Part shown: one piece after another, positions 1 to 64,000 of the stretch
Layout: every line of letters begins with the position of its first letter
Position numbering within the stretch: the stretch's first letter is position 1
From: Serendipita indica DSM 11827
Lineage: Eukaryota > Basidiomycota > Agaricomycetes > Sebacinales > Serendipitaceae
Direction of reading: 5' to 3'
DNA: 64,000 nucleotides
Assembly: GCA_910890315.1 (NCBI GenBank)
Contig: CAJVGD010000005.1
Location: forward strand, 186,001 to 250,000
Position numbers and translations under genes: made by a program
The notes under the pieces: generated by a model
Told to the model about the DNA's origin: nothing
The model's database searches: none
What the model saw: only the letters and a program-made list of their open reading frames with translations

Positions 1-3000
1 AGATTACGAAAGTAAAATCACAGCGAGGACGTCGGCTAGAGGGCAGTCGACCGGAAAGTAGCGCAAGCTTTAGCCAACTCGATGACATGTGGAGCGAGGC
101 CGGCAGGCCTGTTCAAAACTACGACGCGTTCACGGACGACACGTCGGTGGTTGATAATCAGAATGGGACAATGTACGACGAGGGGAGTTCTGTCACTGGT
201 GCTGCCTCTGCGCAGATCAAAGAGATGCAAGGTCAACTTGAAGCGCAGCGCATAGAGTTTGAGAACCGTTTGAACGCCCTCGGGGAAGGACCAAGTGTTG
301 AAGCGGAGGACCTCAAAGTCGAAAAGGATCATATGGAAAAGCAGCTTGTGGTCGTTCAGGCCCAGATGAAGCGACTTCTCGAGATGCGCGGCAGAGGCAA
401 GATTGATGAGGACTTTGTGCCTTTCGAACCGGTCTTATATTCCGCCAAGCAGCTCCGACTCATTCGCAAGGTGCTGGACAAGTGGAGGGCTCATCGCGCA
501 TTTTCGATGGCGGAAACCGTTCTCTCAAACGCTGTCGTCGTCAAGGAGGTCAACGTTATCAGGTGTGTCTGGGATCTCACTTAACCATTTCACTAATACT
601 GCATACAGCAAAGAGCTTGATAAAGAAGTCACGTACAATTTTACTATTGCGGCTGGCGGGTCATTAGCTGCCCCAGTATCGGCTTTGGACACCATTGCCG
701 GCTTGGATGAATTTGGAGACGTCGCAGACCCAGTCCTGGCGTCAGCCACACAACCGTCTGTTGGCGTCAAAGTGGTTGACAAGGCGCACAATGCGATCTA
801 CGTGTGGTCGCTAGATAGGCTTCAGCAACAGCTCCAAAAGATGCGGAACCTGACGACATACATTGACCGACCTCAGTACTCTCAGCATTTCTCCTCAGCT
901 CAACCATTCTACGACTCTCCTGCCCCGGAGTATTCCTTCATAGGAAACGCCCTCATCTCACTTGCGCCGCTGGCTAGGAAGCTCTCGGCAACCTCGACTG
1001 TCCCCATCTTTTGCCGGTATACCGCGGAAGCTATTGGCTCATGTCGAGTCGATTTGAAGGTGGCCAGCGTGACGGCACCGGTCAAACGTGGAACTGGCTC
1101 TGCGTCATCGACACGGCCCTCGACGAGAGCCCCTTCGCCAATCAACAATCAGCTGCAGCCGGGATGTAAAGTCAACTTTTTGCTCTCCGTTGACCAGGTC
1201 AAGGGACTCGGGTCGAATGATTTCTCGTCGGTTCATCTCCAAATCCGGCTCGCATCCCTTGCTGGTCCTAGCCTCCGATCCCAAGAGGTGTTTCACTCCC
1301 CTGTAGTCGACCTCACCAAATCTGGCTCGTCTGAACTCAAGTTCAGGCGCACGTTTCAGCTTGCTGTCACCTCGAAGATCCTGGCGCACATGCGCGAGGG
1401 GTATGCGCCAATAGAATTCTTCGCCGCACTCCAACCTACATACCTCGAACGAATGGAACGCTGGGATGAGATGCGGGAGCAGAGATATATCCTTCCAAAG
1501 CCGCAACTTGCTCGAGCCCCCAGCTCTAGTGGGTCAAGCACAAACCTGCCTTCTATGCGCCGTTCCGAGAACGACTTTGTCGTGGAACAAGCACATGACG
1601 TAATTGCTTGGCTGAGCATCTGCGAACTCGGATCCGACGGCCAGTACAAGCCTGTACCGGTGCTCTCTCATGGCCCGCTGGATCCAGGGTCATTCTCGCT
1701 GCATCAGGGTCTGCAGAGAAAACTCAATCTGAACCTCTGGTGTAACGCTGGAAAGCAGCTTCCCTGGGTTGCAGTCACCAAGATCAAGGTCGGGAATGTG
1801 CGGTTACTAGATGCCAAAGGGCTGGCGCACGAGTCAGAGTCCAAAGACATGTTTGAAGTCAAACTCGGCAAACAACAAAACGTCGAATTTAAACCAGACG
1901 GCACCGGAACGCTCTCCGTGGATGCACCTTGGGATTCGTCAGTGCACGAGTCATCTTTACTCAACCGCGTCACGGCAAACGGACAGCGAATTCTCCTTCA
2001 GATCCAATGGTCCGTGGATATTGATACATGCGTGGATCCGGTTCTATTTTCAATGGACATGGCCGTCACTATGCAAGCTCGAGACGCTGGAACCCCTTCG
2101 CGCTTTGTGTCCATGTTCAGCTCTACTAAGAGACTGAGCAAGTCGAGCTCTGTCTTCCGAGTCAAGCTTACCCCGCCGTTGACGAGGTCTGCCAAAGATT
2201 TGTGGCGACTGGACACGTCCGAAAAGTATGTGCGAGGCGAGGATTCATTGGGAACATGGAAGCCGCGTGGAATCTCCGTGGTCGAAGATTACGAGCGGCT
2301 TATCGCAACCGAAAAGCGTTCTGCCGACGTTCAGGCGATCAAAGTCATTCTTGCGGCATCACCTCCGGCACCGTACTCTGGCTCGAAGGATGCCGCTGCG
2401 CTGCTCAAAGAATCCCTGGAGCTTTGGCAGAAGAAGTTTGGTCACGAGGGCAGGGTACGTGGCCTACCCAAACGTGCATATTTGATTCATTCTCGTTTTC
2501 AGATCGTGTTGAGCCAGGATCCAGAAGAAGACGAAACAACCGGTCCTACGACAAGCATGCTACAACCTCCACAACCACTTAAATTAGTCGGACAATCAAA
2601 GTTGATGCCGAGATCGTAAGTGCTTTGCGGTAGCCGCTGAATAGGACTGACGGCCCTTGCAGGGATATGTCTACTCGGTCCGGCTCCTTGCTCCTCCTCA
2701 CCGATGCAGGAGAGAATACATGGAAGAAGCTTTGGTTCGTTTTGCGAAGGTAGGCCGAATTTAAGGAAGGATATCGTCGAGCTGACGAGCCTTTGCAGAC
2801 CTCACTTGTACATATACCAACACTCTAACGAGCTAGACGAAGTCGGCATTATCAGCCTGACCGGTGTCAAGGTCGAACACAGTACCCATATGGAAACTTT
2901 GCTTGGAGTAGGTCACGCCCTCATCGATTGTGAGGGTATCTAATCTTGTCGACAGAAACCGCACATCTTCACCCTCTTTACCTCTTCGAATTCTCATGTC

Positions 3001-3084
3001 TTCGCGGCGCCAAACGATAAGGAACTCCAAACCTGGATTGCAAAGCTGGATCCAACGCGTTTGCCGCCTGCCATGACCGCATGA
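1..3084 (+). CDS. Kinesin-3 (KIF1/Unc-104 type) heavy chain, C-terminal part
   Basis: The motor domain lies outside the window; the frame is already open at base 3. Exons: <1-562, 609-2454, 2503-2615, 2663-2749, 2799-2907, 2956-3084, joined by GT-AG introns of 46-50 nt (the 2455-2502 intron is a multiple of 3, so it is less certain). Seen: a charged coiled-coil-like stretch, then the conserved region after KELDKEVTYNFT that kinesin-3 proteins carry behind the FHA segment, a Ser-rich linker, and a C-terminal PH domain (SGSLLLLTDAGENTWKKLWF, RRPHLYIYQ, final W in LQTWIAKLD). Kinesin-3 motors carry vesicles and endosomes on microtubules; the PH domain binds phosphoinositides. The family assignment rests on domain order and PH position. 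The splice joins through the PH domain keep frame, which supports them. Confidence 0.88.
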
Positions 3085-3947
3085 CCCATGACTTGACATA
3101 CGATGCTAGTGGGAAAGTTTCTTTATTCGGAATAATCCGAGGTCACCTCCCGGACGCCGGCGCAGGTGACCGTCCCCCCTCATCCTTAACCAGCGTCCGC
3201 TCTCTTCTCTTGATTAGGATTGGTACCGTGACTGTCATCATACGTAACAGAAAATCAATAGCAACGGGTAATAGGACTCGACTGGGCGCTGAGCGCACTC
3301 GCAGTGGCCGTCTACCAGCAGTCTCACTGAAGGCGAGATAAGACAACAATACGGCTCCTGAACCGCCCGTATGGATGAGTGGAGGTCTCGAGTATTCCTG
3401 GGCCGCGATTATCTCGAAGCTGGCCAAGGGAGGTGAGGGCTTACTTGCGCACCCATCTCAGCTCAACTACGGTCGGTAGGCGCATTTGAAGTGATATCAT
3501 CTAACATTCCCGCCCTTTTTTAGTCGGTGAGTATTTTTCCAGAAACAAATCAGTCGCGGGCCTTGTGGAGGCTTTCCGGATACTGGCCCCTATCGAGGCC
3601 GCACGGGAGCGTGGTCGCCATGTTGCCCTGATATCATCACCTGTGATCGCTCGGAGCCCAGAACATCGAGAAAATCCCGAGTCAGACTGCCGCCAACGTT
3701 AAAAGGCGCACGACTCGCTCTCTGCCCCGACTTTCCATTTCGCCAAATAAAATTCCAAAAATTAGTTGGCAACGCGGAGCACTTTTTGTACACTCATAAC
3801 AGTGCTTACGCGAGACTTCGAACCAGGAAGCATCCTGTGAGCGTTCCAGCGCACCGTCACTTTGCGGATCCCTGACAAAACCCTAGCTTAGGCATCCAAC
3901 CGCATCCACCAAACACCATTTCACTATAGCCCCTCAGTTCTTGCTCA
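3085..3947. other. Intergenic, no gene seen
   Basis: About 860 bases between the kinesin stop and the next start. Only short open frames without family features are present. It should hold the kinesin 3' UTR and the promoter of the next gene; I recognise no repeat or RNA gene. Confidence 0.6.
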
Positions 3948-6277
3948 ATGGGCTCACAATCCGATGGTCGCGACCTGCCGTCGCCAACACTGGAGATGCA
4001 GCACCTCTACTCGGAGATTGACAGGCTCAAGCAGGAGCACACAGAACTTCTCAACGGACTCAAAAACAGATATGAAACAACTCGAGCCTCTCTAGTCGCT
4101 CAAATTCAGCAGCTAGACAAGGTCACCGACGACGCTGTGAAGAAGACGCAGTACAGCTTTAAGCAGAGAAAGGAATTAATCATGAGGGAGGTTCGCAATC
4201 TCGAAACCCGAGAAAAGAACAAGAAGGGTGCGATTGTCTTCGAACGGCTACCCGCAGAGGTCCTTGGCATCATCTTCGACGAGTTTGTCAATGGAGAAGG
4301 CGAAGTAGGAGTCGGTGGAAGTCCGTGGACGCTAGCTTTCGTATGCCGATTCTGGTACACGACGGTTCTTTCTACCCCACGGCTCTGGCGGACGTTGTTG
4401 GTCACCGACAGATCCATCGGTTTCTGGACCTCTAAACGACAAGTATTGGGTGCCAGCAACTCCAAGGGCGTCGGGCCCCTCGTTCAGCCCTCGGGCCCTC
4501 AACGCCAGCTTCCCTCATTATGGAGCGCAACGCAAGTCTGCGGAAATCCCACACAACTCAGAATCATCCTCCAAAGATCTGGAGTGTCCCCATTGGATGT
4601 CACTCTCGCTTTTGCGCAACTTCATCGGTTCGACCTCAGCGACCTCCCTCTTCCATCGATTCAGATGCTGTATATGCTCTTCACACCTCCAGTCTGCACC
4701 CGTATCAGTCACCTCGAGCTCGACTCTTCGAGAGGGCAGTACCTGTCTACACTTCAATTACCAGCCTCATGCGCTCAGTCCTACAGCGTCCCGTCCTCAC
4801 CTCATGCTCTGCCCACTCCTCTCACGATCGGGTTCCCAGGGCCAGTGGGATACCCAGCGACTGGGTATAACACTGTCGGTGGATTCTCCTCGTATGAAAC
4901 TGCCATGCTCGGCGCCGCCGACATCTTCAAGGGGCCGCTCACCCGGATCCGGAGTCTATCGCTGCACGACTACAATGTGCTACCAAACTGGCCAATTATA
5001 CAGCTGGTTACAAAGGCATGCGACAGTTCCGACCATCCCGGTTTGGGTGCGGTCCGCCTCTACATCTCGGGCCTTCCGACTCAGCTCGTTGACGAACGGA
5101 AATTATGGTCCAAGGTCAAATACCTGCAACTCGACACGGTCACCGACCTCAATCGACTTCTCGTTGGCGATGTAGAAGTTGAGGAGCTGATGTTGGGCAG
5201 TGATTATTCTCCTACACAGAGATGGAAAACCAGGGATGGTAAGCGTATATCTTCTCTCTTTCAATATTTGCTTACATGGTTTGTTCTGGAAGATGTCCCC
5301 GAGGCGTGGCCCAATCGCGGAACGCTCAACGTCAATTTCTTGAGGCTAACATCGCTTTCGATCGTGGTCGACGACTTTTCGATTCTTTCTCGCCTCACAT
5401 TCCCGTCCTGCAATCACTGGAGATTACCGCCGGGACTCGGTACCACACCCAATCGACTGCGGCGTTTGGCATGACAGGCGCCAACAACGCCGACATTGCC
5501 GCGCAATACGCCCACCCAGACTTTGTGGTTCCCTTGCCATCCCTCAAATCGCTCAAGGTCCGCTCGCCCCATTGCGCGCCATTAGCGCATTTCCAGATGC
5601 CAGTCCTCGAGAAACTTCATCTGACAACGGAGTGCAAACCAAAGATCCGCTGCGAAGCCGACCTGGAACCCTTTTTCTTCCCTAACGACCTCAAGCAGAA
5701 AAGACCCGAGGACGCCGCTGGTTCGAAGGCGGACACGCCAACAGAGACAGAGAACCCCCATTTGGTCTCAAACGCTGTGACTGCGACTCGAGTGTCGCAT
5801 TTCAAGACACTTCGCGAGTTCCACTTTGGCGCAGACCTCACAGACAAGGCAGTTGTGCGGATCATCAAAGCGTTGCCTGCACTTCGTGTGCTGAGTCTAC
5901 GATTGACGAAGCGTGTGGGTCTCAAGATCTTTGAAGAGCTCGCGATTGGCAAAATTACAGGCCGCGTTGTGAGCTCGATTACGGCACCCGACCTCCGCAT
6001 CTTCAAGGTGGACTGCACCGGAGAGGTGGAGGATGTGAAGAAAAAGGCGAAAAAGAATTCGGACCAAACCACCGGGAGAATCGACTTGGACCCACCTGAA
6101 CCCACACCCACATCAGCAGGGGGAGCCGGCGGAGCCGCCAGCGAACCAAATGATGCAGATAGTGCAAAAACACTTGCAAAGGCGATGACAAAGCTGGCCA
6201 CGACCCGCAAGCGATTCTGGACGGCGTTGGAGACGTGCGAGGTCGTATGGCCAGACGGCAAAGTGGAAACGTTCTGA
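3948..6277 (+). CDS. F-box-like protein with leucine-rich C-terminal region (one frame break)
   Basis: Starts at ATG 3948. The N-terminus is a coiled coil of about 90 residues (SEIDRLKQEHTELLNGLKN...), then an F-box-like segment at about residues 100-150 (FERLPAEVLGIIFDEF ... LAFVCRFWYTTVLSTPRLWR). The rest has spaced Leu/Phe motifs typical of degenerate LRRs. F-box proteins recruit substrates to SCF ubiquitin ligases; the substrate is unknown. An intron at 5239-5292 keeps frame. The upstream frame reads LTSLSIVVDDF and then must slip back one base at TTTT 5376-5379 to continue as FDSFSPHIPVLQSLEI; a fifth T would join them. An alternative acceptor at 5303 would also shift frame but replaces a convincing stretch. 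The final ~60 residues are Gly/Ala/Pro-rich and charged. Confidence 0.75.
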
Positions 6278-6787
6278 GGCTCGAGGGGTGGCCCCGAGCG
6301 GGTAGGGTATTACCCGCCTTGCATCTGTAGGTACTCTTCCGCACGCTCTTGCTTTCGCTTCTGCTCTTTATCGCTCGATCCCCATCTCAACTCTGCATGC
6401 GCTCGTCGCCTCGCCTTGCTCTATATCCTGATCTTATCTGACTGCTGCTGTACAAACCACTTCTGTGACCAGGAGTGGATATAATACACGAATCGTTCCA
6501 AAGCTGCCCAGTACACATGCATTGTTCATTACTTGTGATATAGTATCTTTAACTAGATTGGATCATATTCTATGCGCCTTTGTCATCTCAGTCCGTCGTT
6601 ACTCTCAGCCACTTGAACCTGGCCTTATCTTTGAACGTTCTCATGGCCACCCAACCTCGCTCTGATCACTGTCTGCCATAATTCCGATTGATCGGAACGC
6701 TCACTTCGAATTGGATAAGCGCGCACGGTGGTGTTTGTAAAGCAACTTCTTGCCCCACTTGCCTGCGCGTCTTTAACTCCAACCACA
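6278..6787. other. Intergenic, no gene seen
   Basis: About 510 bases with no coding pattern I can support. An in-frame GTG 60 bases before the next ATG is not a eukaryotic start. Confidence 0.55.
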
Positions 6788-8950
6788 ATGCTGGAATTCC
6801 TTGTCGAATTCAGAAACTGGACAAATGTCAACAGTTATACTGACTTCGCACTGACAGCGGTAGGGCTGGCTTCCGCATATGCCATATACAATGGATGGAA
6901 AAGATCAAAAGATGCTCACGAATTCGCCGTCTATACTGCAATGGATGACCTGGATGTACTAGGAAGAAAGAGAACATGGCGGGCAAAACTTAGAGGGACA
7001 GCGGTCATCGTGGGTGGAAGGTCAGCCTTCAAATCAACTTCTTTAACCATTTCAAAACGAGTATAGCATGACAGGACTCCTAGCGGCGCGCGTCTGCGCG
7101 GACCATTTCGAAAAAGTAGTCATCATTGAAGCAGATGATGGTGCCGATACAAGCTTTCCTGCTTCATCTGACAAAATAGATGCTCACGGAAACAAGACGT
7201 TTGTCACTCGCCGCCCACGGGTGCCGCAAATGTTCGAAGTTCATCGTGTGTACAATTCGACTTTGGGGTCACTTGTACTCATCCATGGTTTAGTGTATCA
7301 ACCCTTTGGATTATTGGCTCTTCGTCGCCTAATATCCAATTTTGATCAAAAGTTCAAGGCCGCAGGAGGACGAATCAAGCCTTGGATTTTCAACGCCTGG
7401 TGGTCGGGAGTACATCTCCCTTACCCCAACTCGACATACCTTGGAGGAAAGGGACTACCAAGGCATCATAACTTGCCTAAACAGGATTTACCCGACACGC
7501 TTTGGATCTCGCGGGCCAATTTTGAACCATTCCTTCGCCGGGAAATATCAGCGGCGTCGCCCAGTATCACTACCATCAATGGAATTGTGACTTCTCTCGC
7601 TAGTGCGAACCCCGGGCGAGTTGACAGAGTACTGTACACGACCAAGGGCGAGAAAGGTATACAGGAGATGGACGCCGCCTTGGTCGTAGATTGCACTGGA
7701 CACTCGCAATCTGGAGTCAAGTGGTTAGAACATTTGGGGTACGGTCGGATTCCACAAGAGTCTTATGATCCAGCGATACGTTCTGTAACAGGTGAGAAAT
7801 CCTATCCCACGGCCGGCTTGTGTTCATCATTTACAGTATGGTTTCACTTGACACCGGAGCAGATGGAAAACCTGCCTATTCCGGGCCACTTGCGGGAGTA
7901 CGAGAGCTTCATCTTTGCTTGGGAGGATCCTAGTCTGGGAGGACGTGTACTCACGGCATGTAAAGGGGAAGGGGGAGTTGGTGAGTTTCCGCTGTCTATT
8001 AGTTATGAGAGCTCATCATTGTAGTCACTCTCGGATTTGGAGGTTTCGGCATGACGGCGGCGGAACAACCACGTACTCCAGAAGATCTCAAGGAGTTTTA
8101 TCGAACGATGAGGACATTTGACGGCAAGCCCATGAACGACTGGTATTGCGACCTCGTCGACTTTCTCTCCAAAGACGGCGGATGGTCTCGCGCGCACTAC
8201 GAGGAATACAAACTTCGTATGTCTCGCCTCTTCTTGCCGTTACCGATTCACAATTTGGATAGCAACGAGTGTCTACACCAAGTATCACGAATCACCAAAT
8301 GGACTGCCTACCAACTTTGTTTCTCTGGGAGATGCTGTTATGCGCACTACGCACGTATACGGTCTCGGTGTTACAAAGGGATGGGTTGGAGTCGTGACGT
8401 TGGCCGGAGAGTTGCACAGAGTCAAGGATGGCATACTACCAAGGGGTTTTAGTGAGTGCGTTATGAAGTCACAGCGCATACGAACATCTTGGGTTTGGTA
8501 TGTGACTCTGTTTCGTCATGGTGTCAAAGCTTATCACTCTATTGAAGGGATCAAACAAAGGAAGCGGGTACGCTGACGACGATCCTCATGAGCTCTGTGG
8601 CTAATCATCTGACAGAGTATGCACACGAATCAACGCTTCCTGTCGAAGGCGAGTCGCTTGACTTGGGCGCAGGTACAAGGGAACTTGTCAAAGTCTTTCT
8701 GGGCCTCGTGCCAAAGGTAAGAGGACCTGGACGTTGAATCATTCTCTTATTAATGAATGTTTAGGATGAAGAGGCTCGGGCGAGATTTTACTATCCGCGC
8801 TTGTGGATTTATCCAAACTCGACGATGCTCTCTGAAAGGATTGGAGGAATGTGTATGCAATCCAAGTCCTAGCCTGAGCCTAGCATGTGTTCGCTACTGG
8901 AATACAATCTCTTACGAGAAAGGATGCCCAGACTCTTAAAACTGCTGTAA
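6788..8950 (+). CDS. FAD-dependent monooxygenase-like protein
   Basis: Eight exons give 615 residues: 6788-7020, 7067-7980, 8025-8216, 8263-8497, 8548-8567, 8616-8716, 8765-8850, 8884-8950. Residues about 15-40 are hydrophobic and may anchor the protein to a membrane. The dinucleotide-binding motif follows at the first splice join (VIVGGSMTGLLAARV, the GGSxxG variant), with an acidic strand end (KVVIIEADD). Later come a conserved DCTGHSQSGVKWLEHLGYG segment and a second FAD motif region (NFVSLGDAV). Exon 5 is only 20 nt, but its join (TSWVWDQTKEAEYAHEST) is convincing. The last intron (33 nt) is unusually short; skipping it changes the C-terminus, so the final ~22 residues are uncertain. Such flavoproteins hydroxylate or epoxidise aromatic or terpenoid substrates; no substrate can be named. 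Confidence 0.78.
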
Positions 8951-9139
8951 TGAGAAAGTGGCAGATATTAGACCACCTACATTGTTTGAAACCCGACGTC
9001 TGACGGACGCTCGGCATCGTTGGGAACGCCAGCTCATGGCGGCTTGTCTGGGCCGACTGAATTACCCAAAGTTCACATTCGACCACGACGAGCGCCGCGT
9101 CGCGCATAAAATTCTACAAAAGACGTTGAAAATAATTTG

Positions 9140-10628
9140 ATGCAAAACGGACTTTTTGCCGCGCTGGATACGATGAGCGCCTCGATTGGAGCCTATATCC
9201 GCCCTAGTCGGCTCCCATTCACAAACGGAGAGTACAGCGAGCTGCCAACGGGTCCCAAATTCCAGCAAAAGTCTACCGCTCGATCAAGGAAACTAGTCAA
9301 ATGGTGTTTCCTACCGGCCTTTGGCCTCCTCTTTCTCTGGTGGTTCACCAAGGACGCGTTCAAGGCCCCGCCGACACCAGAGCCCGTCAAGGACTTGGAT
9401 CCGTTTGAAAAATGTGAACAGGCGATTGAAGAGGCGCACATTCCGTCCCTGGAGGAGATTACTTCGTTGCAGTCGGTCACCACGGCGGTCGCTGGTGCCA
9501 GCGGAGGATCAAAACATCCACCAGCGTGGACAGATCCAGCGAAATGGGCAAAGATTATTACGCCCGACGAGCTCATGGAGCGCGTGGAAAAGGGAGAACA
9601 CCTCGCACCACGGATTTTGCACCAGAGTTGGAAGACGACCATGCTCCCGGATCGTTTTCAACGGTGGAGTAAACTGTGGCAGACGATGCTCGATGAGACT
9701 TGGCTGTACGTCCCCTTACTTTATTTCAGGGAAACCCGGTTTCCTATTTCGCTCGCATCCAGCCGCTTGGCAAGTCGATTGACCCTGTTGCAGATACGTC
9801 TTGTGGACCGATGCGGATAACAGGAAACTTGTCCAAAAGTACTTCCCCGACTATCTCAAGTCTTACGATCTCCTTCCACGAGAAATTTATCGGGCCGACA
9901 TGGTGGGTGCCACCTTTTTCTGATCCATAGTTCTTTATTCATCCCAAAATAGGTTCGAAACATGTACATGCACAAATTCGGGGGCGTCTATGCCGACCTC
10001 GACCTTGTTCCCCTCACGCGCCTCCAAGAAAGCATCCCCATTCTTACACACAACACTTCGCCACCAATCCCGATCATCTATCTTGGTCACATGGGAGACG
10101 ACAATTACGCACATTCTATTCCCAACGCATTCATGATTTCATCGACGCCGGGCCACCCGTTCTGGAAGATACCGCTGGACTTTGTCAAGGAACATCAACT
10201 TGATGACGAGTATAATGCTCAGCCTGAGGGGCTCACCGGACCGGTCGCTCTTCGAACGTCTCTCCGAAAGTGGCTCAAGGAGACTGAGCAGCGAGAAGGC
10301 AACAACACATTTGCAGAAGTCCGCGTCCTGCCAAACGAAAGGGTCCGTCTCCACCTGTTACTTTTCATATTTCTCACCGTCTTCATAGATTTATCCCTTT
10401 AGCTGGTACGACTCGCCTCTCTTCCACCACGTACGTCCCATTTCTTCCCTCGGTATGACATCTAATGTAGTTTTCAGTGCCTATGCCGTCCGCATAGTCC
10501 CTTTTTCAACGAAACGAGGTGCCACTACGCCTTCCCTGAAGCGTGGACGATCACCTAGTCCGTCTCCCAATCTTGCTTTTCGCCTCTACTGACACTGCTC
10601 TAGCTGGACACACTCCTGGGGATTCTAG
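9140..10628 (+). CDS. Glycosyltransferase family 32 (OCH1-like), Golgi type II membrane protein
   Basis: Six exons total 403 residues: 9140-9705, 9794-9902, 9953-10342, 10389-10430, 10478-10557, 10604-10628. A basic N-terminus is followed by one hydrophobic anchor (WCFLPAFGLLFLWWF, about residues 55-70), as in type II Golgi enzymes. GT32 hallmarks are present: PRILHQSWKT, LWTDADNR and the metal-binding DxD in FGGVYADLDLVPL. The C-terminus PFFNETRCHYAF...TITYWTHSWGF is only reached by splicing the two small last exons, which confirms them. GT32 enzymes transfer mannose or related sugars to glycans or sphingolipids; which one is not visible. The start is the first ATG in frame; a second Met 11 codons on (9173) is also possible. 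It follows the monooxygenase by about 190 bases on the same strand. Confidence 0.88.
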
Positions 10629-11483
10629 AATGCCCCTACACGTGCAAATAATATACAGTAATCAGCGTCTCGGCGACTTAGAAGTGCGACCGTACTCGTC
10701 TCGTCTGTTGTGTCCATCGTCATCGTCACTTCGTCCCCAAGCAACAAAAACACTGAAGATTGTCGCTACGTGGGCCCCTATAGAATACAGCTGGGGTCTA
10801 GGCAGTCTTCTTTGGATTGGATCTTATGGACTGGGTATCTATTCGATCTCGTCTTGTCAGCTTTGTCGTATCATTTGTTATCGTCTCCCCCGTTGTCCTT
10901 GGTAGATTATACTGCCCTTATAACATTAGCATTTACGACTATCCATCTTTTCAAATCCTAGTTCACGAAGACGACTGAGACTAACGAGTATCTTGATTTA
11001 CGCGAGCATGTGACGAAATACAATCGAGAGGCGACTAGTACATGAAATTAGCAAGCGAGTAGGTGTATGGCAGACTGAGGAACAGGGAAAAGCATAAGAG
11101 GCGAGAGAGAAGGCGGCGTTAGCAAATGGATAGGTCTAATTCGAATCCAAAGAGAAGCAAACGAGAACAGAGAAACGGAACAGAGGAAACGTGTCTTGGT
11201 CGGGTCATGTTATGTCATATCGTATCGTGCATTGGGCGGTCGTCTTTGAATCGACGACTCCTCTGCGAGCGGCCCTACCACGCCTCCAATACCAGCCAGT
11301 GCAATCCACGCCATATCATTGAAATTTCCTCGGTAGTCAAATCCATCGTGGCGCTAAGCGCGAGTGATGGACGACGAGGTGAGGAACTCTGCGTTGATCT
11401 GGTGGGACGCGGTGCTCGCCTACTCTGGAGAGGCGCATGAGAGGTGGGCAACGTCGAGTGGCTCGAGGTAATAACCAGACGCT
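10629..11483. other. Intergenic between convergent genes, no gene seen
   Basis: About 855 bases holding two 3' ends. Short frames here (up to ~104 codons) show no family features or sensible codon pattern. Confidence 0.55.
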
Positions 11484-13245
11484 CTATGGGTGGCTGAGGC
11501 GGTAACTCCAGATGTCGGCGTCGGACACGGTTGGCTTCGAAGGGATCAAGCCCGTGATGCGGACTGGTCGAGAGGTGTTACCCTTCTTGCTCGACGTTGG
11601 TGGAGAGAGCGTGTCTCGGATGCTCGACGTCGAGAATGTCGTCTTGCCGGCCATTGACGCGAGGATGAGCGCCATGTCGTACTCGCGGGCAGTGAGTCGT
11701 GCGGAGGACGCTGATGTCTTCGACCTGCGGCGGGATATACTGAGGGGCTGGGCGCGGTAAGAAGGGGAGAGATGCTGGAATAGGAGCGTATGAGATGCGA
11801 GGAGGAATGGGGAGACTGGAAGGTGGGCGTGAATTTGGTTCGCGGCTCGATTGAGGGGTTGGATGAGGGCCGAAGCCGGCGGCGTGGTACTCTTCATGCG
11901 CAAGGTCGACGGACGAAGTGTGTGGTGTAGATGAGGAGGGAGGTGTGTGAACGACGAGAATGACTGCCTTGGCTTTCCTGGGTTTCGGGAGAGGCGTCGC
12001 ATCGGTGACAGCCGAGTTCTTCTTCGTCTTGCTCGTTGCGTATTTCTTTGTCGACTTCTTGCGTGTCGTAGGATCCGTCGAGTATGGAGCTACGCGCGAC
12101 GGCGTGGTTTGTTTGCGCACCACTTTACCTCCGCTCTCAGCAGACGACGATGTGGCAGGAGCCGCCGCCGAGCTCCTTGTCACCGTCGTCGTGGTTGAAG
12201 CGAACGTGGTCACATCTACCCCGATAACTCCTTGCGACCGGCGGGTCACCAGCGTCGCAGGCGGACTATAGTCCGCAATGTAGACGTGCCCATTGCGCTT
12301 GCAGTTTCGCTGGACTTTGTCTACGGATCTAGAAGAAGAATCAGGTCAATTTTATCCTTTTCTCAGGAGAGCCATACGTACTTGTTGACGATCGCGCTGA
12401 TCGCCGCCCATTCCTCAGGGGAGGGGAGCCTCTGCTCGCTCCCAACAATCTGAGCATACCATTTCCCCAATTTCTCGGTTTGACTCGAGGTCATTCTCTT
12501 TGCCTGATCAAATGTGGCTTAGCCATCTCGTTGCGACAAAGGTTGTGGCTTGTTTGCTCACCTTTACTTTCTGGCCGGCGGTGGGCAAAGAGACGCCACC
12601 GGTCATCTGGTCAACCTCGAGAGGCTGAGCACTCTCGAGGATTGGGGATAGACCCCCTACGGACGCGCCACCAGAAGTGGCAACAGGAGTCGAGCGCGCA
12701 CTCGAGACAGCACGACTCGACCCTGATCGTGAGTTTGATGAAGAACTCATTGGGTTCTGTGCAGAGGATGTGGGCTTTCGCGCCTGCCGGGCGTTGACCC
12801 AGTCCTGGACGGCTGCGACGGACCTAAGGGTATCGGGTTAGCTAGCGTGTTAATTTGTAGCATATATAGTGATATAACTGGTATTCGAGTGGCATAGGCT
12901 CCGAAGGAGCAGCTCGGAACTCGGTGCCAGCCAGAGCCATGTTGAACGGGGGTTTGGAATGGATTAATGCACTTACATCTTCATCTCATCGGCAATAGAT
13001 GAGATCTCGACTGCAGATGGCTCGCTACTACAGCTATAGAACCATGGGAGTAGTCGAGCCTCGTCGACTTGGTCTCTCGCCGCGGCGGCTCGGCTCGAGC
13101 GACGCTCAACGGCATCCAGGTGTACATATGGTACACCTGGAGCTGTAGGGCCACGAGGAGTGGCGCCCCGGTGCCTTGAGCGTGTCGGGAGTCCACTGCT
13201 CCCTACAATGGTGGTCGTAGAAGGAAGAGTACGCTTTGGCGGCAT
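11484..13245 (-). CDS. Protein with divergent homeodomain-like segment and low-complexity tail
   Basis: Exons (minus): 13245-12977, 12823-12562, 12503-12382, 12328-11484. It starts MPPKRTLPSTTT. Around residues 58-105 the spliced protein reads LLPWFYSCSSEPSAVEISS, then IADEMKMSVAAVQDWVNARQ and ARKP. This has the three-helix spacing of a homeodomain, with WVNARQARK where WFxNRRxK is usual. The match is by eye and weak. A second compact block follows (EKLGKWYAQIVGSEQ, PSPEEWAAISAIVNK), then a Ser/Thr/Pro-rich basic tail. In the last exon the frame ending near QVEDISVLRT and the frame reading LTAREYDMALILASMAGKTT both look coding. They are joined by skipping one base near 11,700 or by an unplaced intron. 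A nuclear DNA-binding role is inference. Confidence 0.6.
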
Positions 13246-14313
13246 GATTTGAAGAATGCTATGGACGACAAGAGACAAGGAAAGTTGATAACAGAGTCCT
13301 TGGGATCGACTAGCAAAGGAACTGGGTCGTGGGCCGGGACAAGTTGAGACGGTGGACTACCAGCCAGGTCCCGCCAACTTTAAGTGGGCGCGGCCTCCAT
13401 GGATCACTGTATGATAATGACATATAAAATTATCTTTAGAACGGGCAGGTGCACCTCAGCGAGCGTTCTCGACGATCTGGCGATTTGTAGCCTCGCCGCC
13501 AGTGTTGCCGCGATATAGAGACGCGGATTTTCAGATTCATCCCAAGTTGCTAGTTGTTTGTATCAACGTTTACCAGGTTCGATGACTGAAAAAATCGAAG
13601 GCTCTACTCCGACAAAAGGAGTGTTCTGGTTGGCGCCAGTGGATGGCGCCATAGTGTCTGGAAATGTACTCTAGGCGTGAATATGAGATGATAAGAGATA
13701 TTTTCGGCGGTTTAGAACGCACGGAAACTACTTGCGAGCAGGCTGGTCGTCTGTCGAGTCGTCGCTTTGCACTCGAGAGCGGATTATCTTTGCATGTAAA
13801 TCCAGAGAATGTTAATGGTATACGATTTGTGGTGACACCGACGGAGCCTATCATACGACGGGGGTCTTGATTCCCATATCCCTCAGAGAGGTGATCCACA
13901 AGTACTGGATTCAACCTTTGAACTATCCTAGAGCCTTTAAAATGTGTTGGATGGTGGCATAAAGTCCCTCGATATATGTTGCCCGTGTCTTTTGCGCAAT
14001 TGTCGAGTCGGAGGATGTTTAGCTATGTCTTGCTAGCCTCATTGAAATTCCAAGCGGATTGATGAGAACATAGGATATCCGAGTTGATAATTCATCGCAT
14101 AACAACATGTCTGGCCGCTGACGAATCGCAAGATGGCACCCCAGAGGTCTCTTTGGATGATATTCCAATACATATGGCTGATTTTCATCGTTATAATGAG
14201 CCATATACGTTTACATTTTGTCCTCGAAGTCAAGGTTGAATCCACGCTGGCGGTCACAAGTGGTAAGCGCCCTTGGAATCTGCCGCAAACAGAGGGACAT
14301 GGAAAGGGAGCAA
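13246..14313. other. Intergenic, with paired 8-bp palindromes
   Basis: About 1.07 kb upstream of both the minus-strand homeodomain-like gene and SPT4. Two copies of the palindrome TGGCGCCA lie at 13631-13638 and 13644-13651, five bases apart. A 68-codon ATG frame (13664-13870) follows directly but has no recognisable features. Otherwise nothing supported. Confidence 0.5.
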
Positions 14314-14823
14314 ATGGCGGCTGTACCACCGTCTGGACGAGCGAAGAATCTGCGGGCGTGCTTGGTTTGCACGATTATCCAAACGTCGATGGACTTTCGC
14401 AAAAAAGGGTGTCCGAATTGCGAGCATTTTCTCGAGGTGAGCGTTTGGGATCATGGTTTCACCCGTGTTTGACTATTTTTTTTTTTTTTTTTGCAGATGC
14501 GAGGGAATACGGATCGAGTGAATACATGCACGACGGCTCAGTTTGATGGAATGACAGCAATTATGAACCCAAAGGAGAGCTGGGTCGCTAGATGGAAGCG
14601 TGTTGGTGAGTAATTCAATGTCTTTCGTTTACTGGGACCGTCTAACCCCCGGATAGACATTTCAGTTCGTGGTATCTATGCCGTTCGGCTGTCTGCAAAG
14701 ATTCCAGATGTGTTGAGGGCAGAACTGGATGAACTTGGGATTACAGTAAGTAGACATTCTACTGCGTTTGGGTGTGTTCTGAGAGGATTATAGCCGCGCA
14801 TGGACATGATTACTGAGACATAG
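14314..14823 (+). CDS. SPT4: Transcription elongation factor SPT4
   Basis: Four exons (14314-14436, 14497-14605, 14657-14745, 14794-14823) give 116 residues, the usual Spt4 size. The zinc-binding cysteines are present in NLRACLVCTIIQ and GCPNCEHFL, followed by the conserved MNPKESWVARWKRV and RGIYAVRLSAKIP. Spt4 pairs with Spt5 (DSIF) and supports RNA polymerase II processivity. Intron 1 ends in an unusually long T run before the acceptor (about 14475-14492). The second intron has two acceptors nine bases apart (14656, 14665); the first keeps VDISVRG. The start MAAVPPSG is favoured by length; an in-frame ATG at 14299 would add five residues. Confidence 0.93.
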
Positions 14824-15074
14824 AGACGTAATGTACACCTTGAAATGTTTTGATTTACGCGTGAAATGTTTGGTGGTTTGTCATTATCGCACCTTGGACC
14901 TCGCCACTTCAGAGTCCACGTTCCATTCGTTTTATTCCCCCCTCTTTTCTCCTGTGCGACGCATCTTCTACATACTCTCTCTTCCCCTGTTCTATTGTCC
15001 TTGTTGTATGTAGCTGTTCTCGCCATCGTTCACCGTCGTTGACGCCGCTGTTTGACCAGATCCAGATTGCTGTA

Positions 15075-16630
15075 ATGCCCTCTCATGCGTTGCACTCGCC
15101 CAATCTCTCCAGAGCAGAGCTTTGTCGCTACTACAGATCGCCCGTTCGCCGCCGCCATCCCCACTCGTTGGTGGAGCTCACAGAGCACGATCCCGCCCTG
15201 GTCAGGTATCTCGCGGCTCCTCTTGAACCTGCTCTCGTCGTAGAGCTCATCAAGGCTGTGAGAGATATGATCAAAGTCCCGGAGCAGGAAGTTCTCCCCA
15301 CGCCGCCCTCGACGCCGCTCAAGTCGCTCTCCAAGCAACAGCAAGAGGAGGAGGGAGTACAGGATCCAAACGCGAATAGCGATTATCGCGCGGGATGGCC
15401 GCCAGTGTTGAACCCGCAGTGGCTCCCTCTCGAACAGTTTGTCCCCTGGATCATCGCAAGCTCCAAAGTCCGCGTTCCTACACTCTGCTACACGCTGCTT
15501 GTTCTTGAGCGCCTCGGATCCCGATTCCCTCCTCACGCTCAAGGTAGTACTCCTCGTCCTCTCCGCGATCTGTCTCTGACCATTACTCAGGCATGACGTG
15601 CACCAGACATCGAATCATACTTGCCGCTATCATCGTCGCGTCAAAGTATCTCAACGACCAGACGCCAAAAATAAGCACTGGGCAGTTCACTCCCGCGGCC
15701 TCTTCGCGACTTGCGAGATTACGCTCATGGAGAAGCAGGTCCTCAGCATCATCGACTTTGATCTGAGCTTCACCGAGGAGCAGCTCATCCAGCGCATGTT
15801 TCCGCTTCTCCACCCTCGCTCCGCCGGATCCTCTACGAAACAGCCTCCGACGCTCAACGTTCCCAGTCAGCCTCTTACGCCTCTTACGCCCATCGCGCTT
15901 TCAAATGCCGCCAAAGGCACTCCAGTTTCCGAGTCCAAGATCAAAGGTGACTCAAGCGCCGCGCCGGTTCAAGGCAGAGGTGGTTCCTCGCGACTTTGTC
16001 CTGCAGCCAGTCCCTGCTTTCAAGAAGCGTGGAGAGAAGCACCAAGTGGCCCGCAAGACTACGACAGAGTCCTCGTCAATGACATTCTCGACGTCTCAGT
16101 CGGCCCCTTCGCACCTCGTCAACACTGCCCACGACCAAGCCACTACCGCGTCCTCTACTTTGGCTCTTCCAGAGATTCGCGTCGCTGGAGTCAAGGGTAG
16201 CACCTCTATGTCGCTTGGTCGCAGCTTCTCTAGCGACGGTTTGCTCGAAGGTGCCGGCGTCGTGACCATGAGCGTTGCTCGCACCTTTTCGAGCACGGTG
16301 AGCTCTTCCATGACCGCGAGCAGCTCCATCTCTGCCAGCACGAGCACGAGCAACTCTGAGGTTTCGACTCCTCCGGATTCGTCTGCAGCCTATGACCATG
16401 TAGTCAAGCCTCCACCCATGCACCGTCGTGACTCTGACTCTGCCATTCATCCAACGACGTCTGGGCAAATCTTTCTTTCCGAACATGGGGGTGGCTCTCG
16501 TCTCATGAGCAAGATCCTTGGTGTTGGCAAGACGCTCTCATCCGCTCGTCGCGTTGGACATGGAATCAAGGGAGACAGAAAGGTTTCGACTGCAACTATT
16601 GTTCCCGACGAGGTGCACATTGAGCACTGA
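15075..16630 (+). CDS. PCL1/PCL2-type cyclin (Pho85-type CDK partner), one frame break
   Basis: ATG 15075 (MPSHALHSPNLSRAELCRYY). Exons about 15075-15543, 15591-15924, 15974-16630. The cyclin box shows WLPLEQFVPWIIASSKVRV, TCTRHRIILAAIIVASKYLN, then NKHWAVHSRGLF and LMEKQVLSIIDFDLSFTEEQ, the pattern of Pho80/PCL cyclins. Between VASKYLNDQTP and KNKHWAVHS the frame slips back one base in the A5 run 15667-15671; a sixth A restores it. The last frame change is explained by a 49-nt intron with a weak donor (GTTTCC) joining TPAEVVPRDFVLQP. The long C-terminus is Ser/Thr-rich with a run of short Ser repeats, probably disordered and phosphorylated. PCL cyclins link nutrient and cell-cycle signals; the exact partner is not visible. 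Confidence 0.82.
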
Positions 16631-17139
16631 AGGGTTTTGGACTTTGGCAATGAACACTGGACCTTTCACCTTCTTCGATTGGAGACCTCTCACTCGCTTT
16701 CGCCTGCGACGCCTAATACTTTCACTCTTTCATTTCGCCACTCCTTCAGCCCGACGTCATTTCGCGCCCTAGGTATCTGCGCATGATAATCTCCATGGTC
16801 ATCACTTCCGCACCGTCACCACACGCTGTTGCCGCCATTCTTTGGTAGCACATACCCTTACCCGTTTTCTGTTTCGTTCCAGTTCTCCCTTTAGTTATTT
16901 CCTATTTCCGTTATTCTGTGCGGATCCGCGTCTCAACTCCGTCATGGCAATCAAGGAGACGCACGAGTTGGTGATGCTCTATCGTTTGTTTGTATCGAGA
17001 AAACTTGTACGATGTTGCCTCGATGATAAGGCATTTTCATACTCCCGGGTTTTGTCTTTTGAGCTGGTGTGGTGGTCTACTCCTTGGTTTCCACCTTTAT
17101 CGTTGGCAGGATTGAAACCGCATTGAAAGACTCGTAAAG
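16631..17139. other. Intergenic, no gene seen
   Basis: About 510 pyrimidine-rich bases between cyclin and IMP3. The C/T-rich plus strand is typical of a fungal promoter or UTR. No supported frame. Confidence 0.5.
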
Positions 17140-18034
17140 ATGAGAGAACTCAAGTACCATGAGAAGAAGCTCCTCAAAAAGGTCGACTTTTATAATGTAC
17201 GCCACTCGCTGCTCCGAAAACTGCCATTCTGACCGTCGCCCGTCGTTTTGTGGCCTTTTTAGTGGAAGCAAGATAATAATCTGCGCGAGATTAAAGTGAT
17301 GCGGAGGTATCATATCCAAGACCGGGAGGATTACAACAAGTATAATAAATTGTGCGGCCAGATCAGGTCGTATGCGCATCGACTTTCCCTTTTACCTGCT
17401 CAAGATCCGTTTCGGGCAAAGATGGAGGGACAATTGTTGTCCAAATTGTATGATATGTGCGTTTTTTCTCTCCCTTTTGTTCCGTCTCATTCCTTGTGGT
17501 GTTGGTGGACAATGTGGCTTTTGTAGTCATTGGAGATGCTTTTATTACTGGAGGGGTTTTGACTGATTGTTTGGATATTAGGGGTGTCTTGAATTCGACG
17601 GCAAAGCTTAGTGATATTGAGAATAAGCTTACTGTTGCGGCGTTTTGTCGACGACGATTGGGGGTTGTCGTTTGTCGTTTGAAGATGGCGGAAACTGTCA
17701 CTGCGGTGGGTATTCTGTTCTTCTTTTCTTCCTGTCCTCCCCTTCCCTACTCGTACTGTTCATTTATCTGATCTTGATTCATCTGTTTGGTGTACTTATC
17801 TTGAGGATAGGCCGTGACGTTTGTCGAGCAAGGGCACATTCGCGTTGGACCGGACACGATTACGGACCCGGCCTACCTTGTCACGAGGAACATGGAGGAT
17901 TATGTGACATGGGTAGATACGAGCAAGATGAGGAGAACGGTGATGGCTTATAACGATGAGGTTAGTCTTCTATAGTGGTCGTCGGAAGGAACTGTGCTGA
18001 CTGCGCCCAGCTGGACGACTTTGACTTGCTATAG
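17140..18034 (+). CDS. IMP3: U3 snoRNP protein IMP3
   Basis: Five exons (17140-17196, 17263-17456, 17582-17705, 17811-17960, 18011-18034) encode 182 residues, matching the family length. It begins [20 protein letters not shown] and carries [20 protein letters not shown], an S4-type RNA-binding segment ([19 protein letters not shown]), [20 protein letters not shown] and the terminal LDDFDLL. IMP3 joins Mpp10 and IMP4 in the small-subunit processome and helps U3 base-pair with pre-rRNA in the nucleolus. Introns 2 and 3 (125 and 105 nt) are longer than most here. All five exons join in frame. Confidence 0.94.
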
Positions 18035-18252
18035 CGGACCATATCTTGCGTCCTTCGGACTCGTTTGCTGATGACTTCATGAGCACGCCTGCTCCTTCCC
18101 GTCTTCCTATTCGATCGTCGACCATTCATCGGGACTTCTTCCAGGAGCTGAAAAGTAACTGTAAATTTTAAATATAGTCCTCCTAAGTATAGAGTAGACT
18201 GTACGACTCGGTTAGTTAAGCGCCTGCCGCAGCTTGCCCCCTGCCATACCAG

Positions 18253-21200
18253 ATGGACACCATCCAAAACGCCCCTGGTGTAAAGAAAGATACAGGATTG
18301 CACACAAAAGCAAAAAACTGCGCTGAATGTCGCCGTCTTAAAGTACGCAAGCCCCATTATCGAAAACAGCGGCTGAACCCTTGTAGCTCAAATGCTCTAG
18401 AACTGTTGGTACACAATATAAATGCGCTTATAAATGCGAATTCGCGCCATTTAATCCAGATTCCCTGCAACCACTGCGAAAAGGCGGGCAAAGCGGCCCT
18501 ATGTCCCGACCGTTGTCTGCTACCGAAGGCTGAACGGTATGTAATCAGCTCTCTTGTCATCAATAAATCTCAACGGCTTTTAGATTTGCAAAGCTTGATG
18601 AGGACCAGACGTCTGCAAAGATGGGAGCAATGGCGGCTAGGATCCGTGAGCTAGAGGATGCGCTCGCAGATATGCAGGTTCGTTCTCTTGGTCTGCATGC
18701 GACTGATGGGATAACATGCCCCACAGCGATTGCACTCTGACGAGCCTCACTCACTCCTTTCGAACACGGAAGAGCCGCTCATCACATCGTTCGGCGCTCT
18801 CATGATCGGTAAAGATGTGAGAAACCGATCTGGTGGCAATAAATTGTTGATTTATTTTATTGTTTAGGGGAATACTCGGTTCTTTGGTGGGACGAGCACA
18901 GCCGAATTTGTATGCAATTTTCTGTTTGCTGGACCAGTTGACATCTGATCATATTTGATAGGGTCTGACGGCGCTAGTAGAAGGAGAACCTGTCGACGCT
19001 TCCGCCGAGCCCGAGCAAGGAACGGATGGTCTAGAGATGCAAACTCACCTCCCCCTCTACCTCGATATTCGCACGTCTAATCCCGAGAGCCTAAAGCAGA
19101 AAGTGCTAGCTGGACTCCCAAGTAAAGATCTGGCGATTAGATTGGTCGAGATATTCTATGCTAGAGTGGCTTGGCAGTAAGTCCGTTTCTTTTAATGTAG
19201 CTCTGCCTCTAAGCTATGTAGAAGCGAACCTATTATACGGTCACGGCTGATAAACCAGTACCTGATACCGTGTTACGAGAATCCGGCAGATCCGTCCATA
19301 GGAATACAGGGTGTCGCCCTTCTGTTCGCTACGTTTGCTCTTGGTACGTCTTTGAATCATCATTTTGTTCATACTAATCCGTTTTCAAGCGATGCTCAAC
19401 TATCCAGAAGCAGAGAACTGCAGCTCCAAGGCCGAACAATTCAATAACCTTTCCAAAGCGTGCCTCTCGCTGGATGACTTTATACTGAACACGAGCGTGA
19501 CCACAGTTGCAATTCTGATACTACAAGCCAACTATAACTACATGGTAAATGACGCGACCCGCAATTCCAAGGGATGGGTGATGCTTGGTGTCGCCGCACG
19601 GCTTGCCCAAGTTGTAGGTTTTACCTGACTTCCTCCAGTCCTCGTACTAATTCTTCAAGATTGGCCTGCAGTGAGTGCTCTACGCGAGCTAAAAAGCATA
19701 CCTCTTATATGCGCGCAGTCGAGATCCAGAGATTTTTGGTCTACCACCAGATCAGGTGGCGGATAGACGGAAAATTGCCGTATGTCATATACCTCATCCC
19801 TTGATTGAGACTCAAAATCATAGTGGGAGCTCGTGAGCATGGAGCTATGGACGGTACATACTTCCATATCCCATAACTTTTCTAACCAGCTAAATGGTAG
19901 GCGATGGTGACAGGACGGCCTCCGATGATGTCTCGGCAGCACTTCGACGTCAAAATCCCTAGAGGTTTGGACACTCTTGACCCAGATCCCAACTATACAA
20001 CAGGAAAGCATTATTTCAGCGAAGCTTGCCTCTGGCATGTCGTGGATCTGGGCCTTGCGTCCGCAAACAAGGCAACATATGCTGCAGTACTGAGAGTCGA
20101 TGCACGAATCAGAGAGTTCAACGTACCAAAGGAGATGATGCTCCCTGAATTCAAGCCGACGGAAGAATATGCTACTAGAACCAGAATACGGCAGAGTACA
20201 GAAGAAGTGTTTCGGGAGCTCACTCTCCTATGTCTCCATCGGTGCGTCCGTCCAGATATGGGTCACTCCGCTGATAGGATATAGCTCCTACTTTGCATGT
20301 GCACTTCTTGAGCGCCCGTTTACCCCTCTCAAGAGCCCATACACACCCAGCTTCTTGGCTTCGTACGGCAGTGCGTGTGCCATTGTCGGATGTGTCCGTC
20401 GACTCTACGCTCAAGAGCCGGTGATTATAATGCGGATGTCTCTTTTCTGGACGTACTGCTTTACTGCTACGGTCATCCTGGCGGCTATTGTGATCAGGGC
20501 CCCAGATTGCTCCCTTGCTGGTCCAGCTCTTACTGAACTCGGTAAGCTCATTAAGATTACAGAATCGACAGAGGGATACTCATTAAGCAGATTTGACTGT
20601 GGAAATGTTTAGACAAGCACAGGCAGCCTACCGGCCACGACGAGCTTATGTATGGCTTTTACTTCTCGCCGGAAGCAGGAATTCACTAAAGAATCTTAGC
20701 CAATTGTATCAAAGCTTCATGCGAAAGCCCACGATGCTATGAAGGCGTTCAATTCGGGAACGTGGCAGTCACCTACCGCAACGGATGCTCAACTCGTTCG
20801 CGGTCTTGGAGGCTCGAACATGGTAATCAACCACCTCCGCGACGCGACGCATGCCACAAAGAGATCACCCTCTCAGACTTTGGGACAATCCTACGTACCC
20901 GCTGATCCCCCATTCTTGGTACCGTCACAGGACCACCAACACTTCGACCAACGGCTACCATTCATGGAGCGATGCAACATCCACAGTTCTCACTAGAAGA
21001 TTACCTGCGCTCGTTTCATTCAAACGCGTCCGCGGATATGTTAGGGCCCAATTTAAACAACGCCTTGGCTTCTACGGTCAGCTCGAGTGACGATTTCCTG
21101 AGAGGAATCCTCAGCGGTGAATGTGTATCCTCCGCGGTACCTTCGGCTGCCAACTTGGCACCTCCATACGGTGAATTCTCCTCTTTCAATGGCACAACGT

Positions 21201-21505
21201 TCGGAGATGGGAACAGGAACCCGGGCCAACAAAGTATGGAGGGTGGCGAGATGCACGTTCCATACCCTGGAGCTCCGCCAGCGGCACCTTCACCATTATC
21301 GGATGGTGGAAGCTCGACCAGGTCCGCACCTGGTTCTGCAATGCCTGGCTATGTTCCAGGTATTCCACCGCAATTGGCGTCGGTAGCCAACCCTGTGCAG
21401 GACCCAATGAACATAGTTCCAGATTCATATTCGGCAGAGCAACAAGCTGCTTTTCTATGGGACAACATTTTGCGCGAGCTCGATATTCCCGCTCAGGGGC
21501 CGTAA
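18253..21505 (+). CDS. Zn(II)2Cys6 fungal transcription factor
   Basis: At least 16 exons. The first 14 are well supported: 18253-18342, 18387-18404, 18460-18536, 18584-18677, 18727-18816, 18868-18909, 18962-19176, 19222-19343, 19390-19613, 19660-19670, 19719-19779, 19824-19853, 19901-20241, 20285-20541. The binuclear cluster is CAECRRLKLKCSRTIPCNHC plus a final Cys in ALCP; a short coiled coil (IRELEDALADMQ) follows. The middle region fits the fungal-specific TF domain (MLNYPEAENC, AQVIGLHRDPEIFGLP, RRKIAWELVSMELW, GRPPMM). Exon 10 is only 11 nt. Near 20617 one base is lacking (AAGCACAGG, expected AAGGCACAGG); with it the frame reads DKAQAAYRPRRAY and splices (20650-20699) to PIVSKLHAKAHDAM. 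A further frame change near 20.95 kb is either a 68-nt intron (20919-20986) or another missing base. The tail ends SAEQQAAFLWDNILRELDIP. Target genes are unknown. Confidence 0.82.
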
Positions 21506-21894
21506 GTAGACCCAAATACGGCTCAGAAGTGACATATTGTACCCTTATCCAACTAAATACATCTATACGCCATACTCGAAGCCAGAAGTCTACAAAACCC
21601 GGTACCAGATTATTATACCCATAGCTACCGGGCTTAAAAATAGACAAAGTTGCCGAGTCCAATGTCTTGATGGTATAGATTCGTCGGTTATGTTGTATTG
21701 TGACCGCCTTTTTGTGGGGGCGGCAGATGGCTTGGAGCGCGTTCGCTCCTCCCAAAGCATTTGTCGCTCGCTCAGATTTTTCCTGAGAAGTAGCACCCAA
21801 TTGTATCCCCTGAGAACGGTTCTTCTGAGTCCAGGGTAGACTGCACGGCAAAATTAGATGGGCGCTCGTCCCAGCTTGCTCCTTATCATACCAT
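21506..21894. other. Spacer between tandem Zn-cluster copies
   Basis: About 390 bases. The last ~50 resemble the sequence just before the ATG of the first copy (shared CAGCTTGC...CATACCA), so the duplication included part of the promoter. Confidence 0.5.
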
Positions 21895-23889
21895 ATGGAC
21901 TATCCCAAACACTTCCAGCGTCAGGAGAGACACAGGCTCGCACACCAATGCTAAAAATTGCGCTGAATGCCGTCGTCTCAAGGTATGCAAGTTCTACAGC
22001 TGTGTCGCTTCTGTATTTTGGACTGAATATTTGCTTAATTGTTAGGTCAAATGCTCCCGAACTGTCAGTATACCGCACCTTTGGTTGCGTGCTTGGCTAT
22101 AGCTATTAAATTTAGATTCCGTGCAATCACTGCGCAAAGTCGGGCAAGATAACACTATGTCCTGACGGTTGTCTACTACCAAAGGCTGAAAGGTATGCAC
22201 TTACGGTCACACAGTCAATAATACTCAACGACGAGCCAGATTTGCAAAACTTGACGAAGACCAGACGTCCGCAAAGGCAGCAGAAATGACCAAAAGATTA
22301 CGAGAGGTGAAATATGCTCTTGCAAATATGCAGTTATGCCCTCTTGTTTGAGGCAAGCCTGCTACGATGGTCGGTCGTTAGGGATTGCATTCAGACGAGC
22401 CGCACCCGCTTCTCTCAAACAAAGATAAACTGTTGATCACTTCGTTGGGTGCTCTCTTAATCCACAAAGATGTAAGGAAGATAGACCATAGCGGTCCCAC
22501 TGACAATTTATAGGGGAAGACCAGGTTCTTCGGTCGGACAAACACAGTCGAATTTTTTTCTCGCTCGAGAATGCAGCGTCTCATTCGTTTATAGGGAATG
22601 GTTTCTCTCGTTGGTGATGATCCAATGAGGTCCCAACCGAACCGGAGCAACGAGCTGATGACTTGGAAACCCACACGCACCTTACCCTTTATCTCGATGT
22701 TCACACCCCGGACCCAGAAAGTCTCAAGTACAATATACTGGCCGAGCTCCCGAGCAAAGACCTGGTGATCAGGCTCGTCGAAATATTCTACACTAGAGTG
22801 GCATGGCTGTACGTATATTCGAGCAACGTCGGTGCCTGGCTCATCTACGTAGAGGTGAATCTATTATACAGCGACGGTTTATAATTCAATACCTGACACC
22901 GTGCTAAGAGAGTCCGCAAGAGCCGCCGATAGGAATTCAAGGCGTTGCTCTCCTGTTTGCAACGTTTGCTCTCGGTAAATGTGCTTTAATACCCCATGGC
23001 TCCTGCTCACCTTTCTTATAGAGATCTTAAACTACCCTGAGGTGGAGAATTGTGCTGCTCAGGGGGAGCAGTTCAACAACCTCTCTAAACCGTGTTTCGC
23101 TCTTGACGACTTTATAATGAATACCGGCATGACCACAATCGCTATTTTGATGCTACAGTATAACTATAATTTCGTGGTCAACGATGCGACGCGCAACTCC
23201 AAGGCATGGGTGATCCTTGGGACCGCCACCCGACTGGCACAGGTCGTAAGTCATGTCCATGATTCGAATCCAGTGGCAAAGTGCTCCCTTTTGCAGGCTC
23301 AGGGAGTTTCAAACCCTTCCACTTCGCCACAGCAAGAACGGGCGATGCGACTGAGGGTATTCCCCCTTAAGAGGCGGCACAATCGCTACAGCTCTCACTG
23401 GAAGATTAATTCCGCTCGCTTTATTCCAGTACGTCGACGGGGATCAATGATGCATCAGCCATCAATTCGAGCGACGAATTTCTATAAGGGATACTCGGTG
23501 ATGACTGGACATCATCCAACATGCCTTCGGCTATCAACTTGACTACTCAGACGCTCTCAAGTTCTCTTCTAACAATGCACTCTTTGGAGAGAGAGAGCGG
23601 GAGCCGGCCTCTAGAGAGCAGTACGGCTAACGAAATGCATGGTTCGTATTTCGCAGCCCCGGCTGTGGTGCCCACACCACTGTCGGATAGTGGGGACTCG
23701 AAGAGATCTGTGACGGGGATCGGGGTACCGGGGTCACCACTGGGAGCTCCTCCATGCGTGGTGCCGATAGCCAATCCTATGCAGGAACAGATGTATGTGA
23801 TCCCAGATGCATACTCGGCGGAGCAACAAGCCGCATTCCTTTGGGATGACATCCTACGCGAGCTTGATATACCCAACCACGAGCCATAG
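21895..23889 (+). pseudogene. Decayed tandem copy of the Zn(II)2Cys6 factor, middle deleted
   Basis: The exon order and intron sites copy the upstream gene, including the Zn cluster (NCAECRRLK ... VKCSRTIPCNHC ... KITLCPDGCLLPKAER) and MLNYPEAENC-like exons (here LNYPEVENC). After LAQV (near 23,247) the sequence jumps to the C-terminal part, so about 1.6 kb present in the first copy is absent, including the core GLHRDP and WELVSMELW region. The ATG region is two bases shorter than in the first copy, so ATG 21895 does not read into the Zn cluster. The motif equivalent to LEDYLRSFHS has a stop (LED then TAA). The last 122 codons (23521-23889) stay open and end SAEQQAAFLWDDILRELDIP, very close to the first copy. 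It is probably not functional; a short C-terminal protein cannot be excluded. Confidence 0.8.
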
Positions 23890-24330
23890 GTGGACTGGCA
23901 GACGATCCAGAGGACGGAATAAACAGATCACTATTTCTCTACGACACTTAGACGTGAAATGCTGTAGTCACACTCTGTGTTTAAATGCATTTGATACGGG
24001 TGTTCTGAGTCAAACGAATGCTGACTCAATGTGGCACTTCTTAGACTGCATTTCGCCTCCACGCTCCAGTACTGTAAGCATGAGTGGATATTCCACAAAC
24101 TATACCCACCTTGAGAATCCTCCTGTCACTGCAAACTGACGCTACTTGCCAGCCTCAAAGGCTGGTCGTCTTTGTCGCCAACCACAACCGCCAGCAACAG
24201 TTGGCTGCCTTTCCCACTACGCTATAGCAAAAAGTGATTCCTTTGACGAGTCTCGATCACGACTAACCTGACTTTGAGGTTGGTGCCAGTCTCTTTATCG
24301 TTTTATTGGTCACATCTGCCCCTCTACAGG

Positions 24331-25800
24331 ATGTTTCTCAAGAAAAGATTATTCGATTCAAAGTTCTTTATTCGCAAAACTATATATGAGGATGAAAGCC
24401 GGCAGATTATTGAGGATAGGGAAACACAGCACTCTTACTCAGATTCTCCCGACGCGCCAACAAGTCCACCGCTCCCTGTCGAAATCTGGCTGCAAATCTT
24501 TCGACTCTGCTTGGGGCCTTCATTATCAAACCCGAGGCAGAGGTCACTCTATGCCTATACACAATTTGTATTCCTTTCAAAAATGGATGCACGGTATGCA
24601 TACCTGAAGATAGAACAGAATCGCGCCATTCTGCGTCTCGTATGCCGCACGTGGAAGATACTCTTGGACGATTTTGATGACTTGCTCCGAATCAGTCATC
24701 TACGCAACGGCGACTGGCCTCGACGTCCGACAAACAGGCAGAACAAGGTCGCTTATTATATCCTGGAAGAGAGAAGGCTCTGTGGGATGAGGCGTATTGT
24801 CGAAGCGCATCATAGTAGCCCAGCGAAGTATCGAGCTGGCTACTATGAAGATGAAAAACTTTGCATTGGTATCGAATTCCCTCTAGCACGTATTACGACT
24901 ATATTGAACCAAGACATTCTTATTTCACCCAGCTATGACCTAGCTCAACCTATCCTTGCTCTTCGTTGGTGGTCAGGTCAAAGCGCGGATCCATTGACTA
25001 CACTTCTCCACCCCGTCTTCTCTTCGTTACTCGCCCTTTCTTTAACTATCGATTATCCCACGACTCACCTCTATGGCTGTCAGGACTTCATCCTACCGGA
25101 GCTACGCTATCTCGAACTCATCCTGCGCAAGAAGTGGACCCTTCCACGAGAGAAAGCAGAGATGACAATTTCAACCTGGAGGTTCCCCAAACTAACTTTG
25201 CTCCGAGTCAACGCAATAACGGAGCAGGACGCCAAAGATGAGCTACTCGGTCTAGTACGCGCCCATGCTCACCAAATAGAGGAGCTTCATGCATCGATGT
25301 ACGATGCCCAGTTTCCGACGCCACAAGATTGGCAGAGTTTTCGCTCGCTTAGGTTGATCGTATTTGATTCGCTCAACCTCATGGCAGATGGACTTTCATC
25401 TGCGAATGTCCGCTGGAACACTACACGCCCCGGTATCTCTGATGCATCGAACGTGGCGCACCGACGGCTCACCATGAGTCTTCAATATCCGCCCACCGAA
25501 AACGAATTGATTTCGAGTATCTTGCCAAAATTTGATGCATGCCAAAGTATACTCCCTAATATTGACTTTGCGGTAACAACAACTTGGCAGGCAATACGGG
25601 AGAAAATCGAAGCGAACCACTTTTACCATGATATGGTCGCACTTCATGGCTTGAGAGACACGTTCATGGTAGCGGAGAAGCTGGGTATTGACATTGTCGA
25701 TCCGGATGGGTATGGTCTCTATTCTGACAGGGCGCGCAATGTCAGAAGTCTCGTCCAGGATATCATCTCCGATGGAATTACTGCCGAGTTATTTACTTGA
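24331..25800 (+). CDS. Interrupted-F-box family protein, full length (489 aa)
   Basis: Single open frame from ATG 24331; upstream in-frame codons lack an ATG. Residues about 50-65 read PLPVEIWLQIFRLCLGPS, an F-box first helix. The second half, AILRLVCRTWKILLDDFDD, comes only after an insert of about 35 residues (NPRQRSLYAYTQF...). The insert is shared by all seven relatives in the window. The remaining ~350 residues hold family blocks: FPLARITTI, QPILALRWW, HPVFSSLLALSLTI, LPELRYLEL, WRFPKLTLLRV, LVRAHAHQIEELHAS and the C-terminal VDPDGYGL. An SCF adaptor role is inferred from the F-box halves only. It is intronless, like the other family members. Confidence 0.78.
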   Translation: MFLKKRLFDSKFFIRKTIYEDESRQIIEDRETQHSYSDSPDAPTSPPLPVEIWLQIFRLCLGPSLSNPRQRSLYAYTQFVFLSKMDARYAYLKIEQNRAILRLVCRTWKILLDDFDDLLRISHLRNGDWPRRPTNRQNKVAYYILEERRLCGMRRIVEAHHSSPAKYRAGYYEDEKLCIGIEFPLARITTILNQDILISPSYDLAQPILALRWWSGQSADPLTTLLHPVFSSLLALSLTIDYPTTHLYGCQDFILPELRYLELILRKKWTLPREKAEMTISTWRFPKLTLLRVNAITEQDAKDELLGLVRAHAHQIEELHASMYDAQFPTPQDWQSFRSLRLIVFDSLNLMADGLSSANVRWNTTRPGISDASNVAHRRLTMSLQYPPTENELISSILPKFDACQSILPNIDFAVTTTWQAIREKIEANHFYHDMVALHGLRDTFMVAEKLGIDIVDPDGYGLYSDRARNVRSLVQDIISDGITAELFT

Positions 25801-26255
25801 GACTTCTCTCGTTAAAAGCGAAACGCGGTCATGTCTTGCCGTAGTTTAATGATACCGGGTTCCAAAGTCAAATAAGAGGCAGAATGCAAATATTGGGACG
25901 TATATATATTGAAGTATCGGTTGCCAGTTCAGCAGAAACCTTATTCAGCAACTGCCCTGCATCTGCATGAATGCTGTAGTTGTTATAAGCAAACTTGTAG
26001 ACCAGAACCATAAAGAGTCCACCTAAATTCATAATGCAGGCATTCAATGAGAACGATGTTTGGTAATCTTCTCTGCCGACCACGTCCGCCATAAAAATTC
26101 TTCGTAGTTGTAGGAGCGAGATAACAATAGAGTAATCCTGTGGGCAACTCTCAGAGTTGGATCAAAGTAGATCAGCCTGTTTGCGGTCTGTACCTATCTA
26201 TCAGTGCTCCTGTTGCTCTAGTGAACAGTCTGACAGGACATATCTCGGGAAAGAC
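25801..26255. other. Spacer between two F-box relatives
   Basis: About 455 bases, no supported gene. The open frame running into the next gene before its first ATG has no family similarity and is treated as leader. Confidence 0.5.
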
Positions 26256-27713
26256 ATGTCTCTGGTCAATTCCTTTATCAGAAGGATCACGTTCAATGCC
26301 AAACATCGAAGCGTCGTCGTCAGCAACTCCGAAACAACGCATGATCAGATTTCCGCAACAAGAACCTTGCCGCCACTTCCCGTTGAGATATGGCTTAAAA
26401 TCTTCCGATTATGCCTCGGACCCTCGCTTTCGAACCCGAGGCAAACCTCTCTCCACGCATATAGCAAGTTTGTCTTCCTTTCCGATGGAGAAACCGCGCG
26501 CGCATATCTAAAGAAAGAACAGACTCGAACCGTTCTAAGTCTTGTTTGCCGTGCATGGCACACAATATCCAAGGACTTGGATGATGCGCTCCAAATCAGC
26601 CTTCTGGACGAGTTCGACTGGCCGCCTCACCGCTCAAGAGGCCAGGCAAAGGTTATACATTATCTACAGAAGGAACCGTTATCTTATCTATTCGATAATC
26701 CCGTCAAAGAATACCGTCAGAGCCACATACCCCACCAGCAAGGCCCTCGCCTTCAGGATGAAACGATTCAACTTGGTAACGAACATCCACTGGCGCCTAT
26801 AACCGCAGTCGTTGACTACGATATTTGGATCCCTCCCAATTACACCCCAGCTCAACCCATTCAGGCATTTCGTTGGTCACCTTGTCAGATTCCATTCGTA
26901 GATAGTCCGAACCAACTTTGCCATCCAGTTTTTTCCAGTCTAGTTGCCTTGTCACTAGTTCTCTTCTATCCTCCATCCCATCCCGACACATACAAAGGAA
27001 TTGCATTGCCGGAACTTCGTTTTCTCGAAGTCGTACTCCTCGAAAGCCGTTTGCTGGTATCATCGATAACAGAGGGGACGGTTTCAACCTGGCAATTCCC
27101 AAGACTTTCGATAGTCAGGGTTCATGCGAGGGAAAATGCCGATGCCAAGACGGAGTTGCGCACTCTTGTGCGCACTCACGCACACCAAATCGAAGAGCTT
27201 CAAATATCCGACCTTGGTGACGCTTTCCCAACCCAATATGACTGGCACACCCTTTGCGTGCTCAGGTTGATCGTATTTCACTCGCTCGATCAGATGGGAG
27301 ACGCGCTCTCATCCATGGACACTCGTCAGTTATCTGTAGCTACTGGCCTCTCTCGACCACATGGCCAGGTGGAAACAACACGCAAACGCTTGACCATGAG
27401 CCTTCAATACCCTCGGGAAGACATTCAGTCCAGATCAGCTGCTCTACAGAAGTTTGATGCCTGCAGGGAAATCCTCCACAACTTCAATTTTGCCGTAGCA
27501 AGAACATGGCAAGACCTGCGGGAGAGTTTCCAGGCGGTCAAACTCTACCATAACGAGAGCACACTAGAAGACTTGAGAGAGACATTGGCGTTGATGGAAA
27601 GGCTGAAACTCGACTTTGTCGACCCAGATGGGTACAGCTTTCATTCAGAGGCACGGTATTTCAAGAATGAAATTGAAGATTACATCCGCCGAATCGGCTC
27701 CGCATCGGCCTAA
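26256..27713 (+). CDS. Interrupted-F-box family protein, full length (485 aa)
   Basis: Starts at ATG 26256 (MSLVNSFIRRITF). Same plan as the preceding gene: LPPLPVEIWLKIFRLCLGPS, the shared insert (NPRQTSLHAYSKFVFLS), then TVLSLVCRAWHTISKDLDDA. Later blocks are HPLAPITAVVDYDIW, HPVFSSLVALSLVL, LPELRFLEVVL, WQFPRLSIVRV, LVRTHAHQIEELQIS, RKRLTMSLQYP and VDPDGYSFHS near the end. It and the 24.3 kb gene form a tandem pair, more like each other (shared CLGPSLSNPRQ and VDPDGY) than like the minus-strand array (YLGPSITNL, VDPAGNG or VDPDGNG). No frame damage is seen. Confidence 0.78.
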   Translation: MSLVNSFIRRITFNAKHRSVVVSNSETTHDQISATRTLPPLPVEIWLKIFRLCLGPSLSNPRQTSLHAYSKFVFLSDGETARAYLKKEQTRTVLSLVCRAWHTISKDLDDALQISLLDEFDWPPHRSRGQAKVIHYLQKEPLSYLFDNPVKEYRQSHIPHQQGPRLQDETIQLGNEHPLAPITAVVDYDIWIPPNYTPAQPIQAFRWSPCQIPFVDSPNQLCHPVFSSLVALSLVLFYPPSHPDTYKGIALPELRFLEVVLLESRLLVSSITEGTVSTWQFPRLSIVRVHARENADAKTELRTLVRTHAHQIEELQISDLGDAFPTQYDWHTLCVLRLIVFHSLDQMGDALSSMDTRQLSVATGLSRPHGQVETTRKRLTMSLQYPREDIQSRSAALQKFDACREILHNFNFAVARTWQDLRESFQAVKLYHNESTLEDLRETLALMERLKLDFVDPDGYSFHSEARYFKNEIEDYIRRIGSASA

Positions 27714-28172
27714 GTTTCACTACCTTTCCTTCGCTCGAATCCTAAGGCGTATTTAATTACCTGTAGAAGCAAGGCTGTACTCCCCTCGTGGAGCGACGCA
27801 ACAATTTCGACCGTTCCTTGAGGCTTGTCTAAACGAACACGCCGCATTCGTAACGGCGTTCCTAAAGAGCCTATTGGCTATATACCGACCTACTATTGTG
27901 GTGGCAAATAACTTGGATGGCACGAAGCTAAAGAGCACTCGAATATCTTTGTATGAACTTGAGTAGACACATCCGTATTCGAACGATTCACACAATTCCG
28001 CATATCTCAGTTAAAGTGGATCAAATCTTATTAAAACGACGAATAGGTCCGATTCTGGATAATGAAAGGACGGCGCCGATGAGAGACGCCAATTGAAAGG
28101 ATGCCCGCTCGCGAGATGCAAGTAGTGTGAATATCTGCAACAATAGTCGAGGTTGATGTATACGCTCCAATG
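27714..28172. other. Intergenic, no gene seen
   Basis: About 460 bases downstream of the second plus-strand F-box relative; no supported gene or repeat. Confidence 0.5.
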
Positions 28173-28562
28173 TCAAGAGACGATCTGTTGACAGAAGAAC
28201 CTGGTAGTCTCCGACGTGAATGGTACGTAGTAAGTTGACGTAGAAGTAACGGGTTCCAGGTCGCTCGACGAGGTTGGGAATGCTTGAATGGCCGAAGATG
28301 TCGTGGTGAAGTACACAATGTCACCGCCTGTGAGCGTAATGGGCTGGAAGGTCGCGACGCTCCTGGTGAATGTAGTAGGGCGCGAACCTGTCGTGATCGC
28401 CTTGACGAAGATGGCGAGGATAATGACGGGTTGTATGACTGTGGTTAATGGATCGACGAAGCTAGTTGTTCCGGTATATATGGCTAATGTCGCGCTGGGA
28501 TAGGCAAATGTCGTCTGGGAGTAATCTTGAATAGATGTTGAGATGCCTGCGGTACACTCATC
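28173..28562 (-). CDS. Thr/Ser-rich open frame without ATG, possible exon of an unknown protein
   Basis: On the minus strand a frame of about 130 codons is open from 28562 to the stop at 28173-28175. It has no ATG. It reads like a low-complexity extracellular protein (QTTFAYPSATLAIYTGTTSF, TFQPITLTGGDIVYFTTTSS, DLEPVTSTSTYYVPFTSETT). Just upstream is a possible intron with a GTGTGA donor and a CCGCAG acceptor, preceded by GTENGVAGTILCMTE. It could be the last exon of a small secreted or surface protein, or a fragment of one. The opposite-strand ATG frame (28288-28503) is its shadow. I do not recognise a family. Confidence 0.35.
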   Translation of the reverse strand, partial: DECTAGISTSIQDYSQTTFAYPSATLAIYTGTTSFVDPLTTVIQPVIILAIFVKAITTGSRPTTFTRSVATFQPITLTGGDIVYFTTTSSAIQAFPTSSSDLEPVTSTSTYYVPFTSETTRFFCQQIVS

Positions 28563-28740
28563 TCAGGGAGCGGGTCACACCTCTGTCATGCAAAGAATAG
28601 TTCCAGCCACCCCGTTCTCAGTACCTGGGATCTGAAATAGGACAGTGAACTCAAAGTAAATGGAGATATACGGCAAGAGAGTTCAATTTCACTCTGTCGC
28701 GCGTTGCCCAAAACATAAAATATATTGACAGTAATAGTAA

Positions 28741-31700
28741 TTACTGGTTCGCATCCATTTGAATATTAGTCCAGAAGAGTCCGCATTGAAAACGTGTGAA
28801 ATCGCGTCGGGTTGCACGGAACGAACTCTTGGTCGGTATAGTTAGAAGATGCGGATATCGCAGGCCATGACGGTTGGCTGGGGGTACCCAGAAAAGAAAG
28901 TTTCGAGAAGATGGAACCCATCCATTGTGCAAAAGGGAGCAAATTTTGAACCCAGGTACAGAAATCTCCAGAGGAATGCCCTGCTCACTGTCCACAAGTT
29001 CCAAATGTACGAGTTCTCCATCCTTTTGGGTAGATACATTGGTATTTATATCTATGACCATTTGTTAGCTTAGTCACGCAGCCAGCGATCGCCCATAAAT
29101 CCACCCACCCTTCTCTGCATCCCACAGCCAAATCGTCCTGTCGCTCGAGGCAGAGACAATTCGTGAACCATTTGGTGAGAAAGAGACAGCGTTTACCTGA
29201 CCGCTATGGCCTCTGAGTGGTTCTCCCAACGGTTGACCAGTCGCTACATCCCACAGTCTAATAGTCTTGTCGCTTGAGCAAGAAGCAATTCTTGAGCCGT
29301 CTGAAGAGAATGTGACGGCCATGACCCTGTCCCAGTGACCATGAAGTGGCTCACCCACTGGCTGGCGAGTTTCTACATCCCACAGTCGGACCGTTGTATC
29401 GAATGAGCCGGAGACAATTCGGGATCCATCCGGCGAGATGTCAACGGAGAAGACCGGGCCTTTATGACCCAGGAACGGTGTTCCCAACGGTCGACCGGTG
29501 TCAACATCCCACACCCGAATTGTAGCGTCGTTTGAACCAGAGAAAATCTGGGAGCCGTCCGGAGAGGGGACGACAGCCACACCGAGTGGGTGTGACCTTG
29601 GAGTGTTTCTCCCAGCTGCTGTCCAGTACCTACATCCCACAGTCGAATGGTCATATCCCTCGAGTCAGAGACAATTTTCGGGCCCTCCGGCGAGATCGCT
29701 ACAGTCAGTAGCTGTAATGCGTGACCTCTTAATGGCTCTCCCAGTGGCTGACCAGTGTCTGCGTCCCAAATCCGAATCGTCCAGTCGGACGATCCAGAAA
29801 CAATGCAGGAACCATCCGGAGAGATCGCAACGGCGTTGAATGCCAATTGGTGACCTCGAAGTGTTCTGGGTAACCCAGCGTACACCTCTTCAAGCCCCTG
29901 GGTAACAGCGAGCGCACCCGCATATTTCGTTCGGCCCTCGTGGTGTAGTTCCGAGTTTTTAGGAGTAAAAGGAATTGCGGAAATATAGATGTGAGGAGCA
30001 CTGTCCTGGATTGGCACTGAAAATGCCATAAAAACCGACTGATTTCGGTCATTCTGCTTCTAGTCTCCCCTTCAAACAGTATATAGCCTAAGAAAATGGA
30101 TAATTTGGACTAAGTCACTCACTCGCGGAATCCAGCTATTGCTCGCAACACACCCCCAGTCAAGCTTAAAACCTCTATCCAATATAGACCGTACGGGGCC
30201 TGGACGACGTGTCTCAAGTCTCTTTTGAGGGCACTTGGCCAGTTATCGTCAGCTTCGGCCAGATGGAAGAGCCAATGGGAACTGGCATAGCAAGTCTTTT
30301 TGGAATGAATTTTGATACTCTTGCATCGAGGTCTGCGATTTGCCTGTTGAGGTAGAAGGATGAGTCAATCTGACATATATTGAATTTGAGACCCACTGTC
30401 CGTGACTTGAGCCGCTGAAGACACCATGATGCTGCTTGACCATGAGCCTTGATGGCATTGATGTAGATTCTGGTACTATTAGCGACGGTTGAGGCAACGG
30501 AACGGCGTCGAAGGTACTCGACGATGGTGGTATGACGAAATTGAATGAGATTTGTGCTGTAATCCGCACTAAGTACGCTTCCCAGATTCTGTAGTATCGC
30601 CTTTCCACTTCCCCAGACTCCAGCGTGCTTAAGGAGGTCCTCCAGGTCGTCAACGGTGAATGGTTCGAATGCTACAACGGGTAGAGCGAGCATCTCACAC
30701 ATGACCGCACGAGACTCGGCGTCTGTACGCTCAAGGATGAGGTCATATACCCCATCTATAGCTCCAGGTTGATCCAAGGAAACTAGGTGATCAAATATGC
30801 TTTCAGGAGTGTTCATGGTGGTCTCGCGGTTGAGCATTCGGCACGCGGTGCTCGCCCAAATAAACAAGCCGCTCGTTTTTCCTACCAGCTGTTGTCTCTT
30901 TTCAAGAGGTAACACTCCGTCCAGTCACTGATACACATAGACGGCGATGTCGTCCACATTATCGCGGTGATTGACATCGTGTAGGCGATCCGCTAACTTG
31001 GACTTGATGGTGAATGGGCGGCCCAGCGCTGGATTGTCTGAAGAACAGCTTCACGGGTTCCTTGCATACAGGAATTGTGCACCGAGGACGGAACTAATGC
31101 TATCGTTGGTAGCTGGGGTATAGCAGCAGAGTCGACTGAAACGGCTAAGCAATCATCACATCAGAGTTCCGGCTTACCGTCTGTCAAAATTGTTTCCACG
31201 TTAGCTTTTGTGACCTCCACGTTGACATTGGTGACCACTGTGGTTTATTCGATAGTTTGAATGCGTAACGCGGTAAAAAGACCCAGCGCCTCCTGTTTGT
31301 ACGGTGAACCCCTGAACAAAACCATTGAAGCTCGTACCATGAATTGTTTGTGCTTGTCTTCGATATCTCGATTGAGTCTACGAATCTCCCCTGCGTCCAC
31401 TTTGACTTTGCTAAAGGCTTTGAAGAGGTCGAGTTTGCCACGACTGCATTTCTCCTTTAGATTGAGGACCATGTCGTGTATGTTCTCCAAGAATCTAAAT
31501 TGGTCAATCTCTTGAAATAAACTTGGACTGTTCACACACTCGATATACCGGACGAGTGGCCGGCTAAACGCCTTGTTGATCACCCTCTCCTGTGGAGGAT
31601 ACGCGTCGAACAAAGTGAGTTGTTCCTCGAGGGCAGACATGTATTTTTTTAGACGTCGGGCAAGGTCGTTTCATTCTTCCTTGTTGTTTTCCATCGCCTG

Positions 31701-31941
31701 TTGTCTTTGTTAGATGGAAATATCAATAGCGCGAGCGTACCTGTATAATTTCGAGGATAGATTTTGTTGTTCAACAAGCAGCTTTCAATGGGGCAAGTAT
31801 ATTAGAAGCCTCGGCTATATTCGCCACGACGTCTAGACCGACGTTGATGACATCGTACACCTGATCCTTTTTGCTCGATGAACTCGACGCCGATGAATTA
31901 ACTGGGACCTTTGGTTTCTTGTCCGACTTTCAGGTAGACAT
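28741..31941 (-). pseudogene. NACHT-WD40 (STAND/NLR-like, HET-E type) gene relic
   Basis: Reading on the minus strand. From 31941 comes an N-terminal region (VYDVINVGLDVVANIAEASN, then after an intron NDLARRLKKYMSALEEQL and the frame 31640-31245) interrupted by stops. Then CMQGTREAVLQTIQRWAAH runs straight into TIKSKLADRLHDVNHRDNVD, so the P-loop and the rest of the ATP-binding core are missing. The NACHT-associated part (GKTSGLFIWASTACRML, 30915-30214) is followed by about six WD40 repeats (DGSRIVSGSFDTTVRLWD and similar, 30029-29074) with a frame change between repeats two and three. The terminal block (FWVPPANRHGL, FQCGLFWTNIQMD) ends at 28741. Intact relatives in fungi act in nonself recognition and cell death. 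With no nucleotide-binding site and several breaks this copy should be inactive. Confidence 0.82.
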
Positions 31942-32378
31942 AGCGGGTGAGTCCAAGGTTGTGGCTCCGTGTCCCCTTTTGGATTCTACTACGTCCAAGT
32001 CTACATCACAAGCTGGCTATAAACTGCAATTGTGATATCACCCGATATTCAAGACGTGATCTACGTCCCAACCCAGCGCTCCGACTTGCCATCTTCAGGC
32101 GTTTCGGATGGAACGAGCATCCGACAACAACAAGGAACAATTCCCCGCTCCAAATCTTCTTGGATGAACCATTTCAAGTGTTGTATAAACGATCGAACTC
32201 ATTTTCCCTGCCTCTCCCAGAAACCTCGGTGTATCCTCTGATGGTGCGACGGCTGTAAATCACGTTATCTCCAGTTTGCTCACTGCTCTTCTTGGCCTCC
32301 TGCAACGACCCGATATTAGGTATCCCACTCTGCACTAGCCGGGCTGCCTGTACTCGGGCAACCACACGAGGACGGATT
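31942..32378. other. Intergenic between divergent genes, no gene seen
   Basis: About 437 bases. Presumably the old promoter of the NACHT relic and the promoter of the membrane protein. Nothing else supported. Confidence 0.5.
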
Positions 32379-34640
32379 ATGATGGAAGCGGTCATAAGAT
32401 GGCTTATTTCCAACGCTTTCTTCTTTTTATTCCTTCAAGTTGGCCACAGCCTAGTCGCTGCAGAACTGCTCGATTGGTCGAGTCCACTCTACACGTTTGA
32501 CGGCAGCTGGACGCGGCAGAGCGATGGATACAGCACTTATGACGGTTCATGGTATCTTTCGTTCAGAGGTTTGTTCTTCCATCTTCTTTTTCGACATACC
32601 GTGACCAGAAAACCAGGCTCATCCTTCTCGGTTCCCTCGCAGCCTGGAGTGACCATCTCAGTCTGGGCAGATGGCTCGAGCTACAACAGTCATCAAAACG
32701 GAGACTTGAGTAACATTACACTTCTTCATGGAGATCATCAAGTATTGTTCCATGCAAAGTCAACAGGCTCGGAGCCCTACCTCTTCAAGGGCATCTAGTA
32801 AGTGTCAAAGGAATGATTTTTACGTCATCTGAGTGCTTCTCAGCCTCGAATTCAACAAGACCTCTCCGTCCTTTACCCCGGAAACGCTTGGCCTCACGCC
32901 TCATCCGTGCCCACAGACGCTCTCATACTCGAACCAGATTCAGACTGCGTCAAGAAGTCATGGCAATGGGATACTAACATGAACGAATGGGGTAACAACA
33001 ACAATACCGTCGTCGTTTCGGGCATGCGCACCACCTCTGGCGTCCCCGCTGTGACGGTTTTCTTCTGGGGAACCGGATTATGGCTGTTCGGTCCAAACTA
33101 TATTTCGAGAGATTATGTCGAAATTTCGTCGCGTGTCGACAAGGGAGATATTGTCAAGAAACAGTACGGGGCCACCAAGCGGGATCAACCTGTCTATCAG
33201 GCGCTATTATGGCAAGTGACTGGACTCTCAGAGGGAATTCATGCAGTCGATCTTTGGTTCCGCGCCGATGTCTTCGACACTACCTACTTTGATTACTTTC
33301 GGTACGAAAGTTTGCATTAGCAATAACCCTCGCTGAGACCTTTCTAGTGTCGCTGGTAATCTGACAAACTGCGGGATCTTTGAAGGCTCAGCTGCAACCC
33401 GTCAAGAACATTCGTTGTGGTGGTACGGGCAGATCATCTGGATCCTCACAGGAGGCATCTTCTTGGCTGGCCTCACCCTCATTTGCTGCTGGTGTTTATG
33501 TGCTGAGCCACGTACCCGTACCAGGTTTGCAGCTCGAACGATGGCCGTTTTAGCGGGTACGGTCATTGTGTCCATAAGATAAGGTCACTAACCGCTCGAT
33601 AGAAATCGAAAGGAAGCGTCTGGAAGAAGAAGAAACGACAAGAAGGGATACCGAGAGTGTTCACGTTCAACCACTTCCCACCGATGCCTCGATCATGGAC
33701 TCGCCACGGTCGATGGAGTCTCCACCAGCTACAGTTGTCCCTTTCAGCATGTCGACGCCACGGCGCTCTCCTCACGAAACTCTCGAACCCATTCAACATA
33801 CACTTCCGTTTATCTGGACGGGCATTGGACCGTATTATGCGGCCCCAACCTGGCGAGGGGACCTACATTCTTATCCGCCGCCACCTCGACAGCAACGCAA
33901 GTCACGACCCGTAAACACACCCTATGTCCCTACATCAATACTCGAATACGAAAACACCTCGGCTCCTGGTACGGACATCCCCGTCACCGAGGACGAACAC
34001 ACCCGACCCATAGTTTCGACGAACGGTGACGAAGATCGTTATCTTCGCCCGGCCGAACGTCAACAGAGAACCCATCACGAGCATAACCATCGAGCATCTC
34101 ACCCATCGAGTCTGCCGCAAATCCATATCTCACGCTCCTACTTCTCAAGATAATGCACTTCTTCTCGTTCCAGGACAACCACACCCCGAGTCTGGTCCCT
34201 CTCGTCAACAATTGCAACCAGAGTTGCAGTCACCCCCTGGCGTCACACGTGCTCCTGAATGGAACACTCCTCCGCCGGCGTACTTGACCGAGCTCAACAC
34301 ACCTCGTCGGCCGTTTGGATTACTCTCGCAAGGCGATCTCGGCAGACTCGTGAATCGCGTCACGGCACTTCGTGGTCATAATCGTGCGATGGGCCAAGAC
34401 GATGTCATACTAGAGAATCGAACTCTCGAAAAGCCTTCGTCCGCGACGCTGCGTGTGACTGTGCCGGATGAGCTTGAAGAAGGACCTAGTGAGAGGAGAG
34501 GAGAGGGAGAAGATCAAAGGAGCGATGTTCCCGGTGAAATGGATGAGGAGGATCCGGTGGAGATTCTTGCGCGAAGGATTGCGGAAGAAGATCCAGATGG
34601 GACTGCCGGCAGCCCGCATTCTCCTACTTCACCTCGATGA
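32379..34640 (+). CDS. Secreted/single-pass membrane protein with long cytoplasmic tail
   Basis: ATG 32379 begins a good signal peptide (MMEAVIRWLISNAFFFLFLQ, then VGHSLVAAE). The ectodomain has repeated aromatic/Asn motifs (YTFDGSWTRQSDGYSTYDGS, VTISVWADGSSYNSHQNG, AVTVFFWGTGLWLFGPN). Near 33,420-33,510 lies one transmembrane helix (WWYGQIIWILTGGIFLAGLT, then LICCWCLC), then an acidic/basic start (EIERKRLEEEETTRRD) and a Pro/Ser-rich tail. Introns at about 32799-32843 and 33303-33347 and near 33530-33600 fit. Two joins are unresolved: after exon 1 (frame LEFNKTSPS versus LSVLYPGNAWPHASS) and near 34,059-34,149, where a 91-nt intron would link the two tail frames. This layout (ectodomain, one helix, disordered tail) recurs in Agaricomycetes without assigned function; a surface sensor is one guess. 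Confidence 0.65.
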
Positions 34641-34817
34641 TCTTGTAATGTTGTTCAATACATGACTCTCATAAACTTGATGTGATCTTGAGGTCTTACG
34701 TCTTAAGCAGTGTTCAACTCGTGGTTTTCGAAAGCATCAATTAAAGAATCCTGCTTGGAAGGACTAACAACACCATTTGGCATTCATACAACATAGTCTA
34801 CCAATCATACACAGGAA

Positions 34818-36755
34818 CTAAGAGGCTATACGCCTTAGCAACCGTGGCCAGCCAACGAAATTATGGTACTTGGCTAAGGCCCAGTTTCCAGAGTAATTGT
34901 ACTTAACTAAGGCCCAGGGTTCATGGTTATCAGTTTGGAGTAGATACTCCACTTGCTCCTTTGTCGTAATATATTGACACTCGCTCTCTAGCCTTTGTAG
35001 TCGGTTCGACGGGAGAGTAATAGAAAGAGACCGAAACATAGACTTGATTATCGAAGATATAAAGGAATATATCATCTCGTTAACATGGAAGTGATATACT
35101 TGCAGGATGTGAAAGGCTGTTGCTATTGTCCATCTAGTTCGATAGACCTCGTCCATGAATTCAACCGCGAAGAAGATATTCAGCATGGCTTCTCGTGCCT
35201 CCAATCCTAGCCTTTTATGTAGGCGAACGTAGCAATCTCTTTCAGGACTGACTATGCTCGAGTGATCATTCTGGAGGGTGAGAGTATCAGGGCATTCGAC
35301 ATCTTGGAGTGCCTTCAAGGCACTATGTATCATTAATAGTCCATTATGCCCGTGTTGCCTTAATAGGATCCCTCTGGACATGGTGTCCAACATGGAGTTC
35401 AAGACCTCCAGCATCTCGGGTGGTAGAGATAGCAGCCCCAAGGGCGTGCGTCCGTTGGCATCCATAACCGATAGATTGGCCACCCGGAGACCAGCATCGG
35501 GATGTGCGAGCAGAAAAATTGCCTGGAGCAGATCCACCGTCTTTCGAACGTTGTAATTCCACTTCTCAAGCCGCTTCAGTATATGATAGTATAAGTTATC
35601 GCCAAGCTTATGAATTTCGGTAAGGAAAACATCTGTCGCATGGAGATCGTAGCCACTTCGTTTCAGAAGCGTGATCGCCCTGAGTAGGAGTCCTCTTTAG
35701 TGACTGAGTATCCTTTCCACTTGAGTAAAATATGCTTGGCGACGAATCGGGATATTCCACATCGTCGATAGAGCTCTTCTAATTTCCTCTGTCCCAATAG
35801 TTGCTCTTGCTCGTCTTCGGATGATGCCTCGTAGAAGAGCTGCTCGACTTGCCATCTAGGGTCTAATGGGTAGCATTTTGTGTCTCTTTTGCACGGTGAG
35901 AAAGGGTTTTTAATCCCTGGTGATATATGATTAGGATACTAATGTAAGAGGACATGCTTACGGTCCGGCCATAGCCCCGCGACGTATGTAGGACAAGGTT
36001 CTGCATTGAACGAGCCACGGCGAACTATTTGGGCAACAGTCTTTTCAATCAAAATCGAATTGCTTTGTAAAGCCTTGGGCACTTGTTCCCCGGCCTCGCG
36101 GCTAAAGAATACAGTCAGCGAAGCCAATGAAACCAATCGCATATCTCACGGATCCAATCGCATAATCTGCATTCGAAGTGCATTGTGGCATGAATGTAGG
36201 TCGCTGAGATCATTGTTCATGTCGAGTTCTTTCCGTGAATTTCTGTCATTACCGAACGGAAATCTCGATTTCCGTTTGACGAGAGGAGGATTTTCCAGCT
36301 GATGGAGTTGTTTGACCATATTTGACAGTGTGATACTAGTGGCAAACAACGAGAGATCAATTTCTCTCGTTGTTTCGACATTCTCGCGAGGAAACAGACG
36401 CCCGGCGTCTATCAGAGACTCTTTGAGGTCTGAAATAGCCTTCTCAAGCAGGTAGACTTCGATATGCAGACTCGGGATGATCGGATTGGGCAACGTGGGA
36501 CGACCGGCAAGTCCTTCGAGCTGGATACGGGTCAGAGTCATTTGTTGAATCAGATCTGGAATCGTCTTGCGTATTTGTGTAGGGTCCATTTCCGGGATGA
36601 TCGTGGCCAAATGCAAGATGCCAGTCTCCACTTGACTCCCTCGTATTCGACCTTGGAGTTGGACATGACAAAGTTATGGAAGCCGAGATGAAGTGAGCAT
36701 GCGCTAGAAGTGTAGCCGCTGTAGATCCATATGGATTGGTGTGCGTGGGGGCCAT
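34818..36755 (-). CDS. Uncharacterised protein with ankyrin-like motif, one frame break, 5' end unclear
   Basis: Supported exons (minus): about 36650-36150, 36101-35962, 35916-34818. Spliced blocks include TGILHLATIIPEMDPTQIRK, LHSCHNALRMQIMRLDPREA, GEQVPKALQSNSILIEKTVA, WQVEQLFYEASSEDEQEQLL and GISRFVAKHILLKWKGYSVT. A single ankyrin-like element, VMDANGRTPLGLLSL, lies after LLQAIFLLAHPDAGLRV. At plus-strand TTT 35696-35698 (AAA in the gene) one base is lacking; a fourth A gives VTKRGLLLRAITLLKRSGYD. The C-terminus holds a short internal echo (PWALVKYNYSGNWALAKYHN). The start is not resolved: frames beginning at 36755 and 36804 both look partly coding, and the upper one overlaps the first exon of the next gene. 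No function is claimed. Confidence 0.55.
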
Positions 36756-36806
36756 AGACGAGGGAGCATGTGCACCGGTTGATTTGTTCGCACCAGATTT
36801 TCAACC

Positions 36807-38002
36807 ATGTCCTCGACCAAATCTCTCCGTACGTTCTTGATGTTTTTACCTCTCATTCTACCTCATTTTTACATCTCATTCACCTGCTCCTATCTGCTCC
36901 TAATACTCACCCCTTTCTCCTGATTCCAAACAAACTCTGACGCCGTTTACTTCTAGTCGCTGTGTCGCTCTACGGAGCTATCATAGCCAGTGCATTCTAC
37001 ACTATTGTCACACACCTCGAACAATCCGGCGGCGCAGCCCTCCTCGAAGCCGGATGCCCACCACAACATCTCGCCCAATTCTCTAAAACCTATGGCACCG
37101 GCATCAAAGCAATCGACAACTTTCTATGCGGTGCAGATGTCTTCTTCACTGTCGCTTTAGAAGAGGGTGGACCAGTCGAGACGTTGACGAGGTTGTTCAC
37201 CCTCAATGGCGCGGTCATGAGCTTTGTGCTGCTCCTCGAAGCCAGTAGAAGCGACAAACCGTACGCTGCGTTTGTGTCCGTCGTATTCGGATTGGCGATG
37301 CAGGTCATCACAGCCGCCATCTCCTTTTCTACGTTTTGGATGTTGTTCGTCGCACAGGCGTATTGGTCTACGACGAGGAGTGGTAAGAAACCCTTGAAGA
37401 GGGTCGACGTCGAGGCGGCACTACTTGCGACGCTGGGCGGGTATATGATCCCAACAGCGTGGATGCTATTGACAAAGTCCACATGGGCAATTGTTGTATG
37501 GCAGCCATTCCCGGTGTACATGTCCATCATTCAGCAGGGTTGGACATTCTATCGCGCCAAGGCCTCTCCTCGTAATGAGGAACAGCTGGGCTCAGGATGG
37601 GATCTATTGCAGCTTTCCCTCCTCTTGTTCTCCGGTATCGGCACCATTAGCTGGATATACATACTCCTTCCCTATGTCACCGAAGCCTCTTCTCTCAGCT
37701 CTATCCTCCTCGACTTGTGGAATTGGCTGCCTACGTGGGACGTTCCTTCACCCTCGGCGACGACAATCCAAAGCGCTGCGCTGCATCTTTTGCAGTATGA
37801 TGCATTATGGGCGTTTGGGTCAACGATTCTAGCCTCCATCCTCCTGACGGATGATATAAAAGATGTGCTATTCGCCGTGCAGACGCTTCCGGTCCTCGTC
37901 GTCTTATTCGGTCCAGGCTCGGTTATAGGAGGATTATGGATGTTTAGGGAAATGAGGATCCTCATTGAAGAGCAGGAGAGGGCGGTCAAGAAGGCCAAGT
38001 AA
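36807..38002 (+). CDS. Multi-pass membrane protein, unknown function (355 aa)
   Basis: A 22-nt first exon (36807-36828, MSSTKSL) splices over a 128-nt intron to 36957-38002, giving LAVSLYGAIIASAFYT. Without it the long frame has no ATG. About eight hydrophobic segments are visible (around YGAIIASAFYTIV, NGAVMSFVLLLEA, AAFVSVVFGLAMQVIT, FSTFWMLFVAQAYW, ALLATLGGYMIPTAWMLL, LLQLSLLLFSGIGTISWIYI, FGSTILASILL, TLPVLVVLFGPGSVIGGLW). The C-terminus is charged (EEQERAVKKAK), probably cytosolic. I do not recognise the family. Its stop lies 47 bases from the convergent ARL2 stop. Confidence 0.75.
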
Positions 38003-38049
38003 TGTTCATCATGTATCTCGCAGTGGTGAAAGAATGTTTATCCGTTTGA

Positions 38050-38711
38050 CTACTCGGTAGTACTGTAGTAAAGCCTCCCCGCGACATCGTTCACGACCCA
38101 ATCCATGCCCGTTACGAGTCCCTCTCCAGTCATAGCACTGCAAGACTGAATCTTCCAATTGTGCGTCTTGATCGCGCGCAAGTCGAGTGCATCACGGATG
38201 TCGGCTTCGGATAGCGAACCCTGGATGTCCCGTTTGTTCGCAAAGACCAACAGGGAAGCACCTGCGAGGCGTTCTTCGAGGAGTAGCGCATGCAGCTCGG
38301 CTTTGCAGTCGTTCATGCGCATGTGGTCGGATGAGTCGACTACCCAGACGAGGGCGTCTGTCTGTTCGAAATAGTTGCGCCAATACGGTCGCAGCGTCTT
38401 TTGGCCGCCCACGTCCCCTATGATCCGCTCTCAGTATCTCTCGTTTGTTTTTACAGTCATAGACGTACAGATGTTCAGCGTGTATCTATATTTCGTTAGT
38501 ATATACGATGAAATGCGAGTAGACGCGGTGCGTACTTTCCATGGACAAACGTCTTGATATTGAATCCAAGCGTTGGGCTCACAGATAAGACATCTTCGTT
38601 GTTTAATTTCTTGATAATCGTCGTCTTTCCAGCGTTGTCCAGTCCCAGGAACAGAATCCGCATCTGGCGTTCCTTGCGGCGATTCTTGCGGATTACCGTA
38701 AGCAGGCCCAT
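38050..38711 (-). CDS. ARL2: ARF-like small GTPase ARL2
   Basis: Exons (minus) 38711-38536, 38485-38469 (17 nt) and 38417-38050 give 186 residues. It begins [20 protein letters not shown] as ARL2 does, with Gly2 for possible myristoylation. GTP-binding motifs: GLDNAGKT (P-loop), [10 protein letters not shown] (switch I), WDVGGQ (switch II, read only when the 17-nt exon YTLNI is spliced in), NKRD and the SAMTGEG loop. ARL2/Cin4 controls tubulin folding with cofactor D and affects microtubules and mitochondria. The NKRD variant of NKxD is acceptable. It is divergent from the permease, with 194 bases between the start codons. Confidence 0.94.
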
Positions 38712-38905
38712 AATAGAACTAGTACTTCTAGATAATTTGATAACTAGCAGATGAGTCTAATCTCAGGAGTGAATTGTGTCCCGTCTCTGCGCTAAGAGAT
38801 GACGGAAGAGGTCGACTGTCGCAGACTAGTCGAGGAACCAAACAAACGATTCCCTCTTGAACTCGCCCACTCCCCAACTGACAGAGAAAACGCATTAAAA
38901 ACAAG
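38712..38905. promoter_or_regulatory. Shared divergent promoter, ARL2 and amino-acid permease
   Basis: Only 194 bases separate the two opposite start codons, so both promoters must lie here. No specific box is claimed. Confidence 0.45.
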
Positions 38906-41518
38906 ATGAACGATCACGAAGCAGCGCAAAGCATCGATTCAGACGAACTCCAACTGGTACAACCTCTCTCCTCTCCACCCACCACGGCCATGGGCGACCG
39001 GCGCAGCGAACTCGTAGACATTCAGCACTAAAAGAGACGAGACTGGTAACGTGGTCACTACTTCTTCTCCTCTGAGCGAAATGCACGTACGGAAAGATTT
39101 ACTGGCTGCGGGTATCCTCGCGAACCGTCTCGTCTGTCGTTATTCCCCCCCCACCCTTTTGTCGACGAAGATTCCTCCTTGTCGATTGGGTTTTGACGAT
39201 GGACGACGGTTGAGCAGGATTGAGATCATACCGCTCGAACCTGAACAGCGCACGAGACCTGCGTAGGGAAGCCACAACTCACCCGTCGTGTCGCTCCTTC
39301 TACCCGCCTCGAGGGCGGGTATAGCGTCACAGTACTAACATTACCTTAGCAAAAGCTAGGGTACAAACAGGTCAGTGTACTTTTACCTCTTTTCGGAACA
39401 GAGATGACGATTGATTGGCGTAGACCCTCCATCGTACATGGCACTATGTCGAAAACTTTGCGGCTAGTTTTTGCGCCCTCAACTTTATCGGTGGCGTACG
39501 GTATGGCACTTCTCGCGTGCAGTTTGCTTCTTCGACTGACTTTGACATCTTAGCTCGGTATTCTTCTTAGGACTTCTCGCAGGTGGACCACTCGCCATGT
39601 GGACCTCCTATCTTGTCACACTCTTCGGAATGTTCATCACTGCTGCTGTCCTCGCAGAGATCTGCTCCGCACTCCCACTTAGCGGATCAATCTACATCTG
39701 GGCTGCCGAGGCCGCTGGTCCGAGTGAGTTCAATCTTTAACGGATGTTTCTTTACATAATAATGATGTCTCTCTCCCTATAGAACTGGCAAGGTTTGTCG
39801 CGTTTGTCGTCGCCTGGTGGGCATGTACCGCTTGGATGACATTTGCTGCGGGTAATTGTCAGGTGAGTATCGAACCTTGCTCTCGTGAAATGCCTGGATC
39901 ACTGAGAATACGATAGACCACGGCCAATTATATCATCTCACTCATGGTCGTGTACGAGTATGACTATCCTGGTGGGATCAGCATGGACAACGTCAAATTC
40001 CGTGCCTTTGTTTGGATTGTCTCGGAGTTGTTCCTCGTCATTGCAATTGCGCTTAACCATCTTCCACGTCTGTATCTTTTTTATTGCGATCCTCCTTCCC
40101 TCCTTTGTGCGTGTACTGACGGTTATATAGCAAGATGGTACTCCCGCGTCTTCAAGTTTTCCCTCGCACTCATGATGCTCGACTTCTTCCTGTGCATCAT
40201 CTGGCTCCCCATTGGCGCCTCCAAGACTTATGGCTTGCGAAGCACGCACGATGCCTTTATGACGACTTGTACGTTCAGTCATCTTGGGCTTTCTCTGCTT
40301 GCTTACTCGCTATAGACAACGGAACTGGCGCCCCGCCCGCATGGAACTGGATTCTTTCATTGTATGTATCATCAGAGCTCTTCCTGCGTGCTTAACCATC
40401 ATTATAGCCTCTTCACTGCTGGAACGCTCACTGGATTCGACGCGGCTGGGCACATTGCAGAGGAGACAAAAAATGCCAGGTAAGCCTAGTACCCAGCACT
40501 CCAACTCGCCAAGAGACTGACGTGCCACAGCATTGTCGCTGCTCGAGGAATCTTTACGAGCGCGGTCGCGACAGGCATCTGCGGCTTCCTGACGATGATC
40601 GTTTTCCTCTACTGCACGCCTAGCTTTGACGTTCTCTTCAACCTCTTCGCACCTCAACCATTCGTGCAAGTCTACGCACTCGCCCTCGGCAAGGGAGGTG
40701 CAGTGTTCATGACCTGTCTTGCGACATTGGGCTTGATTATCGTGCGTGTCTTCGCATTCCTTCGCAAGGTGAGAGCTGACGTGTTTATCTCCCCATCACG
40801 CGACGATAGAACACGAGCATCGCCGTCGTTGCTGCCTCGCGTCTCATCTATGCCGTCGCACGAGACGGTGTACTTCCAGGTTCCGGATGGATTAGTCAAG
40901 TCACAGCAGACGGCCAGCCTCGCAATGCCGTGCGGGTGATGTACATCTTCGGTGCTATTCTGTTGTGCACAATCCTTCCTTCCAATGTCGCCTTTACGTC
41001 TCTCATCTCTGCGGGTGGTGTGCCGACGATTGCGGCATATGGCCTGATTGCCCTGCTGAGATTGACGATGACACCTCGCTCGTTCAAGAGTAGCAAGTAC
41101 TATCTGGGAAAGATCGGCCCGGTTTTCTACGCTATCGCGGCCGCATTCCAGGCCTTGATCTTTGCTGTGAGTGAACGCATAGTTGACCGTGATGGGTGTA
41201 TTAACGATAGATAGGTCGACATCTCCCCATTCTTCTTCCCAGTTACTGTCCAGTATTTCAACTTTGTGCGTCCTTTGCCCATCACCGCGAACGTGCACTG
41301 ACGACATGTAGGCTCCTGTCATCTTCGGCGCAGCGACCATCTTTGCCATTCTGAGCTGGTGGTTCACACCCGAATCAAAGTGGCTCCGCCTCGAGCACGT
41401 CAGAAAGACGTTTGAAGGCGCAGACGGTCGTGGCGAGAGCGATCGCGAGAGTATCGCTGGCTCTGGTGATACCAAGCACGCTCAGAATACCGCTGATCCG
41501 ACTACGACAAGCAAATAA
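38906..41518 (+). CDS. Amino-acid permease, APC superfamily (GABA/choline permease-like)
   Basis: Thirteen exons sum to exactly 543 residues: 38906-38956, 39350-39370, 39424-39500, 39554-39723, 39783-39862, 39917-40067, 40131-40268, 40316-40361, 40408-40479, 40531-40741, 40810-41166, 41215-41265, 41312-41518. Hallmarks: LQLQKLGYKQTLHRTWHYVE, ALNFIGGVRSVFFLGLLAGG, EICSALPLSGSIYIWAAEAA, GFDAAGHIAEETKNAS and VAASRLIYAVARDGVLPGSG. These fit the fungal amino-acid/choline transporter group with about 12 helices. Such carriers import amino acids or related amines across the plasma or vacuolar membrane; the substrate is open. Intron 1 is 393 nt, against mostly 45-65 nt elsewhere in the gene, and contains a strong hairpin. 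The acidic, Ser-rich tail may be regulatory. Confidence 0.92.
39301..39321. repeat. Perfect 8-bp stem hairpin inside the long first intron
   Basis: TACCCGCC (39301-39308) and GGCGGGTA (39314-39321) are exact inverse complements around the five-base loop TCGAG. The stem is GC-rich and would be stable in RNA. It lies about 30 bases before the acceptor of permease intron 1. Confidence 0.6.
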
Positions 41519-41794
41519 GAGTCTCGTTGGTTGGAGAATGCATCGCTATACACGAACACCTGAACAGGTGATGGATGCACCCAATCGTCCTCATGGAATT
41601 GCAACAAAGGAGGAAGGAAACTGGGATATATACAGCCAGAAGAGATACATAGCAACCATAACTGTCAAATTCCCCACTCTCGAAACAAAATATTGCGTTT
41701 ATTCGTGTGCTGGCAGCAATGCTCTATGAATATCGAGACAGGAACTTCTGGTTGTTTGAGTAGAGCGCGGCAGATGGGGTTGAGGCTTATGTGG

Positions 41795-44406
41795 TTAGAG
41801 ATCGTCGTCAGCGAGCTCGTCGATCATCTCAGGGTCGATAGGCTGCTCTTCAACTTTGGGCGCAGTCTCTTCCTTCTTGACTTTCCTATTATCGAATTGG
41901 TTAGTTCGACGGGAGGAGGAAAGATGAAAGTCGTCGTATGAGGAGATTTACTCACTTGCTTGTGCCTGTCGACTTTCTGCCTTTTGTCCTCATACCCTGA
42001 TCCTCTGCAGGAGGGCGAAGGTTCTCGTGGATGACCTCATGCAGCCCATAGATTCTGTAGAGCTCAAATACGGCTTGTTCTTTATCCTTTGCCTCGATCA
42101 TTAGGTCCATGTCGTCGGGCAGATCTGCTGGGAGTGTGTCGCATCTGTCCGCGTGTGCGCGAAGTTCCATTGCGGTGACGGCACCTGGACGTGGCTGCGA
42201 GAGGTGCTGCTTGGGCTTGATGCCACGCCTGATCCAGGTTTCGTTGATGAGTGGGATCAACTCTGCCGCCGATCGACGCGAAGGCTGGGTATTTGTCAGT
42301 GCAAGTTTGAGATGGTGAATGTAAATGAATTACGTTGATCGAGTCGTGATGATAGTCGAAAACGATTGGTATCCCTAGTTCTGGGCAGACCTTCAACAAG
42401 TCATCGGCGTTGTAACAGATCTATACAGCATGTTAAAGATATACTGAAATCACAAAAAGCGATCTTACCTCGTCATTTTCCAGTACGAGTCGTCGCTTTA
42501 CGCGGTCGCTCAGCTTCTTTTGATAATTCTCCTTGAAGCGCGCGAGCGTTGTAGCCTTGTCACCATATACACCCTAGATCATTGTCAGTATAAAGATATA
42601 GCAGAGAGAAGTGACATACACCCATATGGATAATCATGACCGAGTCTTGATCCAAACCCATCCTGTCCATTATCTCCGCGTGATCTTTGAGCGTCCATCA
42701 GTATCAGGATACAAACAGGAGAAGGCTTGACACACATTCGAGTTCCTTGATACTCTGATCTACAACATTGTCCTTTGGCGAAGCGAGTTGTGTAAACTGT
42801 CCGGGATGCATGGTGAGGCGGTGGCCGTATTTTTTCGCGAGATCGCCAACGGCCTTGAGCTCTTCCGCGCAATAGGCGAGGTCGTATCCATGCTCGTTAT
42901 GCGAGGCGAATGGGAACATTTCAGATGACATGCGCATGAAGCGAATGCTACCGGTCTTGAGCACCACGCATATACGAGCCGAGTCGACCTACTTGTTCTT
43001 TTCGTTCCACTAGAAGAATGTTAACTGCATTCCTCGTATGGTACTGTGCTCACCTCAATCATTTGCAGTAAATCCTGCACATTCTGGCGTCCCAGCTCCT
43101 TGACTTTGTCGATACCAAACTTGGTGATCGTGTCCAATCGGCATGTCCTATGCACGTTTATGACAACTGGTGATCCGAGGCGAGATTGCGCTTACCGACT
43201 ACTAAAGATCGACGGCTTTTGTGCTCGTAGAACCGTGTTTAGACACGCCTAGAGAGAGTATGAGGGACTGAGCGCAGAAGGTATCACTTGACTGACATAT
43301 CCTAACCGACCTGATGACGTCGTGAGCCGCGGAAAAGTCTCAACAGCAAAAGGCTTACCTCTAAATGTCGTCGTTTTGCGTTCGACATCTGGAATGACAT
43401 AGACAACAGGTTCGGTGACTTTCGGCTTGCGTGTGCGCTTAGGTTTGGCGGGTTCGTCTGCATCTTCGCCTTCAGCCGTGCCGTCTCCTTCTACAGGTGC
43501 AATAGACTTTTTGCGAGCGCGAGGCTGCTTCGTAGCGTCACCTTCACCGTCTACTTCCATGGCTTCGCCATCCGTCTCCTCCTTTTTCTTCTTCTTGCTC
43601 GCACGCTTCTTGACGGGCTCTCCTTGCTCTGCATCTGTCTTTGCACCCTCGGCATCTTCTTCCTCTGGTCCACCCGCAGTGGATCGTTTGCGCTTTCTTG
43701 CGGGCTTCTTCACGGCCTCGGCACCTTCTTGCGTTTCCTCGCCTTCTGGTGCCTCGCTCGTCTCCTTCTGTGCATTCTTGGGCTTTCTTCTCCTTCGTCG
43801 GCGCTGAACAGGTTCATCATCAGATGAGTCCGAGTCCGAGTTACGGGGAGGGAGTGGTTGAATCTTGACAGGTTTGCGGACACGAGTCGAGCGACGTGGA
43901 ACAAACTCTTCTTCTTCTTCCTCTTCCTCTTCTCCTTCCTTTTTGTTCTCTTCTCCACCCTCGCCCTCGTCCCCGTCCGGTTTGCCGTTCATCATGCCGG
44001 CGGCGTCATCACCCGCTTCCGACAGAGGTGGGAGAGGATGAGAATCGGCGTTTGTGATAGTAGAGAGTGCCATGGGTGACCCACGGACTTTGCCATTCTC
44101 GACGATGGTCAACAAGCTTTTTGCAGGGCGAACTTCGGGCGAATGTGGATGGTCGATAGACATTGGACTGGCCATTTTCTTGTACGTCTGTTTGTTCTTA
44201 GTTTTCGCTTTGGCAGCTGGGGAGGATGCCAGCCTAATCTGGGTGTGGCCTAATTGTCCTCGTGAGTTTCCACGGTCCGCAGAGAGAATTTGGATAAGGG
44301 AAGAGGTGGGAGCACGAGTAAATATGAGATTCCTTGTCAATTGAGCAAAACAAGTTGCAGAAAGTCTCCTGGCCGGCAAATGGAGCACAGACGACGTCGG
44401 GAACAT
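41795..44406 (-). CDS. UVE1: UV-damage DNA endonuclease (UVDE/UvsE family)
   Basis: Eleven exons (minus): 44406-43359, 43310-43297, 43248-43196, 43147-43054, 43009-42993, 42947-42736, 42684-42620, 42573-42469, 42420-42334, 42284-41956, 41885-41795; 704 residues. The catalytic TIM barrel begins RGRLGYACLNTVLRAQKPSI and shows RMSSEMFPFASHNEHGYDL, YGHRLTMHPGQFTQL, MIIHMGGVYGDKATTL, RRLVLENDEICYNADDL, IVFDYHHDSIN and ELIPLINETW, with the metal-binding His, Glu and Asp of the family. UVDE nicks 5' to UV photoproducts, starting an excision pathway independent of nucleotide excision repair. The first ~340 residues are Lys/Glu-rich and probably disordered, with nuclear-localisation-like clusters. The extreme N-terminus (LPARRLSATCFAQLTRNLIF) looks like a mitochondrial presequence; an internal Met at 44175 (MASPMSIDH) could give a nuclear form. 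Two exons are 14 and 17 nt. Confidence 0.93.
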
Positions 44407-45189
44407 GCACGGCGGCGTGCAACAAGCTCGGGACTACGAAGAGAGACAGAAAGAGGAATGGAGAGGACGTGGACAGAAACAAGAGACGACAACTTACCAA
44501 GAGGTAGTTTTGGCCCAGTTGTTGATGGCGAGCTGAGATCGTGGAGCAGCGTCTAGTAATCCACGTCAGTGAGGATTCGAAACCAAGGACCCGACGGGCG
44601 CAATACCACCTACCTCCCCGGAACTTGGCCATGCTCTCTGCCACACTGACCGTCCAGCAGTCGCTAGGGCAATCCTCAGATTTACATAACAGACGTATTA
44701 TAAGGTTCAAATCACAGTAAACCTGGGGATAAACTGATTGCGAATGAATCAACAGAGTTGATACTCTGAGAAAAGTATATAAAATACTTTTGCCCTGGTC
44801 GGTATGCTAATCGCGTGCCTATATTTATTCAATGATTTATTGAATTAGTTACCAAGGTTGCTACATCGTCGCCCGCAAACAGGAATTTTGACGCGAGACA
44901 AACTCAACTTCCAAGCTACATTGGCGCGTGTTCACAATACGTGTGTTGAGAGGCTGCATATGAAGAGACGAAGATATTTACGTGGATTGGCCAGAAACCA
45001 GTGTTCCAAAGAGGCTACCTCTACAGTTGCTCCCGCCATGACCCGAGGCAAGAACAGGTAACTATTCTAGCTATATAAAAGCCTATATCCTCTAGTTGAC
45101 CATGTATAGACGCAATGCGACTGCCTTCTCCTCTGGTGATGACGCGGATACGGTGAATTCTAATATAAAATAAGGTTTGAGCTTTGTAT
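44407..45189. other. Upstream region of UVDE and 3' side of the F-box array
   Basis: About 780 bases. On the minus strand two small pieces look exon-like: MAKFRGD joined over a 65-nt GT-AG intron to AAPRSQLAINNWAKTTS (44630-44515). They do not join the UVDE frame with the obvious splice sites, so they are either an upstream short frame or a separate small gene. The remainder up to 45189 is AT-rich with nothing supported. Confidence 0.35.
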
Positions 45190-46638
45190 TCAAGTAAGGG
45201 AGCTAAAGGCACGTATCACTTGTTCATCATCAAGTGCCTCTCGTAGACAGCGAGCCTCGTAGGAATCAAGGCCGTTCCCATCTGGGTCGACAAAGTCTAC
45301 GCCCAGGGTTGTCATCAGCTCCAAAGATCTCCTAAGATCATTATACGTGCCCTCGACGTACTGACACTGAGTGATAGGCAGCCGTATAGACTCCCATGTT
45401 TGTGCCATTGTAAAATCAATATTTGGGAGGATGGATTGGCACTGACTGAAGGCTTGAATAACGTGCATATTGGTATACCGGCTGATATGAGGATACTGAA
45501 GGCCCATGGTGAGGCGCCGAGGTATCGTCTCTGTTCCAATTATCTCTTTGGACGTATTGGTCGATGTTCGCGTCCAAAGAGTACCCACAGAGGAAAATGC
45601 ATCCACCAGCATATCGATATCGCCCGCCACATATAGTTGAAGTGAGCAAAAGCGCTGCCAGTCATCGGATGTCGGAAGCTTCCCACCAAGATGTGACACA
45701 TGGAGCTCTACAAGCTGGCTACTGTGAGCTCGTATGAGACCGAGCACATCGTTCTCGGAGAATTTCCCAATAGAATTTACATGGAGAAAGGCAAGCTTAG
45801 GAAACCTCCAAGTTAGAACCGACCTATTTGTCCCGGATTCTGCGAGTTCTACATCCGACAGGTTCCGGAAGAGGGTGATATTCAGATAACGAAGCTGCAG
45901 TAATGTGAAATATCGTATTGTTTCCTGGATAGATACAGGACGCCAAAGCGACAAGGACAGTGCGAGTAACCCAGAAAAGATTGGGTGACATAACATCTGG
46001 ATAGCATTTGGTACCCGAGAAGTAGACCATGTAAATGCAAGCATGGGTGTTGCCGGGCTGTATGTGGACGGAAGATGGATGTCAAAGTCATACACGACAG
46101 TAATTGGAGCCAGTGGGAACTCCTTGTCGAATCCGAGCACTTGGTTCTCAGAAAGTTGATTATAGATTTTCCCGTTGGCCTCGTGGTAAGACTTGACGGG
46201 ATCTTTATGAAGGGGATAAAACCCACTGGAAAGATAGTATATAGCTTTTGCTTGGGGTTTTGAACAGCCAGGAGGCCAGTCAATCTCGTCCGAATGGCTC
46301 ATCAGAACGGCGTCGTCCAGGTCATCAGCGAGCATCTTCCATGTATGGCATACACGACGCAGGACACTTCGAATCTGCTCTTTCTTGCGATATATGCGTG
46401 CAGCGTCTCCCCTATGGAGGGAGATACAGTGAGCGTAGCTGGAGAATGAGTCTCGTGACAAGTTTGTAATTGATGGCCCAAGGTAGAGTCGAAAAATTTG
46501 AAGCCAGAGCTCGACAGGAAGTGATGGCAACTGCCTTGCAGGCTTGAAGAAGTGATCCGCAAGTAGCCAAACGGTATCGCCTCGTTGATAATCAAGATTA
46601 TGGCTACCTTCGTTTTCCGAGGGAGTTGGTAGAGCCAT
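45190..46638 (-). CDS. Interrupted-F-box family protein, array copy 1 (482 aa)
   Basis: Open from ATG 46638 (MALPTPSENEGSHNLDY); the longer frame upstream has no ATG. F-box halves LPSLPVELWLQIFRLYLGPS and SVLRRVCHTWKMLADDLDDA flank the family insert. Later blocks: DWPPGCSKPQAKAIYYLSSG, EFPLAPITVVYDFDIH, LLQLRYLNITLFRNL, WRFPKLAFLHVNSIGKF, RAHSSQLVELHVSHLGG and VDPDGNGLDSYEARCLREAL at the end. It is intact and nearly identical to array copy 3 over its N-terminal two thirds, but differs sharply after about 45,650. An SCF adaptor role is inferred. Confidence 0.78.
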   Translation of the reverse strand: MALPTPSENEGSHNLDYQRGDTVWLLADHFFKPARQLPSLPVELWLQIFRLYLGPSITNLSRDSFSSYAHCISLHRGDAARIYRKKEQIRSVLRRVCHTWKMLADDLDDAVLMSHSDEIDWPPGCSKPQAKAIYYLSSGFYPLHKDPVKSYHEANGKIYNQLSENQVLGFDKEFPLAPITVVYDFDIHLPSTYSPATPMLAFTWSTSRVPNAIQMLCHPIFSGLLALSLSLWRPVSIQETIRYFTLLQLRYLNITLFRNLSDVELAESGTNRSVLTWRFPKLAFLHVNSIGKFSENDVLGLIRAHSSQLVELHVSHLGGKLPTSDDWQRFCSLQLYVAGDIDMLVDAFSSVGTLWTRTSTNTSKEIIGTETIPRRLTMGLQYPHISRYTNMHVIQAFSQCQSILPNIDFTMAQTWESIRLPITQCQYVEGTYNDLRRSLELMTTLGVDFVDPDGNGLDSYEARCLREALDDEQVIRAFSSLT

Positions 46639-47890
46639 GACTTCTTTGATGCAGGAATATTGTCTTGCGACAAACAGTGGCCGAGAATCAGTAGTGGTAG
46701 AGAACAAGTTCGGCTCGACCACATCCCAAGTCGTTGATTCTTGACAAGTAAATGGCCACAAACATCACATAAGGCTTCATCTATGCAATCAGGGCAACCT
46801 CAGACGGCCTATAGACTTCTAGTAAGACCTAGGCTTGGCTCTGGGACCATCTTTATTCATCAGTAACATGAGTAGAACACGCATTCCCCCAATAACTGCC
46901 TTTATATTTCATCTTTGGGGCAGATGACAGGCACCGTGATGCAGTTTAGAGTCCCTTGTTGCTCAATCCACACTAAATACATTCCAACTCGTAAGTCAAC
47001 TCATTTAAATGGGTATGAATGATCGGTTTGTCTTCAATTGAGGGAGATTTTATTCCCTTCCACCTTGCAGGAGCTCTGGTGGCCCACGTTGGACCGCACT
47101 CTTCAGACAGCGGGCCTCATAGGAGTCAAGGCCATTTCCGGCTGGATCAACAAAGTCAACCCCCAGGCTTTCCATCAGCTCCAATGATTCTCTGAGAGCG
47201 CTATACGTGTCGTGGCGGTACTCGGACTCGGTAAGAGTTGTTTGTATGGAGTCCCATGTCTGTGACACTGCGAAATCAAGAAAGGGAAGAATGGACTGGG
47301 ATCCCTCGAACTCTTGAATAATGTGCGCCTTTGTATACCGGGTGCTCCGGGGATACTGAAGACTCATCGTGAGGCGTCGAGGTGTCGTCTCGGCTATCAT
47401 TGTCTCATTGGACATACTGTTCGATTTACGCGTCCAGAGAGTGCCCACGGAGGAAAGTGCGTCAGCCAGCATGTCGAGGCTGTTCACCACGAATAGCTGG
47501 AGCGAGCAAAAACTCCACCAGTCATCGGATGTTGGAAACTCCGCACCAAGACTTGAAGCGTGGAGTTCTACAAGTTGTCTACTATGAGCTCGTAGGAGAC
47601 CAAGAACCTCCTTTTTGGGATGTTCTCCAAGACCTTCCACTCGGAGAAGGGTAAGCATAGGAAAACGCCAAGATGAAACCGTCCCAACAGCCGGCACTCC
47701 CATGAACGGCGTGTAGAGTATGATATCCAGGTAGCGAAGCTGCGGCAATGTGAAATCTCGCATCACCTCTTGGTGAGATACCGTATGCCGGAGCACCAAA
47801 GAAAGTGCAAGTAACCCAGAAAATACTGGGTGATATAACGTCTGGATGACATCTTGGACGCGAGAAGTTATCCATCGAAATGCTAGAGGG
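45650..47890 (-). repeat. Duplicated block, left copy (matches 49340-51580)
   Basis: Start codon 46638 matches 50326, and stop 47050 matches 50738: both are offset by exactly 3,688 bases. Spacer and coding sequence between are nearly identical. The ends of the match fall inside coding regions of copy 1/copy 3 (left) and copy 2/copy 4 (right). Confidence 0.75.
46862..47040 (-). promoter_or_regulatory. Conserved upstream module of array copy 1
   Basis: Shared, in decreasing similarity, with the regions before copies 3, 2, 4 and 5. On the gene strand it carries a TATAAA-type element (AAATATAAAGGC) about 260 bases before the start codon. It is probably the core promoter with flanks. Confidence 0.5.
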
Positions 47891-48437
47891 GATTTACATG
47901 GCTGTAAGCGGGCGGAAGTTGGATTGCATAGTCATACACGATAGTAATGGGAGCCAGTGGAACCTTCTCACCGAATTGAAGCACTTTGTTCTCGGAGGAT
48001 GGTTGATAAAATGTACCCTTGGCCTCGCGGTAAGCTTTGACGGGATCTCTCGCGTCGTATTGTTGAAATCTGTCGGAAGTATAGTATATAGCTTTTGCTT
48101 GGGGCTTTGAACGACCAGGAGGCCAGTCAAACTCGTCCAAATTGCTCATCACAATGGCATCGTCTAGCTCATTAGATAGCGTCTTCCATGTGCGGCACAC
48201 GCAACGCAGAATGGCTCGCATATGCTCCTTCTTGCGATATATGCGCGCAACTTCTCCGCTGTTCAGGCGGACACATTGGCCATAGCCATAAAGTGAGTTT
48301 TGTGGCAAATTTGTGATCGATGGTCCGAGATAGAGTCGAAAGATTTGACGCCATAGCTCGACGGGAAGGGATGGCACCTGCCTTGCTGCAGGATGCAACT
48401 GAAAATTTTGATTGTCAAGGCCGGCGGATTTGTCCAT
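47050..48437 (-). CDS. Interrupted-F-box family protein, array copy 2, mosaic with one frame break
   Basis: ATG 48437 (MDKSAGLDNQNFQLHP). The 5' half (to about 47,893) matches array copy 5, including the 180 bases before the ATG. The 3' half (MRDFTLPQLRYLDI ... GPPELLQGGRE) matches array copy 4 almost exactly. At the join the frame breaks. Copy 5 reads AATCCCCTTCTAGCA and copy 4 CATCCCCCTCTAGCA, whereas this copy has AATCCCCTCTAGCA, one base short (plus strand 47885-47891). With one more base it would encode about 462 residues in the family pattern. It is either a recombinant gene killed at its junction or an assembly error. F-box halves VPSLPVELWRQIFRLYLGPS and AILRCVCRTWKTLSNELDDA are intact. 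Confidence 0.7.
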
Positions 48438-48622
48438 CCACTGTCAAGAGTCTATCAGAGGTGAAGGCAAACCAGGTGAGGAGAGCGTTCACCTTGGAAG
48501 ATCTCGGCGATATAGATAAGCAGTGGTGGAAACCAAGTTTGATCTCTACCAGATCTATTTAGACAGACATATCACAGCCTATTTTGATCTATAGATCTCA
48601 CTATTCTTCGAAATTCGGACTC
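47895..48622 (-). repeat. Duplicated 5' segment shared by copies 2 and 5 (matches ~53390-54121)
   Basis: Start codons 48437 and 53935 are 5,498 bases apart, and the match continues upstream of both to CGAAATTCGGACTC with the same offset within a base. It includes the first half of the gene and about 185 upstream bases. Confidence 0.65.
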
Positions 48623-48699
48623 CTTCCGGCGTATCACGGTCGTCCAGTTGAACCAGGATGACTCGGTTTTTGTGACCGTTTCCATCAGCCTTGCAACCG

Positions 48700-48840
48700 A
48701 CACACATGAAGCACGCATTCACACGAGTGGTGCCTTTAAATACTCAAATAGTAAGGCAGGTGGCAGGCACTCCGATGCGGCTTACAGTCCTTGTTGCTAG
48801 TTATATCTTAAATACATTCTAATCCGTGATTCGACTCATG
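48700..48840 (-). promoter_or_regulatory. Conserved upstream module of array copy 2
   Basis: A diverged version of the module at 46862-47040 (shared CACGCATT, TTTAAATACTC, GGCAGGCAC, CCTTGTTGCT, AATACATTC), about 270 bases before copy 2. Confidence 0.45.
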
Positions 48841-48867
48841 TTGTAGAGAATGGAAGTCACCATCAAG

Positions 48868-50326
48868 TCAAGGAGGGTGTAAATGGCGCCACCGCTGAGG
48901 TTTGAGGACGGACTTTTCAACTGCGTCCTTCAGGCGGCGAGCCTTGTAGGAACCAAGGCCATTTCGGTCTGAGTCGATAAAGTCGAATCCTAGGCTTTCC
49001 ATCAATTTCAAGGCCTTTAGAATAGCCATATGTGGATTCCCGAGAGAGGTGGACTGAATGAGAGATGTCCGTATGAAATGCCATGTTTGTGACGTTGTGA
49101 AATCGATATTTGGGAGGATGAATCGACACTGTCTGAATGTTTCGAGAACATGCATCTCGGTAGGCGGGCCAATATGGGGATACTCAAGGCACGTGGTGAG
49201 GCGGCGAGATACCATCCCAAATATCTCTCTCTTCTTTGGACGCCTCGGCTGATTTCTGCGTCCAGAGAGTACTCGCAGAGGAGAGTGCTGTAGCCAATAG
49301 ATTGAGCGAGTTCACCACGAGTAACCTGAGTGAGCAAAAGCTCTGCCAGTCCTCGGAGGTCGGAAGCTTCCCACCAAGATGTGACGCATGGAGCTCTACA
49401 AGCTGGCGACTGTGAGCTCGTATGAGACCGAGCACATCGTTCTCGGAGAATTTCCCAATAGAATTTACATGGAGAAAGGCAAGCTTAGGAAACCTCCAAG
49501 TTAGAAACGATCCATTTGTCCCGGATTCTGCGAGTTCTACATCCTACAGGTTCCGGAAGAGGGTGATATTCAGATAACGAAGCTGCGGTAATGTGAAATA
49601 TCGTATTGCTTCCTGGATAGATACCGGACGCGAAAGCGACAAGGACAATACGAGTAACCCAGAAAAGATTGGGCGACATAACATCTGGATAGCATTTGGT
49701 ACCCGAGAAGTAGACCATGTAAATGCAAGCAGGGGTGTTGCCGGGCTGTATGTGGAAGGAGGATGGATGTCAAAGTCATATACGACAGTAATTGGAGCCA
49801 GTGGGAACTCCTTGTCGAATCGGAGCACTTGGTTCTCAGAAAGTTAATTATAGATTTTCCCGTTGGCCTCGCGGTAAGACTTGACGGGATCTTTATGAAG
49901 AGGATAAAACCCACTGGAAAGATAGTATATAGCTTTTGCTTGGGGTTTTGAACGGCCAGGAGGCCAATCAATCTCGTCCAAATGGCTCATCAGAACGGCG
50001 TCGTCCAGGTCATCAGCGAGCATCTTCCATGCATGGCATACACGACGCAGGACACTTCGAATCTGCTCTTTCTTGCGATATATGCGTGCAGCGTCTCCCC
50101 TATGGAGGAAGATGCAGTGAGCGTAGCTGGAGAATGAGTCTCGTGACAAGTTTGTAATTGATGGCCCAAGATGGAGTCGAAAAATTTGAAGCCAGAGCTC
50201 GACAAGAAGTGATGGCAACTGCCTTGCAGGCTTGAAGAAGTGATCCGCAAGTAGCCAAACGGTATCGCCTCGTTGATAATCAAGATTATGGCTACCTTCG
50301 TTTTCCGAGGGAGTTGGTAGAGCCAT
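48868..50326 (-). pseudogene. Interrupted-F-box family, array copy 3, broken
   Basis: The ATG at 50326 and first ~195 codons are almost identical to copy 1. Then a stop replaces Gln in the KIYNQLSENQ motif (CAA to TAA, near 49,846), and a second stop replaces Ser in FRNLSDVELAE (TCG to TAG, near 49,544). A frame change lies near 49,215, where GISPPHHVP must give way to MVSRRLTTCLEYPH. From about 49,340 to the end the sequence no longer follows copy 1. It comes from another, more diverged relative (AILKALKLMESLGFDFIDSD), so this copy is also a recombinant. At least three breaks make it a pseudogene, and its closeness to copy 1 says the loss is recent. Confidence 0.82.
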
Positions 50327-51580
50327 GACTTCTTTGATGCAGGAATATTGTCTTGCGACAAACAGTGGCCGAGAATCAGTAGTGGTAGAGAACAAGTTCG
50401 GCTCGACCACATCCCAAGTCGTTGATTCTTGACAAGTAAATGGCCACAAAACATCACATAAGACTTCATTTATGCAATCAGGGCAACCTCAGACGGCCTA
50501 TAGACTTCTAGTAAGACCTAGGCTTGGCTCTGGGACCATCTTTATTCATCAGTAACATGAGTAGAACACGCATTCCCCCAATAAATACTTTTATATTTCA
50601 TCTTTGGGGCAGATGACAGGCACCATGATGCAGTTTAGAGTCCCTTGTTGCTCAATCCACGCTAAATACATTCCAACTCGTAAGTCAACTCATTTAAATG
50701 GGTATGAATGATCGGTTTGTATTCAACTGAGGAGATTTTATTCCCTTCCACCTTGCAGGATCTCTGGTGGCCCACGTTGGACCGCACTCTTCAGACAACG
50801 GGCCTCATAGGAGTCAAGGCCATTTCCGGCTGGATCAACAAAGTCAACCCCCAGGCTTTCCATCAACTCCAATGATTCTTTGAGAGCGCTATACGTGTCG
50901 TGGCGGTACTCGGACTCGGTAAGAGTTGTTTGTATGGAGTCCCACGTCTGTGACACTGCGAAATCAAGAAAGGGAAGAATGGACTGGGATCCCTCGAACT
51001 CTTGAATAATGTGCGCATTTGTATACCGGGTGATCCGGGGATACTGAAGACTCATCGTGAGGCGTCGAGGTGTCGTCTCGACTATCATTGTCTCATTGGA
51101 CATACTGTTCGATTTCCGCGTCCAGAGAGTGCCTACGGAGGAAAGTGCGTCAGCCAGCATGTCGAGGCTGTTCACCACGAATAGCTGGAGCGAGCAAAAA
51201 CTCCACCAGTCTTCAGATGTCGGAAACTCCGCACCAAGATCTGAAGCGTGGAGTTCTACAAGTTGTCTACTATGAGCTCGTATGAGCCCAGGAACCTCCT
51301 TTTTGGGATGCTCTCCAAGACCTTCCACTCGGAGAAGGGTAAGCATAGGAAACCGCCAAGATGAAACCGTCCCAACAGTCGGCACTCCCACGAATGACGG
51401 GTGCGTGTAGAGCGTGATATCCAGGTAGCGAAGCTGCGGCAACGTGAAATCTCGCATCGCCTCTTGGTCAGATACCGTATGCCGGAGCACCAAAGAAAGT
51501 GCAAGTAACCCAGAAAATACTGGGTGATATAACGTCTGGATGACATCTTGGACGCGAGAAGTCATCCATCGAAATGCTAG
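49340..51580 (-). repeat. Duplicated block, right copy (matches 45650-47890)
   Basis: Covers the 5' two thirds of copy 3, the spacer, and the 3' half of copy 4. Small differences (for example AACTGCCTTT against AAATACTTTT in the spacer) show it is recent but not the same read. Confidence 0.75.
50551..50737 (-). promoter_or_regulatory. Conserved upstream module of array copy 3
   Basis: Nearly identical to 46862-47040, with AAATATAAAAGT on the gene strand about 260 bases before ATG 50326. The copy 3 pseudogene therefore still has its promoter. Confidence 0.5.
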
Positions 51581-52177
51581 AGGGGGATGTACAGGGCTGT
51601 AGGTGGGCGGGAGTTGGATTGCATAGGCATACACGATAGTAATGGGAGCCAGTGGGACCTTATCACCGAATTGAAGCACTTTGTTCCCGGAGGATCCTTT
51701 ATAACTTTTAACGTTGGCGTCGCGGTAAGTTTTGACTGGATCTTTCTTCTGATGTTGAAGCTCGTGGGAAAAATAGTATATAGCTTTTGCTTGGAGTTTT
51801 GAACGGCCAGGAGGCCAGTCAAACTCGTCCAAATGGCTCATTAGAACGGCGTCATCCAGATTATCAGAGAGAGTCTTCCATGTACGGCAGACACAACGCA
51901 GCACTGCTCGCATCTGCTCCTTCTCGCGATATATGCGCCCAGCTTCTCCACTATGGAGGGAGATACAGCGAGCATAGCCATATAGTGAGCTTTGTGGCAA
52001 ACTTGTGATTGATGGCCCAAGATACAGCTGAAATATTCGATGCCAGATCTCGACCGGAAGTAAGGGCAACTTGCTTGCGGGGTTGATAAGTCGATGCGCC
52101 GGTGGCTGAACACTATCGCCTGGTTGATACTCAAGATTATGGCTGCGTTCGTTTCCTGGGAGATTCAATAGAGCCAT
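50738..52177 (-). CDS. Interrupted-F-box family protein, array copy 4 (479 aa), intact
   Basis: Start at ATG 52177 (MALLNLPGNERSHNLEYQ); the frame upstream begins with a TTG. F-box halves LPLLPVEIWHRIFQLYLGPS and AVLRCVCRTWKTLSDNLDDA enclose the insert (LPQSSLYGYARCISLHSGEA). Then DWPPGRSKLQAKAIYYFSHE, VPLAPITIVYAYAIQLPPTY, HPVFSGLLALSLVLRHT, FTLPQLRYLDITLY, WRFPMLTLLRVEGLGEHPKK, RAHSRQLVELHASDLGAEFP and a VDPAGNGLDSYEARCLKSAV end. It is the best-preserved member of the copy 2/4/5 subgroup. Its 5' third has no close match elsewhere in the window. Confidence 0.8.
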   Translation of the reverse strand: MALLNLPGNERSHNLEYQPGDSVQPPAHRLINPASKLPLLPVEIWHRIFQLYLGPSITSLPQSSLYGYARCISLHSGEAGRIYREKEQMRAVLRCVCRTWKTLSDNLDDAVLMSHLDEFDWPPGRSKLQAKAIYYFSHELQHQKKDPVKTYRDANVKSYKGSSGNKVLQFGDKVPLAPITIVYAYAIQLPPTYSPVHPPLAFRWMTSRVQDVIQTLYHPVFSGLLALSLVLRHTVSDQEAMRDFTLPQLRYLDITLYTHPSFVGVPTVGTVSSWRFPMLTLLRVEGLGEHPKKEVPGLIRAHSRQLVELHASDLGAEFPTSEDWWSFCSLQLFVVNSLDMLADALSSVGTLWTRKSNSMSNETMIVETTPRRLTMSLQYPRITRYTNAHIIQEFEGSQSILPFLDFAVSQTWDSIQTTLTESEYRHDTYSALKESLELMESLGVDFVDPAGNGLDSYEARCLKSAVQRGPPEILQGGRE

Positions 52178-52383
52178 GGATCCGTTGATGCGATAATGTT
52201 TGTAGCCTGCAACAGCAGAAATGGCCAAGGCTCAGTCCTGGCCAAGACCAAGTTCCACGACCCACATTCCAACTCCTTCACCTTGAAAAACCTATCACAG
52301 CAAATATAATCTACAAAACGCAATATTTATAAAATAAGAGCAACCTCTAACGGCTTACGCTCGTCAACCACCTCCAGCAGTCC

Positions 52384-52500
52384 CCTAAATAGAACACGCA
52401 TTTGCACATATCCCACCTTATTCAACCTTGAGGCAAACGATAGGCGCCATGATGCGGATACAAAGTCTTTGCCGCTGATTCTATTTCAACTACAATCCTC
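52384..52500 (-). promoter_or_regulatory. Conserved upstream module of array copy 4, diverged
   Basis: Shares AGAACACGCATT, CACCTTATTCAACCTTGAGGC and GGCGCCATGATGCGG-like words with the other modules; about 210-320 bases before ATG 52177. Confidence 0.4.
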
Positions 52501-52526
52501 GATAGGTTTGGGGAATGAGTCTGCAT

Positions 52527-53935
52527 TCAATATAGGGAAGATTCACCGCAAAACCCGTCTTGTAGCGGCTCTGGAGACATCAGTTCGACTGTACTTTTCA
52601 AACAGCGGGCCTCATAGGAATCAATGCCATTCCCGGCTGGATCGACGAAGTCAATTCGCAGGTTTTCCATCAACCCCAACGATTCCCTGAGATTCTTACG
52701 CGCCTCAGTGTGGTAGTCGGACTCGGTAAGTGTCGTTTGTATGGAGTCCCATGTCCGTGACACTGTAAAATCGAGAAAGGGAAGAACAGACTGGGATTGC
52801 TCGAACACTCGAATAATGTGTACCTTCGTATGCCGAGTGATCATGGGATACTGAAGACCCATAGTGAGGCGTTGAGATGCCGTCTCAACTATCATCGTCT
52901 CATTGGACGTATTGGTCGATTTCCGCGTCCAGAGAGTGCCCACGGAGGAAAGCACGTCAGCCAGCATGTCGAGGTTATTCATCACGAATAGCTGGAGCGA
53001 GCAAAAACTCCACCAGTCATCGGATGTCGGAAACTCCACACCGAGATCCAACGCATGGAGTTCTACAAGCTGGTTACTATGAGCTCGTATGAGACCAAGA
53101 ACCTCCTTTTTGGCATATTCTCCAATAGCATCCACTCGGAGAAACGCAAGCATAGGAAAACACCAAGATGAAACCGTCCCATAAGCCGGCACTCCTGCTG
53201 AAAAAAGGCTATTGTAGAGTGTGATATCCAGATAGCGGAGCTGCGGCAATGTGAAATCTCGCGTCACCTCCGGGTCAGATGCCGTATACCCAAAAATCAA
53301 GGAAAGGGCAAGCAATCTAGAAAATACTGGGTGATATAACGTCTGGGTAGTATCTGAGACCTAAGAAGGCGACCACCTAAATGCTAGAAGGGGATTTATC
53401 GGGCTGTAGGTCGAGAATATGGATCGCATAGTCATACACAATGGTAATGGGAGCCAGTGGGACCTTTTCACCGAATTGAAGCACGTACTTTCCCCGGAGT
53501 TCTTTGAATTTTACCCTTGGCCTCGCGGTAAGCTTTGAGGGGATGTCTTGTGTCGTAATATTGAAGGTCGTCGGAAATATAGTATATGGCTTTTGCTTGG
53601 GGCTTTGAACGACCAGGAGGCCAGTCAAACTCGTCCAAATTACTCATCACAATGGCATCGTCTAGCTCATCAGATATCGTCTTCCATATACGGCACACGC
53701 AACGCAGAATGGCTCGCGTCTGCTCCTTCTTGCGATATATGTGCGCAACTTCTCCACTATTGAGGGAGACACATTGGCCATAGCCATAAAGTGAGTTTTG
53801 TGGCAAATTTGTGATCGATGGTCTGAGATAGAGTCGAAAGATTTGACGCCATAGCTCGACGGGAAGGGATGGCAATTGCCTTGCTGCAGGATGCAGCCGA
53901 AAATTTTGATTGTCGAGACCGCCAGATTTGTCCAT
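52527..53935 (-). pseudogene. Interrupted-F-box family, array copy 5, broken
   Basis: ATG 53935 (MDKSGGLDNQNFRLHP) opens 155 codons with both F-box halves. The frame is lost near 53,490, where copy 2 has QPSSENKVLQFG and this copy has an altered stretch. It resumes in another frame (VLQFGEKVPLAPITIVYDYA), is damaged again near 53,400-53,320 (a stop follows AFRWSPS), and then runs open from 53,315 (MLALSLIFGYTASDPEVTRD) to the stop at 52527 with family motifs to the end. At least three breaks. Confidence 0.8.
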
Positions 53936-54384
53936 CCACTGTCAAGAGTCTATCAGAGGTGAAGGCAAACCAGGTGAGGAGAGCGTTCACCTTGGAAAAT
54001 CTCGGCGAAATAGATGAGCAGTGGTGGAAACCAAGTTTGATCTCTACCAGATCTATTTAGACAGACATATCACAGCCTATTTTGATCTATAGATCTCACT
54101 ATTCTTCGAAATTCGGACTCCATCCGCTGTCGAGAGCTTCTCAGACGTGAAAATAAAACAGATTAGGAGACGTTTACATAGGAAGATTTCGACTATACAG
54201 AGGTTCAGTGGTGGACACTAACTTTGATCTCAACCACTCCGGTCTCATTGCCCTTGACGGACATACTGAGGTAAATTTTGATCTACAAATTTGACTATCC
54301 ATTAAAATTAGGGCTCTCTCTGACGGCTCACGGTCATCCAGCTAAACCACGGCTCGTCGTCTCTATCAACCATGCAGCCAACGC

Positions 54385-54465
54385 ACATAGAGCGCGCATT
54401 TTCACAAGTCCCACCTTTGAACACTCAAGCACTAGGCCAGATGGCAGGCCCAAATGACTTAGCAT
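54385..54465 (-). promoter_or_regulatory. Outermost copy of the array upstream module, overlapping the next gene's start
   Basis: Matches the module before copy 2 (GCGCGCATT, CCTTTGAACACTCAA, GGCAGGC). It lies 450-530 bases before copy 5 and spans the first ATG (54372) region of the plus-strand gene, so that region may be a bidirectional promoter rather than coding. Confidence 0.4.
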
Positions 54466-55221
54466 ACGACGCACACTCTCCACAGTCCACCGGTTCCCCT
54501 GAACCACCATCTGGAGTTTTGACAGATGCGGAAGCAAAGCTGTGGGAACTCGTAATCGCAATTCATGGTGTGCAAACGCGGTTTAATCGACCCGTTGTCG
54601 TCAACGGCTCAGGCCCGAATGCGAATGCAAACTCGGGGATAAACGGTATTAACGGAAGTGCTGGAGGAGCAGGAGCGGGTTTCGGTGGAGTGAATGGATG
54701 GCTTCTGGAAATCAGCTCAATCTGGCCGAGCCAATGTACGTTTACGCGTCTTGTTTGTTTGATGACTGATGTACAAGATCCAAAGTCAAGCGATAGTACA
54801 AAAATGATGGAAGTAGACGATATCGCGGCAAGAGTGCCGACTATGATTCCACGGACAGGCCGTCGAGTAAGTCTGTATCATAAAGGCTCTTCCGATTGAC
54901 CATAGTCAGGGATCTGGATAACACACATCACCCTGGCCATGTACTCAAGGAGCGTATTGAGGCTGTATCGCTGGAAAACGCATTCCTGAACGGCAAAATA
55001 GCCGCAATCAGTGTACGCACCCTCTTTCTCGATGATTCCCGTCTTTGACCCCACCTCAGAGTTTTCGCGACCTATTGGGGGATGCTCTGGCGGATGCTTT
55101 TCCTGAGCTATCTGGGCTTCGAAGTCATCCGCCAGCTGGAGCAAATCGAGCGACCTCTGTACCAGCAACTGCACCGCATAACTCGTCTACACCGGTTATG
55201 ATTAAACAGGAAGAGCACTGA
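54441..55221 (+). CDS. Small uncharacterised protein with C-terminal coiled coil
   Basis: The frame is open from ATG 54372, but its first 23 codons overlap the array's upstream module, so ATG 54441 (MAGPNDLAYDAHSP) is preferred. Exons about 54441-54735, 54778-54866, 54906-55012, 55060-55221. Seen: GVLTDAEAKLWELVIAIHGV, an Asn/Gly-rich loop (NGSGPNANANSGINGINGSA), MMEVDDIAARVPTMIPRTGR, a helix HVLKERIEAVSLENAFLNGK, then FRDLLGDALADAFPELSGL and a Pro/Ala tail ending VMIKQEEH. The tail holds IKQE, which fits a sumoylation consensus. Exon 2 to 3 keeps frame only with a weak donor (GTCTGT at 54871). A second possible ending continues past 55221 (LPIGWEEMPESNDF). Family unknown; a nuclear protein is a guess. 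Confidence 0.45.
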
Positions 55222-55560
55222 TCTAGCTCTAGAGGCGCTCCCTATTGGCTGGGAGGAGATGCCAGAGTCAAACGATTTTGTGCGGATCACTATGACACGC
55301 AAAGGCGGTTAGAGGAACTGGGCCAAGTATCTTGCGCAATCCGGTTCCAATAGATGCAAAGGTAGAGGTCGGGATCATGCGGCTCTTCCATAACCTCGCT
55401 GGAGTCTACCAAAAGTAACTGTAGGTTTATGGTGTCTGAACCTATTTTCATGAGACCTGAACATATCCGTTGCATATCACTGGTGCCATTTACTGAATCA
55501 AACAGTCGATAAAATCGCACCATTGTTCTATTTTCCAAGAAAAGTGGGCTCCTGAGATGG
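55222..55560. other. Intergenic between convergent genes
   Basis: About 340 bases. Apart from the possible extra exon of the preceding gene up to ~55311, nothing is supported. Confidence 0.45.
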
Positions 55561-56340
55561 CTAGAGACCAGTAGAACCGAAGCCTCCGGCTCCTCGCAAC
55601 GTCTCTTCTAAATCCTAAAACGCTTGTCATGTGCGTGCTACACAATCAATATGTGGTACACACCTGGACCTCAACTACAGGAGGTGTCTCAATCTTTTCC
55701 AGAATTAACTGGGCGATACGATCTCCAATAGAGACTATTTCAAGGGATCAGCAGCTGCCGTTTCAGGTCGTCAGGACTCACTCTTGAACTCTTTCTCGCC
55801 ATGGTTGAACAAAAGGATGAATAGGGGGCCACGGTAGTCTGCATCTACGACACCTGCACCTGTAGCAATCATATGTTTCGAGGCTGATACATGGACAAGT
55901 GAGTCTCAACTGTAGATTAGATATATATATGGACGTACCGAGACCACTCCTCGGCGCTACTCGTCCATAGGTTCCTTCTGGAACGGCAAGGGAGATGTGG
56001 GTATTCACTAGTGCCTTCCCTCCCGCCGGAATAGTCGTATCTTCACCACTAGAGTCATTATATCAGGATGCAATTCTAGATCTTGTGACAACGGGACTGA
56101 CCTGTAAAGATCATATCCAGCAGCCAATGCTGAACCTCTTGTGGGCAATCGTGCGTTCTCGTTGAGCCTTTTGATCAACAGTGATCTACTTGGGACGCTC
56201 TTGGGATCCGCCGTCTTGACTGTATCCGCTACAGCACTCGATACGGCTATCGCTTCGACGGTGGGCTGATCAGACGTGTTGAGCACTTTCGACGGTCGCT
56301 GCTCAGGATGTGGCGACGCCGGACGCTTGAGATCAGACAT
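55561..56340 (-). CDS. DUT1: Deoxyuridine 5'-triphosphate nucleotidohydrolase (dUTPase)
   Basis: Exons (minus) 56340-56102, 56048-55939, 55883-55782, 55734-55664, 55614-55561 sum to 191 residues. All five trimeric dUTPase motifs are present: [10 protein letters not shown] (1), RVAPRSGLA (2), [13 protein letters not shown] with the catalytic Asp and Tyr (3), GDRIAQLIL (4) and the Gly-rich C-terminal arm [10 protein letters not shown] (5). The enzyme hydrolyses dUTP to dUMP and pyrophosphate, keeping uracil out of DNA. Residues 1-60 are Pro/Ser-rich with [14 protein letters not shown], perhaps a nuclear signal. Upstream in-frame Met codons exist, but MSDLKRP is the natural start. Confidence 0.96.
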
Positions 56341-56547
56341 ATTTATTTTAACGAGTTGATCGGTCTTTGTGATTGAATATCGACTTGTCAGAGAAAATTG
56401 AGGGAAGAGGCGCGGTGCAACGAGTGAGCCGCGTTGTTTGCTCGACGCGTCGCTCCCAACCACGACTTTGCATTCTCGCGGTTGGCCCCCATTTTATGAA
56501 CTAGCAACTAATATCGGCGCATTCAAGTTTATACGCGCGTTTCTTCA
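56341..56547. promoter_or_regulatory. Divergent promoter between dUTPase and a nuclear-type gene
   Basis: 207 bases between two opposite ATGs. It contains GACGCGTCG (56445-56453) with the core ACGCGT (56446-56451), the MluI cell-cycle box bound by MBF in fungi. That would suit the S-phase gene DUT1. The functional reading is inference. Confidence 0.5.
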
Positions 56548-58595
56548 ATGGAACAAAAAGGGAGAAAGGGTCGGCACAGCACTGGTGGAGATTCGAGATC
56601 TGTCAAAGATAAAGCCCGGTCGTCCAGCAGTCAAATATCTAGTACTCTGTACCAGCCGTCTCTTTTACGCTTCACGGGACCAGGAGCCTTGTCGAAATCA
56701 AATAGCCGCACTCTACCGGAGCGTGTTTCTCAAGAAGCAGGTCCCGAACATCAAAAAATGACGCACAGAGCGTATCAGAGTGATGTTAAAAGAGCTAGCT
56801 CCAGTCCCACCCCAGACCTCATTGCGGACGAAAACAAGGCAACGTCGAACAAAGATGGAAGCATCAATCCTTCCAAAAAGCGCAAAGAGCGAGAATGGGA
56901 CGCGTTCTCCAACAACTCCCGACCGCTGCCGCTCAAGAGTCGAGTATCTGCAACCCCCGACAATGAGGATTCTCGACATTTTTCTACTCCTCGACGATCA
57001 AAGCAGGTTGACAGGAGTCAATTTCAACCTCTTTTCGACGAGAACGCGGAATCTATTCCATGGAACCTCTCACCAATCCTCTCACCATGTAACCCCAAAG
57101 CAGGGGTGGAGGAAACTAGGGGCCTCACTTATCACAATGGCGGCCGACATCCGTTACAGGAGAACCTTCCATCGAATTCACCTGAGCGGGAACTGCCGCC
57201 GTCTAGGTAATATCGAGACTGTTGTCACCTCTGACCTGACACTTTTGGTAGCCCTAGTCTTCCTGTTCCGAACCGCCTTCTCATGAAGCGTAGACAGCGA
57301 GTGACGGACACTGGCATGGGAAATCATGCGAGACTACTCGAGGAACGAGCGCCAGAAGTGTACGCCATATATGATGTATATTAACACCACTCTAATACCT
57401 AGCTAGTGTGACTGCAGGTCCTTCGAAAGGGCGTCTGATTCGTCGCCCGGGTCGATATTCCCTTCCTCACATGGTGACGAAGCCGGTCTCAGGACCATCA
57501 TCGCCTAGCTCTCCAGAGTCGGTCAAAAATGATGCCACCCCCCACAAATATCAGCAAGAAGATGTCGCGTGTATCCCTTGGATGACTCCTGCTTCGACCA
57601 AGTCACCAGAGATTCCCTCGTCACAACAGATGGAAAACCCAGACTTTTTCTCCCCTTTCACCGCATCTCAACCTCTTTTGAATCTGGACGCTTCTCAAAA
57701 CGACCTGCACGAGGAGTTGACTGGAGCTCCTGTTCATCCACCGGCCAGCTCTCTCCCTGGAGGTACTCCACTCAGCCAGGTGTCGGTGACAAGCTCAGTA
57801 ACCGAGGACTATGAAGAAAGGCCGACATTTCGCCGAAAACATCCGGATGCAACGAATACGCCTGCCGACCCCAACGCTACGCTCGTCGGCCCAACTCCAC
57901 TCCAGATGGGACATGTGACACCTCTACGCCTGCCCAATACCTCAACCTCGAGAAAAGGGATATACTCACGCTCTTCGGACACTTTTGTCCCTGATAGCAT
58001 TCCTCTCAATGGAGATGTGGATGACGTTTCTTCCCTGGTCAACGCTGTCAAAGACATGTCGCCCTACAAACGCAAACTGACTTCGACATCGAAGAGCGCA
58101 ACAAGAGTTGCCCGCAGGGGTCAAGACCTCATTGAGTTGGACGACAGCGAAAACGAAACGCCTACCCACTCGCCAGCACAAAAGCACCCGGGAGACCCAG
58201 AAGATGTGAAGTCAATCCTTGACGACGACGAAGAGGAGTGGAGAAGAAAGTATTCTCCCTCTAAATTTGAGTCGCAGCTTCCCGAGGAAGAGGAGCTGCC
58301 GTACATGTCCTTGCCACACGGCTGGGACTCATTCGAGACCCCGACGAAGGATTGGAAGGCGACGAAGATAACTGACGAAAGTCCAGAAAATCCCCTCGTC
58401 CCAAGGTTATCTCACGACTTGATTACCAGGCTCTTAAATGGCGGTTCCCCTTTTCGCGGTAGAACAGGTGACCATCCTGATGATAGTCAGAGTATACCAG
58501 AAGTGCTCAAACGGTTCGAGGCCCAGCCCTCTCCGTACAAGGGGATGTTCAGTGGTCGAAGTACTGTGTCGAGCTCGTCTGAGGAAGAATCCTGA
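56548..58595 (+). CDS. Uncharacterised disordered, probably nuclear protein (651 aa)
   Basis: Exons 56548-57206, 57252-57359, 57407-58595 join in frame. The protein is Ser/Pro/Asp-rich with few hydrophobic stretches. Basic clusters such as NPSKKRKEREWD and KRRQRV suggest nuclear import. Several SP/TP sites occur, and acidic runs (SILDDDEEEWRRKY, LPEEEELPYM) lie near the C-terminus. Short structured-looking pieces: VSSLVNAVKDMSPYKRK, LSHDLITRLLNGGSPF, IPEVLKRFEAQPSPYKGMFS. No domain is recognised. It shares the dUTPase promoter, so S-phase expression is possible. Its stop lies 84 bases from the convergent lipase gene. Confidence 0.72.
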
Positions 58596-58679
58596 TCGAG
58601 CCGCTCGTATAACAACCGGTTGTATATTTGTATCTATATTTGGTATGATGACGGCATTAATTCGTGCAATATACTTTGA

Positions 58680-61587
58680 TTACAGGAACTCGTGCAGCAT
58701 TCGGTCGTAGTTATGTGGCATATGAGAACTGTCAATGTATCAGCACAAACATAAATGAAACAATATAAGACATACGTCAGCATATCCCTCGCGAAGACGA
58801 CCTGGTCAAACACCATTTCCACCTTGTCAACTTTGAAAAGTCGCAGCTTTGTCTGTGCAACGGTGGCATTGGCCGCAGACGATGGCAAGGCAGTTGCATC
58901 AATATCGTTCTCGTGAATCGCCCAAAACACATTTCCAGCTGGGTATAGATCCGCCATGTGCATATTCGCTTCTAATGTCTTGCGTAATGACAGTAACTGT
59001 GCCATGTGTAAGCTCAGAAACGAGAAAGCTTATAGCTCGCCAGAATAAATTACTTACAAAGTCTTTCTCTTCCTCCCTCTTTCGCTGCTTCTTTCCCCCT
59101 TTGCCCCACCATCCGAGTCCAGTGCTAACTTCCAAGCCCCAGCTTCTTTTGATAATATTTGAGCAGCTTTCTTCGTCTTTTCCGTCACTTAGCCACCAGC
59201 AGGCACGGCTGAGGTCTCTGATGGAGCCAAGAGATAGGCGCGAGACGACGTCGTGCGAGTAAACAAACGAAGTGATCATTGGCGCTGCGAGTCGAGAAAG
59301 TTCCGCGGAGGTGAAGCACCTGGACCACAGATCAGCTCCATCGGATTACTAGAGGTAAACATACGGAGGTGCGATGCAGTACGCGGATACTTTGCGACCA
59401 ACAGGTAGTCCACTTGCTGGTATCGTCATGCACGTCGTTGGGTCAGCCCACATCTATGGCAGCGTCAGTACCACCAATCCGTGAGCAAAAGAGCAGCCAC
59501 ACCAAAGCAAGCAATCCGGCAACCCCAGCACCGAGACTATGCCCACTCATAACAAGTTCTAACAATGTGAGTGGCTGAATGAATTTCTGGAATTGTTTAC
59601 GCACCATAGCCCCGATTCGCCCTTAGAGCCTTCTTGATGGCGGTATGAACTGGCTTGCCGTGGGCCCCCATCACTTGAGCCATCCTGAGCATGCCCCCGT
59701 GCACCGTGAATGGCGATCTCATGGAGGCCGTGCTCGCCACCCGAATGCGCTTCGCAGTCCGTGGTGTGAAATCAACGGGCTCACAGGTAAGATCCTCGTC
59801 AAATGTAAGGGTCACTGCGTATGACACACACTTCTCACGTACCACGGCAAGTTCGTTAAGACTCATCGTTCCACGCAGAACTAGGACAACTTGTCTTCGC
59901 GCATGATCAGTGAGCACCCAAAAGCGGGGCATCTTCTCAATAGCCCCGATTGTCGCATTCATTTTCATATCTGCGCGAAAGTGTCACTCAAGTCCTTCGC
60001 GGGTGGTAGAACAATACCTCTATCAAGCTCCTTTTTGGCTTCCCTGGCGCCTTCCTTGATCTCCTCTGCAGCAATGGCAGCAGCAGCAAAGCCTTCGAAA
60101 ATCTCTCTATCCCGTTGACCGGTAAGGAGTTCCCACCATGACGGTACATTTGTAGTTTGCGCTCCTTCTCTATGAGATTCGCTTCTGGTGGGAGATGAAG
60201 CGGTCGACGAAGTGCGCACGGAGGACTCAAAAGAATTGAGATCAGGGGTCGATACAGCGGGAAAGGGGACACCCGCGCCGCGCACTCCAGTACTATTTGG
60301 ATATGGCTCTCCATTTGGCACTCCGCGGTTAAGGTCGAGAGTTGAGGATCTAACGTGAGAACTGCCCCATGCTGGATGCCGAGACACAGAGGCTGCGAGA
60401 CTTCTCGTATGATGTAGCGTTGATGGGCGTTGAGAAACCTCTTCTGCCTCTGCGTCATTGACAAGTTGGACGAGGACGGTTTCTTCCATAGCCAGTGCTT
60501 CTTCGGCAATCTGCGCGCCAGTGGTCGTTGCAACAGGTGGAATCACAGGATCCTTTGGCGCCGCTTCTCCTCCAGGATACGGAATGCCGAAGAAGAGTAG
60601 GGAAGTGCCTCCGTATGAACCAAGAACAAGTTTGGATAGTCGTCTGAGATTCAGGCGAATATCTCCCAATTTAGGAGCTTGTATCGAAGGTTCATCGATA
60701 GCTAAAACACGTTAGATCAAAGCAGATACGTAGTCGACAACTACCTTCGCTCTGAGCGTAAGCCCCAATGTCCCACTTCTCTCCGATTTCTGCACTGATG
60801 ACCTGCCCTCTTTGCTCGGGAAGCATCAGGTCTTCGTGTACACAGATCCTAGACCCTCGCGCTAAGATACTTGCAGTGCGACTTCGATAGGAAAACGAGT
60901 TGTAGAAACCTCTTCGCTCGTCCTCGTTCATGTCCTTGGGTGGAACAGGTGGTGGTGTGACTTCGGTCCATTCCTCATTGCCAATCTCTCGCATATTGTC
61001 TCGCCATCGACTCTCGTGCCAACCCCTCGTGGCACATTGCAATGCCGCCCATGCAATGAGTGCTTTTCCTATTTGTATAACACCATACTTGTCCTTATCA
61101 GCAGGAAGCCTTTCTTTGAGAACAGGGTCGTTCCACTCTCTCTTGACAAGCGTGACAAACTCTGCTAATGAGAAGGACGCCTCGTGGCTGCCGAGCATCG
61201 AGGTGAGGACGTCGACGGACGATGAAGCAATGGTGAGGGAAGTGGAGGTGATTGCTTGTCCAATATCTAGAGGTAGAAGCGCTGCCTGCTCTATGAGGTT
61301 CAGCGACGAGGTTACTGCAGAGGCCAGGACGATGCCGGCACCAAGAGGCGCTGGCGTCAAAGGAGACAAGAGTGATGATCCAACAGTGAGGACGGTGGAT
61401 GTGACTCCACGTGCAATTCCAAACTATCAGAGTGTCATATGAGCTTGCTCGTGGTCTTCAAAGAAGTACTTACCCCGATTTGCGTTCCTTTTCGTGCTGT
61501 ATAGAAGCCAAAGGAAGTAGCAACACTAGCGGCGCTAATTCCACGTCGTGTCCAGACCTCCCAGACGCTCTTTGGTTCACCACTCAT
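58680..61587 (-). CDS. sn-1-specific diacylglycerol lipase-like (lipase class 3)
   Basis: Nine exons (minus) 61587-61474, 61423-60745, 60701-60018, 59970-59605, 59558-59504, 59454-59365, 59319-59058, 58996-58776, 58728-58680 add up to exactly 839 residues. The start MSGEPKSVWEVWTRRGISAA is typical for these fungal proteins, followed by hydrophobic membrane-association segments. The lipase core has RQVVLVLRGTMSLNE, the beta5-Ser region VHGGMLRMAQ, the nucleophile elbow LVMSGHSLGAGVAGLLAL (GxSxG), ADPTTCMTIPASGLPVGRKV and AYCIAPPCF. The catalytic Asp is probably in FVYSHDVVSRLSLGS. A His-rich end (SHMPHNYDRMLHEFL) completes it. Such enzymes cleave diacylglycerol at sn-1, usually at membranes. 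The stretch of residues about 290-480 is Ser-rich and may be regulatory. Confidence 0.9.
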
Positions 61588-62215
61588 CGCTACAAGTCGC
61601 AGTCAAAGCCCAAAGGGAATAAGGATAGACAGTAGTGGGGTCGCAGCTATTCCTTGAATAATTAAAGACGGTATACGTGTCCTCCAGAATTGCCGAAAGG
61701 TTAGATGTGGCGAGGTCTAAGGTGTTTTGCTACCAATCACATGTTACCCGGGGACAGTGATTGGACTAGAACGTACCAACCGGAAGAACACTCTAGTTAA
61801 CCTCTTCCGTTGACATATAAGCAGTTCGGCTACAGAGATCAGGATGACCCATCTGAACACTTGAGTGGGAGAACAACTGAATGGCCCAGGTCATTCACCT
61901 TTTTAAGATGCTGCTTCAAACAAGTCTGAATGAAAGGAGAAGTGTCAAGTCCCGACTTGGGCTGCCTATGGGTAATCGCTCGTCGGGAGTAAACTGCAAA
62001 TCAACCTTGCTCCCGACCGCTGCCAGAAATCTTGGGCGCCGAGCAACAGAGACGATAACGAGTGCTCAAAATTAGCAAGATTTCATAGTCACAGAGTGAA
62101 AAGACTCTCCATTATCATTTCGCCGGATCGACCTAGCTCCGGCACAGAGCAAGAACCGTCATCTTATAATTTTCCAAGAAGACACACTCTATTTTTATTC
62201 ATAACTATACTCGGG
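61588..62215. other. Intergenic between divergent genes, no gene seen
   Basis: About 630 bases; promoters of the lipase and the peptidase. No supported frame. Confidence 0.5.
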
Positions 62216-64000
62216 ATGCTTTCTCGAGTAACGAAAACATCTTATACGGCGCGACGTCAGTATACTCGGCCAAGCGTATGATGTCTTATTCATAGTCGAT
62301 AGTTTGCCGCACATATGCATCAATGTACCCACATGAGTTCGCTCAACCACATCCAACCTCTCATCCACATATGTTCAGTTCCTCTGAGGAGATAACGCCA
62401 GGTAAGAAGCAGACAAACAAGTAATGATGAATGCTCATCATTTCAAGGAATCACAAAGGAAGAGTATCATCAACGGCGGAAACGACTTATAGATTCAATT
62501 CCTGATTCAAGTCTCGTCATTCTTCGCGCAGCCAGTGTCAAGTACATGTCAAAGAATATCTTGTTCGTACACCCTAGGCTTGGAACGCAACGTCTAACTA
62601 TTATTTTAGCTACCGCTTTCGCCAGGCCTCCGACTTCTGGTATCTCACCGGATTCGAAGAGCCCGATGCAACAGTCGTCTTGCGTGCGCTCCACATTCAT
62701 GTCTGCGACAGATTCTGACTCTTTTCCTGCAGAAAAGGATAAATCCTCTCGGGGTTACCGCATGACGTTCTTCTGCGCAGAAAAACTCCGAAAAAGGAAC
62801 TTTGGGAAGGACCTGTCGCCGGTTTGAACGGAGCAAAGAATTTCTTTGACGCTGACAAGGTATATTATTCGATTACTGAAAAAAGCAGACAGGATTGAGA
62901 TCATGACAGGCATACACAATCGACAAACTACCCTCCAAACTAGCGCCAATGGTGTCTGCTTCGAACTATATCTATGCTGATCTTACATCACTTTCTCGCT
63001 ACAAACGATTACCTCCTACCAACGTGCGGTCGTGGTTCAACCCAGGCACAAATCTCTATCCACAGTCGAATACTCAGGGTAACGACGTAGATAGCATACT
63101 ACACGCCAACGGAGTCGAGAAATGCAGGGATCTGGGTAAGCATGTAGCAAAATTCCGATTGGTTAAAAGCCCGGCGGAGCAACGTCTCATGAAAGGTGCT
63201 GCACTGAGAAGCGCAAGAGCCCATGCAATGGTGTGTTGTCTCTGTCAAAATCGTTTGAAATCTTACTCCTTCTCTAGACGATGCAATTTGCGCGCCCAGG
63301 TCTTTCCGAGGCGGATCTAGAGGCTCACTTTCAATATATCTGCGCGGTATCCTTTGACGCAAAGGATGGGCTTGGGACGAACGGATGTCAGCGTCCCGCC
63401 TATGTACCCGTCGTAGCTTCTGGGTGGGTTCATATCTTGCATGGAGACGAAAATCAATGAGGATGTTGCAGGCGCAACGCGCTTACTATCCACCATACCA
63501 CAAATAACCAAGCCATCCAAAATGGTGAACTTGTACTCATTGACGCTGGTGGAGAATGGAAGTCAGTGATCCGGGAAGCGTCGTGGCATGTGGTTGACCC
63601 TTTTTAGTGGATATGCATCGGACATTACGCGCACGTTTCCTGTATCAGGAACGTTTACGCCAGCGCAAAGGGCCCTCTACCAGGCTGTTCTCAACGTCCA
63701 GAAACAATGCGTCTCGCTCCTCTGCACCGGTTCAACTGCACCTTCTGCATCAGATGCTTTATCTGGTATGTTTCCCTCGCAACTCGGATTCCTACGAAGC
63801 TAAGAGTCACGCAGGAGGGCAAGAGGCTAGGGTATCATTATCGGCGCTCCACCGGCTCTCCATCCGACTACTCACTGAAGAGCTAGTAAAGATTGGATTC
63901 AGCTTTAGCAGCTTTGGTCGCGAAGTTGAAGATATCCTGTACCCTCATCTTGTCGGTCACGGTGTGGGTATTGACTTGCACGAGTCGACGGGCATGAGTA
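62216..64000 (+). CDS. ICP55: Mitochondrial intermediate cleaving peptidase ICP55 / aminopeptidase P-like, 3' end outside window
   Basis: ATG 62216 begins a basic presequence (MLSRVTKTSYTARRQYTRPS) and splices to FAQPHPTSHPHMFSSSEEIT. Exons: 62216-62275, 62338-62401, 62448-62562, 62610-62683, 62733-62859, 62910-63230, 63278-63423, 63472-63561, 63608-63765, 63815->64000. Family blocks: GITKEEYHQRRKRLIDSIPD, YRFRQASDFWYLTGFEEPDA, KELWEGPVAGLNGAKNFFDA, then the pita-bread fold with metal ligands in LVLIDAGGEWNGYASDITRT and HLVGHGVGIDLHE. ICP55 removes one residue after MPP cleavage of mitochondrial precursors. In exon 5, between MTFFCA and RKTPKKELWEG, one base is lacking (62777-62785, GCAGAAAAACT; GCAAGAAAAACT expected). 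The last metal ligands lie past the edge. Confidence 0.9.

Follow-up and report, generated by a model that had tools for sequence, protein, structure and literature searches.

A mosaic tandem array of F-box-like genes in Serendipita indica, with exchange edges inside coding sequence

How do neighbouring genes in a single array come to resemble different relatives in their two halves? The question is raised by five related genes (c1 to c5), arranged head to tail along the minus strand at 45.19-54.13 kb of a 64,000-nucleotide stretch of the Serendipita indica genome (C5:186001-250000), here called the window. The species assignment agrees with a phosphate transporter gene of this genome, one exon of which matches PDB chains of the S. 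indica transporter PiPT (9b49, 7sp5) at 248 of 251 aligned residues, with differences confined to the exon ends. S. indica is a mutualistic root symbiont, and F-box is named among its expanded gene families (PMC3192844). A first-pass annotation described the array as a patchwork in which repeat ends fall inside genes, and proposed that repeated exchange between paralogues makes new combinations of F-box and substrate-binding halves. The explanation that we consider probable is that misaligned copies in this array of fast-evolving F-box-like genes have exchanged sequence ectopically at least twice, in a birth-and-death process with conversion. Below we discuss the copies and their family, the evidence for each exchange, and the other explanations that could account for the mosaic.

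The five copies and their family

The array genes, their two relatives in the window and the segments discussed below are listed in Table 1. As assembled, c1 and c4 are open, and the frames of the other three copies (c2, c3, and c5) are broken. The c2 frame shift is within a run of C, being a matter of its length. Homopolymer lengths are a usual weak point of nanopore assemblies, and the c2 lesion can be an error of this type. Both in-frame stops of c3 are substitutions. Short introns were judged by eye, for c2 only, to be an unlikely cause of the broken frame. RIP was likewise considered as the cause of the nonsense changes, and was rejected: C>T or G>A make up eight of the 20 polarised coding changes on the c3 lineage, in the contexts CpA (3), CpT (3), and CpC (2), and TA/AT is 0.62-0.70 in the array copies vs 0.69 in window positions 1-45,000. 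There is neither a RIP-like excess of C-to-T in one context on the c3 lineage nor a shift of the dinucleotide index in the array copies.

Table 1. Positions in the window of the array genes, their relatives and the segments involved in exchange.
Feature	Start	End	Strand	Description
c1	45190	46638	-	F-box-like gene; open, ATG 46,638 to stop 45,192; 5' two thirds inside shared tract
c2	47050	48437	-	F-box-like copy; type-II leader and N-terminus; reading frame disrupted at ~47,887-47,892; first stop 47,885
c3	48868	50326	-	5' two thirds c1-like; in-frame stops 49,846 and 49,546; frame change near 49.2 kb
c4	50738	52177	-	Open, ATG 52,177 to stop 50,740; type-I leader and N-terminus (c1-like), body c2/c5-like; candidate intact hybrid
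c5	52527	53935	-	Broken by two frame changes and an additional stop; c2-like in 5' part
Shared tract, copy A	45641	47991	-	c1 5' part, spacer and c2 3' part
Shared tract, copy B	49329	51686	-	c3 5' part, spacer and c4 3' part
c1-c2 spacer in tract	46639	47052	-	97.8% identical to c3-c4 spacer; 9 differences in 413
c2 leader and 5' coding segment	48079	48628	-	0.951 identical to c5
c5 leader and 5' coding segment	53577	54126	-	Common to c2; probable import
c5 second, outer leader	54119	54449	-	69% like c2 leader 48,433-48,768; ends at start-codon-like ATGGA where inner c2-like leader starts
o1	24274	25800	+	Open array-gene relative; 39% aa to c4; outgroup
o2	26157	27713	+	Open array-gene relative; 42% aa to c4; outgroup

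The F-box label of the array genes has sub-threshold support from sequence and weak support from fold. None of the Pfam F-box matches in the array proteins and pieces, seven in all, reaches the curated cut-off, the nearest scoring 20.3 bits vs 20.5, and the F-box motif is split by an insertion. Matches at E 0.1 or better were found to F-box-like in 13 and to F-box in 12 of 19 family members (best E 0.0015); the first member, the one for which the curated cut-offs were seen, does not reach them. In a Foldseek search, a low-confidence model of c4 (mean pLDDT 53.4, with the F-box region mostly under pLDDT 50) found SKP2 in the SKP1-SKP2-CKS1 complex as its best match (8byl_B; E 4.8e-3, prob 0.99). 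SKP2 came up a second time at rank 3, and rank 24 was a plant LRR-F-box protein. No match was at E 0.001 or better, and many of those listed are unrelated barrel enzymes. A search for solved relatives by family profile gave two matches, neither credible (best E 0.88). The c4 protein is thus like the SKP2-type F-box/LRR receptors of SCF ubiquitin ligases in its best fold match, and unlike them in the low confidence of its model and in F-box matches that are split and below the Pfam cut-offs. The array proteins may be substrate receptors of this kind.

The family extends well beyond the array. A search of the genome (24,708,602 bases in 55 contigs) gave at least 37 matches, broken genes being counted in pieces: nine in the array, two in the window relatives, and 26 outside the window. 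The further members are on contigs C22, C10, C14, C5, and C2. When 12 stretches covering all 26 listed matches beyond the window were compared with one another, no mutual DNA match above 77% was met, WD40-type repeats on C10 aside. Among the family stretches compared, no recent mosaic other than the array was seen.

A shared tract with both edges in coding sequence

The first-pass annotation had noted that c1 and c3 are nearly identical in their 5' two thirds, and c2 and c4 in their 3' half, at one constant offset of 3,688 bases. Both likenesses are borne out. The aligned identity of c1 and c3 is 0.970 up to 45,640/49,328, then 0.662; that of c2 and c4 is about 0.79-0.80 (0.799 in the alignment before the break), rising to 0.959 from 47,991/51,686. 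What is shared is a tract of 2.35 kb that extends from the 5' two thirds of c1 through the spacer into c2, of which it covers the 3' two thirds, and that is 96-98% identical to its counterpart in c3 and c4 (96.7% in c1 coding sequence, 97.8% in the spacer, 96.1% in c2 coding sequence). The two tract copies differ at 3.4% (79 mismatches in about 2350 bases, with nine gap columns in the 2359 aligned), with single 100-base windows ranging from 91.5 to 100% identity. A constant offset was nearly right: it is 3,688-3,689 over most of the tract, and 3,694-3,695 past a 6-base indel. Since the tract is contiguous from one gene part through the spacer to the other, the c1/c3 and c2/c4 matches count as one event, best read as a single ectopic gene conversion.

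Both breaks are sharp and lie within coding sequence, and the homologous register is intact on either side of them. One-break fits to the coding sequence place the c1/c3 break at 45,640 (2-unit support 45,645-45,640, LLR 105.4, 0/2000 permutations), in agreement with the 45.65/49.34 kb proposed earlier. The c2/c4 break has support at 48,001-47,981 (LLR 41.0, 0/2000 permutations); the earlier estimate of 47.89/51.58 kb corresponds to the inner edge rather than to the fitted break. Of the two edges, that of c1/c3 is the cleaner. Identity is intermediate at 47,893-47,991, where ~9 of 98 bases differ, and the c2 stretch at 48,079-47,991 is close to neither c4 nor c5. This edge is no single clean point.

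The steps are also present at synonymous sites. For c1/c3, dS is 0.044-0.057 inside the tract vs 0.675 outside, and for c2/c4 it is 0.054-0.081 vs 0.402, which amounts to steps of roughly 5- to 15-fold at the tract limits. Uniform identity along the genes, which would have spoken against a patchwork, is not what is seen; the paralogues have sharp high-identity limits, synonymous and non-coding sites included, of the kind by which ectopic conversion is recognised.

Permutation tests and trees are in agreement. In a GENECONV-like test (552 polymorphic coding sites, 10 pairs, 10000 permutations), c1c3 and c2c4 each gave 0/10000, followed by c4c5 with 16/10000, for a short segment, and c2c5 with 33/10000; support for the latter two is modest after correction for 10 pairs. 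The remaining six pairs gave 761 to 10000 of 10000. The phylogeny conflicts between segments of the genes: the 5' segment supports c2 with c5 and rejects the four other topologies tested (AU p of ~1e-4 or below), and the middle segment supports c2 with c4 and rejects four others (AU p of 0.0009 or below). For the 3' segment, the highest-ranking tree places c3 outside c1 (AU p 0.816), and neither c1 and c3 as sisters (p 0.342) nor c1 as outermost (p 0.235) is rejected. The proposal that the 3' end of c3 derives from a more distant relative thus has the best tree in its favour, but the sister tree stands, and a search of the species' own genome for a source elsewhere gave eight matches, the best besides itself being at 48% aa, in c1. 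Exchange between paralogues within genes is upheld by the synonymous steps, permutations and trees together, with the correction that two of the matches first seen as separate are one event.

Leader types and the second exchange

The c2 gene had been read as a hybrid, joining a c5-like 5' half to a c4-like 3' half. The c5 match is real: at an offset of 5,498, identity is 0.951 from 48,628/54,126 to 48,079/53,577, and 0.803 thereafter (one-break fit on coding sequence, LLR 16.8, 0/2000 permutations). Its upstream end is in the 5' flank, outside the gene, so that this one edge is an exception to the placing of repeat ends inside genes. The 5' flank of c5 contains two tandem leaders, of which the inner is 96% like the c2 leader (232 of 242 bases, first coding bases included). 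Because the leader of c5 is doubled and the arrangement of c2 is simple, c5 is likely the recipient. Transfer was thus likely from a c2-like gene to c5, the importer, and c2 probably did not acquire its 5' half from elsewhere. In this second exchange, the leader and 5' coding segment of a c2-like gene would have been joined at a short match around the c5 start codon, leaving c5 with two tandem leaders.

Leaders fall into two types. Type I is the proximal leader and N-terminus common to c1, c3, and c4; the other leader type is that of c2 and of both c5 leaders, inner and outer, and c2 and c5 also share another N-terminus. The leader and N-terminus of c4 align to those of c1 with z of 14.0 and 20.2, vs 3.4 and 1.2 for c2, and 3.3 and 0.6 for c5. 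The body of c4 has an identity of 0.959 to c2 and of about 0.82 to c5. Farther upstream, some sequence is common across leader types (c1/c2, 70% over 129 bases; c4/c5, 61% over 174). The F-box segment groups c4 equally with c1/c3 and with c2/c5 (AU p 0.532 and 0.533). A weak coding step in c1/c5 occurs at the same place as that in c1/c4 (27/2000 vs 2/2000 permutations), hence part of the c4 coding signal is uneven conservation. By its sequence, c4 is the strongest candidate for an unbroken N-/C-terminal recombinant.

The suggestion that exchange creates new combinations of F-box and substrate-binding halves was made for c2 and c3. For these two genes it is contradicted by their frames, which as assembled are broken and give no full-length protein. 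The idea of new functional halves is kept open by the candidate c4 alone. Within-gene conversion may have made c4 a working chimeric substrate receptor, in which a leader and N-terminus of c1 type, possibly together with the F-box, are combined with a c2-type C-terminal domain, and which remains open while c2, c3, and c5 decay; we put this forward tentatively, as a rather doubtful reading. If it is true, the array would act, in this root symbiont, as a natural means of shuffling domains that set ubiquitin-ligase specificity.

Direction of copying and other explanations

In the first exchange, one of the pairs c1-c2 and c3-c4 would have received a tract of ~2.35 kb from the other, in register and with both ends in coding sequence. 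This is achieved most simply by gene conversion, which we infer rather than paired crossovers; a series of crossovers could also have led there. Copying from c1-c2 to c3-c4 is somewhat favoured, because the mixed make-up of c4 then needs no extra event: c3 would have retained its own 3' third, and c4 would have come to carry a type-I leader and N-terminus on a c2-type body. Since the F-box segment is neutral on the grouping of c4, the preference is a mild one. If the same single tract was instead copied from c3-c4 to c1-c2, then c2 is the hybrid, as the first-pass annotation had it, and c4 is an older hybrid. The tract and its breaks are symmetrical, but the reverse direction requires an additional, older exchange to bring a type-I leader onto the type-II body of c4, and we regard it as a serious possibility that is the less probable of the two. 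The lesions bear on the order of events. Both c3 stops are inside the tract and absent from c1, and the c2 frame shift is inside the tract and absent from c4; the lesions are thus not older than the copying of those stretches, unless the other copy was the donor. On this reading, c2, c3, and c5 gained frame-breaking changes, and c1 and c4 remained open.

An alternative to conversion is that a two-gene segment of 3,688 bases was duplicated by unequal crossing-over and that its ends were later overwritten, with 2.35 kb left alike. The offset does equal two repeat units, the tract reaches from one gene across the spacer into the next, and tandem copies must at some time stem from duplication. Outside the tract, however, dS is at the level of ordinary paralogues, the differing leaders and N-termini of c2 and c4 indicate that they are not whole-gene duplicates, and at least two more overwriting events are required, which makes this course of events improbable. 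A plain two-gene tandem duplication is insufficient alone, as leader types differ and the full 3,688-base unit is without high identity. Uneven selection or mutation that made some halves alike, with no exchange at all, is given almost no credence: it could appeal to the weak step in c1/c5, which is not an exchange pair, but it is largely refuted by the size of the dS steps, and the likeness includes the non-coding spacer and the tree topology changes. An assembly artefact, in which paralogues or two nuclear haplotypes were misjoined, is very unlikely. The homopolymer at the c2 lesion is in its favour, as is the description of S. indica as heterokaryotic, at 2.6 SNPs per kb, with some segments that diverge more strongly (PMC3192844). 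The tract divergence, however, is far above the allelic level, and a genome DNA search for a second copy of the array gave four places, all within the array. The published S. indica assembly (24.7 Mb in 57 contigs) was built from 324 Mb of MinION sequence in 25,167 reads, on average ~12.9 kb, and was MiSeq-polished (PMC8385953); if the genome searched is this assembly, the average read exceeds the length of the array.

The mosaic, formed by exchange between paralogues, is real and well-bounded here, and ordinary in kind; no new mechanism is needed. Gene conversion between F-box paralogues has a precedent in primate Fbxo6/Fbxo44, where, as here, a GENECONV-type test identified a tract between neighbouring family members that covers the F-box and part of the C-terminal region (PMC3984280). 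The tract in S. indica differs in extending over two genes and their spacer, in a fungal array of five genes of which three are broken. Among the best-ranked open-licence papers, none was found that treats conversion in the F-box arrays of Serendipita. The array is also like birth-and-death tandem families (F-box, NBS-LRR) in having tandem copies, pseudogenes beside open genes, and some exchange. No difference of principle was seen; what it adds is two exchanges with edges mapped inside coding sequence. The mapped breakpoints indicate that exchange in a fungal F-box-like array can cut within genes, moving leader/N-terminal and C-terminal parts separately. Most copies involved in exchange are now broken, and the breakpoints provide definite junctions for comparison with other isolates of the fungus.

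Neighbours of the F-box-like array and a tandem pair

The F-box-like array is flanked by two open frames, one of which encodes many charged residues; the other resembles, by eye, the start of a dUTPase. Elsewhere in the window lies a tandem pair with a DNA likeness of 66%, and an open frame in its first member contains a Cys6-like stretch, judged by eye to be of the zinc-cluster transcription factor type.

WD40-type repeats

Pieces of a WD40-type repeat gene in the window (repeat spacing ~129 bases) have a relative on contig C10 of the source genome, G000, with a DNA identity of 66-69%. This relative has a long series of WD40-type repeats that are 73-85% alike, which suggests that the repeats were recently homogenised.

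Phosphate transporter genes

On contig C16 of G000, ~22 kb separates a pair of genes for PHO84-like phosphate transporters. The PiPT chains in PDB match the second of these; the first is a relative that has clearly diverged.

Coordinates of the features
Feature	Sequence	Positions
Tandem pair, first	window	18,177-19,619
Tandem pair, second	window	21,819-23,251
WD40-type pieces	window	29,106-31,008
Array-flanking frame	window	43,249-44,406
Array-flanking frame	window	56,008-56,463
WD40-type relative	G000:C10	1,034,226-1,037,157
PHO84-like, first	G000:C16	201,016-202,698
PHO84-like, second	G000:C16	223,051-224,696
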